A stretch of DNA of 50,919 bases from Nitrosomonadales bacterium. Lineage in GTDB: Bacteria > Pseudomonadota > Gammaproteobacteria > Burkholderiales > SG8-39. Positions 1-50,919 of the stretch are shown here, in pieces; within the stretch, counting starts at the first letter, position 1; each line of letters opens with the position of its first letter. The notes under the pieces were generated by a model. The model was not told the origin of the DNA. It saw nothing but the letters and a program-made list of their open reading frames with translations, and ran no database searches. The stretch lies in NCBI GenBank assembly GCA_005240145.1, contig SBAS01000058.1:1-50919 (forward strand), given 5' to 3'. A program made the translations under genes and the position numbers.

Positions 1-135
1 CCAGCGTGTACAGCGCCCTCTTTGCCTTCGACATTTCCGCCCCCCTTGCTCAAAGTTTAGTCGCCCAGCAAGGGATACGTTTTTCGGGGGCAAGGTCAGA
101 GACCGAGCAGCATCCATCTTGAAGGAGACCAACCG

Positions 136-516
136 ATGATCCAGCGTCACCTCATCCCAGGGCAGCTCAAGCCCGTCAGTCACTACTGCCACGTCGTTCG
201 CGCCGACCGCCATGTGTGGGTTTCGGGATCGGTGGGCATGCAAGACGACGGCTCTGTGCCAGACAGCACGGTGGAGCAGTTCCGCATCGCCGTGGCCAGC
301 ATCGACACCTGCCTGCGTCAGGCTGGGGCGCAAGCCAGGCACGTAGTGAAAGTGACCGTGTTCATGACCGACATCTCCGAGCGCCCGCTGATCAATCCGC
401 TGCGTATCGAGTACTTCGGCGAGAACCGGCCGGCCTCGACGCTGGTGGAGGTGAGTGCGCTGGTCGACCCGCGCCTCAAGGTCGAGATCGAGGCGGTGGC
501 CTACATCGACGACTGA
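136..516 (+). CDS. Rid (YjgF/YER057c/UK114) family protein
   Basis: This 126-residue protein is the usual length for the Rid superfamily, small trimeric cytosolic proteins that often deaminate reactive enamine/imine intermediates. The C-terminal stretch around residues 98-124 (RPAST, then VEIEAVAYI) is the family signature. The start is the ATG at 136, preceded by a purine-rich AAGGAG about 10 nt upstream. In archetypal RidA an arginine follows the PA dipeptide (PARS) and binds the substrate carboxylate; here the order is RPAST, so that arginine is displaced or absent. The protein may therefore belong to a subgroup without classical imine deaminase activity; that part is inference. It precedes a TRAP transporter on the same strand, 184 bp away, and may handle a metabolite that the transporter brings in. 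Confidence 0.85.
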   Translation: MIQRHLIPGQLKPVSHYCHVVRADRHVWVSGSVGMQDDGSVPDSTVEQFRIAVASIDTCLRQAGAQARHVVKVTVFMTDISERPLINPLRIEYFGENRPASTLVEVSALVDPRLKVEIEAVAYIDD

Positions 517-648
517 CGCGGAGACGCATCGATCTTTCCTTTTTACCAATAGCGGCCCGCGACACGACATAAGCGCCATTGCGCGCCCTCACATCGGGGC
601 CGGGGAGCGGTAGAATCAGCTCATCGTGCGGCACCCTCCGGCCAGGAG

Positions 649-668
649 CGGATAGACTTTGCTATCCG
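649..668. promoter_or_regulatory. Inverted repeat upstream of dctQ
   Basis: A perfect 7-bp inverted repeat (CGGATAG, 6-nt spacer, CTATCCG) lies 32 bp before the chosen dctQ start. A TAGAAT hexamer at 611-616 could be a -10 element. The repeat sits where an operator or leader hairpin would be expected, but no regulator gene is adjacent, so the role is a guess. Confidence 0.3.
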
Positions 669-700
669 TCAATCGTTTAAGCTTGCATCCGGACCGCTCG

Positions 701-1276
701 ATGACCAGCAGTTCCTCTCTGCCAAAGCCGAAGCCACCCCGGGGCTTCCTCGCCGTCATCCGCAACATCGACAGGTTTACGGAATGGACCGGGTACCTCT
801 TCGTGCTCTCGGTCATTCCCTTGATTTTCGCGAATGTGATGGAGGTTTTTTCACGCTACGTCCTCAAGGCGCCGACGGTCTGGGCCCTCGAGATGACGAC
901 CATGTCGTACGCGGTCCTCTTCATGCTGGGCTCCGCCTTGGCGCTCCTGAAGGGCGCTCACGTCCGTACCGACATGCTGTGGGAAGCGTTCTCCGATCGC
1001 ACCAAGGGCATGATCGACAGCGTCGCGTTTGCGCTGTTCTTCCTGCCGACGATGGCGGTGCTGTTCTTCATTTCGATTGATGACTTCCTCTACTCGATCT
1101 CGATCAACGAGCGCTCGAGCTCCGGTGCCTGGACGCCGGTGCTGTGGCCGCTGCGCGGCGTTATTCCGCTGACCGCCTTGATGTTGTTCCTGCAAGGCGT
1201 CTCGGAGCTCATGAAGAGCCTCTGGGCCTGGCGAACCGGCGAGTTCCTGACCAAGCACGAGAAGATCGAAGTCTAA
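701..1276 (+). CDS. dctQ: TRAP transporter small permease (DctQ family)
   Basis: This is the small membrane subunit of a tripartite ATP-independent periplasmic transporter, about 191 residues from the ATG at 701. That start is preferred because the in-frame extension back to 659 is not family-like. Four hydrophobic segments are visible, at about residues 29-50, 64-85, 105-127 and 148-166, as expected for DctQ. The motif FSRYVLKAPTVWALEM is the typical DctQ sequence after the first helix. The large permease begins 5 nt after the stop, so the two are co-transcribed. The receptor gene lies downstream in the opposite orientation rather than in the usual P-Q-M order. Confidence 0.93.
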   Translation: MTSSSSLPKPKPPRGFLAVIRNIDRFTEWTGYLFVLSVIPLIFANVMEVFSRYVLKAPTVWALEMTTMSYAVLFMLGSALALLKGAHVRTDMLWEAFSDRTKGMIDSVAFALFFLPTMAVLFFISIDDFLYSISINERSSSGAWTPVLWPLRGVIPLTALMLFLQGVSELMKSLWAWRTGEFLTKHEKIEV

Positions 1277-1281
1277 GGCCC

Positions 1282-2817
1282 ATGACTTTTGCCGAGGCGC
1301 TTGGACTCATCATGCTCTTGAGCATGGTCGCGGTCATCTTCATCGGTTTCCCGATCTCCTTCACCCTGCTGTTCCTCGCCCTCGTTTTCGGCGGACTGGG
1401 ACTGGGGTGGGAACAGACCTTCAATCTGGCCTACCTGCAGATCTGGGGGGCGATGAAGGACGAAATCTTTCCCGCCGTGCCGCTGTTCATCTTCATGGGC
1501 TACATGACCGAGCAGGCAGGCCTCATGGAGCGCCTCTTCGGGGCGCTGCGCAGCCTTCTCGCACCGGTGCGCGGCTCGCTCTACCTGGCAGTCATCCTGA
1601 CAGCGACGGTCTTTGCCATGGCGACCGGCATCGTGGGCGCCGCCGTGACGGTGCTTGGCATCATGGCCGCGCCGATGATGATCAAGTCGGGCTATGACGC
1701 CCGGTTGTCGGCCGGTGCCATCGCTGCCGGCGGCACGCTCGGCATCCTGATCCCGCCCAGCGTCATGCTGGTGGTCATGGGCCCGACCATCGGAGTGCCC
1801 GTCAATCTGCTCTATTCGGCAGCCTTCGGTCCCGGTTTCCTGCTTGCCGGCTGCTACGTCGTCTATACGCTCAGCCGCAGCTTCGTCAATCCAAGGCTCG
1901 GCCCACCGATGACGATGGACGAGCGCAAGTCCGCCCATGACGCGATGACTACGGAGAAGGTAGGCGCTCCCGTGGTCGGATTGGGTCTCGCCTGCCTGGT
2001 GGTGATGGTCTATCTCGCCGCGGACTGGTTGTTGAGCCAGGCGGGCATCCCGCGTCTTGCCGTCACCGTCGGCAAGTTGGGCGTTTCGGCCGGCGCATCG
2101 GTGCCCGCACTGATGGTGGCGTACCCCTACTTCCGCAACGCCTACTTCCGCGCCGTCGTGCTGGGCATCGCGCCGCTTAGCGCGCTGATCGGATTTACGC
2201 TGGGAACCATCGTCGGTGGATTGGCAACGCCGACCGAGGCCGCCTCGTGTGGCGCCTTCGGTGCCGCCCTTCTGGCGCTCCTCTATGGCCGGCTCAGCAT
2301 GAAGTCCGCTACCAACGCAGCTATTGGCACTATGGTGACCTCGGCCATGGTGCTGTTTCTAGCTGTGGCTTCGACCGTATTCGGTGCCGTCTTCACCAAG
2401 CTCGGCAGTGCGAACCTGATCACTAACTACCTCCTCGCCGTTCCTCTGACAGACTGGTGGAAACTGGCGCTGATCATGGTCATCTTTTTTGTGCTGGGAT
2501 GGCCGTTCGAGTGGCCCGTGATCATCCTGGTCTTTCTGCCGATCGTTTTGCCGGTGGTCGAAAAGCTCCAGCTCGGCCTCGGCAAGCTAGATTTGCTGAT
2601 CTGGTTCGGCGCCCTGACCGCCGTCACCATGCAGACTTCATACTTGAGTCCACCGGTCGCCATGTCGGCGTACTACCTGCGAAACGTCGTTCCGCAATGG
2701 AGCCTGAGTTTGATCTACAAGGGCATGGCCGACTACATGGTCATCCAGGTATTCGTCCTAATCGTGCTGCTGTTGTACCCGCAAATCGCTCTGTGGTTGC
2801 CAAACGTGGTGAGGTAA
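1282..2817 (+). CDS. dctM: TRAP transporter large permease (DctM family)
   Basis: This 511-residue polytopic inner-membrane protein is the ion-coupled channel subunit of the TRAP system. The start is the ATG at 1282, 5 nt after dctQ; the upstream in-frame extension overlaps dctQ and is not family-like. Hallmarks are FPISFTLLFLALVFG near the N-terminus, AAGGTLGILIPPSVMLVVMG around residues 150-170 and ATPTEAASCGAFGA near residue 315. It is longer than the common ~430-residue DctM because of a hydrophilic insert and extra helices around residues 210-300. That longer form resembles the permeases paired with 2-oxoacid-type (TakP-like) receptors, which fits the convergent dctP. Substrate is not determined by the sequence. 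Confidence 0.94.
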   Translation: MTFAEALGLIMLLSMVAVIFIGFPISFTLLFLALVFGGLGLGWEQTFNLAYLQIWGAMKDEIFPAVPLFIFMGYMTEQAGLMERLFGALRSLLAPVRGSLYLAVILTATVFAMATGIVGAAVTVLGIMAAPMMIKSGYDARLSAGAIAAGGTLGILIPPSVMLVVMGPTIGVPVNLLYSAAFGPGFLLAGCYVVYTLSRSFVNPRLGPPMTMDERKSAHDAMTTEKVGAPVVGLGLACLVVMVYLAADWLLSQAGIPRLAVTVGKLGVSAGASVPALMVAYPYFRNAYFRAVVLGIAPLSALIGFTLGTIVGGLATPTEAASCGAFGAALLALLYGRLSMKSATNAAIGTMVTSAMVLFLAVASTVFGAVFTKLGSANLITNYLLAVPLTDWWKLALIMVIFFVLGWPFEWPVIILVFLPIVLPVVEKLQLGLGKLDLLIWFGALTAVTMQTSYLSPPVAMSAYYLRNVVPQWSLSLIYKGMADYMVIQVFVLIVLLLYPQIALWLPNVVR

Positions 2818-2844
2818 GGTCGGCGGGCACCGATAAACAGGAAA

Positions 2845-2860
2845 GGCGGCCGAGGCCGCC
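2845..2860. terminator. Terminator hairpin between convergent dctM and dctP
   Basis: A GGCGGC/GCCGCC stem with a 4-nt loop lies between two convergent stops. Read on the minus strand it is followed by a T-rich run (TTTCCTGTTT), so it best fits termination of dctP. On the plus strand the tail is C-rich and weaker. Confidence 0.6.
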
Positions 2861-2895
2861 CTTCCCCTCCTCCGTACACCTCCGTCAATCCCGGC

Positions 2896-4008
2896 TCACT
2901 TTTTTTTGGCGGGCCAGTAGTGGTCCGCCTGCAAGGTGTAGGGCGGGAACATGAAGCGCTTGGCGGGCACGACTTTCGACGCATAGGCTCTCTGCGACTC
3001 CCAGACCTTCTTGAAAAACGGATTCTTGGCAGCTTCCGCGGCGGCGAACTCGTCCCAGGTCTTGAGGAAAGCCCGGTTGATCTCAGGTGGCGTGGTCAGG
3101 AGCCTTACGCCGTGCTTTGTTACAAACTCATCGATGGCGCCTGCGTTCATCCTCTGAAAGGTCGCCCACCAGCGCAGGAAGGTCTCCGATGTGGCCGACT
3201 TGATGGCCTCCTTGTTCTGAGCCGGCAGGCTGTCCCAGACATCCTTGTTGAATGCGATCTCGGCAATGGAGGCGCTCTCGTGCATGCCCGGGGTATAGTG
3301 GAACTTCCAGACCGTATGCAGGCCGAGGCGCAGGTCCTCGATTCCGCCGACCCACTCCGCGCAATCGATCGTGCCTCGCTCGGCGGCGGGCAGGATCTCG
3401 CCGCCCGGCATGTTGACGACGGCCATGCCCATCTTGGCATAGAGCTGGGCGACGATGCCGGTCTGGCGGCACTTCATGCCTTTGAAGTCGGCGAGGTCCT
3501 TGATCGGCCGCTTGAACCAGCCAAGCGCTTGCGGGCTCGGCGGAATGCTCGGGAATGCGACCAGATTGAGCTTCAGCTCCTTTTGATAGAAATCGTTCCA
3601 CAGCTCGAGACCACCGCCGTCGTAGACCCAGCCGATGAAGTCGACCGCATCCATGCCGGCGATGCCGGCCGGAGTATTGGAAAAGAGCGTTGCGGTAACG
3701 TTCTTGCCGATCCACCAGTAGGAGATGCCCCAGGCGCCATCGATCACCTTCTTGTGCGCGCCATCCAGGATCTCGAAAGGCGGGACGACCGCGCCGCCGG
3801 CGAGCGCATCGATCTTCAGGTTGCCGCCGGTCAGCTTGTCGACCCGGTCGGCGAAGAACTTCAAGGCATCCTGCGTGGTGGACGCCGGCGGCACCGCCGA
3901 CTGTACCTTGAGCGTTCGAGTCTGCTGGGCGAGCGCCGTCCCGGCGAACGCCAGGGCCGCGGAGACTGCCGTAACCTGGGCCGCACGCGTAAGCGATTTG
4001 ATCTTCAT
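2896..4008 (-). CDS. dctP: TRAP transporter substrate-binding protein (DctP/TakP-like)
   Basis: This 370-residue periplasmic receptor has a clear Sec signal peptide (residues 1-27, cleavage after GTALA). The mature protein shows the DctP fold signatures: SAVPP..TTQDALKFFADRV at the start, GMKCRQTG around residue 180, and AERGTIDCAEWVGGIEDL in the helix that contributes a ligand-binding residue. The long GMHESASIAEIAFNKDVWDSLP segment resembles receptors of the mannitol/chloroaromatic and 2-oxoacid (TakP) subgroup. It is transcribed convergently to dctQM and has its own control region at 4009-4137. Its expression may therefore be regulated separately from the permease, as receptors are often needed in excess. 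Substrate assignment to 2-oxoacids is only a family-level inference. Confidence 0.92.
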   Translation of the reverse strand: MKIKSLTRAAQVTAVSAALAFAGTALAQQTRTLKVQSAVPPASTTQDALKFFADRVDKLTGGNLKIDALAGGAVVPPFEILDGAHKKVIDGAWGISYWWIGKNVTATLFSNTPAGIAGMDAVDFIGWVYDGGGLELWNDFYQKELKLNLVAFPSIPPSPQALGWFKRPIKDLADFKGMKCRQTGIVAQLYAKMGMAVVNMPGGEILPAAERGTIDCAEWVGGIEDLRLGLHTVWKFHYTPGMHESASIAEIAFNKDVWDSLPAQNKEAIKSATSETFLRWWATFQRMNAGAIDEFVTKHGVRLLTTPPEINRAFLKTWDEFAAAEAAKNPFFKKVWESQRAYASKVVPAKRFMFPPYTLQADHYWPAKKK

Positions 4009-4097
4009 TGGATGTCTACCTTTTCGCTATGAAGCATTGAAGGGGCCACACGTCGCTTCGCGTAGTGCGCAGCAGAGCGTCGGCAATCTCGCAGAGT

Positions 4098-4113
4098 GGT
4101 ACAGACCTGTACC
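4098..4113. promoter_or_regulatory. GntR/FCD-type operator palindrome upstream of dctP
   Basis: GGTACAG-AC-CTGTACC is a perfect 7-2-7 inverted repeat located 90 bp before the dctP start. Regulators of the GntR FadR/FCD branch typically bind short palindromes of the GGTnnn..nnnACC type, so a ligand-responsive GntR repressor of dctP is likely. No GntR gene is in the window. The same palindrome was not found before the other transporters. Confidence 0.55.
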
Positions 4114-4120
4114 GAAAAGG

Positions 4121-4137
4121 CGGGCCCTGCGGGCCCG
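4121..4137 (-). terminator. Rho-independent-like terminator after the deacetylase pseudogene
   Basis: CGGGCCC-TGC-GGGCCCG forms a perfect 7-bp stem with a 3-nt loop. On the minus strand it is followed by CCTTTT, so it would stop transcripts from the deacetylase gene ending at 4404 just before the dctP operator. Confidence 0.5.
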
Positions 4138-4403
4138 AAGCCCTGCCCGCGGACCGGCGCCATCGGCCGGGCCTTCGGATGCTTCCAGCAGCGCCGTAAA
4201 GTCTACGCTGCGATTGACCGCTTGTGGCCGGGAAGCGACCTTCTGCTGACGGTCGGTTGAATCCGCAGCCGAAAGCGGTCGCACGCACTACCTTGTGTAT
4301 GAGCACCTCAAGCCCGGCGTGCGCTTCTTCACGCCGGCGCAGTCCCGGCGCCAAAGACGCGCGTCTTGAGTTCCGCGGGCTCGCCGCCCCACGCACAGCA
4401 GCC

Positions 4404-5350
4404 TCACGGCGCCAGGGCGAACTCCCTGTGGTGCGCCTGCCACCACCTGGCGATGTCCAGGCGGGTGGCGAACCAGACCGCGCCCTTGGCCCGGGCATGG
4501 TCGAGGAATTCGGCCAGCGCGTGGGTCCGCGAGGCCTGACCCACCAGGCGCGGGTGCAGGCCGATGCTCATCATGCGCGGGGCGGACGCGCCCTCGTCCC
4601 ACAACTGGTCGAAGCCGCGGCGCAGGTTGTCCAGGAAGTCCGCCGGGCTGCCGTAGCCGGTGCCGGCGACGAAGCGCGCGTCGTTGTAGGTGAACGAGTA
4701 CGGCACCACCAGGTGCTGCTTGCCGCTCACCTGGACGAAGTACGGCAGGTCGTCGTTGTAGGCATCGGCGTCATACTCGAAGCCGCCCTCCTCCACCAGC
4801 AGTTCACGCGTGTGCACCGAGGGCCCGTAGCGGCAGTACCAGCCCAGCGGCCGCCGCCCGCAGGTGGCCTTGAAGGACGCCACTGCCGCGGCGATGTGCG
4901 CGCGCTCCTCTTCGCGCGACAGCTTCCACACCTCTTCCCAGCGCCAGCCGTGGCTGCAAATCTCGTGCTTGGAGTCCCGCAGCCACGCCGCGACTTGCGC
5001 ATTGCGCTCCAGCGCCACGGCGCCACGGCGCCGGCGAACACGGTAACCGGCACGCCGCGCGAATCGAACAGGCGCTGCAGCCGCCAGATCCCGGCCCGCG
5101 ACCCGTACTCGTAAACCGACTCCAGCGCCAGGTCGCGATACTTCGCCTCCAGCCCCAGCGCCATCTCCCCGAGGATTGCTTCGTTGCGCCCGTCGGCGCC
5201 CATCTGCACCTCGGAGCCCTCTTCGTAGTTGATCACCAGGTTGACCGCGACGCGCGCACCCTCGGGCCACCTCACCGTTGGCACGTTGCGGCCGTAGCCG
5301 ACGAAATCCCGCTGCGGTCCGGGCACAGCCTGTTGCGGCATCTTCAGCAT
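4404..5350 (-). pseudogene. PuuE/allantoinase-like polysaccharide deacetylase, frameshifted
   Basis: The N-terminal half (from the ATG at 5350) carries the PuuE signature: FVGYGRNVPTVRWPEGARVAVNLV, then NYEEGSE and YEYGSRAGIWRLQRLF. The rest, ICSHGWRWEEVWKLSREEE through GWYCRYGPSVHTR, DDLPYF and MMSIGLHPRLVG, is in another frame. The switch falls on an exact tandem duplication of the 8-mer CGCCACGG at 5013-5020 and 5021-5028. Removing one copy rejoins VTVFAGAVALERNAQVAAWL without a gap and gives a 312-residue protein, the normal PuuE length. PuuE-type enzymes hydrolyse allantoin or related cyclic ureides. As read, the product truncates after about 110 residues, so the gene is inactive unless the duplication is phase-variable or a sequencing error. 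It is divergent from the enoyl-CoA hydratase. Confidence 0.88.
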
Positions 5351-5424
5351 GTCGGTTCTCCCCCGGTTGTTTCATGCATGGTAATGCAGGCGCGCTATCC
5401 TTCGCCGTCAAAGGAGAGAATGCC

Positions 5425-6216
5425 ATGGGGCAATACAGCACCAGCGAACGCGACGGCCACCTGCTGGTCGTCACCATCAACCGGCCGGAGGTTTACAACG
5501 CCTGCCATCCGATGGCCAACGAAGAGATCGCCGCGGAATTCGACCGCTTCGCCGCCGACCCGGAGCTCTGGGTGGCGATCATCACCGGCGCGGGCGACAA
5601 GGCGTTTTGCACCGGCAACGACCTCAAGTACCACGCCGAGCTGCGCGCGCGCACCGGCGAGCGCCCGCAGCATCCACCGAAGGGATTCGCCGGACTGACC
5701 GCGCGCTACGACCTGGACAAGCCGGTGATCGCAGCGGTGAATGGCGTAGCGATGGGCGGCGGCTTCGAGATCGCGCTGGCCTGCGACCTCATCATCGCGT
5801 CCGACCAGGCGGTGTTCGCGCTGCCCGAGCCGCGCGTGGGGCTGGCCGCCGGCGCCGGCGGCATGCAGCGCCTGCCGCGCACCGTTCCGCTCAAGCAGGC
5901 GATGGGCATGATGCTCACCGGCCGGCGCGTCGGCGCCGAGGAAGGCATGCAGCTTGGCTTCGTCACCGCCGTCGTGCCGCACGCAAAGCTGATGATTGAG
6001 GCGCGCCGCTGGGCCGGCCTGATCCTGGAATGCTCGCCGATGAGCGTGCGCGCGACCAAGCAGGTGGTGATGCGCTCCATGGACGCGCCCTCGCTGGAGG
6101 CGGCAATGAAGAACATGGACTACCCCGCCTACGCTGCCATGGCCCGCGGCGAAGATGCCATCGAAGGACCCAAGGCGTTCGCCGAGAAGCGCAAGCCCGC
6201 CTGGAAAGGCCGCTAA
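5425..6216 (+). CDS. Enoyl-CoA hydratase/isomerase (crotonase) family protein
   Basis: This 263-residue crotonase-fold protein hydrates or isomerises acyl-CoA intermediates in the cytosol. The start is the ATG at 5425, preceded by AAGGAG at 5411-5416; the longer in-frame extension overlaps the divergent deacetylase start. The oxyanion-hole segments are present: FCTGNDLKYHAEL around residue 60-70 and NGVAMGGGFEIALACDLIIA around residue 108-127. They are followed by LPEPRVGLAAGAGGMQRLPR, which includes the usual catalytic-glutamate region. The C-terminus AFAEKRKPAWKGR is typical of the family. The exact substrate cannot be told. It converges on the NHL gene, their stops overlapping by 4 nt. Confidence 0.93.
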   Translation: MGQYSTSERDGHLLVVTINRPEVYNACHPMANEEIAAEFDRFAADPELWVAIITGAGDKAFCTGNDLKYHAELRARTGERPQHPPKGFAGLTARYDLDKPVIAAVNGVAMGGGFEIALACDLIIASDQAVFALPEPRVGLAAGAGGMQRLPRTVPLKQAMGMMLTGRRVGAEEGMQLGFVTAVVPHAKLMIEARRWAGLILECSPMSVRATKQVVMRSMDAPSLEAAMKNMDYPAYAAMARGEDAIEGPKAFAEKRKPAWKGR

Positions 6217-7184
6217 GCGACCTTCTCCAGTTTCTGCAGCGAGCGCATGCGCCAGGGAATCTTGTTCTCGGGAAAGAGGCGCGGGTACTCGGTGTAGCTG
6301 ACCTCGCCGACGTAGATGTCGCCGCGCGAATCCACCGCGAGGCCATGCGGGGCGATGAATTTGCCCGTTTCTAGACCCGGACCCGCCTCGCCGCCCAGGC
6401 GCGCGATGGTCTTGCCTTTCGCGTCGACGATGGACAGGCGCGGGCCGAGGTTCGGGTGCTCCCGGTTCACGTTCATGCCCGGCCCGAGCTCACCGATGAG
6501 GAAACGCAGCGGCGTGCCGGCGTGCGCGCGGCAGCAGTACAGTCCGCAGGGCCGGTGCATGTTGACCCATTGCGTTTCGTACTTGCCGTTGCCGTCGAAC
6601 ACCTGCACGCGATGGTTTTCGCGGTCGGCGACGTAGACCCAGCCCTCGGCGTCGGTGACGATGTTGTGCACGACATTGAACTGGCCCTCATCGGTGCCCG
6701 GTTCGCCCCAGGACAGCAGCCGCTTGCCGTCAGGCGAATACTTGTGGACCTTGGCATTGCCGTAACCGTCGCTGACGTAGATCTCGCCCTTGGGCGAAAG
6801 CGCGGTGTGGGTGCAGCGATGGAATGGCTCGCCGCTCATGTACGGCGCAGGCTTTCCGGGTACGCCCAGTTCCAGCAGCACCTTGCCGTCGGTGGTGCAC
6901 TTGCGCACCACGTGGCCCGCATCGTCGGTGAGGTAGAGGATGTCGTTGGCGTCGATGTGCAGGCCGTGTGCGCGCGGATAGCTGCCCTCGCCCCAGGACT
7001 TGAGGAAATTGCCCTCGCGGTCGAACACGATCATCGGGTGCTCGCCGCGGTTGAAGACGTAGACGCGGTCCTTGCTGTCGCAGGCAACCGCCGCCGCGTC
7101 CTTGAACTCCCAGCCCTCGGGCAGCTTGGCCCAGTTTTCCACCACGCGGTAGCGGTACCCGCCGCTTCCCAAAATGACAGACAT
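6213..7184 (-). CDS. NHL-repeat six-bladed beta-propeller protein
   Basis: This protein of about 323 residues contains repeated NHL blades, for example SYPRAHGLHIDANDILYLTD, FNVVHNIVTDAEGWVYVAD followed by HRVQVF, and FIAPHGLAVDSRGDIYVGE. Such propellers resemble peptidyl-alpha-hydroxyglycine lyases and other propeller lyases or hydrolases. Many bacterial members next to catabolic genes have no assigned reaction. No signal peptide is seen, so it is probably cytosolic. The start at 7184 (MSVILG) is chosen because an AAAGGA ribosome-binding site precedes it; an ATG 15 nt further upstream is possible. It is divergent from the class II aldolase gene. Function is unknown beyond the fold. Confidence 0.82.
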   Translation of the reverse strand: MSVILGSGGYRYRVVENWAKLPEGWEFKDAAAVACDSKDRVYVFNRGEHPMIVFDREGNFLKSWGEGSYPRAHGLHIDANDILYLTDDAGHVVRKCTTDGKVLLELGVPGKPAPYMSGEPFHRCTHTALSPKGEIYVSDGYGNAKVHKYSPDGKRLLSWGEPGTDEGQFNVVHNIVTDAEGWVYVADRENHRVQVFDGNGKYETQWVNMHRPCGLYCCRAHAGTPLRFLIGELGPGMNVNREHPNLGPRLSIVDAKGKTIARLGGEAGPGLETGKFIAPHGLAVDSRGDIYVGEVSYTEYPRLFPENKIPWRMRSLQKLEKVA

Positions 7185-7306
7185 CGGATTTCCTTTCACG
7201 GTTTCACCGGGCCGGCGCGAACGCCGGAAAACTCCGGGATTTGGCGCGGCGGCCCATGGGGGCCGTAGAATAGCCGAACACCTACCGCGAAGGACAGGAG
7301 AACCGC

Positions 7307-8095
7307 ATGAGAATCGTCAATGAGGCGGCATCGACTCGATCCCGGGAGGCCCGCGCCGACAGCGCCGAATGGCGCATGCGCGTCGACCTTGCGGCCGCGC
7401 ACCGGATCGCCTTCTTCCAGGGCCTGAGCGAGGGGATCTTCAACCACCTCACCTGCTCGGTGCCGGGCAAGCCCGACCGCTACCTGCAGATCCCCTTCGG
7501 CCTGCACTGGTCCGAGATCACCGCGAGCTGCTTCCTGGAGGTCGGCCACGACGGCAAGGTGCTCAAGGGCGAAGGCGAACGCGAGCTCTCGGGCTATTGC
7601 ATCCATGCGCCGATCCATCGCCTGATTCGCGATGCGGTCTGCGTCATGCACACCCACATGCCGTTCGCCTCCGCCCTGGCACGCCTGGAGGACCCGAAAA
7701 TCCAGCCCATCGGCCAGACCGAGGTCGGCCTGATGAAGGACGTGGTCTACGACGATCACTACACCGGCCCGGCGTTCGAATGCGAAGAAGGCGAGCGGCT
7801 CGCCGGCCTGCTCGGCGGGAAGACGGTGATGATCATGGCCAATCACGGCGTGCTCACCGTCGGCAAATCCGTCGCCGAAGCCTACGACAGCCTCTACTAC
7901 CTCGAGCGCGTCGCGCAGGTGCAGCTCTACGCGATGTGGACCGGGCAGAGGCTCAAGCCCCTGCCGCAGGACGTGGTCGACAAGACCATGGCCACGATCG
8001 GCGGGCCCTCGTATGGCAAGAAGCCGCACTGGGAGCACCACTTTGAGGCGCTCAAGCGCATGCTCGACCGGCGCGAGCCGGATTACAAGGACTAG
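7307..8095 (+). CDS. Class II aldolase/adducin family protein
   Basis: This 262-residue protein belongs to the zinc-dependent class II aldolase/adducin family (fuculose-phosphate aldolase-like), which cleaves or decarboxylates hydroxy-carbonyl substrates. The zinc ligands are visible: MHTHMPF (His115 and His117) and MANHGVLT (His180). EGIFNHLTCSVPG around residues 42-54 is the substrate-loop motif. A good ribosome-binding site (AGGACAGGAG) precedes the ATG, and TAGAAT at 7266-7271 is a plausible -10 box. It lacks sugar-phosphate specificity markers that I can recognise. It is closer in appearance to the short 'class II aldolase/adducin' proteins of catabolic clusters. Its 3' end overlaps the convergent deacetylase by 4 nt. 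Confidence 0.9.
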   Translation: MRIVNEAASTRSREARADSAEWRMRVDLAAAHRIAFFQGLSEGIFNHLTCSVPGKPDRYLQIPFGLHWSEITASCFLEVGHDGKVLKGEGERELSGYCIHAPIHRLIRDAVCVMHTHMPFASALARLEDPKIQPIGQTEVGLMKDVVYDDHYTGPAFECEEGERLAGLLGGKTVMIMANHGVLTVGKSVAEAYDSLYYLERVAQVQLYAMWTGQRLKPLPQDVVDKTMATIGGPSYGKKPHWEHHFEALKRMLDRREPDYKD

Positions 8096-8973
8096 GCGGG
8101 CGCTTCCTCGCGGTACCAGTTGGCGATTTCTTCGCCAACCATGAAGACGGTGTCGCTGCGCGCCAGCAGCGTATCCAGGATCTCGCGGAAAAAGCCGATG
8201 CGGTGCGGCACGCCTGTCAAATGCGGGTGCACGGGCAGCGTGAGGATCCTCGGCTGGCCGGTGCGCGCGATCTCGCGCTCGAACGTCTGCAGCGTCTGCG
8301 CGACCCGCAGCGGCATCTCGCTCGAGGAGTGCTTCTCGATCGCGTAGACCACGCTGTCGTTCAGCTCCAGGCTGTAGGGCAGCGAGAGCATCGGGCCATG
8401 CTTCGTTTCCATCCACGCCGGCAAGTCGTCGACGACCCACTGGTACACGTATTCGATCCCCGCCTCCTTCAGCAGGTCCGGGGTATCGAACGTTTCCGAC
8501 CAGCCCGGGCTCATCCAGCCGCGCGGCCGCTTGCCGGTAAAGGCCTCGAGCGCGGAGAGCGCGCCGTTGATCAGGCCGCGCTCGTCGCTTTCGGTGCCGA
8601 GCGAGCGCTGGTGAATGCCGTGGCCGACGAACTCCCAGCCCGCCTCGCGCACCGCGCGCGCGAGGTCCGGATAGATTTCCAGGACGCTGGCGTTGATGCT
8701 CGCGCTCGCCGGCAGCTTCCGCTCGCCCAGTGCCTGCAGCAGGCGCGGCATGCCGCAGCGGTTGCCGTATTCCGACCAGCTGAAGTTCGGGATGTCGGGG
8801 ATGTGCGAGCGGCCGTGCGGCGGCACCACGATCGTGCGCGGCATCGGCTGGTCGAACTGCCAGTACTCGATGTTTACCACCACGTGCACGATCAGCGGCT
8901 TGCCGCCGGGCGCGCGCAGCTTCGCGCGCGCGCTCGACATTTCGTAGGCAATGCGCGGATTGGAGCTAGGCAT
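8092..8973 (-). CDS. Polysaccharide deacetylase family protein (PuuE-related)
   Basis: This 293-residue NodB-fold protein is distantly related to the broken PuuE-like gene at 4404-5350. Shared landmarks are the N-terminal strand PLIVHVVVNIEYW, ASINASVLEIYPDLARAVREAGWEFVGHGIHQRSLG (His-bearing metal motif), GKRPRGWMSPGWSETFDTPDLLKEAGIEYVYQWVVDDLP, and LTLPVHPHLTGVPHR. These enzymes remove acyl groups or open cyclic ureides in a metal-dependent way. The pocket residues differ from chitin deacetylases, so a small-molecule amidohydrolase role is more likely. Its start overlaps the end of the PLP-enzyme gene by 8 nt, so the two are translationally coupled and probably act in one pathway. Confidence 0.88.
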   Translation of the reverse strand: MPSSNPRIAYEMSSARAKLRAPGGKPLIVHVVVNIEYWQFDQPMPRTIVVPPHGRSHIPDIPNFSWSEYGNRCGMPRLLQALGERKLPASASINASVLEIYPDLARAVREAGWEFVGHGIHQRSLGTESDERGLINGALSALEAFTGKRPRGWMSPGWSETFDTPDLLKEAGIEYVYQWVVDDLPAWMETKHGPMLSLPYSLELNDSVVYAIEKHSSSEMPLRVAQTLQTFEREIARTGQPRILTLPVHPHLTGVPHRIGFFREILDTLLARSDTVFMVGEEIANWYREEAPA

Positions 8974-10138
8974 TCAGGACCTTCCTCAGCGCCGCCGCGA
9001 GCGTGGCATCATCCTCGGGCCGCAGCGCCTGCGGATCGACGATGAGCATTCCCTGACCGGCGTAGCGCTCGGAAAGATGAACCGGCGGATTGCCGGCCTG
9101 CAGTCTGCGGCTCACGGCGGCTGGATTTCTTACTTTCAGATGGAGTTGAGGGACGCGGCCCGTCTCGCTGGCGGGAACAATCCTGCCATTCAAACCCCTG
9201 GAGATTTTTCCGAGACGCCGTTCCAGGGCCGCATTCGAAGCCTTGTCGTCCGCTGCGGCAAAGCGCTCGAGCGCAACGAGCAGCCCGACGATCTCTTCCT
9301 TGCCCACCTTGAAGCCCCGGCCGAGGCCGTGGTGCGGAATGCCTTTCATCTTCCGCAGATCGATCAAGCTTGGTGGCACCCAGGTGGCGTGCGGCACGTC
9401 CATGTCGAGCTGCTGAACGAGCGCCGAGCCGACGAGGTCGCGCCGGCCGGCGAGGATCCCCGAGGCCTGCGGGCCGCCGATCGCCTTGCCCCCGGAGAAC
9501 ACGACCAGGTCGGCGCCGAGTTGGAAGAATTTTTTCAGGTTGGACTTTGGCGGGAGCTGGGCTGCCGCATCGACGAGGACGGGAATGCCTTTCGCTCTGC
9601 AGGCTTTTACCGCAACGGGAAGATCGGAAACGTTTGCCGCATTCGCCGAAATCGCGAAGGCGGCGGTTCTCGGCGTGATTGCCGACTCGATCTCCCAGGG
9701 CTCCAGCCCGCGCACGCCCGCGCCGGTGCCGCGGTCGTTGTGGCCGATATCGACGATGCGGGCGCCCGCGGCGCGCAGCGCATGCGCATAGCCGGTGTAG
9801 TGCGTGCGCGGCAGCAGGATCTCGTTGGCAAAGCCCTCTGCCTGCGGCAGCGCGGCCATTTTCGCGATGTCCCAGCGCGTCATCGCCGCCGCTGCAGCGA
9901 GCGTGAGCGCGGCGGATGCGCCGGTGGTGACGATGCCGGCCTGCGCGCCGGTGAGCCGGGAAATCGTGCGGCTCGCCGCCTGCTGCAGTTCGCCGATGTC
10001 CACCGAGGCGCGGGCCGCCGCGGCCATCGCGGCGAGCACCTCCTCGTGCATGAGCGCGCCGCCCAGCCGGGTGAGGGTTCCGGCCGCATTGATGCGGCGT
10101 TTCACACCCAGCGTCGCGTAAAAGTGGTCCGGTTTCAT
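8966..10138 (-). CDS. SelA-like PLP-dependent aminotransferase/lyase
   Basis: This 390-residue fold-type I PLP enzyme resembles selenocysteine synthase SelA and D-glucosaminate-6-phosphate ammonia-lyase-like proteins. INAAGTLTRLGG at residues 16-27 and GELQQAASRTISRLTGAQAG at 49-68 are diagnostic of this group. Asp190 in VLVDAAAQLP contacts the cofactor, and Lys218 in FSGGKAIGGPQASG is the Schiff-base lysine. True SelA is larger and lies beside selB/selC, neither of which is here, so a beta-elimination or racemase-type reaction on a small amino compound is more likely. The start is the ATG at 10138. It is divergent from hyuB with only 23 bp between start codons and is coupled to the downstream deacetylase. 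Confidence 0.88.
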   Translation of the reverse strand: MKPDHFYATLGVKRRINAAGTLTRLGGALMHEEVLAAMAAAARASVDIGELQQAASRTISRLTGAQAGIVTTGASAALTLAAAAAMTRWDIAKMAALPQAEGFANEILLPRTHYTGYAHALRAAGARIVDIGHNDRGTGAGVRGLEPWEIESAITPRTAAFAISANAANVSDLPVAVKACRAKGIPVLVDAAAQLPPKSNLKKFFQLGADLVVFSGGKAIGGPQASGILAGRRDLVGSALVQQLDMDVPHATWVPPSLIDLRKMKGIPHHGLGRGFKVGKEEIVGLLVALERFAAADDKASNAALERRLGKISRGLNGRIVPASETGRVPQLHLKVRNPAAVSRRLQAGNPPVHLSERYAGQGMLIVDPQALRPEDDATLAAALRKVLNA

Positions 10139-10150
10139 GGGGCAGACAAA

Positions 10151-10156
10151 TATAAT
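10151..10156 (+). promoter_or_regulatory. Possible -10 box for hyuB (very short leader)
   Basis: A consensus TATAAT ends 5 nt before the hyuB ATG at 10162, inside a 23-bp divergent gap. If used, transcription would begin at or next to the start codon. There is no good -35, so this could be chance; an upstream promoter inside the divergent gene is the alternative. Confidence 0.35.
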
Positions 10157-10161
10157 AAGGC

Positions 10162-11937
10162 ATGGACCCGATCGCCTTCGAGCTGTTCAAGAATTCCATC
10201 TTCTCGATCGCCGACGAGATGGCGCTGACCGTGTTCCGCACCACCTACTCGGGCGTGCTCAAGGACAACATGGATTACTCGACCGGGTTCGCCGACGCCG
10301 AGGGCAGGCTGGTCGCGCAGGGGCTGACGCTCCCGGGGCACCTGGGCTCGGTGCCGACCGCCATGCAGTCGATCATGAAGCACTACCGTGACGACATCCG
10401 CGAGGGCGACGTGTTCATCATGAACGACCCCTTTGACGGCGGCATGCACCTGCCCGACATCTTCGTCTTCAAGCCGCTGTTCCACCGGGGCGAGCGCATC
10501 GCCTTCGCCTGCACCGTATGCCACCACAGCGACGTCGGCGGCCGTGTCGCGGGCTCGAACGCCTCGGACTCGACCGAGATCTACGCCGAGGGGCTGCGCA
10601 TCGCGCCGCTCAAGATGTACGAGGCGGGCAAGCTGAACCAGACGCTGATGACCTTCATCGAGAGGAACGTGCGCCTGCCGGTGCAGGTGTTCGGCGACCT
10701 GCGCGCCCAGCTCGCCGCCTGCCATATCGCCGAGAAGCAGTTCGCCGAACTGGTCGCGCGCCACGGCGTGAAAGAGATCAAGCATCTGATGCGCGAGACG
10801 ATCGACTACGCCGAGCGCCTGACGCGCGCTGCTCTGAAGGCGCTGCCCGACGGCCAGTGGCAGTTCGAGGACTGGATCGACGACGACGGCGTCGACTACG
10901 GCAAGCCGATCCGCCTCTTCGTCACCCTGCGCAAGAAGGGCGGCCACATGGTGGTCGACTGGACGGGCACCTCCCCGCAGGTGAAGGGCGCGATCAACAA
11001 CACGCTCTCCTTCACCAAGGCGGCGTCCTACACCGGCGTGCGCTCGGTTCTGCCCCAGGGCATTCCGAACAACGAGGGCGTGTTCCGCGCCATCGAGGTG
11101 ATCTGCCCGCCCGGTACCGTGGGCAACGGCGTGCTGCCCGCCGCGTGCGCCGCGCGTGGCCTCACGGGATTTCGCATGACCGATTGCATGTTCGGGGCGC
11201 TCGCGATGATGCTGCCCGACAAGGTGAAGGCGGCGGGCGACGGCGGCAACACCGGCGTCTCCATCGGCGGCTACGACGCGGCGCGCAAGCCCTTCATCTA
11301 TGTCGACTTCACCTGCGGCGCGTGGGGCGCGCGCCCCTGGGCCGATGGCCTGGACGGCAACTCGCACATGTTCGCCAACATGGCCTCGCACTCGATCGAG
11401 GTCACCGAGCTTGAGCAGCCGATGCAGTTCCTTGCCTACGAGTTCGTGCCCGACAAGGCGGGCGCGGGCAAGTACCGCGGCGGCGTGCCGTTCCGGCGCG
11501 ACTACCGCTTCCTCGAGGAGGAAGGCGTGCTGCAGGTGCGCTCCGACCGGCGCACGCACCGTCCCTTCGGCCTGTATGGCGGCAGCCCGGGCATGCCTTC
11601 GGAGAACTATCTCGACCCGGACCTGGAGAACCGCATCCTGCCGAGCAAATTCACCATGACCATCAAACGGGGGCAGATCTTCCGCCACGTGCTCGCCGGC
11701 GCCGGCGGCTGGGGCGACCCGCTCGAGCGCGATCCCGCGGCAGTTCTCAAGGACGTGCGCAACGAACTGCTCTCGCCCGCCAAGGCGGCAGCGGACTATG
11801 GTGTTGTCGTTTCCGGAAAAGAAGTTGATGCAAGGGCAACTGAAAGAAAGCGTACTGAAATGAGGGCCCAACGAAACTGGAACTCGGTCCCCGCAGTGCA
11901 GCGCGAGGATCCGGTCCTTCCCAGAAAAGCTGCGTAA
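10162..11937 (+). CDS. hyuB: Hydantoinase B/oxoprolinase family protein (HyuB), copy 1
   Basis: This 591-residue HyuB-type subunit normally pairs with HyuA for ATP-dependent opening of cyclic amides (5-oxoproline, N-methylhydantoin). Related subunits form acetone/acetophenone carboxylases. Landmarks are DPIAFELFKNSIFSIADEMALTVFRT at the N-terminus, GDVFIMNDPFDGGMHLPDIFV around residue 85-105, CHHSDVGGRVAGSNA around residue 120, and FHRGRGVP-like GKYRGGVPFRRDY near residue 440. The C-terminus HVLAGAGGWGDPLERDP is the normal domain end, followed by a tail of about 55 residues. The partner hyuA starts with GTG immediately after the TAA stop, so the pair is coupled. The order B-A is opposite to the second pair at 17695-21332. 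Confidence 0.93.
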   Translation: MDPIAFELFKNSIFSIADEMALTVFRTTYSGVLKDNMDYSTGFADAEGRLVAQGLTLPGHLGSVPTAMQSIMKHYRDDIREGDVFIMNDPFDGGMHLPDIFVFKPLFHRGERIAFACTVCHHSDVGGRVAGSNASDSTEIYAEGLRIAPLKMYEAGKLNQTLMTFIERNVRLPVQVFGDLRAQLAACHIAEKQFAELVARHGVKEIKHLMRETIDYAERLTRAALKALPDGQWQFEDWIDDDGVDYGKPIRLFVTLRKKGGHMVVDWTGTSPQVKGAINNTLSFTKAASYTGVRSVLPQGIPNNEGVFRAIEVICPPGTVGNGVLPAACAARGLTGFRMTDCMFGALAMMLPDKVKAAGDGGNTGVSIGGYDAARKPFIYVDFTCGAWGARPWADGLDGNSHMFANMASHSIEVTELEQPMQFLAYEFVPDKAGAGKYRGGVPFRRDYRFLEEEGVLQVRSDRRTHRPFGLYGGSPGMPSENYLDPDLENRILPSKFTMTIKRGQIFRHVLAGAGGWGDPLERDPAAVLKDVRNELLSPAKAAADYGVVVSGKEVDARATERKRTEMRAQRNWNSVPAVQREDPVLPRKAA

Positions 11938-14016
11938 GTGACCGGTTACCGAGTCGGTGTCGATGTCGGCGGCACCTTCACGGACATCGTGCTGCTCGGG
12001 TCCGACGGCACGATCCACACCAAGAAGGTCTCCTCCAGCGTCGGCAATTACGCGCAGGCGATCGTAGAGGGGCTTGCCGAGGTCATGCGCGAAACCGGGC
12101 TGGCCGGCGGCGCGCTCGAGGAGATCCGCCACGGCACGACAGTCGCCTCGAACGCGATCCTCGAGCACAAGGGCGCGCGCACCGGCCTGATCACCACCAG
12201 GGGCTTTCGCGACGTGCTCGAGATCCGCACGCTGCGCATGCCGCGCATGTACGACATCGCCTGGACCAAGCCCGTGGCGCTGGTCGAGCGCTATCTCAGG
12301 AAGACGGTGGATGAGCGCGTCAATGCCGCGGGCGCGGTCGAGCGGGCGCTCGACCAGCGTGAAGCCGAGCGGGTGGTGGACGAGCTCCTGGCAGAGAAAG
12401 TGGAAGCGATCGCGGTCTGCCTGCTGCATTCATTCTCGAATTCTTCCCATGAATTGCTGCTGAAGAAGATCGTGCAAAGGAAGGCCCCGTCCCTGCCCTG
12501 TTCCGTCTCGTGCGAAGTCCTGCCCGAAATCAAGGAGTACGAGCGCACTTCGACCACCGTCATCAATGCCTACGTGACGCCTGTCGTTGCCACCTACCTC
12601 AAGGCGCTGCGCCAGGGCCTGGACCGCGCGGGCGTCGGTGCGCGCGTGCTGCTCATGCAGTCGAACGGCGGGCTCACCACCGACGCCGCAGCCATCGAGC
12701 GGCCGATCCACGTCATCGAGTCCGGACCCGCGGGCGGCGTGGTCGGCGCGCAAGCCCTCGCGCGCGCGAAGAAACTGCCGGGGATCATCACCTTCGACAT
12801 GGGGGGCACCACCGCCAAGGCCTCGATCGTCGAGCGCGGCGAGGTGACGCGCGCGCAGGAGTACGCGGTCGGCGCCGGCATCATGGTCGGCTCGCGCCTG
12901 CTCACCGGCGCGGGCTACACGCTCAAGGTGCCGGCGATCGATCTGGCGGAAGTCGGCGCCGGCGGCGGCTCGCACGTCTGGCTCGACCCCGCGGGCGCGC
13001 TCCAGGTCGGGCCCGAGAGCGCCGGCGCCGCGCCCGGGCCGGTGTGCTACGACGCGGGCGGCGAGATCCCGACGGTCACCGACGCGAACCTCGTCCTCGG
13101 TTTTCTCAATCCTTCCTACCTGGTGGGCGGCGCTTTAAGAATCAATAGTGAAAAAGCCAGACGAATTTTCGCGGAACGAATCGCCAAACCCCTCGGCATG
13201 AGCGTAGAGCGCGCGGCGCACGGCGCGCACCTGATCGCCGCCTCGAACATGATCCGCGCGATCAAGGCGGTCTCCACCGAGCGCGGCCGCGACCCGCGCC
13301 GGTTCGCGCTGTTCGCTTTCGGTGGCAACGGCCCGGTGTTCGGCTGCGGCATGGCGGCGGCGCTCGGCATGAAGCGCGTCGTCGTGCCGCCCTCGGCGGG
13401 CCTCTTCTCCTCCTTCGGCCTGCTCTACGCCGACGTCGAGCACCACTATTCGCGCACGCTCAGGCGCCTGCTGCGCAAATCGGATCTCGGCGAGATCCGC
13501 AAAGCCTGGGACGCGCTCGCGGACCAGGCTCGCGAGCAGCTTGCCGCGGAAGGTTTTATCGGAAAGAGAGCGCGAATCCGACGCGCCGCGGCCCTGCACT
13601 ACCACGGCCAGACCTACGAGCTCACCGTGCCGCTGCCGGAGGGCCCGATCGATCTCAGGAAGCTGGAAGAGGCCTTCGGCCGCGAGCACGAGAAGACCTA
13701 CGGCCACCGCGCGGGCGAGGACGAGCCGGTCGAGCTGGTGTCGATCCAGGTGGTCGGCCAGGGCCTGCGCGAGGGGCCCAGTGTCCCGAAACGCGTGCGC
13801 CCGAGCCGCGCCGAGCCCGCGCCGCCCGCGCCTCGGAAAGCCTATTTCGGTCCGAAGCTGGGTTGGCTCAAGACGCCTGTCTTGCGCCGTTCCGATCTGT
13901 CGAAGGCGCGCAAGGGTCCTTTGATCGTCGAAGAGTACGACGCGACCTGTGTCATCCCGCCTGGGGCAATAGCCGGGCTGGATGCCGGCGGCAACATCGC
14001 TATCGAGCTCGGCTGA
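11938..14016 (+). CDS. hyuA: Hydantoinase/oxoprolinase A subunit (HyuA), copy 1
   Basis: This 692-residue ATP-binding subunit belongs to the actin/ASKHA-like hydantoinase A family. The N-terminal phosphate-binding motif RVGVDVGGTFTDIVLL is at residues 4-19. HGTTVASNAILEHKGARTGLITT follows around residues 65-87, and the second phosphate motif ITFDMGGTTAKAS lies around residue 285. SGPAGGVVGA and GAGGGSHVWLD are further family markers. It starts with GTG directly after hyuB. It ends 7 nt before the convergent TRAP permease stop. Codons around 12430-12490, 13130-13180 and 13550-13580 are unusually AT-rich (TTA, AGA, CGA) compared with the rest. Substrate could be a hydantoin, oxoproline-like lactam or a ketone; the sequence alone does not decide. 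Confidence 0.93.
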   Translation: MTGYRVGVDVGGTFTDIVLLGSDGTIHTKKVSSSVGNYAQAIVEGLAEVMRETGLAGGALEEIRHGTTVASNAILEHKGARTGLITTRGFRDVLEIRTLRMPRMYDIAWTKPVALVERYLRKTVDERVNAAGAVERALDQREAERVVDELLAEKVEAIAVCLLHSFSNSSHELLLKKIVQRKAPSLPCSVSCEVLPEIKEYERTSTTVINAYVTPVVATYLKALRQGLDRAGVGARVLLMQSNGGLTTDAAAIERPIHVIESGPAGGVVGAQALARAKKLPGIITFDMGGTTAKASIVERGEVTRAQEYAVGAGIMVGSRLLTGAGYTLKVPAIDLAEVGAGGGSHVWLDPAGALQVGPESAGAAPGPVCYDAGGEIPTVTDANLVLGFLNPSYLVGGALRINSEKARRIFAERIAKPLGMSVERAAHGAHLIAASNMIRAIKAVSTERGRDPRRFALFAFGGNGPVFGCGMAAALGMKRVVVPPSAGLFSSFGLLYADVEHHYSRTLRRLLRKSDLGEIRKAWDALADQAREQLAAEGFIGKRARIRRAAALHYHGQTYELTVPLPEGPIDLRKLEEAFGREHEKTYGHRAGEDEPVELVSIQVVGQGLREGPSVPKRVRPSRAEPAPPAPRKAYFGPKLGWLKTPVLRRSDLSKARKGPLIVEEYDATCVIPPGAIAGLDAGGNIAIELG

Positions 14017-14023
14017 GCCGCGC

Positions 14024-15310
14024 TCACTCCGACGCGACGCGCGGCAGCCAGAGCGCGAGCTGCGGCCAGTAGGAGAGGAGCGCAAGCATCAGGATCATGG
14101 TGACGACGAAGGGCGAAGAGCCGATGATGACGTCGTCGATCTTGCCGCGCTTGCGCAGGCCTTGCACCACGTAGAGATTGATGCCCACCGGCGGCGTGAT
14201 CATCGCCGTCTCCATGAGGATCACGATCAGCACGCCGAACCAGATCGGGTCGTAGCCCGCCTTCACCATGATCGGGGCGATGATCGGCACCGTGGCGACC
14301 ATCATGGAGAGCGTCTCCATGAAGCAGCCGAGGACGAGGTAGAACACGATCACCGCCAGCAGCAGCCCGGCCGGGGAGAGGCCGAGCTCCGTGATCGCGC
14401 GGTTGACCTGCGCGGTGAGGCCGATGGAGCTGATGACGAAGTTGAGGAAATACGCGGCAATCAGGATCGCCATGATCATGGCGGTGGTGCGCATCGTGCC
14501 CTCGAAGGCGTGCAGCAGCATGCGCAGGCTCAGGCTGCGGTGCCAGGCGGCGACGCCGAGGGCGGCGAGCACGCCGAGCGCGGCAGACTCGGTGGCGGTC
14601 GCAAATCCCCCGTAGATCGAACCGATCACCGCGATGAAGATGAGCAGCGGCGGAATCAGGTCGGGCAGGGCGCGGATGCGGGATTTCCAATTGGTGGTCG
14701 TGCGCCTGCCGCCGAACTCCGGCCGCACCAGGCAGATGAGAAGCACCGTCAGGCTGAACAGGCCCGCCAGCACGAGGCCCGGAATGATGCCGGCGAGATA
14801 GAGCTTGGGGATCGACGCATCGGTGAGCACCCCGTAGACGATCAGGTTGATGGAAGGCGGAATCAGGATGCCGAGCGTGCCGCCCGCGGCGATGGTGCCG
14901 AGGAACAGCCGCTCGGAGTAGCCGTGCTTCTTGATCTCGCCCATCGCCACCGTGCCGATGGTGGCGGCGGTGGCGACGCTCGAGCCGGAGGTGGCGGCGA
15001 ACATCGCGCAGGCGGCGATGTTGGAGTGCATCAGGCCCCCGGGAAGCCAGGGCACCCACAGCACGAGCGCGTTGTACATGCGTTCGGCCACTCCCGAGCG
15101 CAGCAGGATTTCGCCCAGCAGCACGAAGAACGGGATGGCGACGAGGAGGAAGTTGTTGGACGTCGCCCAGGCCATCTCGCCGATGGCGAGCGTGAGCGGC
15201 AGCTTCGAGTACAACTCGGAGAGCGCCACGCCGAGAAAGCCAAGCGCCGCGGCTACCGGCACGGCGAGCGCCAGCAGCCCGATCAGGATCGCGAGCGCGC
15301 TCCAGAGCAT
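14024..15310 (-). CDS. dctM: TRAP transporter large permease (DctM family), second system
   Basis: This 428-residue, roughly 12-helix permease is of the common DctM size. Hallmarks are AIPFFVLLGEILLRSGVAERMYNALV, SGSSVATAATIGTVAMGEI, IAAGGTLGILIPPSINLIVYG, and a C-terminal TPPVGINLYVVQGL. FATATESAALGVLAALG is the conserved ATxTE motif of the translocation core. Its ATG overlaps the dctQ stop by one base (TGATG), so translation is coupled. It lies between the two hyu pairs, converging on hyuA copy 1, which suggests that the system imports the hyu substrate. Confidence 0.95.
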   Translation of the reverse strand: MLWSALAILIGLLALAVPVAAALGFLGVALSELYSKLPLTLAIGEMAWATSNNFLLVAIPFFVLLGEILLRSGVAERMYNALVLWVPWLPGGLMHSNIAACAMFAATSGSSVATAATIGTVAMGEIKKHGYSERLFLGTIAAGGTLGILIPPSINLIVYGVLTDASIPKLYLAGIIPGLVLAGLFSLTVLLICLVRPEFGGRRTTTNWKSRIRALPDLIPPLLIFIAVIGSIYGGFATATESAALGVLAALGVAAWHRSLSLRMLLHAFEGTMRTTAMIMAILIAAYFLNFVISSIGLTAQVNRAITELGLSPAGLLLAVIVFYLVLGCFMETLSMMVATVPIIAPIMVKAGYDPIWFGVLIVILMETAMITPPVGINLYVVQGLRKRGKIDDVIIGSSPFVVTMILMLALLSYWPQLALWLPRVASE

Positions 15311-15873
15311 CAGCGTTCCTTCAGCTCCCGGATCTCGTCCTCGACCTCCTCCATCACCGAGCGCGTGCTGATGGCGCCCGCCGCCGCCGCCGCGTCGCCG
15401 CGCGCGATCTGCAGCAAGGCGTGCGCGAGCAGCGCCACGCCGATCGCGAGAAACACCGCCAGGCCGGCGAGCCAGATCGACTGCGGGATCACCGTAGGCG
15501 TGGCAAGCGCCGACTGGCTGCGCGAGGACGACACCCAGGACTGCTCGACCACGCTCCAGCCGTGGCGCGCGATGAGGCCGAAAAAGGCGAGCAACAGCGC
15601 GATGCCGGCGAAATCGAGCGCGAGGCGCAACCAGCGGGGGAAATAGCCGTAAAGCGAATCGATGCGGATGTGGGCGCGGTCGAGGAGCGCCGCGCCGAGC
15701 GACCAGGCGGTGCCCAGCGCAAGCGCGTAGCCCGCGAGTTCATCGGCCCCGCCGATTGACGCGTTGAAAAACTTGCGCAGGGTGACGTCGATGCCGATCA
15801 GTACGGCGGCGGCGAGCACCAGCGCGCCGCCGAACCAAAGGCCGAAGCGGGTTACGCTGCGCACAAGCCCCAT
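15310..15873 (-). CDS. dctQ: TRAP transporter small permease (DctQ family), second system
   Basis: This 187-residue membrane protein starts at the ATG at 15873; the longer open frame upstream runs through dctP out of frame. Four hydrophobic helices lie at about residues 12-30, 46-66, 85-105 and 131-153. DVTLRKFFNASIGGADELAGYALALGTAWSLGAALLDRAHIRID is the canonical DctQ core. The hydrophilic C-terminus (EEVEDEIRELKER) is charged and probably cytoplasmic. It lies between dctP, 20 nt upstream, and dctM, with which it overlaps by 1 nt, giving the usual P-Q-M order on the minus strand. Confidence 0.94.
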   Translation of the reverse strand: MGLVRSVTRFGLWFGGALVLAAAVLIGIDVTLRKFFNASIGGADELAGYALALGTAWSLGAALLDRAHIRIDSLYGYFPRWLRLALDFAGIALLLAFFGLIARHGWSVVEQSWVSSSRSQSALATPTVIPQSIWLAGLAVFLAIGVALLAHALLQIARGDAAAAAGAISTRSVMEEVEDEIRELKER

Positions 15874-15893
15874 CGGCGAGCCTGCGAGAGGGT

Positions 15894-16952
15894 TCAGTTC
15901 GTCGGCGCCCTCAGGCCCAGCGCCTTGCCGACGGTGTTGTTCCACTCCGCGGCGCATTCGGCGCCGCAGCGCTTCGCCCAGCCGGCAAGCACCGCGCCCT
16001 CCACCAGTTTCTTGTGCGTCTCGGCCTCGGCCGGCTTCACCGGCACGATCGTGATGCCGGCCAGCTTGCCCATGGTGCAGGGCGGCTTGCCGGTATTGCA
16101 GTTGTCGGCCTCTCCATCCGCCTTCTTGAGCGTCGCCCACATCTTGTTCTCGTACGCCTTCACTTGCTCGAGCATGAAGCCCTGCACGCGCTTGTCCAGC
16201 CGGTTCCAGCTCGTCAGGTTCACCGCCATCACGTTGATGCTCCAGCCGAGCGACATGGGGTAGAGCGATTTCGTCACCTCGGGCCAGCCCGCAGTATTGC
16301 CCGACAGACTGCCGGTGACGCCGCAGTCGACGACGCCGTTGTTCAGCGCCGGCACCACTTCGGCGAACGCCATGCTGACCGCGGTGGCGCCGACGCCGGA
16401 GAGGAAGTCGCGCATGGTGTTGTTGAACACGCGCACCTTCTTGCCCTTGAGGTCGGCGAGGCCGCCGAGCACGCCGCGGCACCAGAATACCTGCGGCGGG
16501 TTGCCGCCGAAGGCGAGTAGTTTCGCGTTCCAGTTCTTCTGCATCTGGCGGTCGATCACCGCGCGGTAGGCCTCGCAGCCGGCGCGCGCCTTGTCCGCAT
16601 CGAGGGTGATGCCGGCGAGGTCGCAGCCTTCGAAGCGCGGGTCGTCACCCGCCATCTTGGAAATATCCATGCCGGCGAAGTCCATCACGCCGAGGCGCAG
16701 GAGGCGCAGCATCGTCTTGTCATCGACGCCCATCTGGTCGAGCGGCGTGATGTCCGCGGTAATCGCCCCTTTGGACGCCTTGGGTAGGATGTCGCGCCAG
16801 AACGGCACTTCGTCGATGATCGACGCCACCGTTGGGCTGTTCAGGCCGATCACCTTGAACTGCGCCTTGGGCAGGTCCTGCGCGTAGCCGGATGAAGCGC
16901 TGGCGGAAGCAAACAGCGAAACTGCGAATGCGGCGAGCGAACGGGTTAGCAT
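15894..16952 (-). CDS. dctP: TRAP transporter substrate-binding protein (DctP), second system
   Basis: This 352-residue periplasmic receptor starts at the ATG at 16952, behind a strong GGAGGAG ribosome-binding site, with a signal peptide up to about residue 24 (SGYAQ). The core GLADLKGKKVRVFNNTMRDFLSGVGATAVSMAFAEVVPALNNGVVDCGVTG is the diagnostic DctP ligand-binding region. Several cysteine residues (for example DNCNTGKPPCTM and KRCGAECAAEW) suggest disulfides in the C-terminal lobe. It differs markedly from the first DctP at 2896-4008, so the two systems probably take different ligands. It heads the dctPQM operon and is divergent from a leftover hyuA 5' fragment. Confidence 0.93.
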   Translation of the reverse strand: MLTRSLAAFAVSLFASASASSGYAQDLPKAQFKVIGLNSPTVASIIDEVPFWRDILPKASKGAITADITPLDQMGVDDKTMLRLLRLGVMDFAGMDISKMAGDDPRFEGCDLAGITLDADKARAGCEAYRAVIDRQMQKNWNAKLLAFGGNPPQVFWCRGVLGGLADLKGKKVRVFNNTMRDFLSGVGATAVSMAFAEVVPALNNGVVDCGVTGSLSGNTAGWPEVTKSLYPMSLGWSINVMAVNLTSWNRLDKRVQGFMLEQVKAYENKMWATLKKADGEADNCNTGKPPCTMGKLAGITIVPVKPAEAETHKKLVEGAVLAGWAKRCGAECAAEWNNTVGKALGLRAPTN

Positions 16953-16977
16953 TGGTAGTCTCCTCCTGTGACCCGTA

Positions 16978-17029
16978 ATACTACCCCCGCCCGCCTCGCC
17001 GCCGACATCGGCGGCACCTGCAACGACGT
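16978..17029 (+). pseudogene. Remnant of a hyuA 5' end
   Basis: Read from the GTG at 16978, the frame encodes TTPARLAADIGGT, matching the N-terminal phosphate-binding motif of the hyuA at 17695 (LPARLAADIGGT). It then decays (CNDVQAF in place of FTDVVLE) and runs into the tail of the minus-strand gst gene. A 34-bp stretch (16986-17019) is identical to 17701-17734. This is best read as a scar left when the gst gene came between dctP and hyuA, or as a partial duplication of the hyuA start. It is far too short to be functional. Confidence 0.75.
16986..17019 (+). repeat. 34-bp direct repeat, left copy (flanks gst)
   Basis: This is identical base for base to 17701-17734, 715 bp away in the same orientation. 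The two copies bracket the gst gene, so recombination between them could delete it. Outside the repeat the sequences diverge at once on both sides. Confidence 0.85.
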
Positions 17030-17641
17030 TCAGGCCTTCGCCGAGGGCCGAGCGTCCATGCGGCCGTACCAGGCGCCCAGGCGGGCGAGGCCCGGGTCGA
17101 GCGGCTGGCCGACGCGCTTGCCGAAAGCGACGAAGCAGTAGAGCAGGATGTCGGCCAGCGTCAGCCGCTCGCCGCACAGGAAGGTCTTGCTGCCCATCTG
17201 CCCGTCCAGCCAGGCGAGCTTTTCGCGCGCGATGCGCTTGAGCCCGTCGGCCGCCTCGGGCAGCACAGTGATCCGGTCCTTGAACATCGCCAGCCCCTCG
17301 GCGTAACGGAATCCGCCGCCCATCGGCTCGACGATGTTCAGGTCCACCCGGCGCGTCCACATGCGCGTCTCGGCACGCTGCTCGGGCGTGGCGCCGATCA
17401 GGCTCGGCGGCGGGGATTTCTCTTCCAGGTATTCGCAGATCGCCGTGACCTCCGCCAGGTAGCTGCCGTCGTCCAGCTGCAGCGTCGGCAGCTGCCCGGC
17501 CGGATTGCGCGCCAGGTGCGCCTCCTTGCGGTTCTCGCCGCCGCGCAGGTCGACCGGCACCAGCTCGAGCACAATGCCCTTCTCCGCCGCGAACATGCGC
17601 ACCACGTGGGGATTGGGTCCTACCGAGTTGTACAGTTTCAT
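17030..17641 (-). CDS. Glutathione S-transferase family protein
   Basis: This 203-residue cytosolic GST begins at MKLYNSVGPNPHVVRMF, with an AAGGA site upstream of the ATG at 17641. The N-terminal thioredoxin-like domain (1-80) contains NPAGQLPTLQLDDGSYLAEVTAICEYLEE, with the cis-proline and the glutathione-binding E-(S/A)-x-A-I region in variant form (AEVTAIC). The C-terminal helical domain includes LCGERLTLADILLYCFVAFG, the N-capping/hydrophobic-staple motif. It is bracketed by the 34-bp repeat and divergent from hyuA copy 2. It may be a later insertion in the hyu/TRAP locus. Whether it serves detoxification of pathway electrophiles is unknown. Confidence 0.9.
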   Translation of the reverse strand: MKLYNSVGPNPHVVRMFAAEKGIVLELVPVDLRGGENRKEAHLARNPAGQLPTLQLDDGSYLAEVTAICEYLEEKSPPPSLIGATPEQRAETRMWTRRVDLNIVEPMGGGFRYAEGLAMFKDRITVLPEAADGLKRIAREKLAWLDGQMGSKTFLCGERLTLADILLYCFVAFGKRVGQPLDPGLARLGAWYGRMDARPSAKA

Positions 17642-17681
17642 GCGGTGTCCTTCCTGGGCAAGCATGGGCTGGGCGGTAAAG

Positions 17682-17687
17682 TATATT
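17682..17687 (+). promoter_or_regulatory. Possible -10 box for hyuA copy 2 (leaderless)
   Basis: TATATT ends 7 nt before the hyuA ATG at 17695, in a 53-bp divergent gap. No ribosome-binding site precedes that ATG. Together these suggest a leaderless or near-leaderless transcript. No convincing -35 is visible. Confidence 0.35.
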
Positions 17688-17694
17688 CGACCTC

Positions 17695-19770
17695 ATGTTA
17701 CCCGCCCGCCTCGCCGCCGACATCGGCGGCACCTTCACCGATGTCGTGCTGGAGCACGCGGGCCGCCGCCACTCGGCCAAGGTGCTCACCACGCCGCGCG
17801 CGCCCGAGGAAGGCATGCTGGAGGGCATCGGGAAAGTCCTGCAGGAAGGCGCGCTGCAGCCTGCCCAGGTCGGCGTCCTGATCCACGGCACCACGCTCGC
17901 CACCAACGCGCTGATCGAGCGCAAGGGCGCAAAGACCGCCCTGCTCACCACCGCGGGCTTTCGCGACGTGATCGAGATGGGCTACGAGAAGCGCTACGAG
18001 CACTACGACCTGGAACTGGAGCTGCCCATGCCGCTGGTGCCGCGCGAGCTGCGCTATCCGGTGGAAGAACGGATGACGGCAAAGGGCGGGATTCACAGGC
18101 CCTTGAATGAAGAATTACTCAAGAAAACCATAGAAATAATAAGAAAAGAAAAAGTTGAAGCCATCGCCGTCGGATTTCTCCATTCGTATGCAGATGATTC
18201 GCACGAACGGCGCGTCGGAGAAATGCTCGCGAAGGCGCTGCCCGGCATCCCGGTGACCCTCTCTGCCGCGGTCTGCCCGGAAATCCGCGAGTACGAGCGC
18301 TTTTCCACCGCCTGCGCCAACGCCTATGTGCAGCCGCTCATGACGAGCTACCTCGAGCGCCTCGCGGCTCAACTGCAACAGCGCGGCTTCGCCTGCCCGA
18401 CGTACCTGATGACCTCCGGCGGGGGACTCACCACGCTCGAGACCGCGCGCCGCTTTCCGGTGCGGCTGGTGGAATCGGGCCCCGCGGGCGGGGCGATCCT
18501 CTCGGCCGGCCTCGCGCGCGAAAACTCCCTCGACGAAGTACTTTCGTTCGACATGGGCGGCACCACCGCCAAAATTTGCTTCATCGGCCAGGGCCGTCCC
18601 GAGCAGTCGCGCAAGTTCGAGGTGGCGCGCATCTGGCGCAACCTGAAGGGCAGCGGCCTGCCGCTGCGCGTGCCCGTGACCGAAATGGTCGAGATCGGTG
18701 CCGGCGGCGGCTCGATCGCGCGCCTGGACCAGTTGCAGCGCATCCAGGTGGGTCCGGCGAGCGCGGGCGCTGAGCCGGGCCCGGCCTGCTACGGGCGCGG
18801 CGGCACCGAGTCCACGGTGACCGATGCCGACGTGGTGCTGGGCCTCATCGACCCGGCCGCGTTCGCCAGCGGGACTCTTCAGCTGAATTTTCGAAAAGCC
18901 GAAAACACGCTCCTCACACGCATTGGCGCCCCGCTCGGCCTCACAGCGGCCTGGGCGGCGGCGGGCGTCACCGAAATCGTCGAGGAGAACATGGCGAGCG
19001 CGGCGCGGGTGCACGCCATCGAGCGCGGCAAGACGCCCGAGCGCTGCACCATGATCGCCTTCGGCGGCGCCGCGCCGCTGCATGCGGCGCGCCTCGCAAT
19101 GAAACTCGGCGTGCGCAAAGTCCTCGTGCCGGTGGATGCGAGCGTCGGTTCGGCGGTGGGGTTCCTGCGCGCGCCGGTGGCCTTCGAGCTCGCGCGCAGC
19201 CTGCGGATGCGGGACGATTCACTTGACTTTTCACTTGTAAATCTTTTACTCGCAAAAATGCAAGGCGAAGCGAAAGCCATCGTCGCCGCCGGCGCTCTCG
19301 GGGCGAAGCTCGCGACGCGCCGCAGCGTGGAGATGCGCTACGAGGGCCAGGGGCATGAAATTTCCGTGCCCCTGCCCGACGGCAGATTGAATGCGCGGCA
19401 CGCGCGCAAGCTGCGCGCCGGGTTCGAGGCGCACTACGAACGGCAGTTCGGCCTGCGCATCGCCGACGTGCCGGTGGAATTCCTGACCTGGTCGGTCAGT
19501 GTCTCGACGGCTGCGAAGAACGCAAGAGAAAAAATCAGGTTGAGGAAGAAATCCAAAGTGACGGCAAGCGGCAAACGCAAGGTTTTCAACCAGGATTCCG
19601 GCACCAGCGTGGCCATCGCCACCTACCTGCGGGCGAGCCTCGCGCCGGGAATGCAATTCGCCGGCCCGGCCCTGGTGGTCGAGCCGCAGACCACCACGCA
19701 GGTGCCGCGCGGGTGGCATTGCAACGTCTTACCCTCAGGACATCTTTTGTTGGTTAATTCGAAATTATGA
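17695..19770 (+). CDS. hyuA: Hydantoinase/oxoprolinase A subunit (HyuA), copy 2
   Basis: This 691-residue paralogue of the HyuA at 11938 has the same landmarks: LAADIGGTFTDVVLEHAG at the start, IHGTTLATNALIERKGAKTALLTT around residue 62-85, SGPAGGAILSAGLA and SFDMGGTTAKICFIG around residue 265-300, and GAGGGSIARLD. The two proteins are clearly different in sequence, so they probably differ in substrate or form distinct subunits of one complex. It overlaps hyuB by 4 nt (ATGA). Several patches (18100-18210, 18880-18930, 19210-19270, 19520-19600) use AT-ending rare codons, and two of them lie at positions homologous to patches in copy 1. The first 34 nt after codon 2 are duplicated beside dctP. 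Confidence 0.93.
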   Translation: MLPARLAADIGGTFTDVVLEHAGRRHSAKVLTTPRAPEEGMLEGIGKVLQEGALQPAQVGVLIHGTTLATNALIERKGAKTALLTTAGFRDVIEMGYEKRYEHYDLELELPMPLVPRELRYPVEERMTAKGGIHRPLNEELLKKTIEIIRKEKVEAIAVGFLHSYADDSHERRVGEMLAKALPGIPVTLSAAVCPEIREYERFSTACANAYVQPLMTSYLERLAAQLQQRGFACPTYLMTSGGGLTTLETARRFPVRLVESGPAGGAILSAGLARENSLDEVLSFDMGGTTAKICFIGQGRPEQSRKFEVARIWRNLKGSGLPLRVPVTEMVEIGAGGGSIARLDQLQRIQVGPASAGAEPGPACYGRGGTESTVTDADVVLGLIDPAAFASGTLQLNFRKAENTLLTRIGAPLGLTAAWAAAGVTEIVEENMASAARVHAIERGKTPERCTMIAFGGAAPLHAARLAMKLGVRKVLVPVDASVGSAVGFLRAPVAFELARSLRMRDDSLDFSLVNLLLAKMQGEAKAIVAAGALGAKLATRRSVEMRYEGQGHEISVPLPDGRLNARHARKLRAGFEAHYERQFGLRIADVPVEFLTWSVSVSTAAKNAREKIRLRKKSKVTASGKRKVFNQDSGTSVAIATYLRASLAPGMQFAGPALVVEPQTTTQVPRGWHCNVLPSGHLLLVNSKL
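17701..17734 (+). repeat. 34-bp direct repeat, right copy (within hyuA)
   Basis: This is codons 3-13 of the intact hyuA plus one base, identical to 16986-17019. It covers the GGT phosphate-binding motif, so the intact gene is presumably the source copy. Confidence 0.85.
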
Positions 19771-21332
19771 ATAAAAAACTAGTGCAACAAATTCTCTGGA
19801 ACCGGCTCATCGCGGTGGTGGAGGAGCAGGCCAACGTGCTGCTCAAGACCGCCTTCGGCACCATCACGCGCGAAGCGGGCGACCTTTCCGCCGGCGTCTA
19901 CGACACCAAGGGCCGCATGCTCGCGCAGGCGGTCACCGGCACGCCGGGGCACGTCAACACCATGGCAGCCGCGGTAGCGCACTTCCTCGAGCGCTTCCCC
20001 GCCCATACGCTCAAGCCCGGCGACGTGCTGGTAACCAACGATCCGTGGCTCGGCACCGGCCACCTGTTCGATTTCGTCACCGTGACGCCGGCCTTCCTGA
20101 AGAAGAAGCTGATCGGCTTTTTCGCCTCCACCTGCCACGTCATCGACATCGGCGGGCGCGGCTTTGTCGCCGAGGCGACCTCGGTCTATGAGGAAGGCCT
20201 GTATGTCCCGCACATGAAGCTGATGGATGCGGGCAAACGCAACCCGACGCTGTTCGCAATCCTCATGGGCAACGTGCGCGAGCCGACGCAGGTGCGCGGC
20301 GACCTGCTGAGCCTCGTCTCCTGCAACGAGGTGGCGACGCGGCGCCTCGCGGCGATGCTGGAGGAATTCGGCCTCTCCGAACTCGACACCCTGGGCGAGT
20401 ACATCGTCTCCACCTCGCGCGAGTCGATGCGCGCCGCGATCCGCAAGTTGCCCTCCGGCACCTGGCGCGCGGCGATGACGCTGGACGGCTACGAATCGCC
20501 CGTCGAGCTCAAGGCCGCGCTCGCGGTGTCGGACGGCGCGATCCACGTCGATTACGCCGGCACTTCGGCCGCCTCGCGCTTCGGCATCAATTCGCCCAAG
20601 TGCTACACCGACGCCTACACCTCGTTCGGCGTCAAATGCATCGTCGCGCCCGGCATTCCGAACAACGCCGGCTCGCTCGAAACGGTCTCGGTCTCGGCGC
20701 CGGAGGATTCGATCGTCAATCCGCTGCGGCCTCGGGCCGTGACCGCACGCCACCTCATCGGCCAGATGCTGCCCGAGCTCGTCTTCGGCTGCTTCGAGGA
20801 GCCGCTCAAGGGGCAAGTGCCGGCGGAGGGCGCCGGCAGCATCTGGATCCTCGGCCTCTCGGGCGGACCGCAGGTGGAGGGCGCGAAGCCCGATGCGAGG
20901 CGCTTCAACGCCCTCTCCATCGGCATCGGCGGCATGGGCGCGCGCCCTGCCAAGCACGGCCTCTCTTCGACCGCGTTTCCGAGCGGCGTCGGCGCGATAC
21001 CCGTGGAGGTCACCGAAGCGCTCTCGCCGCTGCTGTTCCGGCGGCGCGAGCTTGCGGACGGCCCCGGCGGCGAGGGCCGGCAGCGCGGCGGCAAGGGCAC
21101 GGTGATCGAGGTCGAGAACACTGAACCCGCGCCCTTCAGCGTTGCCTGCGCCACCTTCGACCGGCGCCACAACCCGGCGCGCGGCCGCGCCGGCGGCATG
21201 GATGGACGTGTGGGCCGCGTCGGTTTGGCGAGCGGCAAGGTCCTGCCCGGGAAGGAAACCTACGTCGTCCCTGCGGGCGACTGCCTGGTGGCCGAGATGC
21301 CGGGCGGCGGCGGCTACGGCAAGAAATCCTGA
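19767..21332 (+). CDS. hyuB: Hydantoinase B/oxoprolinase family protein (HyuB), copy 2
   Basis: This 521-residue HyuB paralogue is about 70 residues shorter than copy 1. Family motifs are EEQANVLLKTAFGTITREAGDLSAGVYD near the start, GDVLVTNDPWLGTGHLFDFV around residue 90-108, FASTCHVIDIGGRGF, and GMGARPAKHGLSSTAFPSGVGAIPVEVTEALSPLLFRRRELADG. The C-terminal MPGGGGYG is the expected end. The ATG lies within the hyuA stop (ATGA), so both subunits are made together. The P450 start codon follows one base after its stop. Copy 2 is in A-B order, the mirror of copy 1. Confidence 0.92.
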   Translation: MNKKLVQQILWNRLIAVVEEQANVLLKTAFGTITREAGDLSAGVYDTKGRMLAQAVTGTPGHVNTMAAAVAHFLERFPAHTLKPGDVLVTNDPWLGTGHLFDFVTVTPAFLKKKLIGFFASTCHVIDIGGRGFVAEATSVYEEGLYVPHMKLMDAGKRNPTLFAILMGNVREPTQVRGDLLSLVSCNEVATRRLAAMLEEFGLSELDTLGEYIVSTSRESMRAAIRKLPSGTWRAAMTLDGYESPVELKAALAVSDGAIHVDYAGTSAASRFGINSPKCYTDAYTSFGVKCIVAPGIPNNAGSLETVSVSAPEDSIVNPLRPRAVTARHLIGQMLPELVFGCFEEPLKGQVPAEGAGSIWILGLSGGPQVEGAKPDARRFNALSIGIGGMGARPAKHGLSSTAFPSGVGAIPVEVTEALSPLLFRRRELADGPGGEGRQRGGKGTVIEVENTEPAPFSVACATFDRRHNPARGRAGGMDGRVGRVGLASGKVLPGKETYVVPAGDCLVAEMPGGGGYGKKS

Positions 21333-21333
21333 C

Positions 21334-22698
21334 GTGCAGGAAGCGCCGCGGATCACCTTCCCGGCGATCGAAGGCGCGCCGCTCTTCGCGCGCTGGCTCG
21401 GGCTCGCGCCGCGTTTCGACATCATGGCGACGCTCGCGAAAGGCCCGGTCTGCTACACGCGCCTGCTGGGAAAACGCATCTACTTCGTCAACGACGCGGA
21501 GTACGTGAAGCGCATCCTGCTCGACAACCTCGCCAACTATCCCAAGTCCGTCACCTACCGCAACAACCTGCGCCCCTTCCTCGGCGACGGCATGCTGATT
21601 TCGGAAGGCGAGTTCTGGAAGCGCCAGCGGCGCCTCGCGCAGCCTGCGTTCCACCTGCGCCGCCTGAAGGCGCTCGCCGCGACCATGGCCGGGGCCGCAG
21701 CGCGCATGGCCGCGGGCTGGGAGCACGGCAAAGTCGTCGATGTGATGCCGACGATGAACGCAGTGACGATGGAAATCGTCGCGAAGACCCTGTTCGGCGC
21801 CGACGTGAGCCGCGACATCGGCACGGTGGGCGAGGCGATGAACGTGCTGGGCGAGGAAACCGGGCGCATCCGGCCCACCGCTTTCTTCGAGCTGCCCGAG
21901 TTTGTCACGCGGCCGCGCGGCCGCCGCTTCGCCGAGGCGGTGGCGACGCTGGATGCCATCATCAACCGCATGGTCGCCCAGCGCCGCGCCGAAATAGGTC
22001 GGGGCGCTGCGCCGCAGGACGACCTGCTCTCGATGCTGCTCGAAGCGCGCGACGAGGAATCCGGCCAGGGCATGACCGACCGCCAGCTGCGCGACGAACT
22101 GGTGACCCTCTTCCTCGCCGGCCACGAAACTACCTCGATCTCGCTTACCTGGACCTTCCACCTGCTGGCGCAGCACCCCGCCGCCGCAGCAAGGCTGCAG
22201 GCTGAGGTGGATTCCGTACTCGGCGGGAAAGCCGCGCCTTCCTTTGACGACCTCGAGCGCCTGCCGTATGCGCGCATGGTCGCCGAAGAGGCGATGCGCC
22301 TCTATCCGCCGGCCTACGTGTTCAGCCGCCGCGCCGCGGGCGAAGACCTGCTCGGTCCCTGGCGCATCCCCGCGGGTGCCCACATCATCATCAGTCCGTA
22401 TGCGCTGCATCGCCGTCCCGACTACTGGAGCGAGCCCGACAGCTTCAAGCCCGAGCGCTTCGCCGCGGACGGGTCCAACGTTTCGGCCGACCGGCCCAAG
22501 CACGCCTACATTCCCTTCGGCGGCGGCCCGCGCATCTGCATCGGCAATTCCTTCGCCATGATGGAGCACGCCATTGTCATGGGCGCGGTGGTGCGCCGCT
22601 GGCGCCTCGAATCCATCCCCGGCCACGAGGTACGCACCGAGCCGCGCATCACGCTCAGGCCACGCGGCGGCCTGCCGATGCGCGTGCTGCGGCGCTAG
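21334..22698 (+). CDS. Cytochrome P450
   Basis: This heme monooxygenase of about 454 residues starts at the GTG at 21334; the longer upstream frame lies inside hyuB. The I-helix motif FLAGHETTS is near residue 265, EEAMRLYPP is the ExxR region of helix K, and FGGGPRICIGNSFAM holds the heme-ligand cysteine at residue 402. The absence of an N-terminal membrane anchor makes it a soluble class I-type enzyme needing separate ferredoxin and reductase partners; none is adjacent. The overall pattern (FPAIEGAPLFARWLGL, LTRYGDGML-like FLGDGMLISEGEFWKRQRRLAQPAFH) resembles bacterial P450s of the CYP102/CYP4-like side of the family. Its abutment to hyuB suggests the same transcript, perhaps hydroxylating a substrate before or after ring opening. 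Confidence 0.93.
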   Translation: MQEAPRITFPAIEGAPLFARWLGLAPRFDIMATLAKGPVCYTRLLGKRIYFVNDAEYVKRILLDNLANYPKSVTYRNNLRPFLGDGMLISEGEFWKRQRRLAQPAFHLRRLKALAATMAGAAARMAAGWEHGKVVDVMPTMNAVTMEIVAKTLFGADVSRDIGTVGEAMNVLGEETGRIRPTAFFELPEFVTRPRGRRFAEAVATLDAIINRMVAQRRAEIGRGAAPQDDLLSMLLEARDEESGQGMTDRQLRDELVTLFLAGHETTSISLTWTFHLLAQHPAAAARLQAEVDSVLGGKAAPSFDDLERLPYARMVAEEAMRLYPPAYVFSRRAAGEDLLGPWRIPAGAHIIISPYALHRRPDYWSEPDSFKPERFAADGSNVSADRPKHAYIPFGGGPRICIGNSFAMMEHAIVMGAVVRRWRLESIPGHEVRTEPRITLRPRGGLPMRVLRR

Positions 22699-22710
22699 GC
22701 GGCCGGGGCA

Positions 22711-22716
22711 TATAAT
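22711..22716 (+). promoter_or_regulatory. -10 promoter element (TATAAT) for the ABC receptor gene
   Basis: A perfect TATAAT stands in the 50-bp gap after the P450 gene, 32 bp before the next start. The -35 region is weak (TGCGGC at 17-bp spacing). Confidence 0.5.
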
Positions 22717-22748
22717 TCGGCGCTGCTTCGAATCAGAGCGGAGGCATC

Positions 22749-23741
22749 ATGAAGGCGATCGACCGCAGGAGATTCGTCCTCGCCGCGGGCGCCTTCATCG
22801 CTGCGCGACCCGCCCTCGGGCAGCGGCCAGCCGATCGCAGACGCGTTGTCGGCATACTGCAGCCTCGTACGCGGGCCGATGCCGGACCGGAACTTGAGAC
22901 TTTCGCCGAAGGTTTGCGCGCAGGCGGATTCGTGGAGGGCGAGAACCTCCGGTTCGAATCCGGTTATGCCGATTACGACTATCGCAAACTCGATCGCCTC
23001 GCCGCGGACCTCGTGCGCGCGCAGGTGGAGGCGATCTATGCCTCGACGACGTGGCCGGCCTACGCAGCCCAGGCGGCCACGAAGACGATCCCGATCGTGT
23101 TTTCCGGCATCAATGACCCTGTGGGCAACAGGCTCGTGCAATCGCTCGGCAGGCCCGGCGGCAACCTTACCGGCGTGTCGGAGGCGAATGCCGAACTGAC
23201 TGCAAAGCGCGTGCAATTGATGCGCGAGCTGTTTCCGGGTGGCGGCCGCCTCGGTGTCGTCTACGATAAGGATTCGGCCAAGGCCTGCCAGTTGGAGCTC
23301 AATGACATCGGCAGAGCCGGCAAGCAGCTCGGCACTGACGTACTGGAGCTTCCCTACTCCGAGAAGACGGAATTGGCGGGCGCGTTCAACACGGCGCGGC
23401 GGGCAAACGTCGTGGCGCTGCTCATTCCCACGACTTATGAAACGCGGCGCTATGGCGCCGAGCTTGCTCTGCAATCGACCAGCAGCCGGATCCCGCTGAT
23501 TCACTCTGGCAGCGAGGCGGCGGCGGCCGGCGGCCTGATGTCGTACGGCCCCGAGCGCAGTTGGGGGGCCCGCCGCGCGGGCAATTACGTTGCGAGAGTG
23601 CTCAAGGGCGCGAAACCGGCCGATCTGCCGGTGGAGCAACCGACCAGATACGAACTGGTGATCAACCTCAGGACCGCGAAAACACTCGGCATCACCATCC
23701 CGCAATCCGTGTTGCTGCGCGCCGACCGGCTGATCGAATGA
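22749..23741 (+). CDS. ABC transporter substrate-binding protein (PF04392-type)
   Basis: This 330-residue receptor belongs to the 'ABC transporter substrate binding protein' family of the periplasmic-binding fold. The N-terminus DRRRFVLAAGAFIAARPALG is a Tat-like or Sec signal. VVGILQPRT, then LRAGGFVEGENLRFESGYADYD and IPIVFSGINDPVGNRLVQSLGRPGGNLTGVS are the strong family signatures. No permease or ATPase gene is adjacent, so it is an orphan receptor. Many betaproteobacteria carry such isolated copies. It has its own promoter-like TATAAT upstream. The ligand is unknown. Confidence 0.9.
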   Translation: MKAIDRRRFVLAAGAFIAARPALGQRPADRRRVVGILQPRTRADAGPELETFAEGLRAGGFVEGENLRFESGYADYDYRKLDRLAADLVRAQVEAIYASTTWPAYAAQAATKTIPIVFSGINDPVGNRLVQSLGRPGGNLTGVSEANAELTAKRVQLMRELFPGGGRLGVVYDKDSAKACQLELNDIGRAGKQLGTDVLELPYSEKTELAGAFNTARRANVVALLIPTTYETRRYGAELALQSTSSRIPLIHSGSEAAAAGGLMSYGPERSWGARRAGNYVARVLKGAKPADLPVEQPTRYELVINLRTAKTLGITIPQSVLLRADRLIE

Positions 23742-23806
23742 AGCGCGCGCACGTCGTCCTTGGTGGCATAGCGGCCGCCCGGAAACGGATGGCCGCCGAT
23801 TCCGCG

Positions 23807-25111
23807 CTACGCAGGCTGCGCCAGGTCGGCCCTGGTCGCCGGCACCGAATAGGTCGCGTCGGGATGCTTCGGCAATGCGGCGTCCCAATCCTGGTACCTC
23901 GCGCGCATCGCGGCGAGCCGCCCGGGGTCGCGCTTGCCGTGGTTCGCGCGCTCGCGCTCGTCTTGAGCGAGATTGAAGAGGAATTCGTCGCCCTCGATTG
24001 AAAGGTATTTCCAGTCGCCGCAGCGCAGCGCCTTCTGATTGCGGTAGAGCATTTTCCAGAAAAGCTCGCGCTCAAACGACTTTTCCGATTTTTGCAGCAC
24101 GTTCAGCAAGCTTTTTCCATCCAACGGAAAATCTTTGCTTGAAGACACCTTCGCAATGTCCAAAATAGTTGCGACCCAGTCCATCGTGATGGCGTGCTGC
24201 GTGGTGACGCCGCCCGCCTTTACTTTCGCCGGCCAGCGCACGATGTAGGGCACGCGGATGCCGCCTTCGAGCAGGTCCATCTTCCTGCCCACCAGCGGCC
24301 AGGTGTCGGAAAAGCGCTCGCCGCCGTTGTCGCTGGTGAAGATCACGATCGTGTTTTTATCAATCTTCATATTTTTCAACGTCGAAACGATGCGGCCAAT
24401 CCCCTCGTCCATCTGCCGGACCATGGTGAGGTAGGTCGGCAGCGAGCCGCCGTCGAAGTGGTAGAGCTTTTCGATGCGCTTCGCTTCCGCCTCGTCGTCG
24501 CGCGTTTCCCAGGGCCAGTGCGGGGCGTTGTAGTGCACCGAGAGAAAGAACGGCCGTTTGCTGTTTCGTTTTATGCAGGCAACCGCCTTCTCGGTAATAA
24601 GGTCGGTGAGGTAGCCCTTCGTGTGCACGGCCGTTTCGTTCTCGAAAAGATCGTGCACGCCGAAGGAGTCCTTGTGCGTGTGGTAATCGACGGCGCCGGA
24701 GAGCGTGCCGAAGAATTCCTCGTAGCCGCTTTTCAGGGGCCCGAAATGCGGCGGGAAACCGAGATGCCATTTGCCCACCAGCGCCGTGGCATAGCCTGCT
24801 GCGCGCAAAAGCGAAGGCAGCGTCGGGTGCGCCGGCGGCAGGCCGAGGTGCGGATTGCCCCGCGCGTCCTTGCTGCGGATCGGTTCGTCGGCGCCACCAC
24901 GCAAGCGGTGCTGCCAGCGCCCGGTCATGAGCGCAAAGCGCGTCGGCGAACAGACCGAGGAGTTGGCATAGCCCTGCGTGAAGCGCAAACCTTCCTTCGC
25001 CATGCGATCGAGCACGGGCGAGCACTTGCTTCTGCCGCCGTAGCAGCCAAGGTCGGCGTAGCCGAGGTCGTCGGCGAGGATGAAGACGAAATTCGGCCGC
25101 TCGCGGCTCAT
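23807..25111 (-). CDS. Sulfatase (arylsulfatase/N-sulfatase type)
   Basis: This 434-residue alkaline-phosphatase-fold hydrolase cleaves sulfate esters (or sulfamates). ILADDLGYADLGCYGG at residues 11-26 supplies metal-binding aspartates, and VCSPTRFALMTGR carries Cys54 in the C-x-P-x-R motif that is converted to formylglycine. VGKWHLG and FTSDNGGE are further active-site motifs. There is no signal peptide, so the enzyme is predicted cytoplasmic and its substrate would have to be imported. No formylglycine-generating enzyme gene is in the window. It is the last gene of a coupled operon with an aminotransferase and a Bug receptor (4-nt ATGA overlap). Some segments (24060-24170, 24330-24400) have AT-richer codons. 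Confidence 0.93.
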   Translation of the reverse strand: MSRERPNFVFILADDLGYADLGCYGGRSKCSPVLDRMAKEGLRFTQGYANSSVCSPTRFALMTGRWQHRLRGGADEPIRSKDARGNPHLGLPPAHPTLPSLLRAAGYATALVGKWHLGFPPHFGPLKSGYEEFFGTLSGAVDYHTHKDSFGVHDLFENETAVHTKGYLTDLITEKAVACIKRNSKRPFFLSVHYNAPHWPWETRDDEAEAKRIEKLYHFDGGSLPTYLTMVRQMDEGIGRIVSTLKNMKIDKNTIVIFTSDNGGERFSDTWPLVGRKMDLLEGGIRVPYIVRWPAKVKAGGVTTQHAITMDWVATILDIAKVSSSKDFPLDGKSLLNVLQKSEKSFERELFWKMLYRNQKALRCGDWKYLSIEGDEFLFNLAQDERERANHGKRDPGRLAAMRARYQDWDAALPKHPDATYSVPATRADLAQPA

Positions 25112-26133
25112 TCGCCTTTCACCCCGGTCTCCCGGATCACCTTGCCCCAGGCGGCGTGCCCGGCGCGGATCATCAGCGCAAACTCCTCGGGCGTATTGCC
25201 GACCGCGAACATTCGCGCCGCCTTGAAGGCCGCCAGCACTTTCTCGTCTTTCAGCGCCTTCACGGTCTCGGCGTGAATCCGCGCGACGACTTCCCTGGGC
25301 GTTCCGGCCGGTGCGAGCAGGCCGTACCAGGATGGCTGGCTACCCGCGTCGAAGCCCTCGATGCCCTGCGCGGCGAGGCTGCGCAGGTCAGGCAGCTCGT
25401 CGGCGCGGTCGGTGAGATAGACCGCGAGCGCCCTCAGCTTGCCGCTGCGGATGTGTGCCAGCGCCCCCGTCGTCGGCGTGAACATGACCTGCGTTTCGCC
25501 GGCGAGAACGCTGCGCACTGCGTCGGCGTTGCCCTTGTAGGGAACATGGGTCATCTGTACCCCGGCGCGCTGGCTGAAATACGCGCCCGCCAGATGGCCC
25601 GGCGAGGCCTTGCCCGCGGAAGCGAAATTCAGCTTGCCCGGGTTGGCCCTGGCGAGCGCGATCAACTCCGCCACCGTGCCCGCCTGCACCGATGGATGCA
25701 CGACCAGCACCGAGTCGAAGGTCGCCAACGTCGTGACCGGCGCGAAATCCTTGAGCGGATCGAACGGCAGCTTGTCGTAGAGGTGGGAATTGCTGGTGAC
25801 GATGCTGAAAAGCGTCAGCAGCAGCGTATGCCCGTCGGGCGGCGCCTTCGCCACTTCCGCGGCGCCGATATTGCCGGCCGCGCCCGGCTTGTTCTCGACG
25901 ATCACCGGGGTGCCGAGTGAGGCCGAGAGGCGCTCGGAGAGCAGGCGCCCGACCACATCAAGCGGGCCGCCAGGCGGGAACGGATTCACCAGCCGGATGG
26001 TTCTCGAGGGAAACTGCTGCGCCGCGGCCTCCATGGAGAGCGCAGCGCACGCGCAAATGATGCACAGAAGCAGGCGCATCGGCGACCGCAGAATCGACAT
26101 CACCGTTCGTGGGCGGTGGGCAGCCGGTCTCAT
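25108..26133 (-). CDS. Bug/TctC-family tripartite tricarboxylate receptor
   Basis: This periplasmic receptor of up to 341 residues has a signal peptide around MRLLLCIICACAALSMEAAAQ. The mature start FPSRTIRLVNPFPPGGPLDVVGRLLSERLS and the loop VIVENKPGAAGNIGAAEVAKAPPDGHTLLL are diagnostic of the Bug family, which is greatly expanded in Burkholderiales. The ATG at 26133 overlaps the aminotransferase stop (ATGA), supporting that start. Internal ATGs at 26100 and 26079 would give a more usual leader length. No tctA/tctB permease genes are near. Its place between an aminotransferase and a sulfatase hints at uptake of a sulfated or amino-carboxylate compound. Confidence 0.93.
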   Translation of the reverse strand: MRPAAHRPRTVMSILRSPMRLLLCIICACAALSMEAAAQQFPSRTIRLVNPFPPGGPLDVVGRLLSERLSASLGTPVIVENKPGAAGNIGAAEVAKAPPDGHTLLLTLFSIVTSNSHLYDKLPFDPLKDFAPVTTLATFDSVLVVHPSVQAGTVAELIALARANPGKLNFASAGKASPGHLAGAYFSQRAGVQMTHVPYKGNADAVRSVLAGETQVMFTPTTGALAHIRSGKLRALAVYLTDRADELPDLRSLAAQGIEGFDAGSQPSWYGLLAPAGTPREVVARIHAETVKALKDEKVLAAFKAARMFAVGNTPEEFALMIRAGHAAWGKVIRETGVKGE

Positions 26134-27329
26134 GCGAGCTTGCCGCCCGCCGCGGCGATGCGCCGGCAGGCTTCCTCGAGCACCGGCAGCCCGGTCGCGA
26201 TCGAGACGCGGAAATACGGCGACAGGCCGTAGTTCGCGCCATTCGGCAACGCGACGCCGCCTTCCAGGAGCCAGGCACAGACGTCGGAATCATTGGCGAG
26301 CACCTTGCCCTCGGGCGTGCGCTTGCCGAGCCAGCCGGCGCAGGAGACGTAGAGGTAGAACGCGCCGTGCGGCGGTTCGACCGCAAGACCCGGTATCGCC
26401 GCGAACCGCGGCACGATGGCGTCACGCCGCGCCTGGAACTCGGCGCAGCGCGCGCGCACGATGTCCTGCGGACCGTTCAGCGCGGCCACCGCCGCGGCCT
26501 GGCTCACCGAGGACGGATTGATCGAGCTTTGCGCCTGCAGGCGCCCCATCGCGCGCACCAGTTCCGCCGGCCCGGCCGCATAGCCCAGGCGCCAGCCGGT
26601 CATGGCGTAGGTCTTCGAGCAGCCATTGACCGTGAGCACGCGGCCGGTAAGCTGCGGCGCCACCGCCGCAAGGGTGGCGAAGCTGCGGCCGTCGAAGAGG
26701 ATGTGCTCGTACATGTCGTCGGCGATCGTCCACACCTGCGGATGGCGATCGAGCACGCCGGCCAGCGCGCGCAGCTCGTCGGCCGAGTACACCGCGCCGC
26801 TCGGGTTGGAGGGCGAATTGAGCATCAGCCACTTGGTGCGCGGCGTGATCGCCGCCTCGAGTTCCTCCGCGCGCAGCTTGAAGCGGTTCTCGGGCCGCGT
26901 CGGCAGCCACACCGGCGTGCCCTCGGCGAAGTGGGTGATGTCGGCATAGGCGACCCAGGAGGGCGCCGGGATCAGCACTTCGTCGCCCGGGTCGAGCGTG
27001 GCCATGAGCGCGTTGTAGAGCACCTGCTTGCCGCCCGCCCCGGCGGAAATGTTCTCGGGCTTGAATTCGAGCGCGTTCTCGCGGCGGAATTTGCCGATGA
27101 TCGCGGCCTTCAGCTCGGGAGTGCCGTCTACCTGCGTGTAGTGCGTCTGGCCGGCACGCATCGCCCGGTGCGCGGCCTCGATGACATGGTCCGGCGTGTT
27201 GAAGTCGGGCTCGCCCTGCGCCAGCTCGATGATGTCCTTGCCGGCGGCGCGCAGTTCGCGCGCGCGCTGCGCCGCGGTCGCCGACGCCGAGAGCCTCGCG
27301 CGGCCGACGCGAATCGAGAGCATGCCCAT
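26130..27329 (-). CDS. Pyridoxal phosphate aminotransferase, class I (aspartate aminotransferase-like)
   Basis: This 399-residue fold-type I aminotransferase contains ELAQGEPDFNTPDHVIEAA at residues 35-53 and HYTQVDGTPELKAAI. The cofactor-binding segments are LNSPSNPSGAVYS (170-182), ADDMYEHILFDG (203-214) and NGCSKTYAMTGWRLGYAAGP with the PLP lysine at residue 239. It closely resembles bacterial class I aspartate/prephenate-type enzymes (AspC/AspAT Ib). The ATG at 27323 (third codon) is an alternative start. It is followed by the Bug receptor with a 4-nt overlap and preceded by the TPR gene 22 bp upstream. The amino donor and acceptor are not determined. Confidence 0.92.
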   Translation of the reverse strand: MGMLSIRVGRARLSASATAAQRARELRAAGKDIIELAQGEPDFNTPDHVIEAAHRAMRAGQTHYTQVDGTPELKAAIIGKFRRENALEFKPENISAGAGGKQVLYNALMATLDPGDEVLIPAPSWVAYADITHFAEGTPVWLPTRPENRFKLRAEELEAAITPRTKWLMLNSPSNPSGAVYSADELRALAGVLDRHPQVWTIADDMYEHILFDGRSFATLAAVAPQLTGRVLTVNGCSKTYAMTGWRLGYAAGPAELVRAMGRLQAQSSINPSSVSQAAAVAALNGPQDIVRARCAEFQARRDAIVPRFAAIPGLAVEPPHGAFYLYVSCAGWLGKRTPEGKVLANDSDVCAWLLEGGVALPNGANYGLSPYFRVSIATGLPVLEEACRRIAAAGGKLA

Positions 27330-27351
27330 CCTCAGAGCGTCACGACAGGAG

Positions 27352-27825
27352 CTACTTCTTCGCCTGATGCTGTTCGAAAGCCGCGACTTCCTTCTTCAGC
27401 TTCGTATATTCCTCGCAGCCGAAGGTGCAAATCCTGTCGAGCTGTGCCAGGTGCTCCTTCGCCTTCGCCAGGTTGCCCGACATGAGGTAAGCCTCGCCGA
27501 TGTACTCGTGCGCGCCGCGGTGCTTCGGATTCAGGCGCAGCGCCTCGTTGTAGTGGCGGTAGACCAGGTCCATCGCCGGGCTGGCGCCCTTGCGGATCGA
27601 ATAGGCGTACAGGTTGTGGGTATCGGCCTCCTGCGGGCTGCGCGCCACAGCCTCGCGCAGGATCTTCTGCGCACCCGCCCAGTCTTCCTTGCCGAGCGCG
27701 GCCCGCGCCTGCTCCAGCGCCGGATCCTTCGGCGTTTTCGTGTCGGGCTTGACATCGTCCATCCCCCATGTCGCAGTGGCGGCGGCAAGGGCTAAGATGA
27801 AAACATGAACGCGCGTACTTTGCAT
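27352..27825 (-). CDS. Small periplasmic TPR protein
   Basis: This 157-residue protein has a signal peptide (about 1-21, ending ATATWG). Helical tetratricopeptide-like repeats follow, for example ALEQARAALGKEDWAGAQKILREAV, DLVYRHYNEALRLNPKHRGAHEYIGEAYLMSGNLAKAKEHLAQLD. Two cysteines in ICTFGCEEY could form a disulfide. Such proteins act as periplasmic scaffolds; no partner can be named. It is the first gene of the minus-strand run leading to the aminotransferase, though functional linkage is uncertain. Confidence 0.85.
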   Translation of the reverse strand: MQSTRVHVFILALAAATATWGMDDVKPDTKTPKDPALEQARAALGKEDWAGAQKILREAVARSPQEADTHNLYAYSIRKGASPAMDLVYRHYNEALRLNPKHRGAHEYIGEAYLMSGNLAKAKEHLAQLDRICTFGCEEYTKLKKEVAAFEQHQAKK

Positions 27826-27954
27826 GCGACGCTCCGTTGGTCTGTGCTAGCCGTAACGTTAACATGCGCGCCGCCGGACGCATTCCCCGCCCCGCCCGCC
27901 GATCGCGCCGAGGCGCTCGCGGAAGCCTCCGCCGAGCGGCGCTCGATCTAGGCG

Positions 27955-30180
27955 TCAGACGTAGTCCTTGGCGGCGGTTTCGGCGTCCGCGGGCGCGCCG
28001 AGGAGGTAGCCCTGCAGGTTGTCGCAGCCGCAGGCGATGAGGGCGGCCTTCTGCGCCTCGGTCTCGACGCCCACGGCGGTGACTTTGAGCTCGAGCGCAT
28101 GGGCGAGGCCCGCGATTCCGGCGACGATGGCCTTGCCGTCCCGGTGCACTTCGGCCACCAGCGAGCGGTCGACCTTCAGCTTGTGCACGGGCAGCTGGCG
28201 CAGGGCGACCAGGCTCGAATACGCCGCGCCGAAGCCGTCGATCGCCACCGTGACGCCGATCTGCCGCAGCTTCTTCAGCACCGCCAGCGCGATATCCGCG
28301 TTGTGCATCAGCGCCGGCTCGGGCACCTCGAGCTCGAGCAGTTCCGGCGGCAGCCCGGTGCTCTTCAACGCCTGTGCCACCACGTCGGGAAGCTTCGGAT
28401 CATTGAACTGGCGCGGCGACAGGTTGACGCACACCGGCATCTTGCGCTCGGTGCCGATGAAGGTGCCCCAGCGGCAGGCCTCGCCAAGCATCCATTCGCC
28501 CAGGCGCAGGATGAGGCCCGTGTCCTCCGCGATCTGGATGAAATCCGCGGGCTCGATCACGCCGCGCGTCGGATGCTGCCAGCGCAGCAGCGCTTCGTGC
28601 GCCGCCACGCCGCCCGCCGCCGCGTAGATCGGCTGGTAGTAGACGCGCAGCTCTCCCTTCAGCACCGCCTGGCGCAGGTCGTTCTCCAGCGCGATGCGCC
28701 TGGAGGCGGTCTGGTTCATCTGGTCGGTGAAGAACTGGAAGTTGGCGCGCCCGGTCTCCTTGGCGTGGTACATCGCCGCGTCGGCGTTGCGGATCAGCGT
28801 CTCGGCGTCGCGCCCGTCGTCGGGGAAAACGCTGATGCCGATCGAGGCGGAGAGGTGCAGCTCGCGCCCCTCGGCCTCGCAGGGATGCAGTACCGTCTCG
28901 AGGATCTTGGCGGCGACGCTGGCCGCATCCGAGGGGCGCTTGATCTCGGGCAGCACGACGATGAATTCGTCGCCGCCGATGCGGCAAATAGTGTCCACCA
29001 CGCGCAGCTGCTTCACCAGGCGCTCGGAAATTTCCTTCAGCACCGCGTCGCCCGCGGTGTGGCCGAGCGAGTCGTTGATGATCTTGAAGCGGTCGAGGTC
29101 GACGAACATCACCGCGGTCTGCTCGCGGTTGCGCTGGCTCAGCGCCAGCGCCTGCGTCAGGCGGTCTTCGAGCAGGCGGCGGTTGGGCAGGCCGGTCAGC
29201 GCGTCATGGTCGGCGAGGTGCTGGGCGCGCGTTTCGGCCTGCCTGCGGTCGGCGATCTCGGCCTGCAGGCGCTCGTTCGCCTCGCGCAACTCCACGGTGC
29301 GCTCGCCGACCGCGCGCTCGAGCGCCGCGCGCACGGCCTCGAGAGACTCGAGCACGCCGTGCTCGGCAGTAATGTCCTCGAAAATCCCTATCGTGCCTTC
29401 AGCGGGCTGCCGCGGATCGATCGCCTTAACCACGACCTTGCACCAAATCCTCGAGCCGTCCTTGCGCCGCAGCCACTGCTCGAAAGTCTGCTTCTCGCCC
29501 GCGCCGAGCTGAGCGACGTAACTGCCGCTCGAGGCAAAATCGTCGTCGGTGAAGTAGTACTGACGGGTCGACATGCCGTTCGCTTCGCCCGCGCCGTAGC
29601 CGAACAGCTCCTCGAAGCGCTGGTTGCAGCGCACGATCTGGCGCTCACGCACGAAGCAGATGCCAATGGAGGCGGTGTCGAGGATCGCCTCCTGCTCGCG
29701 CAGCAGCCTCGCCACCTCGTCGGCCTGGCGCTTGCGCGCGGTGATGTCCTCGGCGATCCAGACCGTGCCTGCCTTCGGGTCGGTCGTGCTGACCATCTTC
29801 GCGATCAGGCGTGCGAGGAAGGTCGTGCCGTCCTTGCGCCGCACCTCCCACTCGACGTCGAGCTGGCGCCCGTCGCCGAGCACCGGCACCGCGATCGCGC
29901 CCAGCGCTTCGTAGCTTTCGCGCGAGGGATACACCACGTCGCCCGGCTGGCCGATCAATTCGTCGGCCTTCCAGCCCAGCATCTCGGCGAACTTGGGGTT
30001 GCACAGCGTGAACTTGCGCTCCCGCGTAAAGGCGATGCCGATCGAGGCGGTGGCGAGGATCGCCTTGTACTCGAGCTGCGCATCGCGCGCTCGGCCGGCA
30101 TAGCCCGCGACGCTCGGCTCGGCGCCGCGGGGCCCGATCTCGGGCGGGACGCTGTCTTCGAACGGGACCGGACCGCTCAT
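27955..30180 (-). CDS. PAS-PAS-GGDEF-EAL cyclic-di-GMP signalling protein
   Basis: This 741-residue soluble protein starts at the ATG at 30180. Two PAS domains (about 38-150 and 165-275) carry the linker repeats KAILATASIGIAFTRERKF and EAILDTASIGICFVRERQI. A GGDEF domain (about 330-490) has an intact RIGGDEFIVVLPE motif near residue 402, so diguanylate cyclase activity is possible. The EAL domain (about 505-740) keeps EALLRW (Glu529), the NLS asparagine, KVDRS and GVE. However, the metal-binding DDFG motif reads DGFG (Asp648-Gly649), and TGYSS is AAYSS, so phosphodiesterase activity is doubtful. There are no transmembrane segments. Its ATG overlaps the lipoprotein gene's stop by 4 nt. It is the last gene of the run that starts with a toxin-antitoxin pair. 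Confidence 0.95.
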   Translation of the reverse strand: MSGPVPFEDSVPPEIGPRGAEPSVAGYAGRARDAQLEYKAILATASIGIAFTRERKFTLCNPKFAEMLGWKADELIGQPGDVVYPSRESYEALGAIAVPVLGDGRQLDVEWEVRRKDGTTFLARLIAKMVSTTDPKAGTVWIAEDITARKRQADEVARLLREQEAILDTASIGICFVRERQIVRCNQRFEELFGYGAGEANGMSTRQYYFTDDDFASSGSYVAQLGAGEKQTFEQWLRRKDGSRIWCKVVVKAIDPRQPAEGTIGIFEDITAEHGVLESLEAVRAALERAVGERTVELREANERLQAEIADRRQAETRAQHLADHDALTGLPNRRLLEDRLTQALALSQRNREQTAVMFVDLDRFKIINDSLGHTAGDAVLKEISERLVKQLRVVDTICRIGGDEFIVVLPEIKRPSDAASVAAKILETVLHPCEAEGRELHLSASIGISVFPDDGRDAETLIRNADAAMYHAKETGRANFQFFTDQMNQTASRRIALENDLRQAVLKGELRVYYQPIYAAAGGVAAHEALLRWQHPTRGVIEPADFIQIAEDTGLILRLGEWMLGEACRWGTFIGTERKMPVCVNLSPRQFNDPKLPDVVAQALKSTGLPPELLELEVPEPALMHNADIALAVLKKLRQIGVTVAIDGFGAAYSSLVALRQLPVHKLKVDRSLVAEVHRDGKAIVAGIAGLAHALELKVTAVGVETEAQKAALIACGCDNLQGYLLGAPADAETAAKDYV

Positions 30181-31004
30181 TCGCGGGGCGCGAGCGAATC
30201 GAACAGCGTGGCGTAGCGCTTCAGGCGCCGCGCGGCATGCGCGCGCTGGTCGGTGCTGAGCGTGCGCTCGATGTCCAGGAGCAGTTCCATGTACTCGGCG
30301 TGGGTGGCGCGCGACGCCTCGAGATAGGCCGGCGCGCGCCTGGCTTCCCAATCCTGCGCCCACGCTGCGAGGCGCCGGCCGGCCTCCCGCGCGCGCAGCA
30401 TGGCGACGAACTCGGCCTGCATGCGCCTGCGGTCCTGCAGGCGCAGGTCGGCGGAAAACGGCGCGCGCGCGCTGTAGCGCCGCACGCGTTCGACCTGCGC
30501 TTCGCTGAGCGTGCCGTACCACGCCTCGAGGCGCTCGAGGTTGCGCGTCACCCGCCGCTTGTGGCGCTCTTCCATGGTGCCTTGCACCCGCTCCTTCGCG
30601 AACTTGCGGTTCTCTTCCGCCAGGCGCGCCTCGAGATGGCTGATCTGCTCGGCGCTGAGCTTGTCGAGCAGCCCGGCCGCGTTAGTCGCTGCCACGCCCA
30701 GCGCCTCCCGGATCTGCGCCCGTACTGCATCGTAACTCCATTCGAGGTCCGCGCGCCCGGCGCCGCGCAGCACGCGCGCCGCCGCCTCGTCGCCCAGTCG
30801 CGCGTATTGCGGCAGGGCCCTGGCGCGGTGCCAGGCGAGGAACGCGGCGAGGCTGCGGTCGAGCTCGCCGGTCTGCTCTCCCTGGAAATCGAAGTAGTGG
30901 TTGGCCCGCCAGCGCAGGAACAGATCGGCGTTGTCATAGGCAAGGCGCGTCGGGCTGCAACCCTGCACAAGTGCAAGCGCGAGGGCGATGAAAAACCACT
31001 TCAT
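30177..31004 (-). CDS. DUF6279-type lipoprotein
   Basis: This 275-residue protein begins MKWFFIALALALVQGCSPTRLAYDNADLFLRW, a classic lipobox (VQGC) giving an outer-membrane or periplasmic lipoprotein. The body is almost entirely helical, highly charged and Arg/Ala/Glu-rich (for example EQISHLEARLAEENRKFAKERVQGTMEERHKRRVTRNLERLEAWYG). This matches proteobacterial DUF6279 proteins of unknown function. A GTG two codons upstream is an alternative start. It lies 2 nt downstream of the ferredoxin reductase gene and overlaps the c-di-GMP gene. Confidence 0.82.
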   Translation of the reverse strand: MKWFFIALALALVQGCSPTRLAYDNADLFLRWRANHYFDFQGEQTGELDRSLAAFLAWHRARALPQYARLGDEAAARVLRGAGRADLEWSYDAVRAQIREALGVAATNAAGLLDKLSAEQISHLEARLAEENRKFAKERVQGTMEERHKRRVTRNLERLEAWYGTLSEAQVERVRRYSARAPFSADLRLQDRRRMQAEFVAMLRAREAGRRLAAWAQDWEARRAPAYLEASRATHAEYMELLLDIERTLSTDQRAHAARRLKRYATLFDSLAPRE

Positions 31005-31006
31005 TT

Positions 31007-31747
31007 TCACCAAAAGCTCTCCACCGTGATCTGCCCCGGCGTGCGGCGGCGGTTCTTGCGCAGGCCTCGCGCCGTGAGTTCGGCCGCGACGTCCTTGAGC
31101 ATCTGGGGATTGCCGCACAGCATGAACTGGGAACGCTCTGCGGCGATGGGGCGCCCCGCCGCCTCGAGCCGCCCGTCGCGGATGGCGGCCGGAATCCGGC
31201 CCTCCAGCGCACCGGGTGTTCTTTCCCTTGAAGTGAATTTGATCGTCACGAACCGCTCGCCACGCTGCCTCTTCACCGCGTCGATCATATCCGCGTAGAC
31301 CAGCTCGCTGGCGCGTCGCGTCGCGTGGACCAGAAGCACCCGGCGGTAGCGTTGCCAGGGGGTTTCGGTGCGCAGGACGGAGAGGAACGGCGCGATGCCC
31401 GTGCCCGTGGCGACGAGCCACAGGTCCTCGGCCGGCGGCACCTCCGCAAGCACGAGGAAGCCGGAGGGATTGTCGGCGACATAGAGCCGGTCGCCCTTCC
31501 TCAGCCGCGCCAAGGGCGGCGAGAGCGGGCCCTCAGGCACGATCACGCCGTAGAACTCGAGCACCGCGTCCTGCGGCGGGTTGACAAAGGAGAACGGCCG
31601 CGCGATACGCTCGCCGCCCAGGTCCAGGGCGATGCGCACGAACTGGCCGGCGGCGAATGTGAGGGGTGGGCTCTCCACACGTAGCGAGAACAGGGTATCG
31701 GTCCATGCCTTGTGCTCAACCACCTGGCCTTCCAGCCATTTACTCAT
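31007..31747 (-). CDS. fpr: Ferredoxin--NADP reductase (Fpr type)
   Basis: This 246-residue flavoenzyme of the bacterial FNR class exchanges electrons between NADP(H) and ferredoxin or flavodoxin. FAD binding is shown by RPFSFVNPP at residues 50-58. The NADP-binding motif is LWLVATGTGIAPFLSVLRTE at about 109-128, followed by MLCGNPQML, and the C-terminus VESFW has the aromatic that stacks on FAD. The start is the ATG at 31747, overlapping the DUF3301 gene by 4 nt; the longer upstream frame is not family-like. This enzyme type could supply reducing power to Fe-S proteins or, speculatively, to the P450 at 21334 via a ferredoxin. Confidence 0.92.
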   Translation of the reverse strand: MSKWLEGQVVEHKAWTDTLFSLRVESPPLTFAAGQFVRIALDLGGERIARPFSFVNPPQDAVLEFYGVIVPEGPLSPPLARLRKGDRLYVADNPSGFLVLAEVPPAEDLWLVATGTGIAPFLSVLRTETPWQRYRRVLLVHATRRASELVYADMIDAVKRQRGERFVTIKFTSRERTPGALEGRIPAAIRDGRLEAAGRPIAAERSQFMLCGNPQMLKDVAAELTARGLRKNRRRTPGQITVESFW

Positions 31748-32052
31748 TGCAGCTTGTAGGGCTCGAGCTGCAGGTCCTGCAGCTCCCCGCCCAGCATCAC
31801 GATGGCGCCGTGGCGGCGGTTGTCGCCGGTGTCGGAGAATTCGAAGGTATAGGTGCGGCGCAGGCACAGCTGCCCGGCCTCGTCGCGGGCCAGGCGCAAG
31901 CGGGCGAACTGCACCGTCTCATCAAGCAACTGGACGCCGTAGCGCGTGCAGGCGTTGCGCCCCGCGGCGAGCGCGCGCTCGCGCGCCCGCAGGCTGTCGA
32001 TCCAGAAGAAAGCACCCGCGGCGATGACGATGATGGCGGCCGCCTCCCACAT
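31744..32052 (-). CDS. DUF3301 domain membrane-anchored protein
   Basis: This 102-residue protein has a single N-terminal hydrophobic segment (residues 2-18) followed by SLRARERALAAGRNACTRYGVQLLDETVQFARLRLARDE and a C-terminal RRTYTFEFSDTGDNRRHGAIVMLGG. Those two blocks define DUF3301, a small family common in gamma- and betaproteobacteria with unknown role. It is probably anchored to the inner membrane with the domain outside or at the surface. It overlaps fpr by 4 nt and abuts the aldo/keto reductase stop. Confidence 0.88.
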   Translation of the reverse strand: MWEAAAIIVIAAGAFFWIDSLRARERALAAGRNACTRYGVQLLDETVQFARLRLARDEAGQLCLRRTYTFEFSDTGDNRRHGAIVMLGGELQDLQLEPYKLQ

Positions 32053-33099
32053 TTATTGGGCAGCGGGACTGGGGTAAAGAGCGTTTGCCGCTTCGATTTC
32101 TTCCTGTAGTTCTTTGGATAGCTTCGATTCAAAAAAGCCTGAAAGTTCTTCCAGTTGCCTTGTTGAAGTTGCGCCAATGATGGTGGAGGCGGTAAAGAAG
32201 CGGTCTTTCGCAAACGCGAGCGCGACGCCGGCGAGCGGCAGGCCATGCTTTTGCGCGAGCTTGCGGTACTCGGCGGCAGCCGCGATCACGCGCCGCCGCT
32301 TGTAGCGCTCGCCGAAAGCGGGAAATTTCTGCAGCCGCGCCTCTGCGGGCCAGGGCGTGGCGCCGAATTTGTCCGAGAGCAGGCCCATCGCCAGCGGGGA
32401 ATACGCGAGCAGCGGGATGCCCGTGCGCCGGCTCGCCTCGGCCAGGTCGCCGTCGAACAGTCGGTTAACGAGGCTGTAGCCGTTCTGCACCGAGGCGGGC
32501 GGCGGCAGGCCGTTCTCCTTCGCCACGCGCGTGAACTCGCACAGGCCCCAGGCGGTTTCGTTCGACAGGCCGTAGGCGCGGATCTTCCCCGCCTTGATCG
32601 CCGCCGCCATCGCCTCGACCTGCTCCAGGATCGGCGTCTCTTCGCGCTCCTTCGTGGGGTCGTACTGCCAGGCGCCGAAGGCGGGCACGTAGCGCTCGGG
32701 CCAGTGGATCTGGTAGAGGTCGATGCAATCTGTTTGCAGGCGCTTCAGGCTGTCGTCGATCGCCCAGGGCACCGTCTTCTTGTTGATGTTCGATTCGCCG
32801 TTGCGGATCCACTCGCGCCGCCCGGGGCCGGCGATTTTAGAGGCGATGACCAGGTTAGTGCGCTGCGCCCTGTTCTTCCCCAGCCAGCTGCCGAGGATCT
32901 TCTCGGTCGTGCCCTGCGTTTTCTGCGACGGCGGCACCGGGTACATCTCGGCGGTGTCGATGAAATTGATGCCGCGGCCGAGCGCCCACTCGATCTGCGC
33001 GTGCGCTTCGGCTTCGGAATTCTGCTCGCCCCAGGTCATGGTGCCGAGGCAGATGTCGCTCACCTGGATGCCGCTGGCACCAAGCCGGTTCAATTTCAT
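32053..33099 (-). CDS. Aldo/keto reductase (Tas-like)
   Basis: This 348-residue NADP-dependent TIM-barrel oxidoreductase resembles E. coli Tas. The catalytic tetrad is intact: Asp48 and Tyr53 in NFIDTAEMYPVPP, Lys88 in VIASKIAG, and His132 in LYQIHWPERY. RLGASGIQVSDICLGTMTWGEQNSE at the N-terminus and the C-terminal IIGATSTRQLEE are family signatures. The ATG at 33099 overlaps the stop of the PIN toxin gene (ATGA), supporting this start over the longer frame. Physiological substrate unknown. Being coupled to a toxin gene upstream is unusual. Confidence 0.93.
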   Translation of the reverse strand: MKLNRLGASGIQVSDICLGTMTWGEQNSEAEAHAQIEWALGRGINFIDTAEMYPVPPSQKTQGTTEKILGSWLGKNRAQRTNLVIASKIAGPGRREWIRNGESNINKKTVPWAIDDSLKRLQTDCIDLYQIHWPERYVPAFGAWQYDPTKEREETPILEQVEAMAAAIKAGKIRAYGLSNETAWGLCEFTRVAKENGLPPPASVQNGYSLVNRLFDGDLAEASRRTGIPLLAYSPLAMGLLSDKFGATPWPAEARLQKFPAFGERYKRRRVIAAAAEYRKLAQKHGLPLAGVALAFAKDRFFTASTIIGATSTRQLEELSGFFESKLSKELQEEIEAANALYPSPAAQ

Positions 33100-33491
33100 G
33101 TCGCCGACGCCTCCTTCCAGAGCATGCGCACGCCGTAGCGCCTCAGCTCGCGGTCGCGCGACACCAGGATCATCGATTCGCACAATGCCTGCGCCACCAG
33201 CATTCGGTCGAACGGATCACCGTGGTGCCGCGGAAGCTCGGCGACCTGCGCCGTGTGCTGCAGCCTGATACTCAGCGGCTCCACGCCCACCGCCGGCAGC
33301 GCCTGCGCCAGCCCCTGCGCATCGAACTCGAGCTTGCCGAGCGCCACCTTGATCGAAATCTCCCAGGCGCTGGCAAGGCTGGCGTACACGCCGTTCTCCG
33401 CGGACCGGATGGCGCGGTGCGCCGCCGCAGGCAGCTTTTCCGGAGCCGTCAGATACCAGAGCAGCGCATGGGTATCGAGCAGCAATTTCAA
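33096..33491 (-). CDS. vapC: VapC-like PIN-domain toxin
   Basis: This 131-residue PIN ribonuclease has the acidic active-site set in place: Asp6 (LLLDTHALLWYL), Glu44 (SAWEISIKVALGKL), Asp92/Asp95 (GDPFDRMLVAQA) and Asp113 (LVSRDREL). The WEISIK and HGDPFDRML blocks belong to the subgroup usually paired with Phd/YefM antitoxins. The antitoxin gene lies directly upstream with a 4-nt overlap. The downstream aldo/keto reductase also overlaps by 4 nt, so the module is fused transcriptionally to an operon of housekeeping-like genes. All catalytic residues are intact, so the toxin should be active. Confidence 0.93.
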   Translation of the reverse strand: MKLLLDTHALLWYLTAPEKLPAAAHRAIRSAENGVYASLASAWEISIKVALGKLEFDAQGLAQALPAVGVEPLSIRLQHTAQVAELPRHHGDPFDRMLVAQALCESMILVSRDRELRRYGVRMLWKEASAT

Positions 33492-33733
33492 TCGCGGCCG
33501 CGCCCCTCGAAGTACGCGAGGATCTCCTCTGGCAGCGGGTCGTCCCAGCCTCTGTGGAACTTGATCTTGCCGCGCAGGATGCCGCCAAGCCGGCGCGTGC
33601 GCTTGGGCGCGTAGGCGACAAGCTTGGCCACCGCCTTGCCGTGGCGCGAGATGACGACCTCCTCGCCCGACTGCGCCCGGTCCACCAGTTCCGACAGGCG
33701 CGCCTTGGCGTCATGCAGCTGGACTTTTTCCAT
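33488..33733 (-). CDS. Phd/YefM-family antitoxin
   Basis: This 81-residue antitoxin has an N-terminal DNA-binding domain: MEKVQLHDAKARLSELVDRAQSGEEVVISRHGKAVAKLVAY is the typical Phd signature. The C-terminal tail (RRLGGILRGKIKFHRGWDDPLPEEILAYFEGRG) is the toxin-neutralising segment for VapC-like PIN proteins. It is the first gene of the run. A short palindrome just upstream (33737-33752) is placed for autoregulation. Confidence 0.93.
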   Translation of the reverse strand: MEKVQLHDAKARLSELVDRAQSGEEVVISRHGKAVAKLVAYAPKRTRRLGGILRGKIKFHRGWDDPLPEEILAYFEGRGRD

Positions 33734-33736
33734 AGT

Positions 33737-33752
33737 TGGTCAGTTTAGACCA
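33737..33752. promoter_or_regulatory. Putative autoregulatory operator of the phd/vapC pair
   Basis: TGGTC-6 nt-GACCA is an inverted repeat beginning 4 bp upstream of the antitoxin start codon, in an AT-rich gap. Phd-type antitoxins usually bind palindromes overlapping their own promoter, so this is the likely site. Confidence 0.45.
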
Positions 33753-33766
33753 TATTCCGGAACCCG

Positions 33767-34135
33767 TCATCCCTCCGGCAGCAGCTCGCGGATGAGCTTC
33801 AGCAGATCGAAGGGACTGTAGGGCTTCGCGAGGTAGGCTGTCGCGCCGGCCTCCTTCGCCTTCTGCTCGTCGCCGGCGAGCGCAAAAGAAGTAATGGTGA
33901 TGATGGGGGTATTCGCGGTGGACGGATCGGCACGCAACCGGCGCGTGGCCTCAAAGCCGTTGAGTTTCGGCAACTGGATGTCCATGAGGATCAGGTCGGG
34001 GCGAATTTCCAGCGCCTTCGCCACGCCCGCCTCGCCGTCGTATGCCTCGACGAGCTGGTAGGCCGTGCGCTTCAGCAAGTCGCGCACGATCTTGCGGTTC
34101 ATCTCGTTGTCTTCGACATAGAGAATGGTCTTCAT
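33767..34135 (-). CDS. Single-domain response regulator (receiver only)
   Basis: This 122-residue CheY/DivK-like receiver has no output domain. ILYVEDNEMNRKIVRDLL carries the acidic pocket, ILMDIQLPKLNG holds the phospho-acceptor Asp52, and AYLAKPYSPFDLL holds the conserved Lys104. The architecture matches receivers that follow large sensor kinases and act through protein contacts. Its ATG overlaps the kinase stop (ATGA), so the two are a cognate pair. Confidence 0.95.
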   Translation of the reverse strand: MKTILYVEDNEMNRKIVRDLLKRTAYQLVEAYDGEAGVAKALEIRPDLILMDIQLPKLNGFEATRRLRADPSTANTPIITITSFALAGDEQKAKEAGATAYLAKPYSPFDLLKLIRELLPEG

Positions 34136-37100
34136 GCCGCCCTTACCCGCAATGGCACTTCAAAGATGAACGCCGAACCCTTGCCCAGCTCGCTCTCGAC
34201 CCAGATGCGCCCGCCGTGCATCTCGACGAATTTCTTGCTGATCGACAGGCCCAGGCCCGTGCCGCCGTACTCGCTCGCGATGGTGGCGTCGGTCTGCTTG
34301 AACTCGGTGAAGAGGCTCGCGATCTTGTCCGGCGGGATGCCGATGCCGGTGTCGGATACCTTGTACACCAGCAGCTCGCCCTTCGCCGCGACGGCAATCT
34401 CTACCCTCCCCGCCTTGGTGAACTTGAGCGAGTTTCCCGCCAGGTTCATGAGGCACTGCGTGATGCGGCCGCTGTCGCCGTAGGCGAGCGGCAGGTCGTT
34501 GGGAATATCGACGAGGAACTCCAGGCCCTTCTCCGCCGCGAGCGGCCGCAGCGTCGCGCGCACGCTTTCCACCGTGTCGTGCACCGAGTAGTCCTGCAAG
34601 GATAGTTCCATCCGCCCGGCTTCGATCTTGGCCAGGTCCAGCACGTTGTTGATGAGGCGCAGCAGGTGCTTGCCGCTGGTCTGGATGTCCTTCAGCGGCT
34701 CCTGCATGTCCGCAGGCACCTCGCCGTAGACCTGGCCGAGGATCATTTCGTTGAAGCCGAGGATCGCGTTCAGGGGCGTCCTCAGCTCGTGACTCATGCT
34801 GGCAAGGAACTGCGACTTGTGCTGGCTTGCCTCTTCAAGTTGCTTGCCCTTTTCCGCGATCTCGCGGAACAGGCGCGCGTTCTGGATCGCCAGCGCCGAC
34901 TGCGTGGCGAAAGTCTTCAGCAGCTCCACCACCTCATGGGAGAAATGGCCGGGCGCCTTGCGGTTCACGGCCAGCGCGCCGATGATGTGGTCCTCGCGCC
35001 GCAGCGGCACCACCAGGAGCGCCCGGTAGCCCGCCTGCAGCAGGGAATCGCGCCGCGGGCTCTGGTAGCTCTCGTCGCGCATGTCGGCGATCTCGGTGGG
35101 CTCGCCCGTTTCGACCGCGTGACCGACCGTGCCCTCACCTTTTCGCATCGGCGTGGTTCGCAGCACCTCGACGATGTCAGCGGGCAGGTTTTGCGCCGCG
35201 CGCAGCTGGAACTCCTCGCTCTTTTCTTCGTACTCGTAGATCGAGCCGCCGTCCATGGCGGTCAACTGCACCGCGCGGGAGACGATCGTGCGCAGCACCG
35301 TATCGAGGTCCAGCGTCGAACTGATCGACTGGCCGACTTCGCCCAGCGCGGTGAGCTGCTCGACCGAGCGCGTGAGCGCCCCGGTGCGCGCCTCCAGCTC
35401 CTTGAACACGCGCACGTTCTCGATCGCGATCACCGCCTGCGCCGCGAAGGTGCGCAGCAGCGCGACCTGCTTCTCGCTCAATGGGCCCGGCCTCTCGCGC
35501 ACCACGCTGATCGCGCCGATGGCCGTCTCGTCGCAGATCATCGGCGCGATGGTGATGGCGCGGTTGCCGCTGGCGAGAAAATTCTTCGCCCCCACGCCCA
35601 TCGGGCCGTTCAACTCGGCTTCGGCGTCGGGGATGTCGACCATTCTGCAATCGATGATCGCCTGGCCGTGCATGTGATCGCGCGCGAGTGGAAACGGAAA
35701 CCGTTTCCGCCAGGCCTCGGTCACGGCCGGATCCCCAGTCGCAATCGCGGCCGCGCGCACCTTGGCGCCCTCCGGAATCGCCACTGCCACCATCGCGTTC
35801 GGGAACAGCCTCAAACCCGCCTGCACAATGGCCTCGAACACCGGCTGCGTATTGGTCGGCGAGCTGCTGATGACCTGCAATATCTCCGCCGTCGCCGTCT
35901 GCTGCTCGAGCGACTCCTTGGTCTCGTTGAACAGGCGCACGTTCTCGATCGCGATCACCGCCTGGTCGGCGAAGGACTCGAGCAGCGCGCTTTCTTTCGG
36001 CAGGAAGCCGCCAAGCCGGCGCCGGAAGGCCTCGATGGCGCCGATGCAACGGCCCTCGCGCATCAATGGCACGGTTATCTGCGAATAGCTGTGGCCCCAG
36101 CGTTGTGCGTCCGTCAGCGCGGCCGGCGGTGTGTCGGGCCCGTCCAGCGTGTCGGCCAGACTGACCAGGCGCCCCTGGTTCAGCGCCCGCTCCAGCGTGC
36201 TGCCGGCCAGCGGCCGCGGAAAATGCACCGCCTCGCGCGCCATCAGCTCGGCGCGCCGCTCGTCCTGCTTGCCCGGCTCCGCGCCGCGCACCTGGCCGAA
36301 ACGGTGATCGACCAGCCCCACGCGCCCGGCTTCGTCGATCAGTTGCACCTGCACGTAGTCGACGTCGGGAATCAGCCGATTGCAGCAGTCCAGGATGGCG
36401 GTGAACACCGGCGCGGTGTCCGACACCGACTCGCTGATCGAGCGCAGCACCTCGGCCGCCGCCTCCTGGCGCGCCAGCGCTTCCTTGGTCTCGTTGAACA
36501 GGCGCACGTTCTCGATCGCGATCACCGCTTGGTCGGCGAAATTCGCCAGCAGGGCTACCTGCGCATCCGTGAAGGCGTAGGGCGTCGTGCGCGACACCGA
36601 CAGCGCGCCCACCGCCCTCTCGTCGCGCACCAGCGGCACCATGAGGGCCGCCTTGCGCCCCCTTGCAAGCAGGCCGGCTTTGTCAGCCTCGGTGATCGCC
36701 CGGGAATTCACGACGTCGTTGACCTTGAGTAGCTTGCGCCCGCGTATCACCGCAGCATACGGATGGTCGCTCTCGATCGGGACGCTGGTTGCGACCTTCG
36801 GATCGATTGTCGCCCCGCCGCGCACCACGGAAACCAAATGGCCGTCGCGAACTGTCCAGACGGTCGCGTCGAAATCCTTGAACATGCGCAAGGTGGTCGC
36901 CAGGATTGCCTGGAACACCGGCTGCGCGTCCGCCACCGACCGGGCTACGATGCGCAGCACCTCACTGCTGGCCGTCTGCCGCTCGAGCGCCTCCCTGGTC
37001 TCGTTGAACAGGCGCACGTTCTCGATCGCGATGACCGCCTGGTCGGCGAAGGTCTGCAGCAGCTCGATCTGCGATGGCGAGAAGGGCCGCACTTCCCGGC

Positions 37101-37587
37101 GCCAGGTCGTGATCACGCCGACGAGCGCGCCCTCGCGAAGCAACGGGACCGAAAGCGTGCTGCGAGTCTTTTCCCGCGCTACGCGGGCCGAAGGCTTGAA
37201 GCGCGGATCATTGAGGTAATCGGCGACGATCACCAGCTTGCGCTTGAGCGCAGCCAGCCTGGTCGGGGTTTCCTTGCTCGCCGGCGCCCGCATCTTCTGC
37301 AGGAACTTCGTGAACGCGGGCGTGGTGTTGTGCTGCGCCGCGCAAGTGAGGTCTTTGCCGTCGAACAGAAACAGCGCGGCGATGTTCGAATCGCACATGC
37401 GCGTCGTGCTTTCGAGGATCGCCTTGAACGTGGGCCTGAGGTCGGACGGCGAGCGGTTGATGACCTTCAGGATCGCTGCTGTCGCGGCCTGCTGGGCGCG
37501 TGCTTCCGCGAGCTGCTGCCTGAGCGCGGCGCCGCCGGTCCTGGCGGCCGCGGCAGGCACTTTGCGCGCGAGCGCCTTGCGCCGCAT
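34132..37587 (-). CDS. Soluble sensor histidine kinase with five GAF domains
   Basis: This 1151-residue cytosolic kinase has no transmembrane helices. Five GAF modules (about 48-190, 210-360, 385-548, 575-722 and 755-900) precede HisKA (SMSHELRTPLNAILGFNEMI, phospho-His933) and the HATPase domain (N-box NLAGNSLKF near residue 1045, then DTGIGIP and GGTGLGLSISKKF). Each of the first four GAF domains ends in the signalling-helix motif QAVIAIENVRLF or a close variant, and three of these linkers are nearly identical at the DNA level. The input is unknown; GAF domains bind small ligands or cofactors. The C-terminal kinase is complete. It overlaps the receiver gene by 4 nt. Confidence 0.95.
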   Translation of the reverse strand: MRRKALARKVPAAAARTGGAALRQQLAEARAQQAATAAILKVINRSPSDLRPTFKAILESTTRMCDSNIAALFLFDGKDLTCAAQHNTTPAFTKFLQKMRAPASKETPTRLAALKRKLVIVADYLNDPRFKPSARVAREKTRSTLSVPLLREGALVGVITTWRREVRPFSPSQIELLQTFADQAVIAIENVRLFNETREALERQTASSEVLRIVARSVADAQPVFQAILATTLRMFKDFDATVWTVRDGHLVSVVRGGATIDPKVATSVPIESDHPYAAVIRGRKLLKVNDVVNSRAITEADKAGLLARGRKAALMVPLVRDERAVGALSVSRTTPYAFTDAQVALLANFADQAVIAIENVRLFNETKEALARQEAAAEVLRSISESVSDTAPVFTAILDCCNRLIPDVDYVQVQLIDEAGRVGLVDHRFGQVRGAEPGKQDERRAELMAREAVHFPRPLAGSTLERALNQGRLVSLADTLDGPDTPPAALTDAQRWGHSYSQITVPLMREGRCIGAIEAFRRRLGGFLPKESALLESFADQAVIAIENVRLFNETKESLEQQTATAEILQVISSSPTNTQPVFEAIVQAGLRLFPNAMVAVAIPEGAKVRAAAIATGDPAVTEAWRKRFPFPLARDHMHGQAIIDCRMVDIPDAEAELNGPMGVGAKNFLASGNRAITIAPMICDETAIGAISVVRERPGPLSEKQVALLRTFAAQAVIAIENVRVFKELEARTGALTRSVEQLTALGEVGQSISSTLDLDTVLRTIVSRAVQLTAMDGGSIYEYEEKSEEFQLRAAQNLPADIVEVLRTTPMRKGEGTVGHAVETGEPTEIADMRDESYQSPRRDSLLQAGYRALLVVPLRREDHIIGALAVNRKAPGHFSHEVVELLKTFATQSALAIQNARLFREIAEKGKQLEEASQHKSQFLASMSHELRTPLNAILGFNEMILGQVYGEVPADMQEPLKDIQTSGKHLLRLINNVLDLAKIEAGRMELSLQDYSVHDTVESVRATLRPLAAEKGLEFLVDIPNDLPLAYGDSGRITQCLMNLAGNSLKFTKAGRVEIAVAAKGELLVYKVSDTGIGIPPDKIASLFTEFKQTDATIASEYGGTGLGLSISKKFVEMHGGRIWVESELGKGSAFIFEVPLRVRAA
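35916..35973 (-). repeat. 58-bp GAF-linker repeat, copy 1
   Basis: This encodes the end of GAF3 and the signalling helix (FADQAVIAIENVRLFNETKE). It is over 96% identical to 36483-36540 and 36993-37050, while the intervening GAF domains have diverged. A 29-bp core also recurs at 35411-35439. Confidence 0.85.
36483..36540 (-). repeat. 58-bp GAF-linker repeat, copy 2
   Basis: This is the linker after GAF2. It differs from copy 1 at a single base. Confidence 0.85.
36993..37050 (-). repeat. 58-bp GAF-linker repeat, copy 3
   Basis: This is the linker after GAF1. It differs from copy 1 at two bases, and one encodes the K-to-R change (FNETREALE). Confidence 0.85.
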
Positions 37588-37676
37588 CTGCGGCGCGGTC
37601 CTGGATCCGCGTTTCCTATCCGTTGCCAGCTGCCGTCCCTCCCGGTTTCGACGCTGTCGGAGCTACTCGCGCTTCA

Positions 37677-37976
37677 CTACGCAGCCGCCGGCTCGATTTC
37701 GCGCTTGATGCGCTTGGCGTTGGCGATCTCCGCGAGGCGAAGGTCGTAGGCCGCCTGCAGGTTGAGCCAGGAGCGGGCATCGCCGCCGAAATACCGCGCC
37801 AAACGCATTGCCGTGTCTGCAGTGATCCCCCGCCGCTCGCGCACGACGTCGTTCACGCGCGGTGCGGGCACGGCCAGCGCCTTCGCCAGCGCATTGGCGC
37901 TCAGACCGAGCGGCACCAGGTAGTCCTCCCGCAACACTTCGCCCGGATGCACGGGCCGCATGCGATTCTTGAGCAT
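37677..37976 (-). CDS. higA: HigA-type antitoxin (XRE family), toxin partner truncated
   Basis: This 99-residue HTH protein has the HigA signature RPVHPGEVLREDYLVPLGLSANALAKALAVPAPRVNDVVRERRGITADTAMRLARYFGG. The LNLQAAYDLRLAE C-terminus is typical of plasmid-addiction HigA. The ATG at 37976 is preferred over an upstream TTG because GGAG lies at the right spacing. The cognate higB should end just upstream, and only a C-terminal scrap of it remains (37989-38063). The antitoxin is therefore orphaned, though it may still act as a repressor or cross-neutralise other HigB toxins. Confidence 0.92.
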   Translation of the reverse strand: MLKNRMRPVHPGEVLREDYLVPLGLSANALAKALAVPAPRVNDVVRERRGITADTAMRLARYFGGDARSWLNLQAAYDLRLAEIANAKRIKREIEPAAA

Positions 37977-37988
37977 AGTCAATCTCCG

Positions 37989-38063
37989 TCAGTGGTAGCC
38001 CACGATCTCGACGTCTTCCGCTCCAGCCTCGCTCCAGCGAAAGCAGAGGCGAATATAACGCCT
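37989..38063 (-). pseudogene. C-terminal remnant of HigB toxin
   Basis: On the minus strand the frame ending in TGA at 37989 reads YIRLCFRW, then a short spacer and EDVEIVGYH, the conserved C-terminus of HigB/RelE-superfamily toxins. The N-terminal ~65 residues are missing and no start or homology is seen upstream, where the CnbZ-like gene region begins. The stop lies 12 nt before higA, the normal toxin-antitoxin spacing. A deletion joined this point to the downstream gene's leader. Confidence 0.8.
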
Positions 38064-38113
38064 AACGTTAAATGGCAGGGCGGTACGCCGGCGCGGGTGT
38101 AGAGTTGCCGACC

Positions 38114-38851
38114 ATGAGCCCGCTCATCCCGTTTCCTGACGGCGGCTACGCCTTCCTCGAGGGCGTGTACCCCTATTCCCAGGGCGTGGTGGCGCTGCCC
38201 GACTTCGCGATCGAGCGCGCGATCTTCAGCCAGCCGGTGCCCATGGCCGAGGGATTCCGCAGGATCGCCAGGTTCCTCGCGCTGCAGAACCGGCCGAAAA
38301 CGGCGCTCTGCGCGGCCGAACTGCGCTCGCCGAAGCCGTTCAGCTTCGAGGGCTTCGTCGAATTCAACAAGGGCTACGTGTCGGTGCTGGAGCAGTGGCA
38401 GCTGTACCGGGACGGCAGGAATCCCGTGGCGCGCTCGAACGTGGCGCCAGAGGCCAACCCGCCCGCCGAGCCCTGCTTCTACGCGTTCTGCTACACGGTG
38501 CCTTCGATCCAGACCGGCTCCTTCGTCGTCGCCGGCAGCGGCGAATGGCCCGAGGGCGGGCGCTTTCCGGAGGATATCGTCGCGCGCGGCGACCTGTCGC
38601 CCGCAGGGCTACAGCAGAAGTCCGACTGGGTGCTCGCGACGATGGAATCGCGCATGAAGCAACTCGGCACTGGCTGGAAACACGCCACCGTCAGCCAGGT
38701 CTATTCGGTGCACGACCTCCATGCCCTGATGCCGAGAATCGAGCAGCGCATCAAGCCCAGCACCATCACGCGTCATTACTGCCGGCCGCCGATCGCCGAA
38801 CTCGAATTCGAGATGGATGTCAGAGGCGTATACCTGCAGCGCGTAATCTAG
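38114..38851 (+). CDS. Rid-superfamily protein similar to 2-amino-5-chloromuconate deaminase (CnbZ)
   Basis: This 245-residue protein starts at the ATG at 38114. GGYAFLEGVYPYSQGVVALPDFAIERAIFSQPVPMAEGFRRIARFL, the phrase CAAELRSPKPFSFEGFVEFNKGYV and the tandem arrangement of two YjgF-like halves resemble the CnbZ family. CnbZ hydrolyses 2-aminomuconate-type enamines in nitro/chloroaromatic degradation. I recognise the family from these motifs, but the substrate here is inferred only. It is convergent with livM and overlaps its stop by 4 nt. Its leader contains the higB remnant, suggesting that this gene arrived or was rearranged next to a decayed TA locus. Confidence 0.7.
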   Translation: MSPLIPFPDGGYAFLEGVYPYSQGVVALPDFAIERAIFSQPVPMAEGFRRIARFLALQNRPKTALCAAELRSPKPFSFEGFVEFNKGYVSVLEQWQLYRDGRNPVARSNVAPEANPPAEPCFYAFCYTVPSIQTGSFVVAGSGEWPEGGRFPEDIVARGDLSPAGLQQKSDWVLATMESRMKQLGTGWKHATVSQVYSVHDLHALMPRIEQRIKPSTITRHYCRPPIAELEFEMDVRGVYLQRVI

Positions 38852-39831
38852 CGCGCGGCGGGCCCGCGCTTGTTCAAGGCCTCGAGCGCCGTGCCGAGGA
38901 TTCCCTTCGGCAGGTAGATGATGAACAGCACCAGCATCAGGCCGTAGACCGCGAGGTCGAGCGCCGGGAACTGCTTGAAGGCGTCGCCGAGCGCGAGGCG
39001 CAGCCCCTCGGCGAGCAGCAGCGTGAATACCGCGCCCACGGTCGGCCCGAGCATCACGTACATGCCGCCCGCGATGACGCCGAACACCATCTGCAGGCTG
39101 ATGCCGATGCCGGACACGGTTTCGGGGTTGATGTAGAGCTGGTACTGCGCGTAGAGCACGCCGCCCAGGCTCGTCATCACCGCGGAGATCAGCGTGACGA
39201 AAAGCTTCGAGCGCGTGACGTTGATGCCGATCGAGGCGGCGGCTTCCTCCTCGTGGCTGATCGCCTCGAGCGCAAGCCGCGTCATGCCGCGGTCCACTTT
39301 CGCCCAGACCCAGAGGCCGGCGAGCCAGACCACGAGGATGGCGTAGAACCAGACCACCTTGTCGGAGAACTGCAGCGCGCCGAGCGACCAGGCGTTGCCC
39401 TGGGCGAGCGCGGTGTTGGGCGTGGCGCCGAGCGAGCCGCCGGTCTGATCGCGCAGCGCGACGATGATGAGGCGCGTGACTTCCGACAAGGCGAGCGTCA
39501 CCAGCGCGAAATAGTGGCCGACGATCTTGAAGCGGAAGCACGGCAGGCCAATGATCACCGCGACCAGCGCCGACACGATGACCCCGGCGATCGCGCCGAT
39601 CCACGGCGAGACGCCGAAATGGTTCCACAGCATCACCACCGAGTAGGCGCCGATACCGAGGAAGGCACCGTGGCCGAAGCTCACCAGCCCGAGGCGCCCC
39701 ATGATCGACCAGCTGGTGTACACGTAGCCCCACAAGAGGCACATGATCACCAGGTGCAGCGGATAATTGCCCAGGCCGTAGAAAGGCGTTCCGGCGAGCA
39801 GCGCGAGCAGCGCGAGCAGGAGAATTTTCAT
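38848..39831 (-). CDS. livM: Branched-chain-type ABC transporter permease LivM
   Basis: This 327-residue inner-membrane permease has around 9-10 hydrophobic helices. SWSIMGRLGLVSFGHGAFLGIGAYSVVML near the N-terminus and TRLALEAISHEEEAAASIGINVTRSKLFVTLISAVMTSLGGVLYAQYQLYINPE are the LivM signatures, including the EAA-like loop for the ATPase. It is the last gene of the liv cluster, separated from livH by one base. The substrate is set by LivK and may not be an amino acid. Confidence 0.94.
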   Translation of the reverse strand: MKILLLALLALLAGTPFYGLGNYPLHLVIMCLLWGYVYTSWSIMGRLGLVSFGHGAFLGIGAYSVVMLWNHFGVSPWIGAIAGVIVSALVAVIIGLPCFRFKIVGHYFALVTLALSEVTRLIIVALRDQTGGSLGATPNTALAQGNAWSLGALQFSDKVVWFYAILVVWLAGLWVWAKVDRGMTRLALEAISHEEEAAASIGINVTRSKLFVTLISAVMTSLGGVLYAQYQLYINPETVSGIGISLQMVFGVIAGGMYVMLGPTVGAVFTLLLAEGLRLALGDAFKQFPALDLAVYGLMLVLFIIYLPKGILGTALEALNKRGPAAR

Positions 39832-39832
39832 C

Positions 39833-40699
39833 TCATTTCCCGCCGAGGATGCCCTGCGGGCGCCAGAACATCACCGCGATGAAGAACACAAACGCGATCA
39901 CGTAGCCCCATTCGATGGCGAGGACGAAGCCGCCCACCGAGATGAACTGGGCGAAGATGAACGCGGCGATGAGTCCCCCGAGCATATTGCCCAGGCCCCC
40001 GAGCACACAGATGAGGAAGGTGATCGGGCCGAACGAGAGGCCGATCGCGGGGTGGATGTCGTATTGCAGCACCAGCAGGCACGCGCTGAGTCCCGCAAGC
40101 GAGCCGCCCAGCGCCGAGGTGACGACGAAGATGCGCCCCGGGTTCACCCCGACCAGCGGCATGATTTCGCGGTCCTGGCTGATGGCGCGAATCGCGGTGC
40201 CGATGTAAGTGCGCGTGAGGAACAGGTAAGTCGCCGCGACGCCCGCGACCGCCACCACGAAAGCGATGATGCGCGGCATCGAGAACGACATCTCGCCGAT
40301 TGCGACGGGCGGCAGCTTCACGCCGAGGTTCTTGAATTCGATGCCGAAGGCGAGCGTGGCGGCCGCCTGCAGAAAGAACAGCACCCCGCCGGTCACCAGC
40401 AGCTGGTTGATCGGCTCGGCGCTGAGCACCGGCCGGATGATGAACTGATGCATCAGCGCACCCAGCAGCGCGACAATGGCAATGCCGGCGGCCATCGCGG
40501 CCAGCAGCGGCCAGCCCTGCTGCACGTGCAGCGCGTACACCGCGTACATGCCGATCATGATCATCTCGGCGTAGCAGATCCAGACCACGTCGATGACGCC
40601 GAAGATCAGGTTCAGGCCGAGCGACAGGAGCGCCAGCAGGCCGCCCAGCAGGATGCCGTTCAGCACCGCTTCGAGAAGGAAGATGTCGAAGACTTCCAT
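39833..40699 (-). CDS. livH: Branched-chain-type ABC transporter permease LivH
   Basis: This 288-residue permease contains VLNGILLGGLLALLSLGLNLIFGVIDVVWICYAEMIMIGMYAVYAL, typical of LivH. Its cytoplasmic coupling loop TYIGTAIRAISQDREIMPLVGVNPGRIF contacts the ATPases. A conserved C-terminal FGPITFLICVLGGLGNMLGGLIAAFIFA is present. It directly follows livF with no gap. Together with LivM it forms the translocation pore. Confidence 0.94.
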   Translation of the reverse strand: MEVFDIFLLEAVLNGILLGGLLALLSLGLNLIFGVIDVVWICYAEMIMIGMYAVYALHVQQGWPLLAAMAAGIAIVALLGALMHQFIIRPVLSAEPINQLLVTGGVLFFLQAAATLAFGIEFKNLGVKLPPVAIGEMSFSMPRIIAFVVAVAGVAATYLFLTRTYIGTAIRAISQDREIMPLVGVNPGRIFVVTSALGGSLAGLSACLLVLQYDIHPAIGLSFGPITFLICVLGGLGNMLGGLIAAFIFAQFISVGGFVLAIEWGYVIAFVFFIAVMFWRPQGILGGK

Positions 40700-41404
40700 C
40701 TATATTCCCAGATAGGCCTTGCGGATCTCAGCCGAAGCGAGCAGTTCGGCCGCGGTGCCGCTTGACTTGATGCGCCCGGTCTCGAGCAGGTAGGCGCGGT
40801 CCACCACCTTCAACACCTGGCGGATGTTCTGCTCGACGATCAGCACGGTGTAGCCCTCGGCGCAGATGCGCTTCACCATCTGCATGATCGACTGCACCAC
40901 CACCGGCGCGAGCCCCGCCGAGGGCTCATCGAGCAGCAGCAGCTTGGGGCCCGACATCAGCGCGCGGCCGATCGCGCACATCTGCTGCTCGCCGCCCGAA
41001 AGCGTGCCGGCCAGCTGATTGCGCCGCTCTTCCAGCCGCGGGAACAGATCGAAGACGAATTTCCTTTTCTCCGGGAATCGTGTTCTGGAAGAAACTGGGA
41101 ACGAACCCATCTTCAGGTTCTCCTCGACCGTCAACCGGGGGAAAAGCCGCCGGTTCTCCGGCACGTGCGCGATGCCGGTGGCGATCACCTTGTGCGGCGC
41201 CACCTGCCTGAGCGAGCGGCCCTCCATGGTCACTTCGCCGCCCGTGAGGTCGATCAGCTTCGAAATCGCGCGCAGGAGCGTGGTCTTGCCCGCGCCGTTG
41301 GGCCCGATCACCGCGACCGATTCGCCTGCCTTCACTTCCAGGCTGACGCCGAACAACGCCCGAAAGGAGCCGTAGCCGGCCGAGACATTGCTGATCGAAA
41401 GCAT
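40700..41404 (-). CDS. livF: Branched-chain-type ABC transporter ATPase LivF
   Basis: This 234-residue ATPase has Walker A (GPNGAGKTTLLR), the Q-loop region (HVPENRRLFPRLTVEENL), the signature LSGGEQQM, Walker B (LLLLDEPSAGL) and the switch His region (VLIVEQNI). The last segment, IKSSGTAAELLASAEIRKAYLGI, is the usual LivF end. A patch at 41040-41110 has AT-richer codons than the rest. It overlaps livG by one base. Confidence 0.95.
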   Translation of the reverse strand: MLSISNVSAGYGSFRALFGVSLEVKAGESVAVIGPNGAGKTTLLRAISKLIDLTGGEVTMEGRSLRQVAPHKVIATGIAHVPENRRLFPRLTVEENLKMGSFPVSSRTRFPEKRKFVFDLFPRLEERRNQLAGTLSGGEQQMCAIGRALMSGPKLLLLDEPSAGLAPVVVQSIMQMVKRICAEGYTVLIVEQNIRQVLKVVDRAYLLETGRIKSSGTAAELLASAEIRKAYLGI

Positions 41405-42162
41405 CAGGCCGTCCTGTCCGCCACGGTCTTCTGCACGTCGGCGGCATCCGTGCCGAGGTACACCTCGATCACCTTCGGGTCGTGCGCCACCTCGGCGGGC
41501 TTGCCCTGCGCGATCACCTCGCCGTGATCCAGCACGATGAGCCGGTCCACCACGCGCATCAGCACGCCCATGATGTGCTCGACCCAGATGATGGTGATGC
41601 CCCTCTCACGCCGGATCATGGCCAGCATGTCGGCCGCCTGCTCCATCTCGGCGTGGTCCAGGCCGCCGAGCGATTCATCGGCCAGCAATATCTTCGGCTG
41701 GGTCGCCAGCGCGCGCGCCAGTTCGAGCTTCTTCAGGCCCGCGGCGCCCAGGCCATCGACGCGGACGCTTTCTTCGATCGGCAAGCCGACGAGATTCAGG
41801 GATTCTCCTGCGATCTGATGCGCTTTTGCCCTTGAAGGCCGTTCCAGCTGGCCATAAAAGGCCGCCAGGGCGACATTTTCAACCAGGGAAAGCTTGCGGA
41901 ACGGTCGTGGAATCTGGAAGGTGCGCGCGATGCCGCGATGGCAGATCGACGCGGGCAGCAGCCCGCCGATCTCCTCGCCCTTCAAGCGCACCGAGCCGGC
42001 CGAGGGTGCGTGCAGCCCCGCGATCAGGTTGAAGGTGGTGCTCTTGCCGGAGCCGTTGGGGCCGATCAGGCCGAGAATCTCGCCCTCCGTGAGGGAGAAC
42101 GAGACCTCGGAGACCGCTGTGAATCCGCCGAACCGCTTGGTCAGGCCTTGGACTTCTAGCAC
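41404..42162 (-). CDS. livG: Branched-chain-type ABC transporter ATPase LivG
   Basis: This 252-residue ATPase has Walker A (GPNGSGKSTTFN), FQIPRPFRKLSLVENVALAAFYG after the Q-loop, a divergent signature (LGAAGLKKLELARALA instead of LSGGQ), Walker B (ILLADESLGGL) and IIWVEHIMGVLM. The glutamate in Walker B is followed by S rather than P, which LivG-like proteins tolerate. It lies between livK and livF in the usual order. Confidence 0.94.
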   Translation of the reverse strand: MLEVQGLTKRFGGFTAVSEVSFSLTEGEILGLIGPNGSGKSTTFNLIAGLHAPSAGSVRLKGEEIGGLLPASICHRGIARTFQIPRPFRKLSLVENVALAAFYGQLERPSRAKAHQIAGESLNLVGLPIEESVRVDGLGAAGLKKLELARALATQPKILLADESLGGLDHAEMEQAADMLAMIRRERGITIIWVEHIMGVLMRVVDRLIVLDHGEVIAQGKPAEVAHDPKVIEVYLGTDAADVQKTVADRTA

Positions 42163-42168
42163 TTCCTG

Positions 42169-43458
42169 TTACTGCGCGTAAGGATGGCCCTTGGGGAAAG
42201 GGAATATCGGATCGGTGGTGCGGATCGCCTTCGGCCACGCGATATAGGTGCGGCCATTCACATACTGCATCACCACCGGTGAAGAGCGCTCGTTCTGGCC
42301 GGCCATCGGCGTGCCCGGCGCGAAGAACTTCACGCCATAGCCCTGGATCGTACCGCCCACCGGAATATCCGTTTCGAGCGACGCCTTGCGCAGCGCCTCC
42401 GCGTCGATGCCGCCGTGCTTCCTGATGGCGCGCGGCAGCACGTCGGTGAACAGGATCCACGACTGGTTGAAGCCCATCGAGGCGTGCGGCGGCACCTCGG
42501 CGGGGCCCTTGACCGCCTGGTAGCGCTTGACCATTTCCTTGGTCAGGTCGCCCATACCCGGTTTCAGCGTCTTCGGATCGAGCAGCTGCGCCGCCACCGG
42601 GTCGACGTTGAAAAAGTAGTTCACGTCGGCGCCGAAGGTCTCCGTCAGCTTGCCGATCTGGCCGTAGCCGGCGCCGTGGCCGATGATGCCCTTGAACTTC
42701 AGGCCCTGCTCGCGCGACTGGCGCAGGAACAGAGTGATGTCCGGGTTGTAGCCGGTGTGCAGCAGGATGTCGGCGCGCGCGCGCTTCAACTTGGTCACCA
42801 GGCTCGAGAGGTCGGGCGAGGTTGCGGCGTAGCCCTCTTTCAGCACCACTTCCATGCCAAGCGACTTGCACTTGGACTCGTTGCCCATCGCCACGCCGGC
42901 GCCGTAGGGGCCGTCCTCGTAGATGATCGCCACCTTGACCTTCTTCGGGTCCATGCCGAGCTTTTCCTTCGCGTTCTCCGCGATGTAGGAGCAGGAGGCC
43001 TCGCCGAACTGGTCGGAGTGCACCTGCGGGCGGAACACGTAGGACAGTTTCTTGTCCTTGAACACCGCCGAGGCGACGCAGACGTTGGCCCACATGAATT
43101 TCTTGCTTGCATCGGCGCGCTGCGCCATCGGCACGCAATGCGCCGAGGAGTACACGCCCATGATCAGGTTGACCTTCTCCTGGTCGAGCAGCCGGGTCAT
43201 CTCGTTGATCGCGACCTCGGTCTTGGACTGCGCGTCGGCGTAGATCGGCACGATCTTGTAGCCCTCGACGCCGCCCTTTTCGTTCAGCATGTCGATGGCG
43301 ATCTTGGTGCCGAGGCCCGCGGCCTCCGAACCGCCGGCCGCGAAAGCGCCGGTGTAGTCGTAGATCACCCCGACCTTGATTTCCTTTTGCTGGGCCTGGA
43401 CGGCCGAAATACCAAGCGCTGCGAGAACGGCCGCAGCGAAGATTTTGCGTTGCATCAT
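42169..43458 (-). CDS. livK: ABC transporter periplasmic ligand-binding protein (LivK-like)
   Basis: This receptor of about 429 residues has a signal peptide (MMQRKIFAAAVLAALGISAVQAQ). The mature start KEIKVGVIYDYTGAFAAGGSEAAGLGTKIAIDMLNEKGGVEGYKIVPIYADAQSK is the Peripla_BP_6 type used by Liv systems. It is longer than typical LivJ/K (about 370 residues) and matches the branch linked to aromatic or other non-amino-acid substrates. The ATG overlaps the stop of the upstream GMC gene (ATGA), tying transport to the catabolic enzymes. The second ATG at 43455 is an alternative start. Confidence 0.93.
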   Translation of the reverse strand: MMQRKIFAAAVLAALGISAVQAQQKEIKVGVIYDYTGAFAAGGSEAAGLGTKIAIDMLNEKGGVEGYKIVPIYADAQSKTEVAINEMTRLLDQEKVNLIMGVYSSAHCVPMAQRADASKKFMWANVCVASAVFKDKKLSYVFRPQVHSDQFGEASCSYIAENAKEKLGMDPKKVKVAIIYEDGPYGAGVAMGNESKCKSLGMEVVLKEGYAATSPDLSSLVTKLKRARADILLHTGYNPDITLFLRQSREQGLKFKGIIGHGAGYGQIGKLTETFGADVNYFFNVDPVAAQLLDPKTLKPGMGDLTKEMVKRYQAVKGPAEVPPHASMGFNQSWILFTDVLPRAIRKHGGIDAEALRKASLETDIPVGGTIQGYGVKFFAPGTPMAGQNERSSPVVMQYVNGRTYIAWPKAIRTTDPIFPFPKGHPYAQ

Positions 43459-45065
43459 GATGTCCTTCCTCCTAGATTCGAGTGTATCAGGTCGGCCGCC
43501 TTCTCCGCGATGGCGATGACCGCCGCGTTGGTGTTGCCCGAGACCACCGCCGGCATCACCGAGGCGTCCACCAGGCGCAAGCCTTCGAGGCCCTTCACGC
43601 GCAGATGCGAATCCACCACCGCATCCGGACCGGTGCCCATTTTCGCGCTGCAGGTCGGGTGGTAGATGGTGGTGCCGGCCTCGCGCAGGTAGCCCAGCCA
43701 TTCGTCGTCCGTCTGCACCCGCGCCCCCGGCAGGTATTCGGCGGCGATGTAGGGCCGGATCGCGGGCTGCTCGAGGATGCGGCGCAGCAGGCGCATGCCG
43801 TCCACCATGGTGCGCCGGTCGAGCTCGGTATCGAGGTAGTTGTAGCGGATCGCGGGCGCCGCGCGCGGATCGCTCGAGCGGATGCGCACCGAGCCGCGCG
43901 AGCTCGGGCGCAGCTGGCAGATCGAGGCGGTGAAGCCGGAAAACGGGTGCAGCTTCTCGCCCATGCGATCGAGGCTGAAGGTCAAGAAATGCGTCTGCAC
44001 GTCGGGGCGCTTCAACTCCGGCCGGGTGCGCCAGAAACCGCCCGCGTAACCCGCGCTCACCGCGAGCGGGCCCTTGCGCAAGAGCGCATAGCGCAACCCC
44101 ATGCGCGCCATGCGCCACCAGCTTTGCATGTCATCGTTGAGCGTGATCGCTCGCGTGCACTTCAACGCGATGCGCGCCTGGAAATGGTCCTGCAGGTGCT
44201 CGCCGACGTGGGGTTGATCGAGCACGAGCGGGACGCCGTGCTCGGCGAGCAGCGCAGCCGGCCCCACGCCGGAGAGCTGCAGGATCTGCGGCGTGTTGAT
44301 GGCGCCGCCGCAGAGAATGACTTCTCGGTTCGCTTTAGCTTGAAGGCTTGCTTCGCCTTTCACGTACTCGATTCCGCAAGCTCTCATGCCGGAAAACAAA
44401 ACCCGTGACACAAGAGCATCCGTTTCAACCGTCAGGTTCTCCCGGCCTGCCACCGGCCTCAGGTACCCAACTGCCGTCGAACAGCGCCGGCCGTTGCGCG
44501 CGGTGAGCTGCTGGTAGCCCGCGCCCTCCTGCTCCGCGCCGTTGAAATCCGGGTTGCGCGGGTGGCCAGCCTGCACCGCGGCTTCGATGAAGGCGTCGCA
44601 CAGTTCGTGCGGCTCGCTCTGGTCCGAGACCGCGAGCGGGCCGCCCCGGCCGTGCAGCGGATCGGCGTCCAGCCCCTGCCCCACCTGGTCCTCGGACTTC
44701 TTGAAGTAGGGCAGCAGCTCGCCGAAGGACCAGCCAGGGGTTTCCCAGTCGTCGAAATCCTCGGGCTGGCCGCGCGTGTAAACGAGGCCGTTGATCGACG
44801 AGGAACCGCCCAGCACCTTGCCGCGGGGCGTAAAGATTTTGCGCCCGTTCAGTTGCGGCTCGGGCTCGGAGAAGTAGCTCCAGTTGACGGAGGGTTTCTT
44901 GAACAGCTTGCCGTAGCCCAGCGGAATGTGGATCCAGGGATCGGTGTCGCGCGGGCCGGCTTCGAGCAGCAGAACCGTGGTGCTTGCATCCGCCGAGAGG
45001 CGGTTTGCCAGCACGCAACCCGCAGAGCCCGCCCCGACGATGATGTAGTCGTAGCTTGCGCTCAT
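43455..45065 (-). CDS. GMC-family FAD oxidoreductase (choline/alcohol dehydrogenase-like)
   Basis: This 536-residue flavoprotein has the FAD motif YIIVGAGSAGCVLANRLS near residues 6-24 and the GMC signature 1 KVLGGSSSINGLVYTRG (about 83-99). Signature 2 is GGAINTPQILQLSGVGPAALL near residue 255-275. The catalytic pair is His in IYHPTCSAKMG and the downstream VVSGNTNAAVIAIAEKAADLI asparagine. It likely oxidises an alcohol in the operon's pathway. Codons around 44320-44430 are AT-richer. It is coupled to both livK and the SDR gene by 4-nt overlaps. Confidence 0.94.
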   Translation of the reverse strand: MSASYDYIIVGAGSAGCVLANRLSADASTTVLLLEAGPRDTDPWIHIPLGYGKLFKKPSVNWSYFSEPEPQLNGRKIFTPRGKVLGGSSSINGLVYTRGQPEDFDDWETPGWSFGELLPYFKKSEDQVGQGLDADPLHGRGGPLAVSDQSEPHELCDAFIEAAVQAGHPRNPDFNGAEQEGAGYQQLTARNGRRCSTAVGYLRPVAGRENLTVETDALVSRVLFSGMRACGIEYVKGEASLQAKANREVILCGGAINTPQILQLSGVGPAALLAEHGVPLVLDQPHVGEHLQDHFQARIALKCTRAITLNDDMQSWWRMARMGLRYALLRKGPLAVSAGYAGGFWRTRPELKRPDVQTHFLTFSLDRMGEKLHPFSGFTASICQLRPSSRGSVRIRSSDPRAAPAIRYNYLDTELDRRTMVDGMRLLRRILEQPAIRPYIAAEYLPGARVQTDDEWLGYLREAGTTIYHPTCSAKMGTGPDAVVDSHLRVKGLEGLRLVDASVMPAVVSGNTNAAVIAIAEKAADLIHSNLGGRTS

Positions 45066-45811
45066 CGCGGCGGCTGGATGTGCAGGCCGCCATCGACGAA
45101 GATGGTTTCGCCGGTGACCTGGCGCGCGCCCTCGATCAGCCAGGCGATGGTTTCGGCGAGGTCTTCCGGCCGCGCGTAATCCTTGAGCGGCACCATGGCC
45201 GAGTAGTGCTCGGCCGCCTTGTTCGCGCCCGCCATGCCAAGCGCGTTGTGCTGCCAGGGTGTGTCCACGTAGCCGGGGCAGACCGCATTCACGCGCACCT
45301 CGGGCCCGAGCACGCGCGCCAGGGAGTAGGTCATCGAATTGAGCGCCGATTTCGAGGCCGCGTAGGCGATCGACGAACCCGTGCCGAGCAAGGAGGCGAC
45401 CGAGGAGACGTTGACGATCGCGCCCTTCGCCGCCTTGAGCGCCGGTGCGCAGGCGCGCGTCATCTGGAACGGCCCGACCACGTTGAGGCTGTAGATGCGC
45501 AGGAAATCATCGGCCGAGAGGCCATCGAGGTCGGCGTGCTTGACGAACTTGGTGGTGCCGGCGTTGTTCACCAGCGCATCGATGCGGCCCCACTTGTCGA
45601 GCGCCGCCCGCGCGAGCTTGCGGCACTGGGCGTCGTCGCTCACGTCGGCCTGGACGAGGAGCGCGTCCTTGCACTTCGCGGCGACTTTCTCCGCCTGTTC
45701 CTTGCTTTTCGAGTAATTTATCAATACGGAAAAACCTCGTCGAGAGAGTTCAATGGCCGTCGCAGCTCCGATGCCTGATGCGGATCCGGTAATGATTGCG
45801 GTTTTTTTCAT
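45062..45811 (-). CDS. Short-chain dehydrogenase/reductase (SDR)
   Basis: This 249-residue classical SDR starts at the ATG at 45811. The nucleotide-binding TGSASGIG is at residues 8-15, NNAG at 82-85, and the catalytic Ser137, Tyr150 and Lys154 lie in VSS and YAASK. PGYVDTPW and the C-terminal VTGETIFVDGGLHIQPPR are typical of the FabG-like group. It probably oxidises or reduces a hydroxy/keto intermediate. Its ATG overlaps the cyclase stop. The 5' end (45690-45811) uses many A/T-ending codons. Confidence 0.94.
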   Translation of the reverse strand: MKKTAIITGSASGIGAATAIELSRRGFSVLINYSKSKEQAEKVAAKCKDALLVQADVSDDAQCRKLARAALDKWGRIDALVNNAGTTKFVKHADLDGLSADDFLRIYSLNVVGPFQMTRACAPALKAAKGAIVNVSSVASLLGTGSSIAYAASKSALNSMTYSLARVLGPEVRVNAVCPGYVDTPWQHNALGMAGANKAAEHYSAMVPLKDYARPEDLAETIAWLIEGARQVTGETIFVDGGLHIQPPR

Positions 45812-46851
45812 ACGGTCGCCACGGGAGTTGCGGGTGAACCTACGGCACCCGGCAGCCTGAGCGGCGGGGCGGTGAGGAGGAAACGGTTGCGCTTGTGCTC
45901 GCGCAGCCAGTTGGCGAGCGGCGTGAAATACCACAGCTCACCCAGGTGGATGCCGTTCTTGAACAGGCAATGCTGGTGCAGCGGCAGCATGGCGTGCGTG
46001 GTGTCTTTCCACGGCTTGACGCTGAAGAGCTCCACCGCGTAGTTGTCGGCGGCCAGCACCGAGAGCCCGGAATCGGAAATCCACTGCAGCAGCCTGTCGT
46101 CGCGCCCATCGAGCCCGGTGCAGGTGTGGTGCAGGGCCTCGGGCGTCGGGTTTTTCTTGAACTCCATCACCATCTCGGCGAAGCCGGTGTGCAGGCAGAC
46201 GATATCGCCGCGCTCGATTTCGACCTTGTCTTTCTCGAGTATTTTCTGCAGGGCGTCGTAACCGACCGCCTCGCGCTTTCTGCCATAGTGCGCATGCAGG
46301 TCGATCATCACGCCGCGCCCCTGCGCGCCGTGCTCGGCCAGGTTCTGGATGCCGAGCGCCTCGGCGCGGCTGCCTTCGAACTTCGCCCACGATTCTGCAC
46401 TTGCATTTTCTTTTGCAGGAATTACATCAACCCCCGCTCGGTAGCCATTGTAAAAAACCGGCTCCGGCTTGCCATCGCCGTCGGCATCGAACAGGCTGCC
46501 GACGTGGGCGAAGGAATCCCACTGCGTCGAATACTGCAGCGTGAGCAGCACCTGGTCGTCGCAGACGACGTCGGTCTGCATGGGATTGTCCTGGCGCACC
46601 TCGTAGGCGAAATTCTGCCTGCCGTCGCGGTGCGTGGCGGCGATACGCGGCGGGTGGCGGCGCGCATTGAGCACATTGCCGCCCGGGTAGTCGAGCGGCA
46701 GCGAAAGCACGAACGTGATCCCCTCCTTCACCTCCGCCACGCCCTGCAGCACTTTCTCGCGCGTGACGTAATTCATCCGTCCGCGCTGGTCGTCGGGGCC
46801 GAACTCGCCCCAATTGGAGCCCGGGGGTTTATTTTTCCATCGCTTGTTCAT
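45808..46851 (-). CDS. Cyclase-family (kynurenine formamidase/isatin hydrolase-like) hydrolase
   Basis: This 347-residue metal-dependent hydrolase is of the cyclase superfamily. QYSTQWDSFAHVGSLFDADGDG is the family metal motif in the Q-W-D-xxx-H variant rather than HxGTHxDxP. Further motifs are GRGVMIDLHAHYG and GDIVCLHTGFAEM, with DNYAVELF near the C-terminus. Members open cyclic amides or lactones or hydrolyse N-formyl groups. The start is the ATG at 46851, overlapping the MaoC stop (TGATG); the frame further upstream is not supported. Its presence with MaoC, SDR and GMC genes suggests ring cleavage of an oxygenated cyclic compound. Confidence 0.9.
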   Translation of the reverse strand: MNKRWKNKPPGSNWGEFGPDDQRGRMNYVTREKVLQGVAEVKEGITFVLSLPLDYPGGNVLNARRHPPRIAATHRDGRQNFAYEVRQDNPMQTDVVCDDQVLLTLQYSTQWDSFAHVGSLFDADGDGKPEPVFYNGYRAGVDVIPAKENASAESWAKFEGSRAEALGIQNLAEHGAQGRGVMIDLHAHYGRKREAVGYDALQKILEKDKVEIERGDIVCLHTGFAEMVMEFKKNPTPEALHHTCTGLDGRDDRLLQWISDSGLSVLAADNYAVELFSVKPWKDTTHAMLPLHQHCLFKNGIHLGELWYFTPLANWLREHKRNRFLLTAPPLRLPGAVGSPATPVATV

Positions 46852-47309
46852 CAGAAATAGTGCCTGCCAATGGATTCGGCGACGCACACCGGTTTATCCC
46901 CGCCCTCACGCTCGAAGGTCACGGCCCAGGTCGTTTGCACGCCGTTGCCCTCGATCTACTCGAACTTGGCGAGGACGAAGCGCGCGCGGATCCGGCAACC
47001 GGCGGGAACGGGCGAGGTGAAGCGCACCTTGTTCAGGCCGTAGTTGACGCCCATTTTCCGGTCGGCGAATTCGAAGGTGGATTCGGAGAGCTTGGGCAGC
47101 ATCGACAGCGTGAGGAAGCCGTGCGCGATGGTGCCGCCGAAGGGCGAATCCCTGGCGCGCTTCGGATCGACGTGGATCCACTGGAAATCCTCGGTCGCCT
47201 TGGCGAAGAGGTCGATGCGCTCCTGCGGCATCTCCACCCAGGGCGAGATGCCGACCTCCTGGCCGATTTTCGACTCCAGCTCCCGAAGCTTGATCGCGGT
47301 CTTAGCCAT
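46851..47309 (-). pseudogene. MaoC-family enoyl-CoA hydratase with an in-frame amber codon
   Basis: From the ATG at 47309 the first 117 codons encode a MaoC hotdog protein: DFQWIHVDPKRARDSPFGGTIAHGFLTLSM contains the hydratase-2 motif with the catalytic Asp and His. A TAG at 46956-46958 (codon 118) interrupts it. Beyond the stop the same frame continues with a normal MaoC C-terminus (IEGNGVQTTWAVTFEREGG, then CVAESIGRHYF) and ends at a TGA that overlaps the cyclase ATG. A single base change from GAG would restore 152 residues. Options are a true nonsense mutation, a sequence error, or translational readthrough. It overlaps the upstream hydrolase by 8 nt. Confidence 0.9.
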
Positions 47310-48144
47310 GCCCCTCCCCGACGAATTTTTCCATTTCTCTGCACACCAGTTCCGGCTTCTCGCGCACGATCCAGTGCGAGGCGTCGGGCGCGCGCACGAC
47401 CTTCATGTCGGGCACGAACTTCTCGAGTCCCTCGAGGCAGCCCGTGAGCAGCGCCGTGTCGCGCTCCCCCCAGAGCAGCAGCGTCGGCACCCGCACCATG
47501 AAATCCGCAGGTTTGAACTGCAGCTTTTTTGCCCCCGGATCATCCGCGGTGGGCGGATAAAGCGGCGAGGCGCGGTAATAGTTGAGGCCGCCAGTGAGCG
47601 CGCCGGGTTGCGACCAGGCCTGCACCAGCTCCGCGCGCCAGGCCTCGTCGAGGTGGCCCAGGGCGCCGAGCAGGCGCGCGTAGCCGTTCTCCGAAAGCAC
47701 GCGCTCGGCCTTCGCCAGGCGAAACAGGTTCATGTACTCGCTCGCCTTCTGCTGCGCCGGATTGTTGGCAAGCTCGCGCCAGAAGACGTACGGATGCGGC
47801 GAATTGATCATCACCAGGCGCTGCAGCCGGTCCGCGTGCGCGATCACCACCGCCCAGGCGACCGCGCCGCCCCAGTCGTGCGCCACCAGGACGAATTTGG
47901 TCTTGCTGTAGTGCGCGCCCAGGGCCAGCACATCGGCCATCAGGTGCCTGGCCTTGTAGGCGTCGACACCCGGGGGCTTGTCGGAGAGGTTGTAGCCGCG
48001 CAGGTCGGGCGCGACGCATAGCCAGCCGCGCGCGGCGAAGTGCGCCATCGGCCTGCGCCACGCCGCCCAGAATTCCGGGAAGCCGTGCAGGAACAGCATC
48101 AGCGGCCGGCCGGCCTCGCCCGCTACGGCGCAATGCAGCTTCAC
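47302..48144 (-). CDS. Alpha/beta hydrolase (epoxide hydrolase-like)
   Basis: This hydrolase of about 280 residues has an oxyanion HGFPEFWAAW near residue 20, the nucleophile motif VAHDWGGAVAW (Asp rather than Ser) and a catalytic His in PDASHWIV. HGFPE plus an aspartate nucleophile points to epoxide hydrolase or haloalkane-dehalogenase relatives. The assigned GTG start lacks about 15 residues expected at the N-terminus. Homologous-looking sequence (VTIRHEAVDCGG) continues in frame upstream without an ATG, so the true start may be a non-standard codon near 48185. It is the first enzyme of the liv-linked catabolic operon. Confidence 0.9.
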   Translation of the reverse strand: MKLHCAVAGEAGRPLMLFLHGFPEFWAAWRRPMAHFAARGWLCVAPDLRGYNLSDKPPGVDAYKARHLMADVLALGAHYSKTKFVLVAHDWGGAVAWAVVIAHADRLQRLVMINSPHPYVFWRELANNPAQQKASEYMNLFRLAKAERVLSENGYARLLGALGHLDEAWRAELVQAWSQPGALTGGLNYYRASPLYPPTADDPGAKKLQFKPADFMVRVPTLLLWGERDTALLTGCLEGLEKFVPDMKVVRAPDASHWIVREKPELVCREMEKFVGEGHG

Positions 48145-48194
48145 CCCGCCACAGTCGACGGCTTCGTGGCGGATGGTGACGCCCAGCGCGCCGT

Positions 48195-48641
48195 TCAGCG
48201 GGACGCCTCTTTCAGGATCTTCTCGATCAGCCCCTGCATTTCACTGCGCCGCGCTGCGGCACCGGCCGGATCGAGCTTGTTCATCTGCTCCGAAAGCGCG
48301 CTATAGGCCTCGAGCTGCTTCTGCAGCGCCTGCGGGCCGCGCTCGCCCACGGGTTTCGCGAGCTGCTGCAGTAGCTGCTTGCGCTGCGCTTCGAACCCCT
48401 CCAGGCGCCGCACGCCTTCCTGCGCAGCGCCGGCGGCCTCCGAGCCGCCGCTCTTATCGCTCCCCGCGGGGATGAGTTCGACTTTCGGCGCGCGGCGCTG
48501 CTTCGCCTCGTCGCCAAACCAGGGCGGCGGATAGCTGGAGAATTTCACCGAACCGGTTTCCGGATCCACCCAGCGGTACAGATCCGCCTGGGCAATCGAA
48601 CTCCAGGCTGCGCTCAAACCAAGAATGAAAAGAAACTTCAT
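48195..48641 (-). CDS. DUF4124 domain periplasmic protein
   Basis: This 148-residue protein has a signal peptide (MKFLFILGLSAAWSSIAQA), then DLYRWVDPETGSVKFSSYPPPW, the DUF4124 signature. The rest is a low-complexity helical region rich in Gln, Leu and Ala (QRKQLLQQLAKPVGERGPQALQKQLEAYSAL) that may form a coiled coil. Function is unknown; the domain is widespread in proteobacterial envelope proteins. The ATG at 48641 overlaps the amidase stop (ATGA), deciding the start. Confidence 0.85.
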   Translation of the reverse strand: MKFLFILGLSAAWSSIAQADLYRWVDPETGSVKFSSYPPPWFGDEAKQRRAPKVELIPAGSDKSGGSEAAGAAQEGVRRLEGFEAQRKQLLQQLAKPVGERGPQALQKQLEAYSALSEQMNKLDPAGAAARRSEMQGLIEKILKEASR

Positions 48642-49360
48642 CGCAAAACCTTCCCCCTCGTCAGGCACTCCTGCACCCCGCCGGCCACCGCCGCGGCAAT
48701 CCGGGCGCGTACGGCCGGATCGCGCATCCGCCGCTCTTCTTCGCGGTTGACGATCACCCCCGCCTCCACCAGCACCGAGGCCATCCTTGCGCTGCGCCCA
48801 ACCGCGAGGTTGTCGTAGTAGTGCACGCCGTTCGCCTCATCCGCGAAGGGCCGGGACTCCCCCAGCTCCGCGTCCGCATGGTAGCGCGAGGCCTTGAAGT
48901 CTTTCCCTCTAAGTGCCTTTCCAATCGATGAAGCGCAAGCAAGACTCCTGTCCACGTGCGGATTATCTCTTGAAATAAACAGCGAAAACCCCGAAAACTC
49001 GTCCGCCCGGGGCAACAGCCGCTGTTTGACCGAATCGTGGTGGATCGAGACGAACAGGTCCGCGCCCTGCGCGTCGCGCGTGCGGTGGTGCAGCATCGCA
49101 TAGTCGCCGCGCTCGCCAATAAGACGGACTTTTATTTGAAATTGTTCTAATTCTTTTTTTATTTCAAAAGCCAGAGCACGATTAAATTCAAATTCTGGCA
49201 CGCCACTGGCCGATATCACGCCGAGCGCCGCGGCGTAGTGGCCCACGTCCACCGCGACCTCCACTGCGCCGGCCGCTAGCGCGATCGTCATTCCCGCGCA
49301 CGCGGTCGCGATCGACTGCGGCCGCGCCTGGACAGGCTCCGGCTCTTGTGATACGTTCAT
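48638..49360 (-). CDS. N-acetylmuramoyl-L-alanine amidase (Amidase_3) family protein
   Basis: This 240-residue protein contains a zinc amidase fold. AVDVGHYAAALG provides the first His ligand, FEFNRALAFEIKKELE the Glu region, DLFVSIHHDS the second His, and VLVEAGVIVNREEE the C-terminal glutamate motif. The N-terminus (TACAGMTIALAAGAVE) is a hydrophobic signal or anchor, so it likely acts on peptidoglycan in the periplasm. The segment at 49120-49200 is strikingly AT-rich (ATA, TTA, AAA codons), as is 48895-48990. Its ATG shares the CATG palindrome with an ATG on the opposite strand. Confidence 0.88.
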   Translation of the reverse strand: MNVSQEPEPVQARPQSIATACAGMTIALAAGAVEVAVDVGHYAAALGVISASGVPEFEFNRALAFEIKKELEQFQIKVRLIGERGDYAMLHHRTRDAQGADLFVSIHHDSVKQRLLPRADEFSGFSLFISRDNPHVDRSLACASSIGKALRGKDFKASRYHADAELGESRPFADEANGVHYYDNLAVGRSARMASVLVEAGVIVNREEERRMRDPAVRARIAAAVAGGVQECLTRGKVLR

Positions 49361-49370
49361 GTCTCACGCC

Positions 49371-49625
49371 ATGGCATCGACAGCTTCCGTTCGCGACCTG
49401 CGCAACCGCTTTCCGAGGGTGAGAAAGCTCGTCGAATCCCAGGGCGAGGTGCTGCTCACCGATCGCGGCGTGCCCCGGTTTCGCCTGACGCTCTATTCCG
49501 GGGCCCGGGTTGGCGGCGCGCCCGCGCCGAAAGACTACCTGGCGCGCATGAAGCGGCTGCAGCCGCGTCCGATGAGCAGGGCGGCTGCCGGCGCGCTCGA
49601 CGAGGAGAACCGTGGCGGGCGGTGA
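49371..49625 (+). CDS. Phd-like antitoxin, partner of the PIN toxin
   Basis: This 84-residue protein contains ASTASVRDLRNRFPRVRKLVESQGEVLLTDRGVPRFRLTLY, a Phd/YefM-type DNA-binding domain, and a positively charged C-terminal tail. The ATG at 49371 is favoured; another at 49359 lies inside the divergent amidase start codon. It overlaps the PIN gene by 14 nt, the classical order antitoxin-toxin. Confidence 0.82.
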   Translation: MASTASVRDLRNRFPRVRKLVESQGEVLLTDRGVPRFRLTLYSGARVGGAPAPKDYLARMKRLQPRPMSRAAAGALDEENRGGR

Positions 49626-50088
49626 GGCGACGTACGTCGATCCCAGCGCCCTCCTGAAGCTCTACCTGCATCAGCCCGAGTCGGCCGCCATGAATGCATG
49701 GCGGGCGCGGATCCGGGCCCCGCTTGCCGTCACGCACCATGGCCGCGCAGAAATCGTGAACGGCATCTGTCTGGCGGCCTTTCGCGGGACGATCAGCGCC
49801 GAGGCCGCGAGGGACGCGCTGGCGTCGTTCGACGAGGACCTTGCGACCGGGCGCTACGCGCTGGCTGACCTCCTTTGGCGAGCCGCGCTTCAGCGCGCAG
49901 CGGAGCTCAGCCGCAAGTACACCCCGTCGCTGGGATGCCGCACGCTCGACGTGCTGCATGTCGCCAGCGCGCTGGAGCTTGGCAAGCCGCGATTCCTGAC
50001 CTTCGACTCGCGGCAGCGCGAGCTCGCGCGCTGCGCCGGGCTGCGGCTCGCCGGACTTCCCAGACCCGGCGCCGGCCACCGTCAGTGA
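49612..50088 (+). CDS. vapC: PIN-domain toxin (VapC family)
   Basis: This 158-residue PIN nuclease begins with GTG. The acidic residues are present: Asp10 (YVDPSALLKLYL), Glu47 (HGRAEIVNG), Asp113 (TLDVLHVASALEL) and Asp132 (FLTFDSRQRELA). The DPSALLKLYLHQPES pattern belongs to the VapC group that regularly pairs with Phd-like antitoxins such as the overlapping upstream gene. It is a second, distinct TA module from the one at 33096-33733. Catalytic residues are intact. Confidence 0.9.
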   Translation: MAGGEATYVDPSALLKLYLHQPESAAMNAWRARIRAPLAVTHHGRAEIVNGICLAAFRGTISAEAARDALASFDEDLATGRYALADLLWRAALQRAAELSRKYTPSLGCRTLDVLHVASALELGKPRFLTFDSRQRELARCAGLRLAGLPRPGAGHRQ

Positions 50089-50156
50089 ACGGTCCGTGTG
50101 CGCAAGACCGGCAAAATCCGCGCCGAGCCCTTCGAGGAGCGTCCGCCGCCCCATCT

Positions 50157-50915
50157 TTAGAACTTCGAGAAATCGGGCTTGCGCTTCTCGAAAAATGCGC
50201 TCATGGCTTCTTTCGCCTCGCCCGATTGCAGGCGCTCGGCGAAGATGCGCCCCTCCTCCTGCATCTGGGACGCGATCGCCGCGCCGAGCTGGCGCTTCAT
50301 GAGTTGCTTGGTGAGGCGCACCGAGGCGGGCGGCAGCGCTGCGACGGCAATAGCAGCAGCGCGCGCGTGCTCGAGCAATTTTTCCTCTGCGACGATTTCG
50401 GTGACAAATCCGGCAGCGAGCGCTTTCTCCGCGCTGAACGGCTGGCCGAGCATGAGCAGTTCGGCGGCGCGCTGGTAGCCGGCGATCATCGGCAGCAAGA
50501 GGCTCGAAGCGGCTTCGGGCACGAGACCCAGCGGCACGAAGGGCATCTGGAAGCGCGCCTTGGGAGAGGCGTAGACGAGGTCGCAGTGCAACAGCATCGT
50601 GGTGCCAATGCCGACCGCGGGGCCGCCGACAGCCGCGATGAGCGGCTTCGCCACCTTGGGCAGCCCGCTGATGAAGTCGAATGAAGCGGCAGGGCCGGCG
50701 TGCGGATCGCGATTCAGGAAATCCTTCAGGTCGTTGCCCGCCGTGAAGCAGTCCTTCGTGCCGTGGATCAGGATCGCGCGCACCTGGGGGTCCGCGTCCG
50801 CGCCGGCCAGCGCCTGCGACATCGCGCGGTACATGTCCTGCGTCAGCGCGTTCTTTTTATCGAGCCGCGCGATCTCGATGCTGGTGACGCGCTCCCGCGT
50901 TTCGGTCTTGATCAT
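50157..50915 (-). CDS. Enoyl-CoA hydratase/isomerase family protein
   Basis: This complete 252-residue crotonase-fold protein is convergent with the PIN toxin gene. ILIHGTKDCFTAGNDLKDFL and AVGGPAVGIGTTMLLHCDLVYASPKARFQMPFVPLGLVPEAASSLLLP hold the oxyanion-hole and active-site loops. The sequence after GLVPEAASS is typical of enoyl-CoA hydratases of the delta-isomerase/ECI-like branch, where the catalytic Glu positions vary. The C-terminus FFEKRKPDFSKF is normal. Its upstream neighbours lie outside the window. It is only modestly similar to the enoyl-CoA hydratase at 5425. Confidence 0.93.
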   Translation of the reverse strand: MIKTETRERVTSIEIARLDKKNALTQDMYRAMSQALAGADADPQVRAILIHGTKDCFTAGNDLKDFLNRDPHAGPAASFDFISGLPKVAKPLIAAVGGPAVGIGTTMLLHCDLVYASPKARFQMPFVPLGLVPEAASSLLLPMIAGYQRAAELLMLGQPFSAEKALAAGFVTEIVAEEKLLEHARAAAIAVAALPPASVRLTKQLMKRQLGAAIASQMQEEGRIFAERLQSGEAKEAMSAFFEKRKPDFSKF

Positions 50916-50919
50916 GCGG

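Follow-up and report, generated by a model that had tools for sequence, protein, structure and literature searches.

The enzyme family to which HyuA and HyuB proteins belong includes 5-oxoprolinases as well as the caprolactamase CapAB, which requires bicarbonate and serves as a reference for the metal ligands and the ATP-site aspartates (PMC8453981). Its Hyd branch is described by subunit lengths and a two-gene organisation (PMC5214803), and in the ketone carboxylases of the same superfamily Lys281 of the acetophenone carboxylase (Apc) alpha' subunit lines a putative bicarbonate site (PMC5214803; PMC8453981). In TRAP transporters, an Arg of the binding protein ties binding to carboxylates (PMC4646407). 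Environmental genomes commonly encode HyuAB proteins, almost all of them named just hydantoinase/oxoprolinase. As far as the literature was searched, no module combining a TRAP transporter with a hydantoinase has been described.

The window analysed here, a stretch of 50,919 nucleotides from a Nitrosomonadales bacterium, is one entire contig (G000:C119) of a fragmented draft assembly with 130 contigs and a genome of 3.24 Mb. ORF calling and Pfam/NCBIfam profiles bear out the gene calls and coordinates far beyond chance (Table 1). As the first-pass annotation had described, two full and divergent pairs in the orders B-A and A-B bracket a complete dctPQM set, of which DctP, DctQ and DctM are each present and intact by their profile matches. 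The genome has no HyuB genes besides hyuB1 and hyuB2; HyuA1 and HyuA2 share 36% identity, HyuB1 and HyuB2 30%. The SelA-like enzyme, the PuuE-like gene, the aldolase and the P450 listed in that annotation were recovered, while the contiguity claimed for the broken PuuE-like gene was not, as an enoyl-CoA hydratase gene (ech) and an NHL-repeat gene (nhl) stand between it and the intact copy, and the glutathione transferase (GST) gene had been missed. In our view, the contig very probably holds two independent gene modules side by side. Module 1 would comprise the SelA/DgaE-like PLP enzyme, hyuB1-hyuA1 and dctMQP, here joined by the PuuE-like deacetylase, and module 2 would comprise hyuA2-hyuB2, often with the P450 and near nhl and ech. 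The fuller reading, in which module 1 provides TRAP uptake, ATP-dependent ring opening and a PLP-dependent step, module 2 is separate, and recombination joined the two, is the one we favour with some reserve.

Table 1. Features of the locus, with positions in the window and the calls on which they rest.
Feature	Position	Strand	Basis
Broken PuuE-like gene	~4404-5460	-	split across two reading frames
NHL-repeat beta-propeller gene (nhl)	6213-7199	-	PF01436
Class II aldolase	7307-8095	+	ORF and profile calls
PuuE-like polysaccharide-deacetylase-family hydrolase, module 1 associate	8092-8973	-	PF01522 37 bits; TIGR03212 88.6 bits
SelA/DgaE-like PLP enzyme, divergent from hyuB1	8966-10138	-	NF047797 177 bits; TIGR01437 166 bits
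hyuB1, pair 1 metal-site subunit	10162-11937	+	PF02538 548 bits
hyuA1, pair 1 ATP-binding subunit	11938-14016	+	PF01968/PF05378/PF19278
dctM, TRAP large permease	14024-15310	-	TIGR00786 333 bits, above cut-off
dctQ, TRAP small permease	15310-15864 (start approximate)	-	PF04290 73.5 bits
dctP, TRAP solute-binding protein	15894-16952	-	NF037995 81.6 bits, above cut-off
Scar, 44-bp copy of hyuA2 5' end	16986-17029	+	41/44 identical to 17701-17744
Glutathione transferase family gene (gst)	17030-17641	-	PF13409/PF02798/PF00043
hyuA2, pair 2 ATP-binding subunit	17695-19770	+	PF01968/PF05378
hyuB2, pair 2 metal-site subunit	19767-21332	+	PF02538 458 bits
Cytochrome P450, pair 2 associate	21334-22698	+	PF00067 292 bits

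In the window hyuB1-hyuA1 and dctMQP are convergent, and in relatives dctM orthologues adjoin hyuBA1. The same TRAP transporter lies near hyuB1 in 45 of 58 informative loci, found in Alpha- and Betaproteobacteria and in one Dehalococcoidia locus, and is lacking nearby in the other 13; HyuB of this clade keeps 71-89% identity across the two proteobacterial classes. These data support HyuB1-HyuA1 with its TRAP transporter as a widespread conserved module, predicted from sequence to exert uptake and ATP-dependent ring opening. From the earlier proposal of an uptake-and-ring-opening locus this part is retained, and the mirror-image single system is given up. The gene set is a so far undescribed variant of modest interest. 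The PLP enzyme, whose K218 in SGGK is invariant in its alignment, adjoins hyuB1 in betaproteobacterial loci and, at 44% identity, in L148 and L146, and scores 177 bits against a DgaE cut-off of 600, the TIGR01437 score being below cut-off as well; no paper on SelA-like enzymes of this type was found. Other module 1 loci carry a class-III aminotransferase of the glutamate-1-semialdehyde type instead, of which the window's own genome holds no close copy (best match 39%). PLP-enzyme partners recur across module 1 loci but are not universal. The PuuE-like gene adjoins the PLP gene in L065/L077 and L078 with 84-87% identity, and its TIGR03212 score falls below the PuuE allantoinase cut-off of 424.6 bits. 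From this arrangement we infer that the TRAP transporter would import a small carboxylate bearing a cyclic amide or ureide, that HyuA1 would activate the amide with ATP by phosphorylating its iminol form, as proposed for caprolactamase, and that the metal site of HyuB1 would hydrolyse the activated amide. The released amino (or ureido) acid would then pass to the PLP enzyme, SelA/DgaE-like here and a class-III aminotransferase elsewhere.

A special case of this explanation is the uptake of 5-oxoproline (pyroglutamate) by the transporter and its opening by pair 1 as a 5-oxoprolinase, which we regard as unlikely. DctP retains Arg174 in the motif KGKK[IV]RV, invariant in alignment A3 and kept in every intact orthologue aligned, as would suit a carboxylate; the model of DctP (pLDDT 84.7) has its best fold match in 2pfy (DctP7, which binds pyroglutamic acid), with the pyroglutamate binders 2pfz and 6wgm at ranks 5 and 34, and the enzyme family does contain 5-oxoprolinases. 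However, binders of sialate, lactate and coumarate score about as well as those of pyroglutamate, and the identity to 2pfy is 18%. Neither sequence nor fold decides the ligand of DctP, since many TRAP binders score alike, and a literature search on TRAP binders of pyroglutamate or orotate yielded nothing usable on the ligand. Moreover, the genome encodes a PxpA, a component of the oxoprolinase that bacteria usually have, the glutamate product would need no downstream PLP lyase, and the fused, oxoprolinase-length HyuAB proteins in a phylum-wide sample have Asp where HyuA1 has Lys, although this sample consists mainly of fused oxoprolinases with the best scores and is no fair guide to how frequent the Lys type is.

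This Lys concerns both pairs. The A subunits carry the ATP motifs DxGGT (twice) and GxxPGP, with D9 and D287 kept in HyuA1 and D9 and D286 in HyuA2, and the B subunits carry a D/H/D/H metal site: D38, H96, D99 and H121 of HyuB1, invariant in alignment A1, correspond to the CapB ligands D41, H99, D102 and H124, and HyuB2 keeps D39, H99, D102 and H124. At the position of CapA Asp302, HyuA1 has Lys294 and HyuA2 Lys293, and Lys occupies this position throughout the two HyuA clades (51 of 51 members); the four characterised enzymes in the alignment all have the Asp, which is not known to define the Hyd branch. The change makes the transfer of a mechanism from characterised enzymes uncertain. Each pair consists of two unfused subunits of ~690 and 520-590 aa without a third, in line with the Hyd-branch description (PMC5214803), and scores higher against the N-methylhydantoinase 7hk5 and CapAB than against Apc and acetone carboxylase (Acx). 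The caprolactamase equivalogs NF050156/NF050157 give 525/290 bits for pair 1 and 492/149 for pair 2, short of the cut-off of 1000. Ketone carboxylase as the family was rejected on scores, subunit lengths and the lack of an adjoining gamma gene, though the Lys keeps it among the rival mechanisms: ORF and profile calls at the locus show no gamma-subunit gene beside either pair, hydrolases rank first, and neither clade takes in Apc or Acx in the HyuA tree. The acetone-carboxylase gamma profile PF08882 matched nothing in this genome, nor in the control genomes. A more radical reading takes both pairs as a Lys-type (GGTTAK) HyuA class, to which no member of the aligned set of four characterised hydrolases and carboxylases belongs and in which the Lys forms an Apc alpha'-like bicarbonate site; such HyuA proteins would phosphorylate bicarbonate, making the pairs carboxylases or obligate users of carboxyphosphate. 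The TRAP-linked HyuBA1 would then be a two-subunit bicarbonate consumer supplied by a transporter of its own, either a carboxylase or an enzyme that opens rings with carboxyphosphate, rather than a plain hydrolase. The uniform Lys at the Apc alpha' Lys281 position and the bicarbonate requirement of caprolactamase itself speak for it (PMC5214803; PMC8453981), but the lengths of the subunits and their overall scores are as expected of hydrolases, no gamma gene was found beside the pairs, and the PLP enzymes nearby are in keeping with amino-acid products. We consider this reading, both for the class and for a bicarbonate-consuming HyuBA1, improbable.

Pair 2 is found in most members of the genus without any module 1 gene, and neither TRAP nor other module 1 genes occur in the 14 other pair-2 loci, six of which have >5 kb of upstream DNA. 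The P450 gene follows hyuAB2 in five relatives (L047, L048, L050, L051, L054), nhl is adjacent or close to hyuA2 in L046, L047, L048, L050 and L052, and nhl and ech are frequent near pair 2. At the border between the modules, homology of the region upstream of dctP to L065 stops at 16986, where the 44-bp copy of the hyuA2 5' end starts; gst and then the intact hyuA2 come after this copy. The copy aligns with a score of 73, compared with at most 36 in 200 shuffles. The GST gene belongs to neither module and is missing from the mapped module 1 relatives, which have only distant GSTs of <=30% identity. Judged from this sequence, module 1 was most likely joined by recombination to the hyuA2 5' end in this lineage, which would give the mirror-image look; the mirror-image layout is in itself ordinary. 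That the juxtaposition is an assembly chimera and not the true order of the chromosome might be suspected from the fragmentation of the draft and from a layout present in no other genome examined, yet the repeat at the joint is short for a misjoin and imperfect (44 bp, 93%), GC content is even over the joint (64.5-69%), and nhl adjoins puuE also in module 1 relatives from two other genomes (L065/L077 and L078), so that we hold a chimera to be very unlikely.

Among 99 genomes (98 of the family and the window's own), HyuA1 orthologues occur in 7, HyuA2 orthologues in 15 and both in 2, with about 1 expected. The first-pass annotation had suggested searching for the same two-pair neighbourhood elsewhere: no other genome has the pairs linked, the second genome with both (G062) has them on separate contigs, and a close module 1 relative (G098) has no HyuA2 orthologue (best match 38%). 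The HyuA tree it had also suggested gives HyuA1 and HyuA2 a supported clade each, neither of which includes CapA, Apc or Acx; coming from a rapid search, and with reference branches that are long, it is relied on solely for the separateness of the two clades. Because co-occurrence does not exceed chance, the clades are separate and a scar marks the joint, pair 2 is very probably not part of the TRAP system; by sequence, it is most likely an enzyme pair in its own right, broadly similar in kind to pair 1 and with a substrate of its own. Pairs that never co-occur elsewhere, or that each fall into a known single-pair clade unrelated to the TRAP genes, had been named as grounds for abandoning a joint locus; this applies to pair 2 but not to pair 1. 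The earlier idea that both pairs make up a single hetero-oligomer or act in succession in one pathway, with an alpha/alpha' division as in acetophenone carboxylase, draws on their vicinity in one contig and on an unrelated second pair in a like position in Elioraea/Falsiroseomonas (L133, L134, L138), but is hardly tenable, as the pairs are linked only here, 0 of 80 hyuB1 loci have a pair-2 orthologue, the Elioraea second pair is of another clade with Asp at the key position, both window HyuA proteins have the identical Lys and thus give no alpha/alpha' split, and the gamma subunit was not found in a search without positive control.

Conservation of the HyuBA1 clade with TRAP in most loci suggests one important substrate, to which the binding protein DctP offers a direct route. 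The Asp-to-Lys change marks two clades in which known mechanisms cannot simply be copied, and the mirror-image arrangement cautions against taking paralogous pairs that are neighbours in a draft genome for a single system.

Compared with known systems, acetophenone and acetone carboxylases share with both pairs the superfamily, the ASKHA ATP site, the metal site and, in Apc alpha' Lys281, the Lys, but carry additional subunits (gamma, and also alpha' and epsilon), have longer ones and score much lower. The SelA-related PLP ammonia lyases, with the D-glucosaminate-6-phosphate ammonia lyase DgaE (7lc0) as best solved relative, share the PLP Lys and the fold family with the window's PLP enzyme, which scores far under their cut-off. 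DctP6/DctP7 of Bordetella, the pyroglutamate binders, include the closest fold match, and the carboxylate Arg is kept, but sequence identity is low and other ligand classes match about equally. Of the solved relatives, the N-methylhydantoinase 7hk5 scores best with both pairs (433 and 319 bits with pair 1), but is a fused HyuA-HyuB protein of 1288 aa, 38% identical to HyuA1, with Asp at the Lys position. To our knowledge, no such TRAP transporter accompanies the cap genes. CapAB of Pseudomonas jessenii (6yra) shares the two unfused subunits, the B-A order of pair 1 and every metal ligand and ATP-site Asp with both pairs, and differs from them by an identity of ~35% in the A subunits and by Asp302, which is Lys in both window HyuA proteins.

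The two hyu pairs that flank the TRAP genes are a juxtaposition and not, as the first-pass annotation had proposed, a single mirror-image system. HyuB1, searched against about 85,000 species genomes, returned 80 loci (71–89% identity, chiefly in Alpha- and Betaproteobacteria), none of which contains a HyuA2 orthologue (0/80), and module-1 genes were found at none of the 14 loci with HyuA2 orthologues, 6 of which extend >5 kb upstream; several of the 14 retain nhl, ech and P450 genes. The proposed neighbourhood recurs elsewhere for pair 1 and not for pair 2. The HyuBA1-TRAP module is real and widespread, with the same TRAP genes near hyuB1 in 45 of 58 informative loci, mostly convergent and directly downstream, and no description of it was found in the literature. 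Among 98 family genomes and the own genome, 7 carry HyuA1 orthologues and 15 carry HyuA2 orthologues; two have both (about one expected), and linkage is confined to the window: in G062, the other genome with both, they lie on different contigs, and the close module-1 relative G098 has no HyuA2 orthologue. The HyuA tree places HyuA1 and HyuA2 in separate clades (SH-aLRT 100 each). At locus L058 (genome G038, 4696–11454), a HyuAB2-like pair (49–51% identity) has another TRAP set after it in the same orientation, with a DctP 25% identical to that of the window; relatives of pair 2 can thus also neighbour a transporter.

Gene and family calls confirmed the genes at the positions first assigned to them. 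Two PuuE-type genes, one broken, are present, and the contiguity claimed for them fails for the broken copy, which other genes separate from the intact one. HyuB genes beyond HyuB1 and HyuB2 are absent from the own genome (3.24 Mb, 130 contigs).

Features of the hyu/TRAP locus and the neighbouring genes
Feature	Position (nt)	Strand	Remark
PuuE-like deacetylase gene, broken	~4404-5460	-	two reading frames; true frameshift or sequencing error
PuuE-like gene, intact	8092-8973		adjoins SelA-like PLP gene; both divergent from hyuB1
SelA-like PLP gene	8966-10138		divergent from hyuB1, beside intact PuuE-like gene
hyuB1-hyuA1	10162-14016	+	pair 1; hyuA1 at 11938-14016
dctM-dctQ-dctP	14024-16952	-	TRAP genes between pairs 1 and 2
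GST gene	17030-17641	-	between dctP and hyuA2; missing from the first-pass annotation
hyuA2-hyuB2	17695-21332	+	pair 2; hyuA2 at 17695-19770

Elsewhere in the window, a second TRAP set (701–4008) comprises dctQ and a longer dctM (+ strand) facing dctP (- strand), a 259-aa open frame (38072–38851) that shows good coding bias and matches no Pfam family lies beside branched-chain amino-acid type ABC transporter genes, and two candidate VapBC-type antitoxin/PIN toxin pairs were judged by eye (33096–33733 and 49359–50088).

Window 16909–16986 aligns with dctP-upstream DNA of G062, and the match stops at 16986. Positions 16986–17029 are a 41/44 copy of the hyuA2 5' end, followed by gst and then by intact hyuA2 (corresponding stretch at 17701–17744). 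This 44-bp direct repeat (score 73; the best of 200 shuffles reached 36) shows how the modules would have met. The nhl-hyuA2 interval is seemingly prone to gain and loss, since its gene content varies among relatives. We take the arrangement to be a joint derived within this lineage; an assembly chimera is unlikely.

A parallel exists in Elioraea and Falsiroseomonas, where three loci (L133, 10001–20757; L134; L138) combine hyuB1-hyuA1 and dctMQP with a second, unrelated hyuA-hyuB pair, arranged as in the window. This pair sits after dctP, the place of window pair 2, but is a different one: its HyuA form a third clade and keep the Asp of CapA Asp302; the related loci L137 and L142 are without it. 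There is some room for second pairs cooperating with the module-1 transporter, although the pair seen here is not that of the window.

We infer the working scheme of module 1 in its entirety from sequence and gene context. An Arg that ties binding to carboxylates in TRAP binding proteins (PMC4646407) does not vary among the aligned DctP sequences, which makes a carboxylated substrate likely. The DctP AF2 model (pLDDT 84.7) best matches pyroglutamate-binding DctP7 (TM 0.90 by target length), with sialate, lactate and coumarate binders close behind; 5-oxoproline as substrate is weakened because the own genome encodes PxpA, and its three proteins above the cut-off of the hydantoinase/carbamoylase family would suit a hydantoin. 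In betaproteobacterial loci hyuB1 has a SelA/DgaE-like PLP enzyme as its neighbour, L148 and L146 also carry one (44% identity), and a glutamate-1-semialdehyde-type aminotransferase occurs at loci of Betaproteobacteria, Elioraea and two distant loci; since PLP enzymes recur, an amino-acid product of ring opening fits. Probably, the carboxylated substrate would be imported by the TRAP transporter through a putatively carboxylate-binding DctP and its ring opened to an amino acid suited to the PLP enzyme.

Both pairs look catalytically competent by their residues. Compared with the caprolactamase sites (PMC8453981), the CapB metal ligands D41, H99, D102 and H124 correspond to D38, H96, D99 and H121 in HyuB1 and to D39, H99, D102 and H124 in HyuB2, and CapA D11, D295 and the GxxPGP motif are retained in HyuA1 and HyuA2. 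The CapA Asp302 position is Lys in both (motif DMGGTTAK) and in 51/51 members of their clades in the sequence set compiled here. Asp occupies it in the four aligned reference enzymes (7hk5, CapA, Apc gamma and Acx beta), in the Elioraea second pair and in two other HyuA. A phylum-wide draw, whose listed matches were mostly best-scoring fused proteins, gave Asp in 25 of 26 readable HyuA, the sole Lys being HyuA1 itself. The position has been equated with Lys281 of Apc alpha' (PMC8453981), part of a putative bicarbonate site (PMC5214803).

Scored against solved structures, both pairs rank N-methylhydantoinase 7hk5 above caprolactamase, and both of these above the carboxylases, with bits of 433, 371, and 259 and 240 for HyuA1; 319, 247, and 140 and 83 for HyuB1; 371, 362, and 262 and 179 for HyuA2; and 151, 102 and 53–56 for HyuB2. 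In subunit lengths and two-gene organisation, the window pairs agree with the Hyd branch as defined in PMC5214803.

Follow-up and report, generated by a model that had tools for sequence, protein, structure and literature searches.

A stranded start of the hydantoinase gene hyuA lies between dctP and a glutathione S-transferase-like gene (gst) in the window, the whole 50,919-bp stretch of DNA analysed here, and in all likelihood represents a fossil joint from DNA exchange, an ordinary kind of recombination scar. We favour an account, its chance a little short of even, in which a hyuA fused to the dctP leader was displaced by DNA bringing gst, the old hyuA promoter and a hyuA start, so that 44 bp of the fused gene would remain. 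Two non-homologous joints bound these 44 bp: the dctP leader meets hyuA at codon 3, and hyuA codon 17 meets the gst stop codon.

The orphan fragment and the intact hyuA

The fragment occupies 16986-17029 on the + strand and corresponds to hyuA codons 3 to ~17. Its first 34 bp (16986-17019) are identical at 34/34 positions to 17701-17734, the direct repeat that the original prediction had placed there, and the likeness extends to 44 bp (16986-17029 against 17701-17744, 41/44), which bears out the reading of the left copy as a hyuA 5' end. The extension is likely real but less certain: the final 10 bases match at 7/10, and with both strands counted 0.43% of positions in the window do as well. 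The copies start 715 bp apart with gst (17030-17641, - strand) between them, again as predicted; the left copy ends on the base immediately before the gst stop codon (17030-17032) and the right copy runs from 17701 on. Since a search of the whole genome (3.24 Mb) returned the right copy at E 1.8e-12, and since the 27-base core of the repeat, present twice in the window, found 0 matches in 100 dinucleotide shuffles with up to 3 mismatches allowed, the repeat is not due to chance. A 90-base query across the scar gave a third, weak match in the same genome, on contig C37 (85% over 33 bases, E 8.6e-4), and blastn at E<=1e-5 aligned no part of the 6-kb stretch around it with the window.

The intact hyuA (17695-19770, + strand) carries the Pfam domains Hydant_A_N, Hydantoinase_A and Hydant_A_C, the first two above cut-off, as in the hydantoinase/oxoprolinase A family. 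The right copy begins at its codon 3, and neither its start codon, at 17695, nor its promoter region has a counterpart at the left copy. With a 112-base query, matches above 60 bits in the 13 genus genomes comprised 11 hyuA gene starts (10 other genomes and our own) and the orphan, which is thus the sole hyuA start outside a gene at that level; weaker matches, at least ~40 per genome, fall outside this count.

Readable hyuA 5' ends came from 11 of the 13 genus genomes (own included) and from G013 of another genus, giving 12; G003, in which the 5' end is lost at a contig end, and G007, with a match of only 50%, were left out. The spacer between gst and hyuA (17642-17694) holds AGTATATTC, which begins 23-24 bases before codon 4 in five of the 12 (our own G000, G005, G011, G012 and G013) and is absent from the remaining 7/12 upstream regions within 300 bases (195 in G006). 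Upstream likeness at E<=0.01 links only members of the motif-bearing five, with the exception of a 17-base match between G002 and G010 (E 0.01). Because the motif is common to G005, G011, G012 and G013, the 5' end at the right copy looks like the old type. AGTATATTC is a putative promoter; a consensus scan of 16850-17850 returned 0 sigma-70-like promoters. Likeness between hyuA genes by blastn begins at 17704 (G001, G004) or 17694 (G010), so that the start of the fragment, at the equivalent of 17701, nearly coincides with the limit beyond which other hyuA genes cease to resemble one another, which counts in favour of a displaced gene start.

Two further observations concern the hyuA loci of relatives. 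An apparent pair of hyuA pieces in G001 overlaps at 127/127 positions and represents one gene cut by contig ends. In G002, G004, G008 and G009 (loci L123, L129, L131 and L127) hyuA seems, by eye, to start a few bases from a stop codon or to overlap it, in a different context each time.

The dctP leader and the TRAP transporter module

To the left of the fragment lies dctP (15894-16952, - strand; Pfam DctP), encoding a TRAP solute-binding protein and forming the outer end of a module (8966-16985) of a PLP enzyme gene (-), hyuB1 (+), hyuA1 (+), dctM, dctQ and dctP (-) that recurs elsewhere in the family. The whole gene set is found at L258 (G098) and at L259 (G063, where a contig end cuts dctP), and parts of it at L122, L255, L256 and L257 (G002, G016, G109 and G103). 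The window holds two hydantoinase A/B sets, of which the left one travels with the TRAP transporter elsewhere in the family and, in two genomes, also with the PLP enzyme. At E<=1e-100, dctP occurs in 7 of 98 family genomes, own included, six of them with a readable upstream region; in an order-wide search (399 genomes, at most five candidates scored per row) our own genome stood alone at E<=1e-120 among the matches listed.

The dctP 5' leader (16953-16985), comprising the ribosome-binding side and TAATACTACC, forms the left part of what had been described as the hyuA scar. The dctP region of G002 (L122) matches the window by blastn over 15913-16986 (83% over 1078 columns), and in a pairwise alignment the common leader ends in TAATACTACCC; VTRNTT is therefore dctP leader, and the sequence is hyuA-like only from 16986. 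That the likeness to G002 stops where the hyuA-like sequence starts argues for a joint of the kind we favour. The prediction that the scar reads in frame from a GTG was right as to the frame; the GTG itself lies at 16968-16970 (+ strand) rather than at 16978, and it and the next five codons belong to the leader, not to hyuA as had been supposed. The frame from this GTG reads VTRNTTPARLAADIGGTCNDVQ... and continues for 57 codons to a stop. The in-frame position of the hyuA fragment supports a former fusion, against which it must be set that such a fit arises by luck 1 time in 3. An 8-pair stem in the fragment is not unusually stable (z -1.2; matched or exceeded in stability by 28/200 shuffles) and a search for terminator-like sites found none, so we claim no regulatory role for it.

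Inspection by eye revealed a similar leader at L140, L141 and L142, and among the six readable upstream regions it is common to G000 (own), G002, G016, G109 and G103 and missing from G098. G002 and G103 have the GTG, which G016 and G109 lack; in G103 (L142) a GTG at a like place is the apparent start, chosen by eye, of a divergent 2-hydroxyacid dehydrogenase gene. The divergent gene beside dctP varies, being Aminotran_3 in G016, Amidohydro_3 in G109 and 2-Hacid_dh in G103 and G098, a variability that speaks for the account we favour; G002 has only an 83-codon frame opposite dctP. At none of the five other readable dctP loci is the divergent gene this hyuA. The uninterrupted dctP-hyuA junction that the original prediction led one to seek in relatives was encountered at 0/5 of these dctP loci and at 0/11 of the other readable hyuA loci, for which 195 to 14981 bases of upstream DNA were covered. 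With one genome sampled per species, this result weighs against the account we favour.

The gst gene and the slot opposite hyuA

The product of gst bears six Pfam domains above the curated cut-off (PF13409, PF02798, PF13417, PF00043, PF13410 and PF14497, including GST_N_2, GST_N and GST_C), so that both N- and C-terminal GST domains are represented, as in the GST family, and it ends in RPSAKA*, like many of the homologues compared. Matches at E<=1e-60 occur in 4 of 98 family genomes, own included, or in three if the count is confined to the 41 genomes with a completeness of 90% or more; gst thus looks like an accessory gene, complete but patchily distributed. Neither gst (98 family genomes) nor the orphan repeat (13 genus genomes) was found conserved, in keeping with the original prediction. 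With a G+C content of 69.1% against 66.1% for the whole window, gst is not marked as foreign by its composition, which counts against its arrival with incoming DNA. In G011, gst and hyuA share one contig at a distance of ~14 kb.

Among gst relatives, 80 loci from named genomes were kept (match 60-68%). The 87 test-set loci (82 gst, 3.3 to 20.6 kb long with 12 under 10 kb, and 5 dctP) encoded no relatives of this hyuA/hyuB set at E<=1e-15, and dctP appeared at E<=1e-15 at the five dctP loci only. A plasmid search matched 318 records, none of which covers at least 80% of the query; in the 20 listed, the gst part or the hyuA part was matched alone.

The repeats could in principle serve to excise gst across the 34 bp, as had been suggested. 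The product of a deletion between them has an open frame of 695 codons, and loss of gst by this route would therefore keep hyuA in frame.

The slot opposite and upstream of hyuA is variable. In the window 10.5 kb separate hyuA from an NHL-repeat gene (6213-7199), and a relative of it lies upstream of hyuA at 6 of the 11 other loci, at ~0.55 kb in G010, 1.1 kb in G011, 1.5 kb in G004, 3.0 kb in G005, 3.5 kb in G001 and 6.6 kb in G012; it was not found within the upstream DNA covered at the remaining 5/11. An enoyl-CoA hydratase gene is also upstream of hyuA in G010 and G004, with a piece of it in G011. Opposite hyuA are a whole kynureninase gene in G005, a 65-codon kynureninase remnant in G011, a gamma-glutamyltransferase gene in G012 and the start of one in G013. 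The G011 remnant (L120:5054-5248), its front part joined to its end, is another deletion scar in the slot opposite hyuA. No transposase or recombinase gene adjoins the joints: dctP, gst, hyuA and nine other genes of 5278-21332 (hyuA1 left out) encode metabolic or transport proteins by Pfam. Farther along the window, 34132-37587 (- strand) encodes a 1151-residue histidine-kinase-like protein with repeated internal segments, and its DNA contains 5 copies of a 154-base unit that are 64-100% alike.

Accounts of the scar and comparison with known systems

In the account we favour, hyuA would have been fused near its codon 3 to the leader of dctP, in frame from the GTG, and this would have happened either in the present lineage or in whichever genome donated the TRAP module. 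Incoming DNA with gst, the old promoter of hyuA and a hyuA start would have arrived later, anchored on one side by homology inside hyuA and joined on the other at a non-homologous joint, where the stop codon of gst would have met about codon 17 of the old copy. Recombination of this one-sided kind (homology-facilitated illegitimate) would keep the old start as a scar and place the working hyuA to the right of gst. The two joints, the relatives of each piece, the reading frame and the common upstream motif are observed; a dctP-hyuA ancestor is predicted, and we infer the order of the steps, the anchor and any past use of the fused gene. Sliding identity along hyuA gave no clear mosaic break, a point against this account, the relatives being about equally distant.

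The chief alternative, unlikely in our judgement and the best placed of the rivals, is that gst and hyuA were already paired when the TRAP module became attached on the gst side, and that the repair polymerase filled the joint with 44 bases copied from the start of hyuA at a distance of 715 bp. A single event would suffice, and the fact that a 44-bp copy made while dctP and gst were being joined accounts for the sequence in one step is an argument against a displaced hyuA. Both edges of the fragment resemble non-homologous joints, the left one having a short overlap of CCC (by eye), and the neighbouring hyuA is the closest of the 12 genes to the fragment (41/44). However, G009 and G013 are nearly as close (40/44 each), so a local source is not demanded. 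Random filler would moreover rarely start at the very start of a gene, and because the fragment begins at the 5' boundary of hyuA, on the coding strand and in frame, we prefer the displacement of a fused hyuA. The differences between the fragment and the neighbouring hyuA comprise Phe to Cys and Thr to Asn, both found in 0/12 genes, and GAC in place of GAT, with GAC in 5/12; the left copy may thus derive from another allele and not from the hyuA now present. Over the 34-bp tract the 12 genes agree with it at 29 to 34 positions, and as the G013 gene, from another genus, also matches the left copy at 34/34, identity over this tract does not prove recent copying. An exact 34-bp repeat need not signal a recent duplication where the tract is strongly conserved.

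We consider it improbable that gst and the hyuA start were duplicated in tandem, with hyuA codon 17 joined to the gst stop, and that arrival of the TRAP module then removed the left gst and hyuA promoter. Such a duplication would produce exactly the joint seen at the right edge of the fragment, but two events are required, and the genome has 11 gst-like matches of which gst itself is the sole one on this contig. Quite improbable, too, is the proposal of the original prediction that gst was inserted between dctP and an intact hyuA while duplicating part of the hyuA start. The order of the genes and the placing of the repeats agree with it, and of the idea that gst split a dctP-hyuA pair two elements hold, namely a hyuA start left in connection with gst and the accessory nature of gst (4/98); the dctP-hyuA junction itself was not found at the 5 dctP and 11 hyuA loci. 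Plain insertion fails to explain why the upstream motif, as in G005, G011, G012 and G013, and the start codon are present at the right copy only, the left copy following the dctP leader, which is not the pattern of a target duplication. The arriving DNA must therefore also have carried the motif and the hyuA start, and with that addition the proposal becomes the displacement of a fused hyuA. An assembly artefact in this draft genome of 130 contigs is highly improbable, as sequence other than hyuA flanks the fragment on both sides, 3/44 bases differ, and the assembly would have to contain two false joins no more than 44 bp apart.

More broadly, and as a tentative and rather unlikely generalisation, the first codons of hyuA may be a recurrent exchange point, at which, between species, coding sequence from about codon 4 is kept while all that lies upstream (promoter, first codons and neighbour) is swapped; the scar would be a caught intermediate, and the dctP leader a second such point, modules being shuffled at gene starts. 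The locus offers a small, legible case of accessory genes and transport modules reaching conserved genes at joints where no mobile element was seen, and shows how a gene may have its front end exchanged with its frame kept.

Divergent gene pairs are arranged around shared promoters, and dctP and, in some genomes, hyuA may resemble them, since they adjoin close divergent genes that vary between genomes. Among the titles and abstract beginnings surveyed, none described such a scar. Replication slippage deletes between short repeats, mostly below 30 bp (excerpted text of PMC2884548). Here, too, two direct repeats flank a gene, gst, that they could delete; in contrast, slippage would be a possible future of the locus rather than its cause, and the repeats are 34 bp long with starts 715 bp apart. 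Homology-facilitated illegitimate recombination, with one homologous end and one non-homologous, is named in passages and references of PMC2884548. It differs from the present case in that our event is deduced from the layout, sliding identity having located no hyuA crossover. The likeness is that a homologous hyuA side combined with a non-homologous joint would give the layout seen here, with a remnant of the resident gene start.
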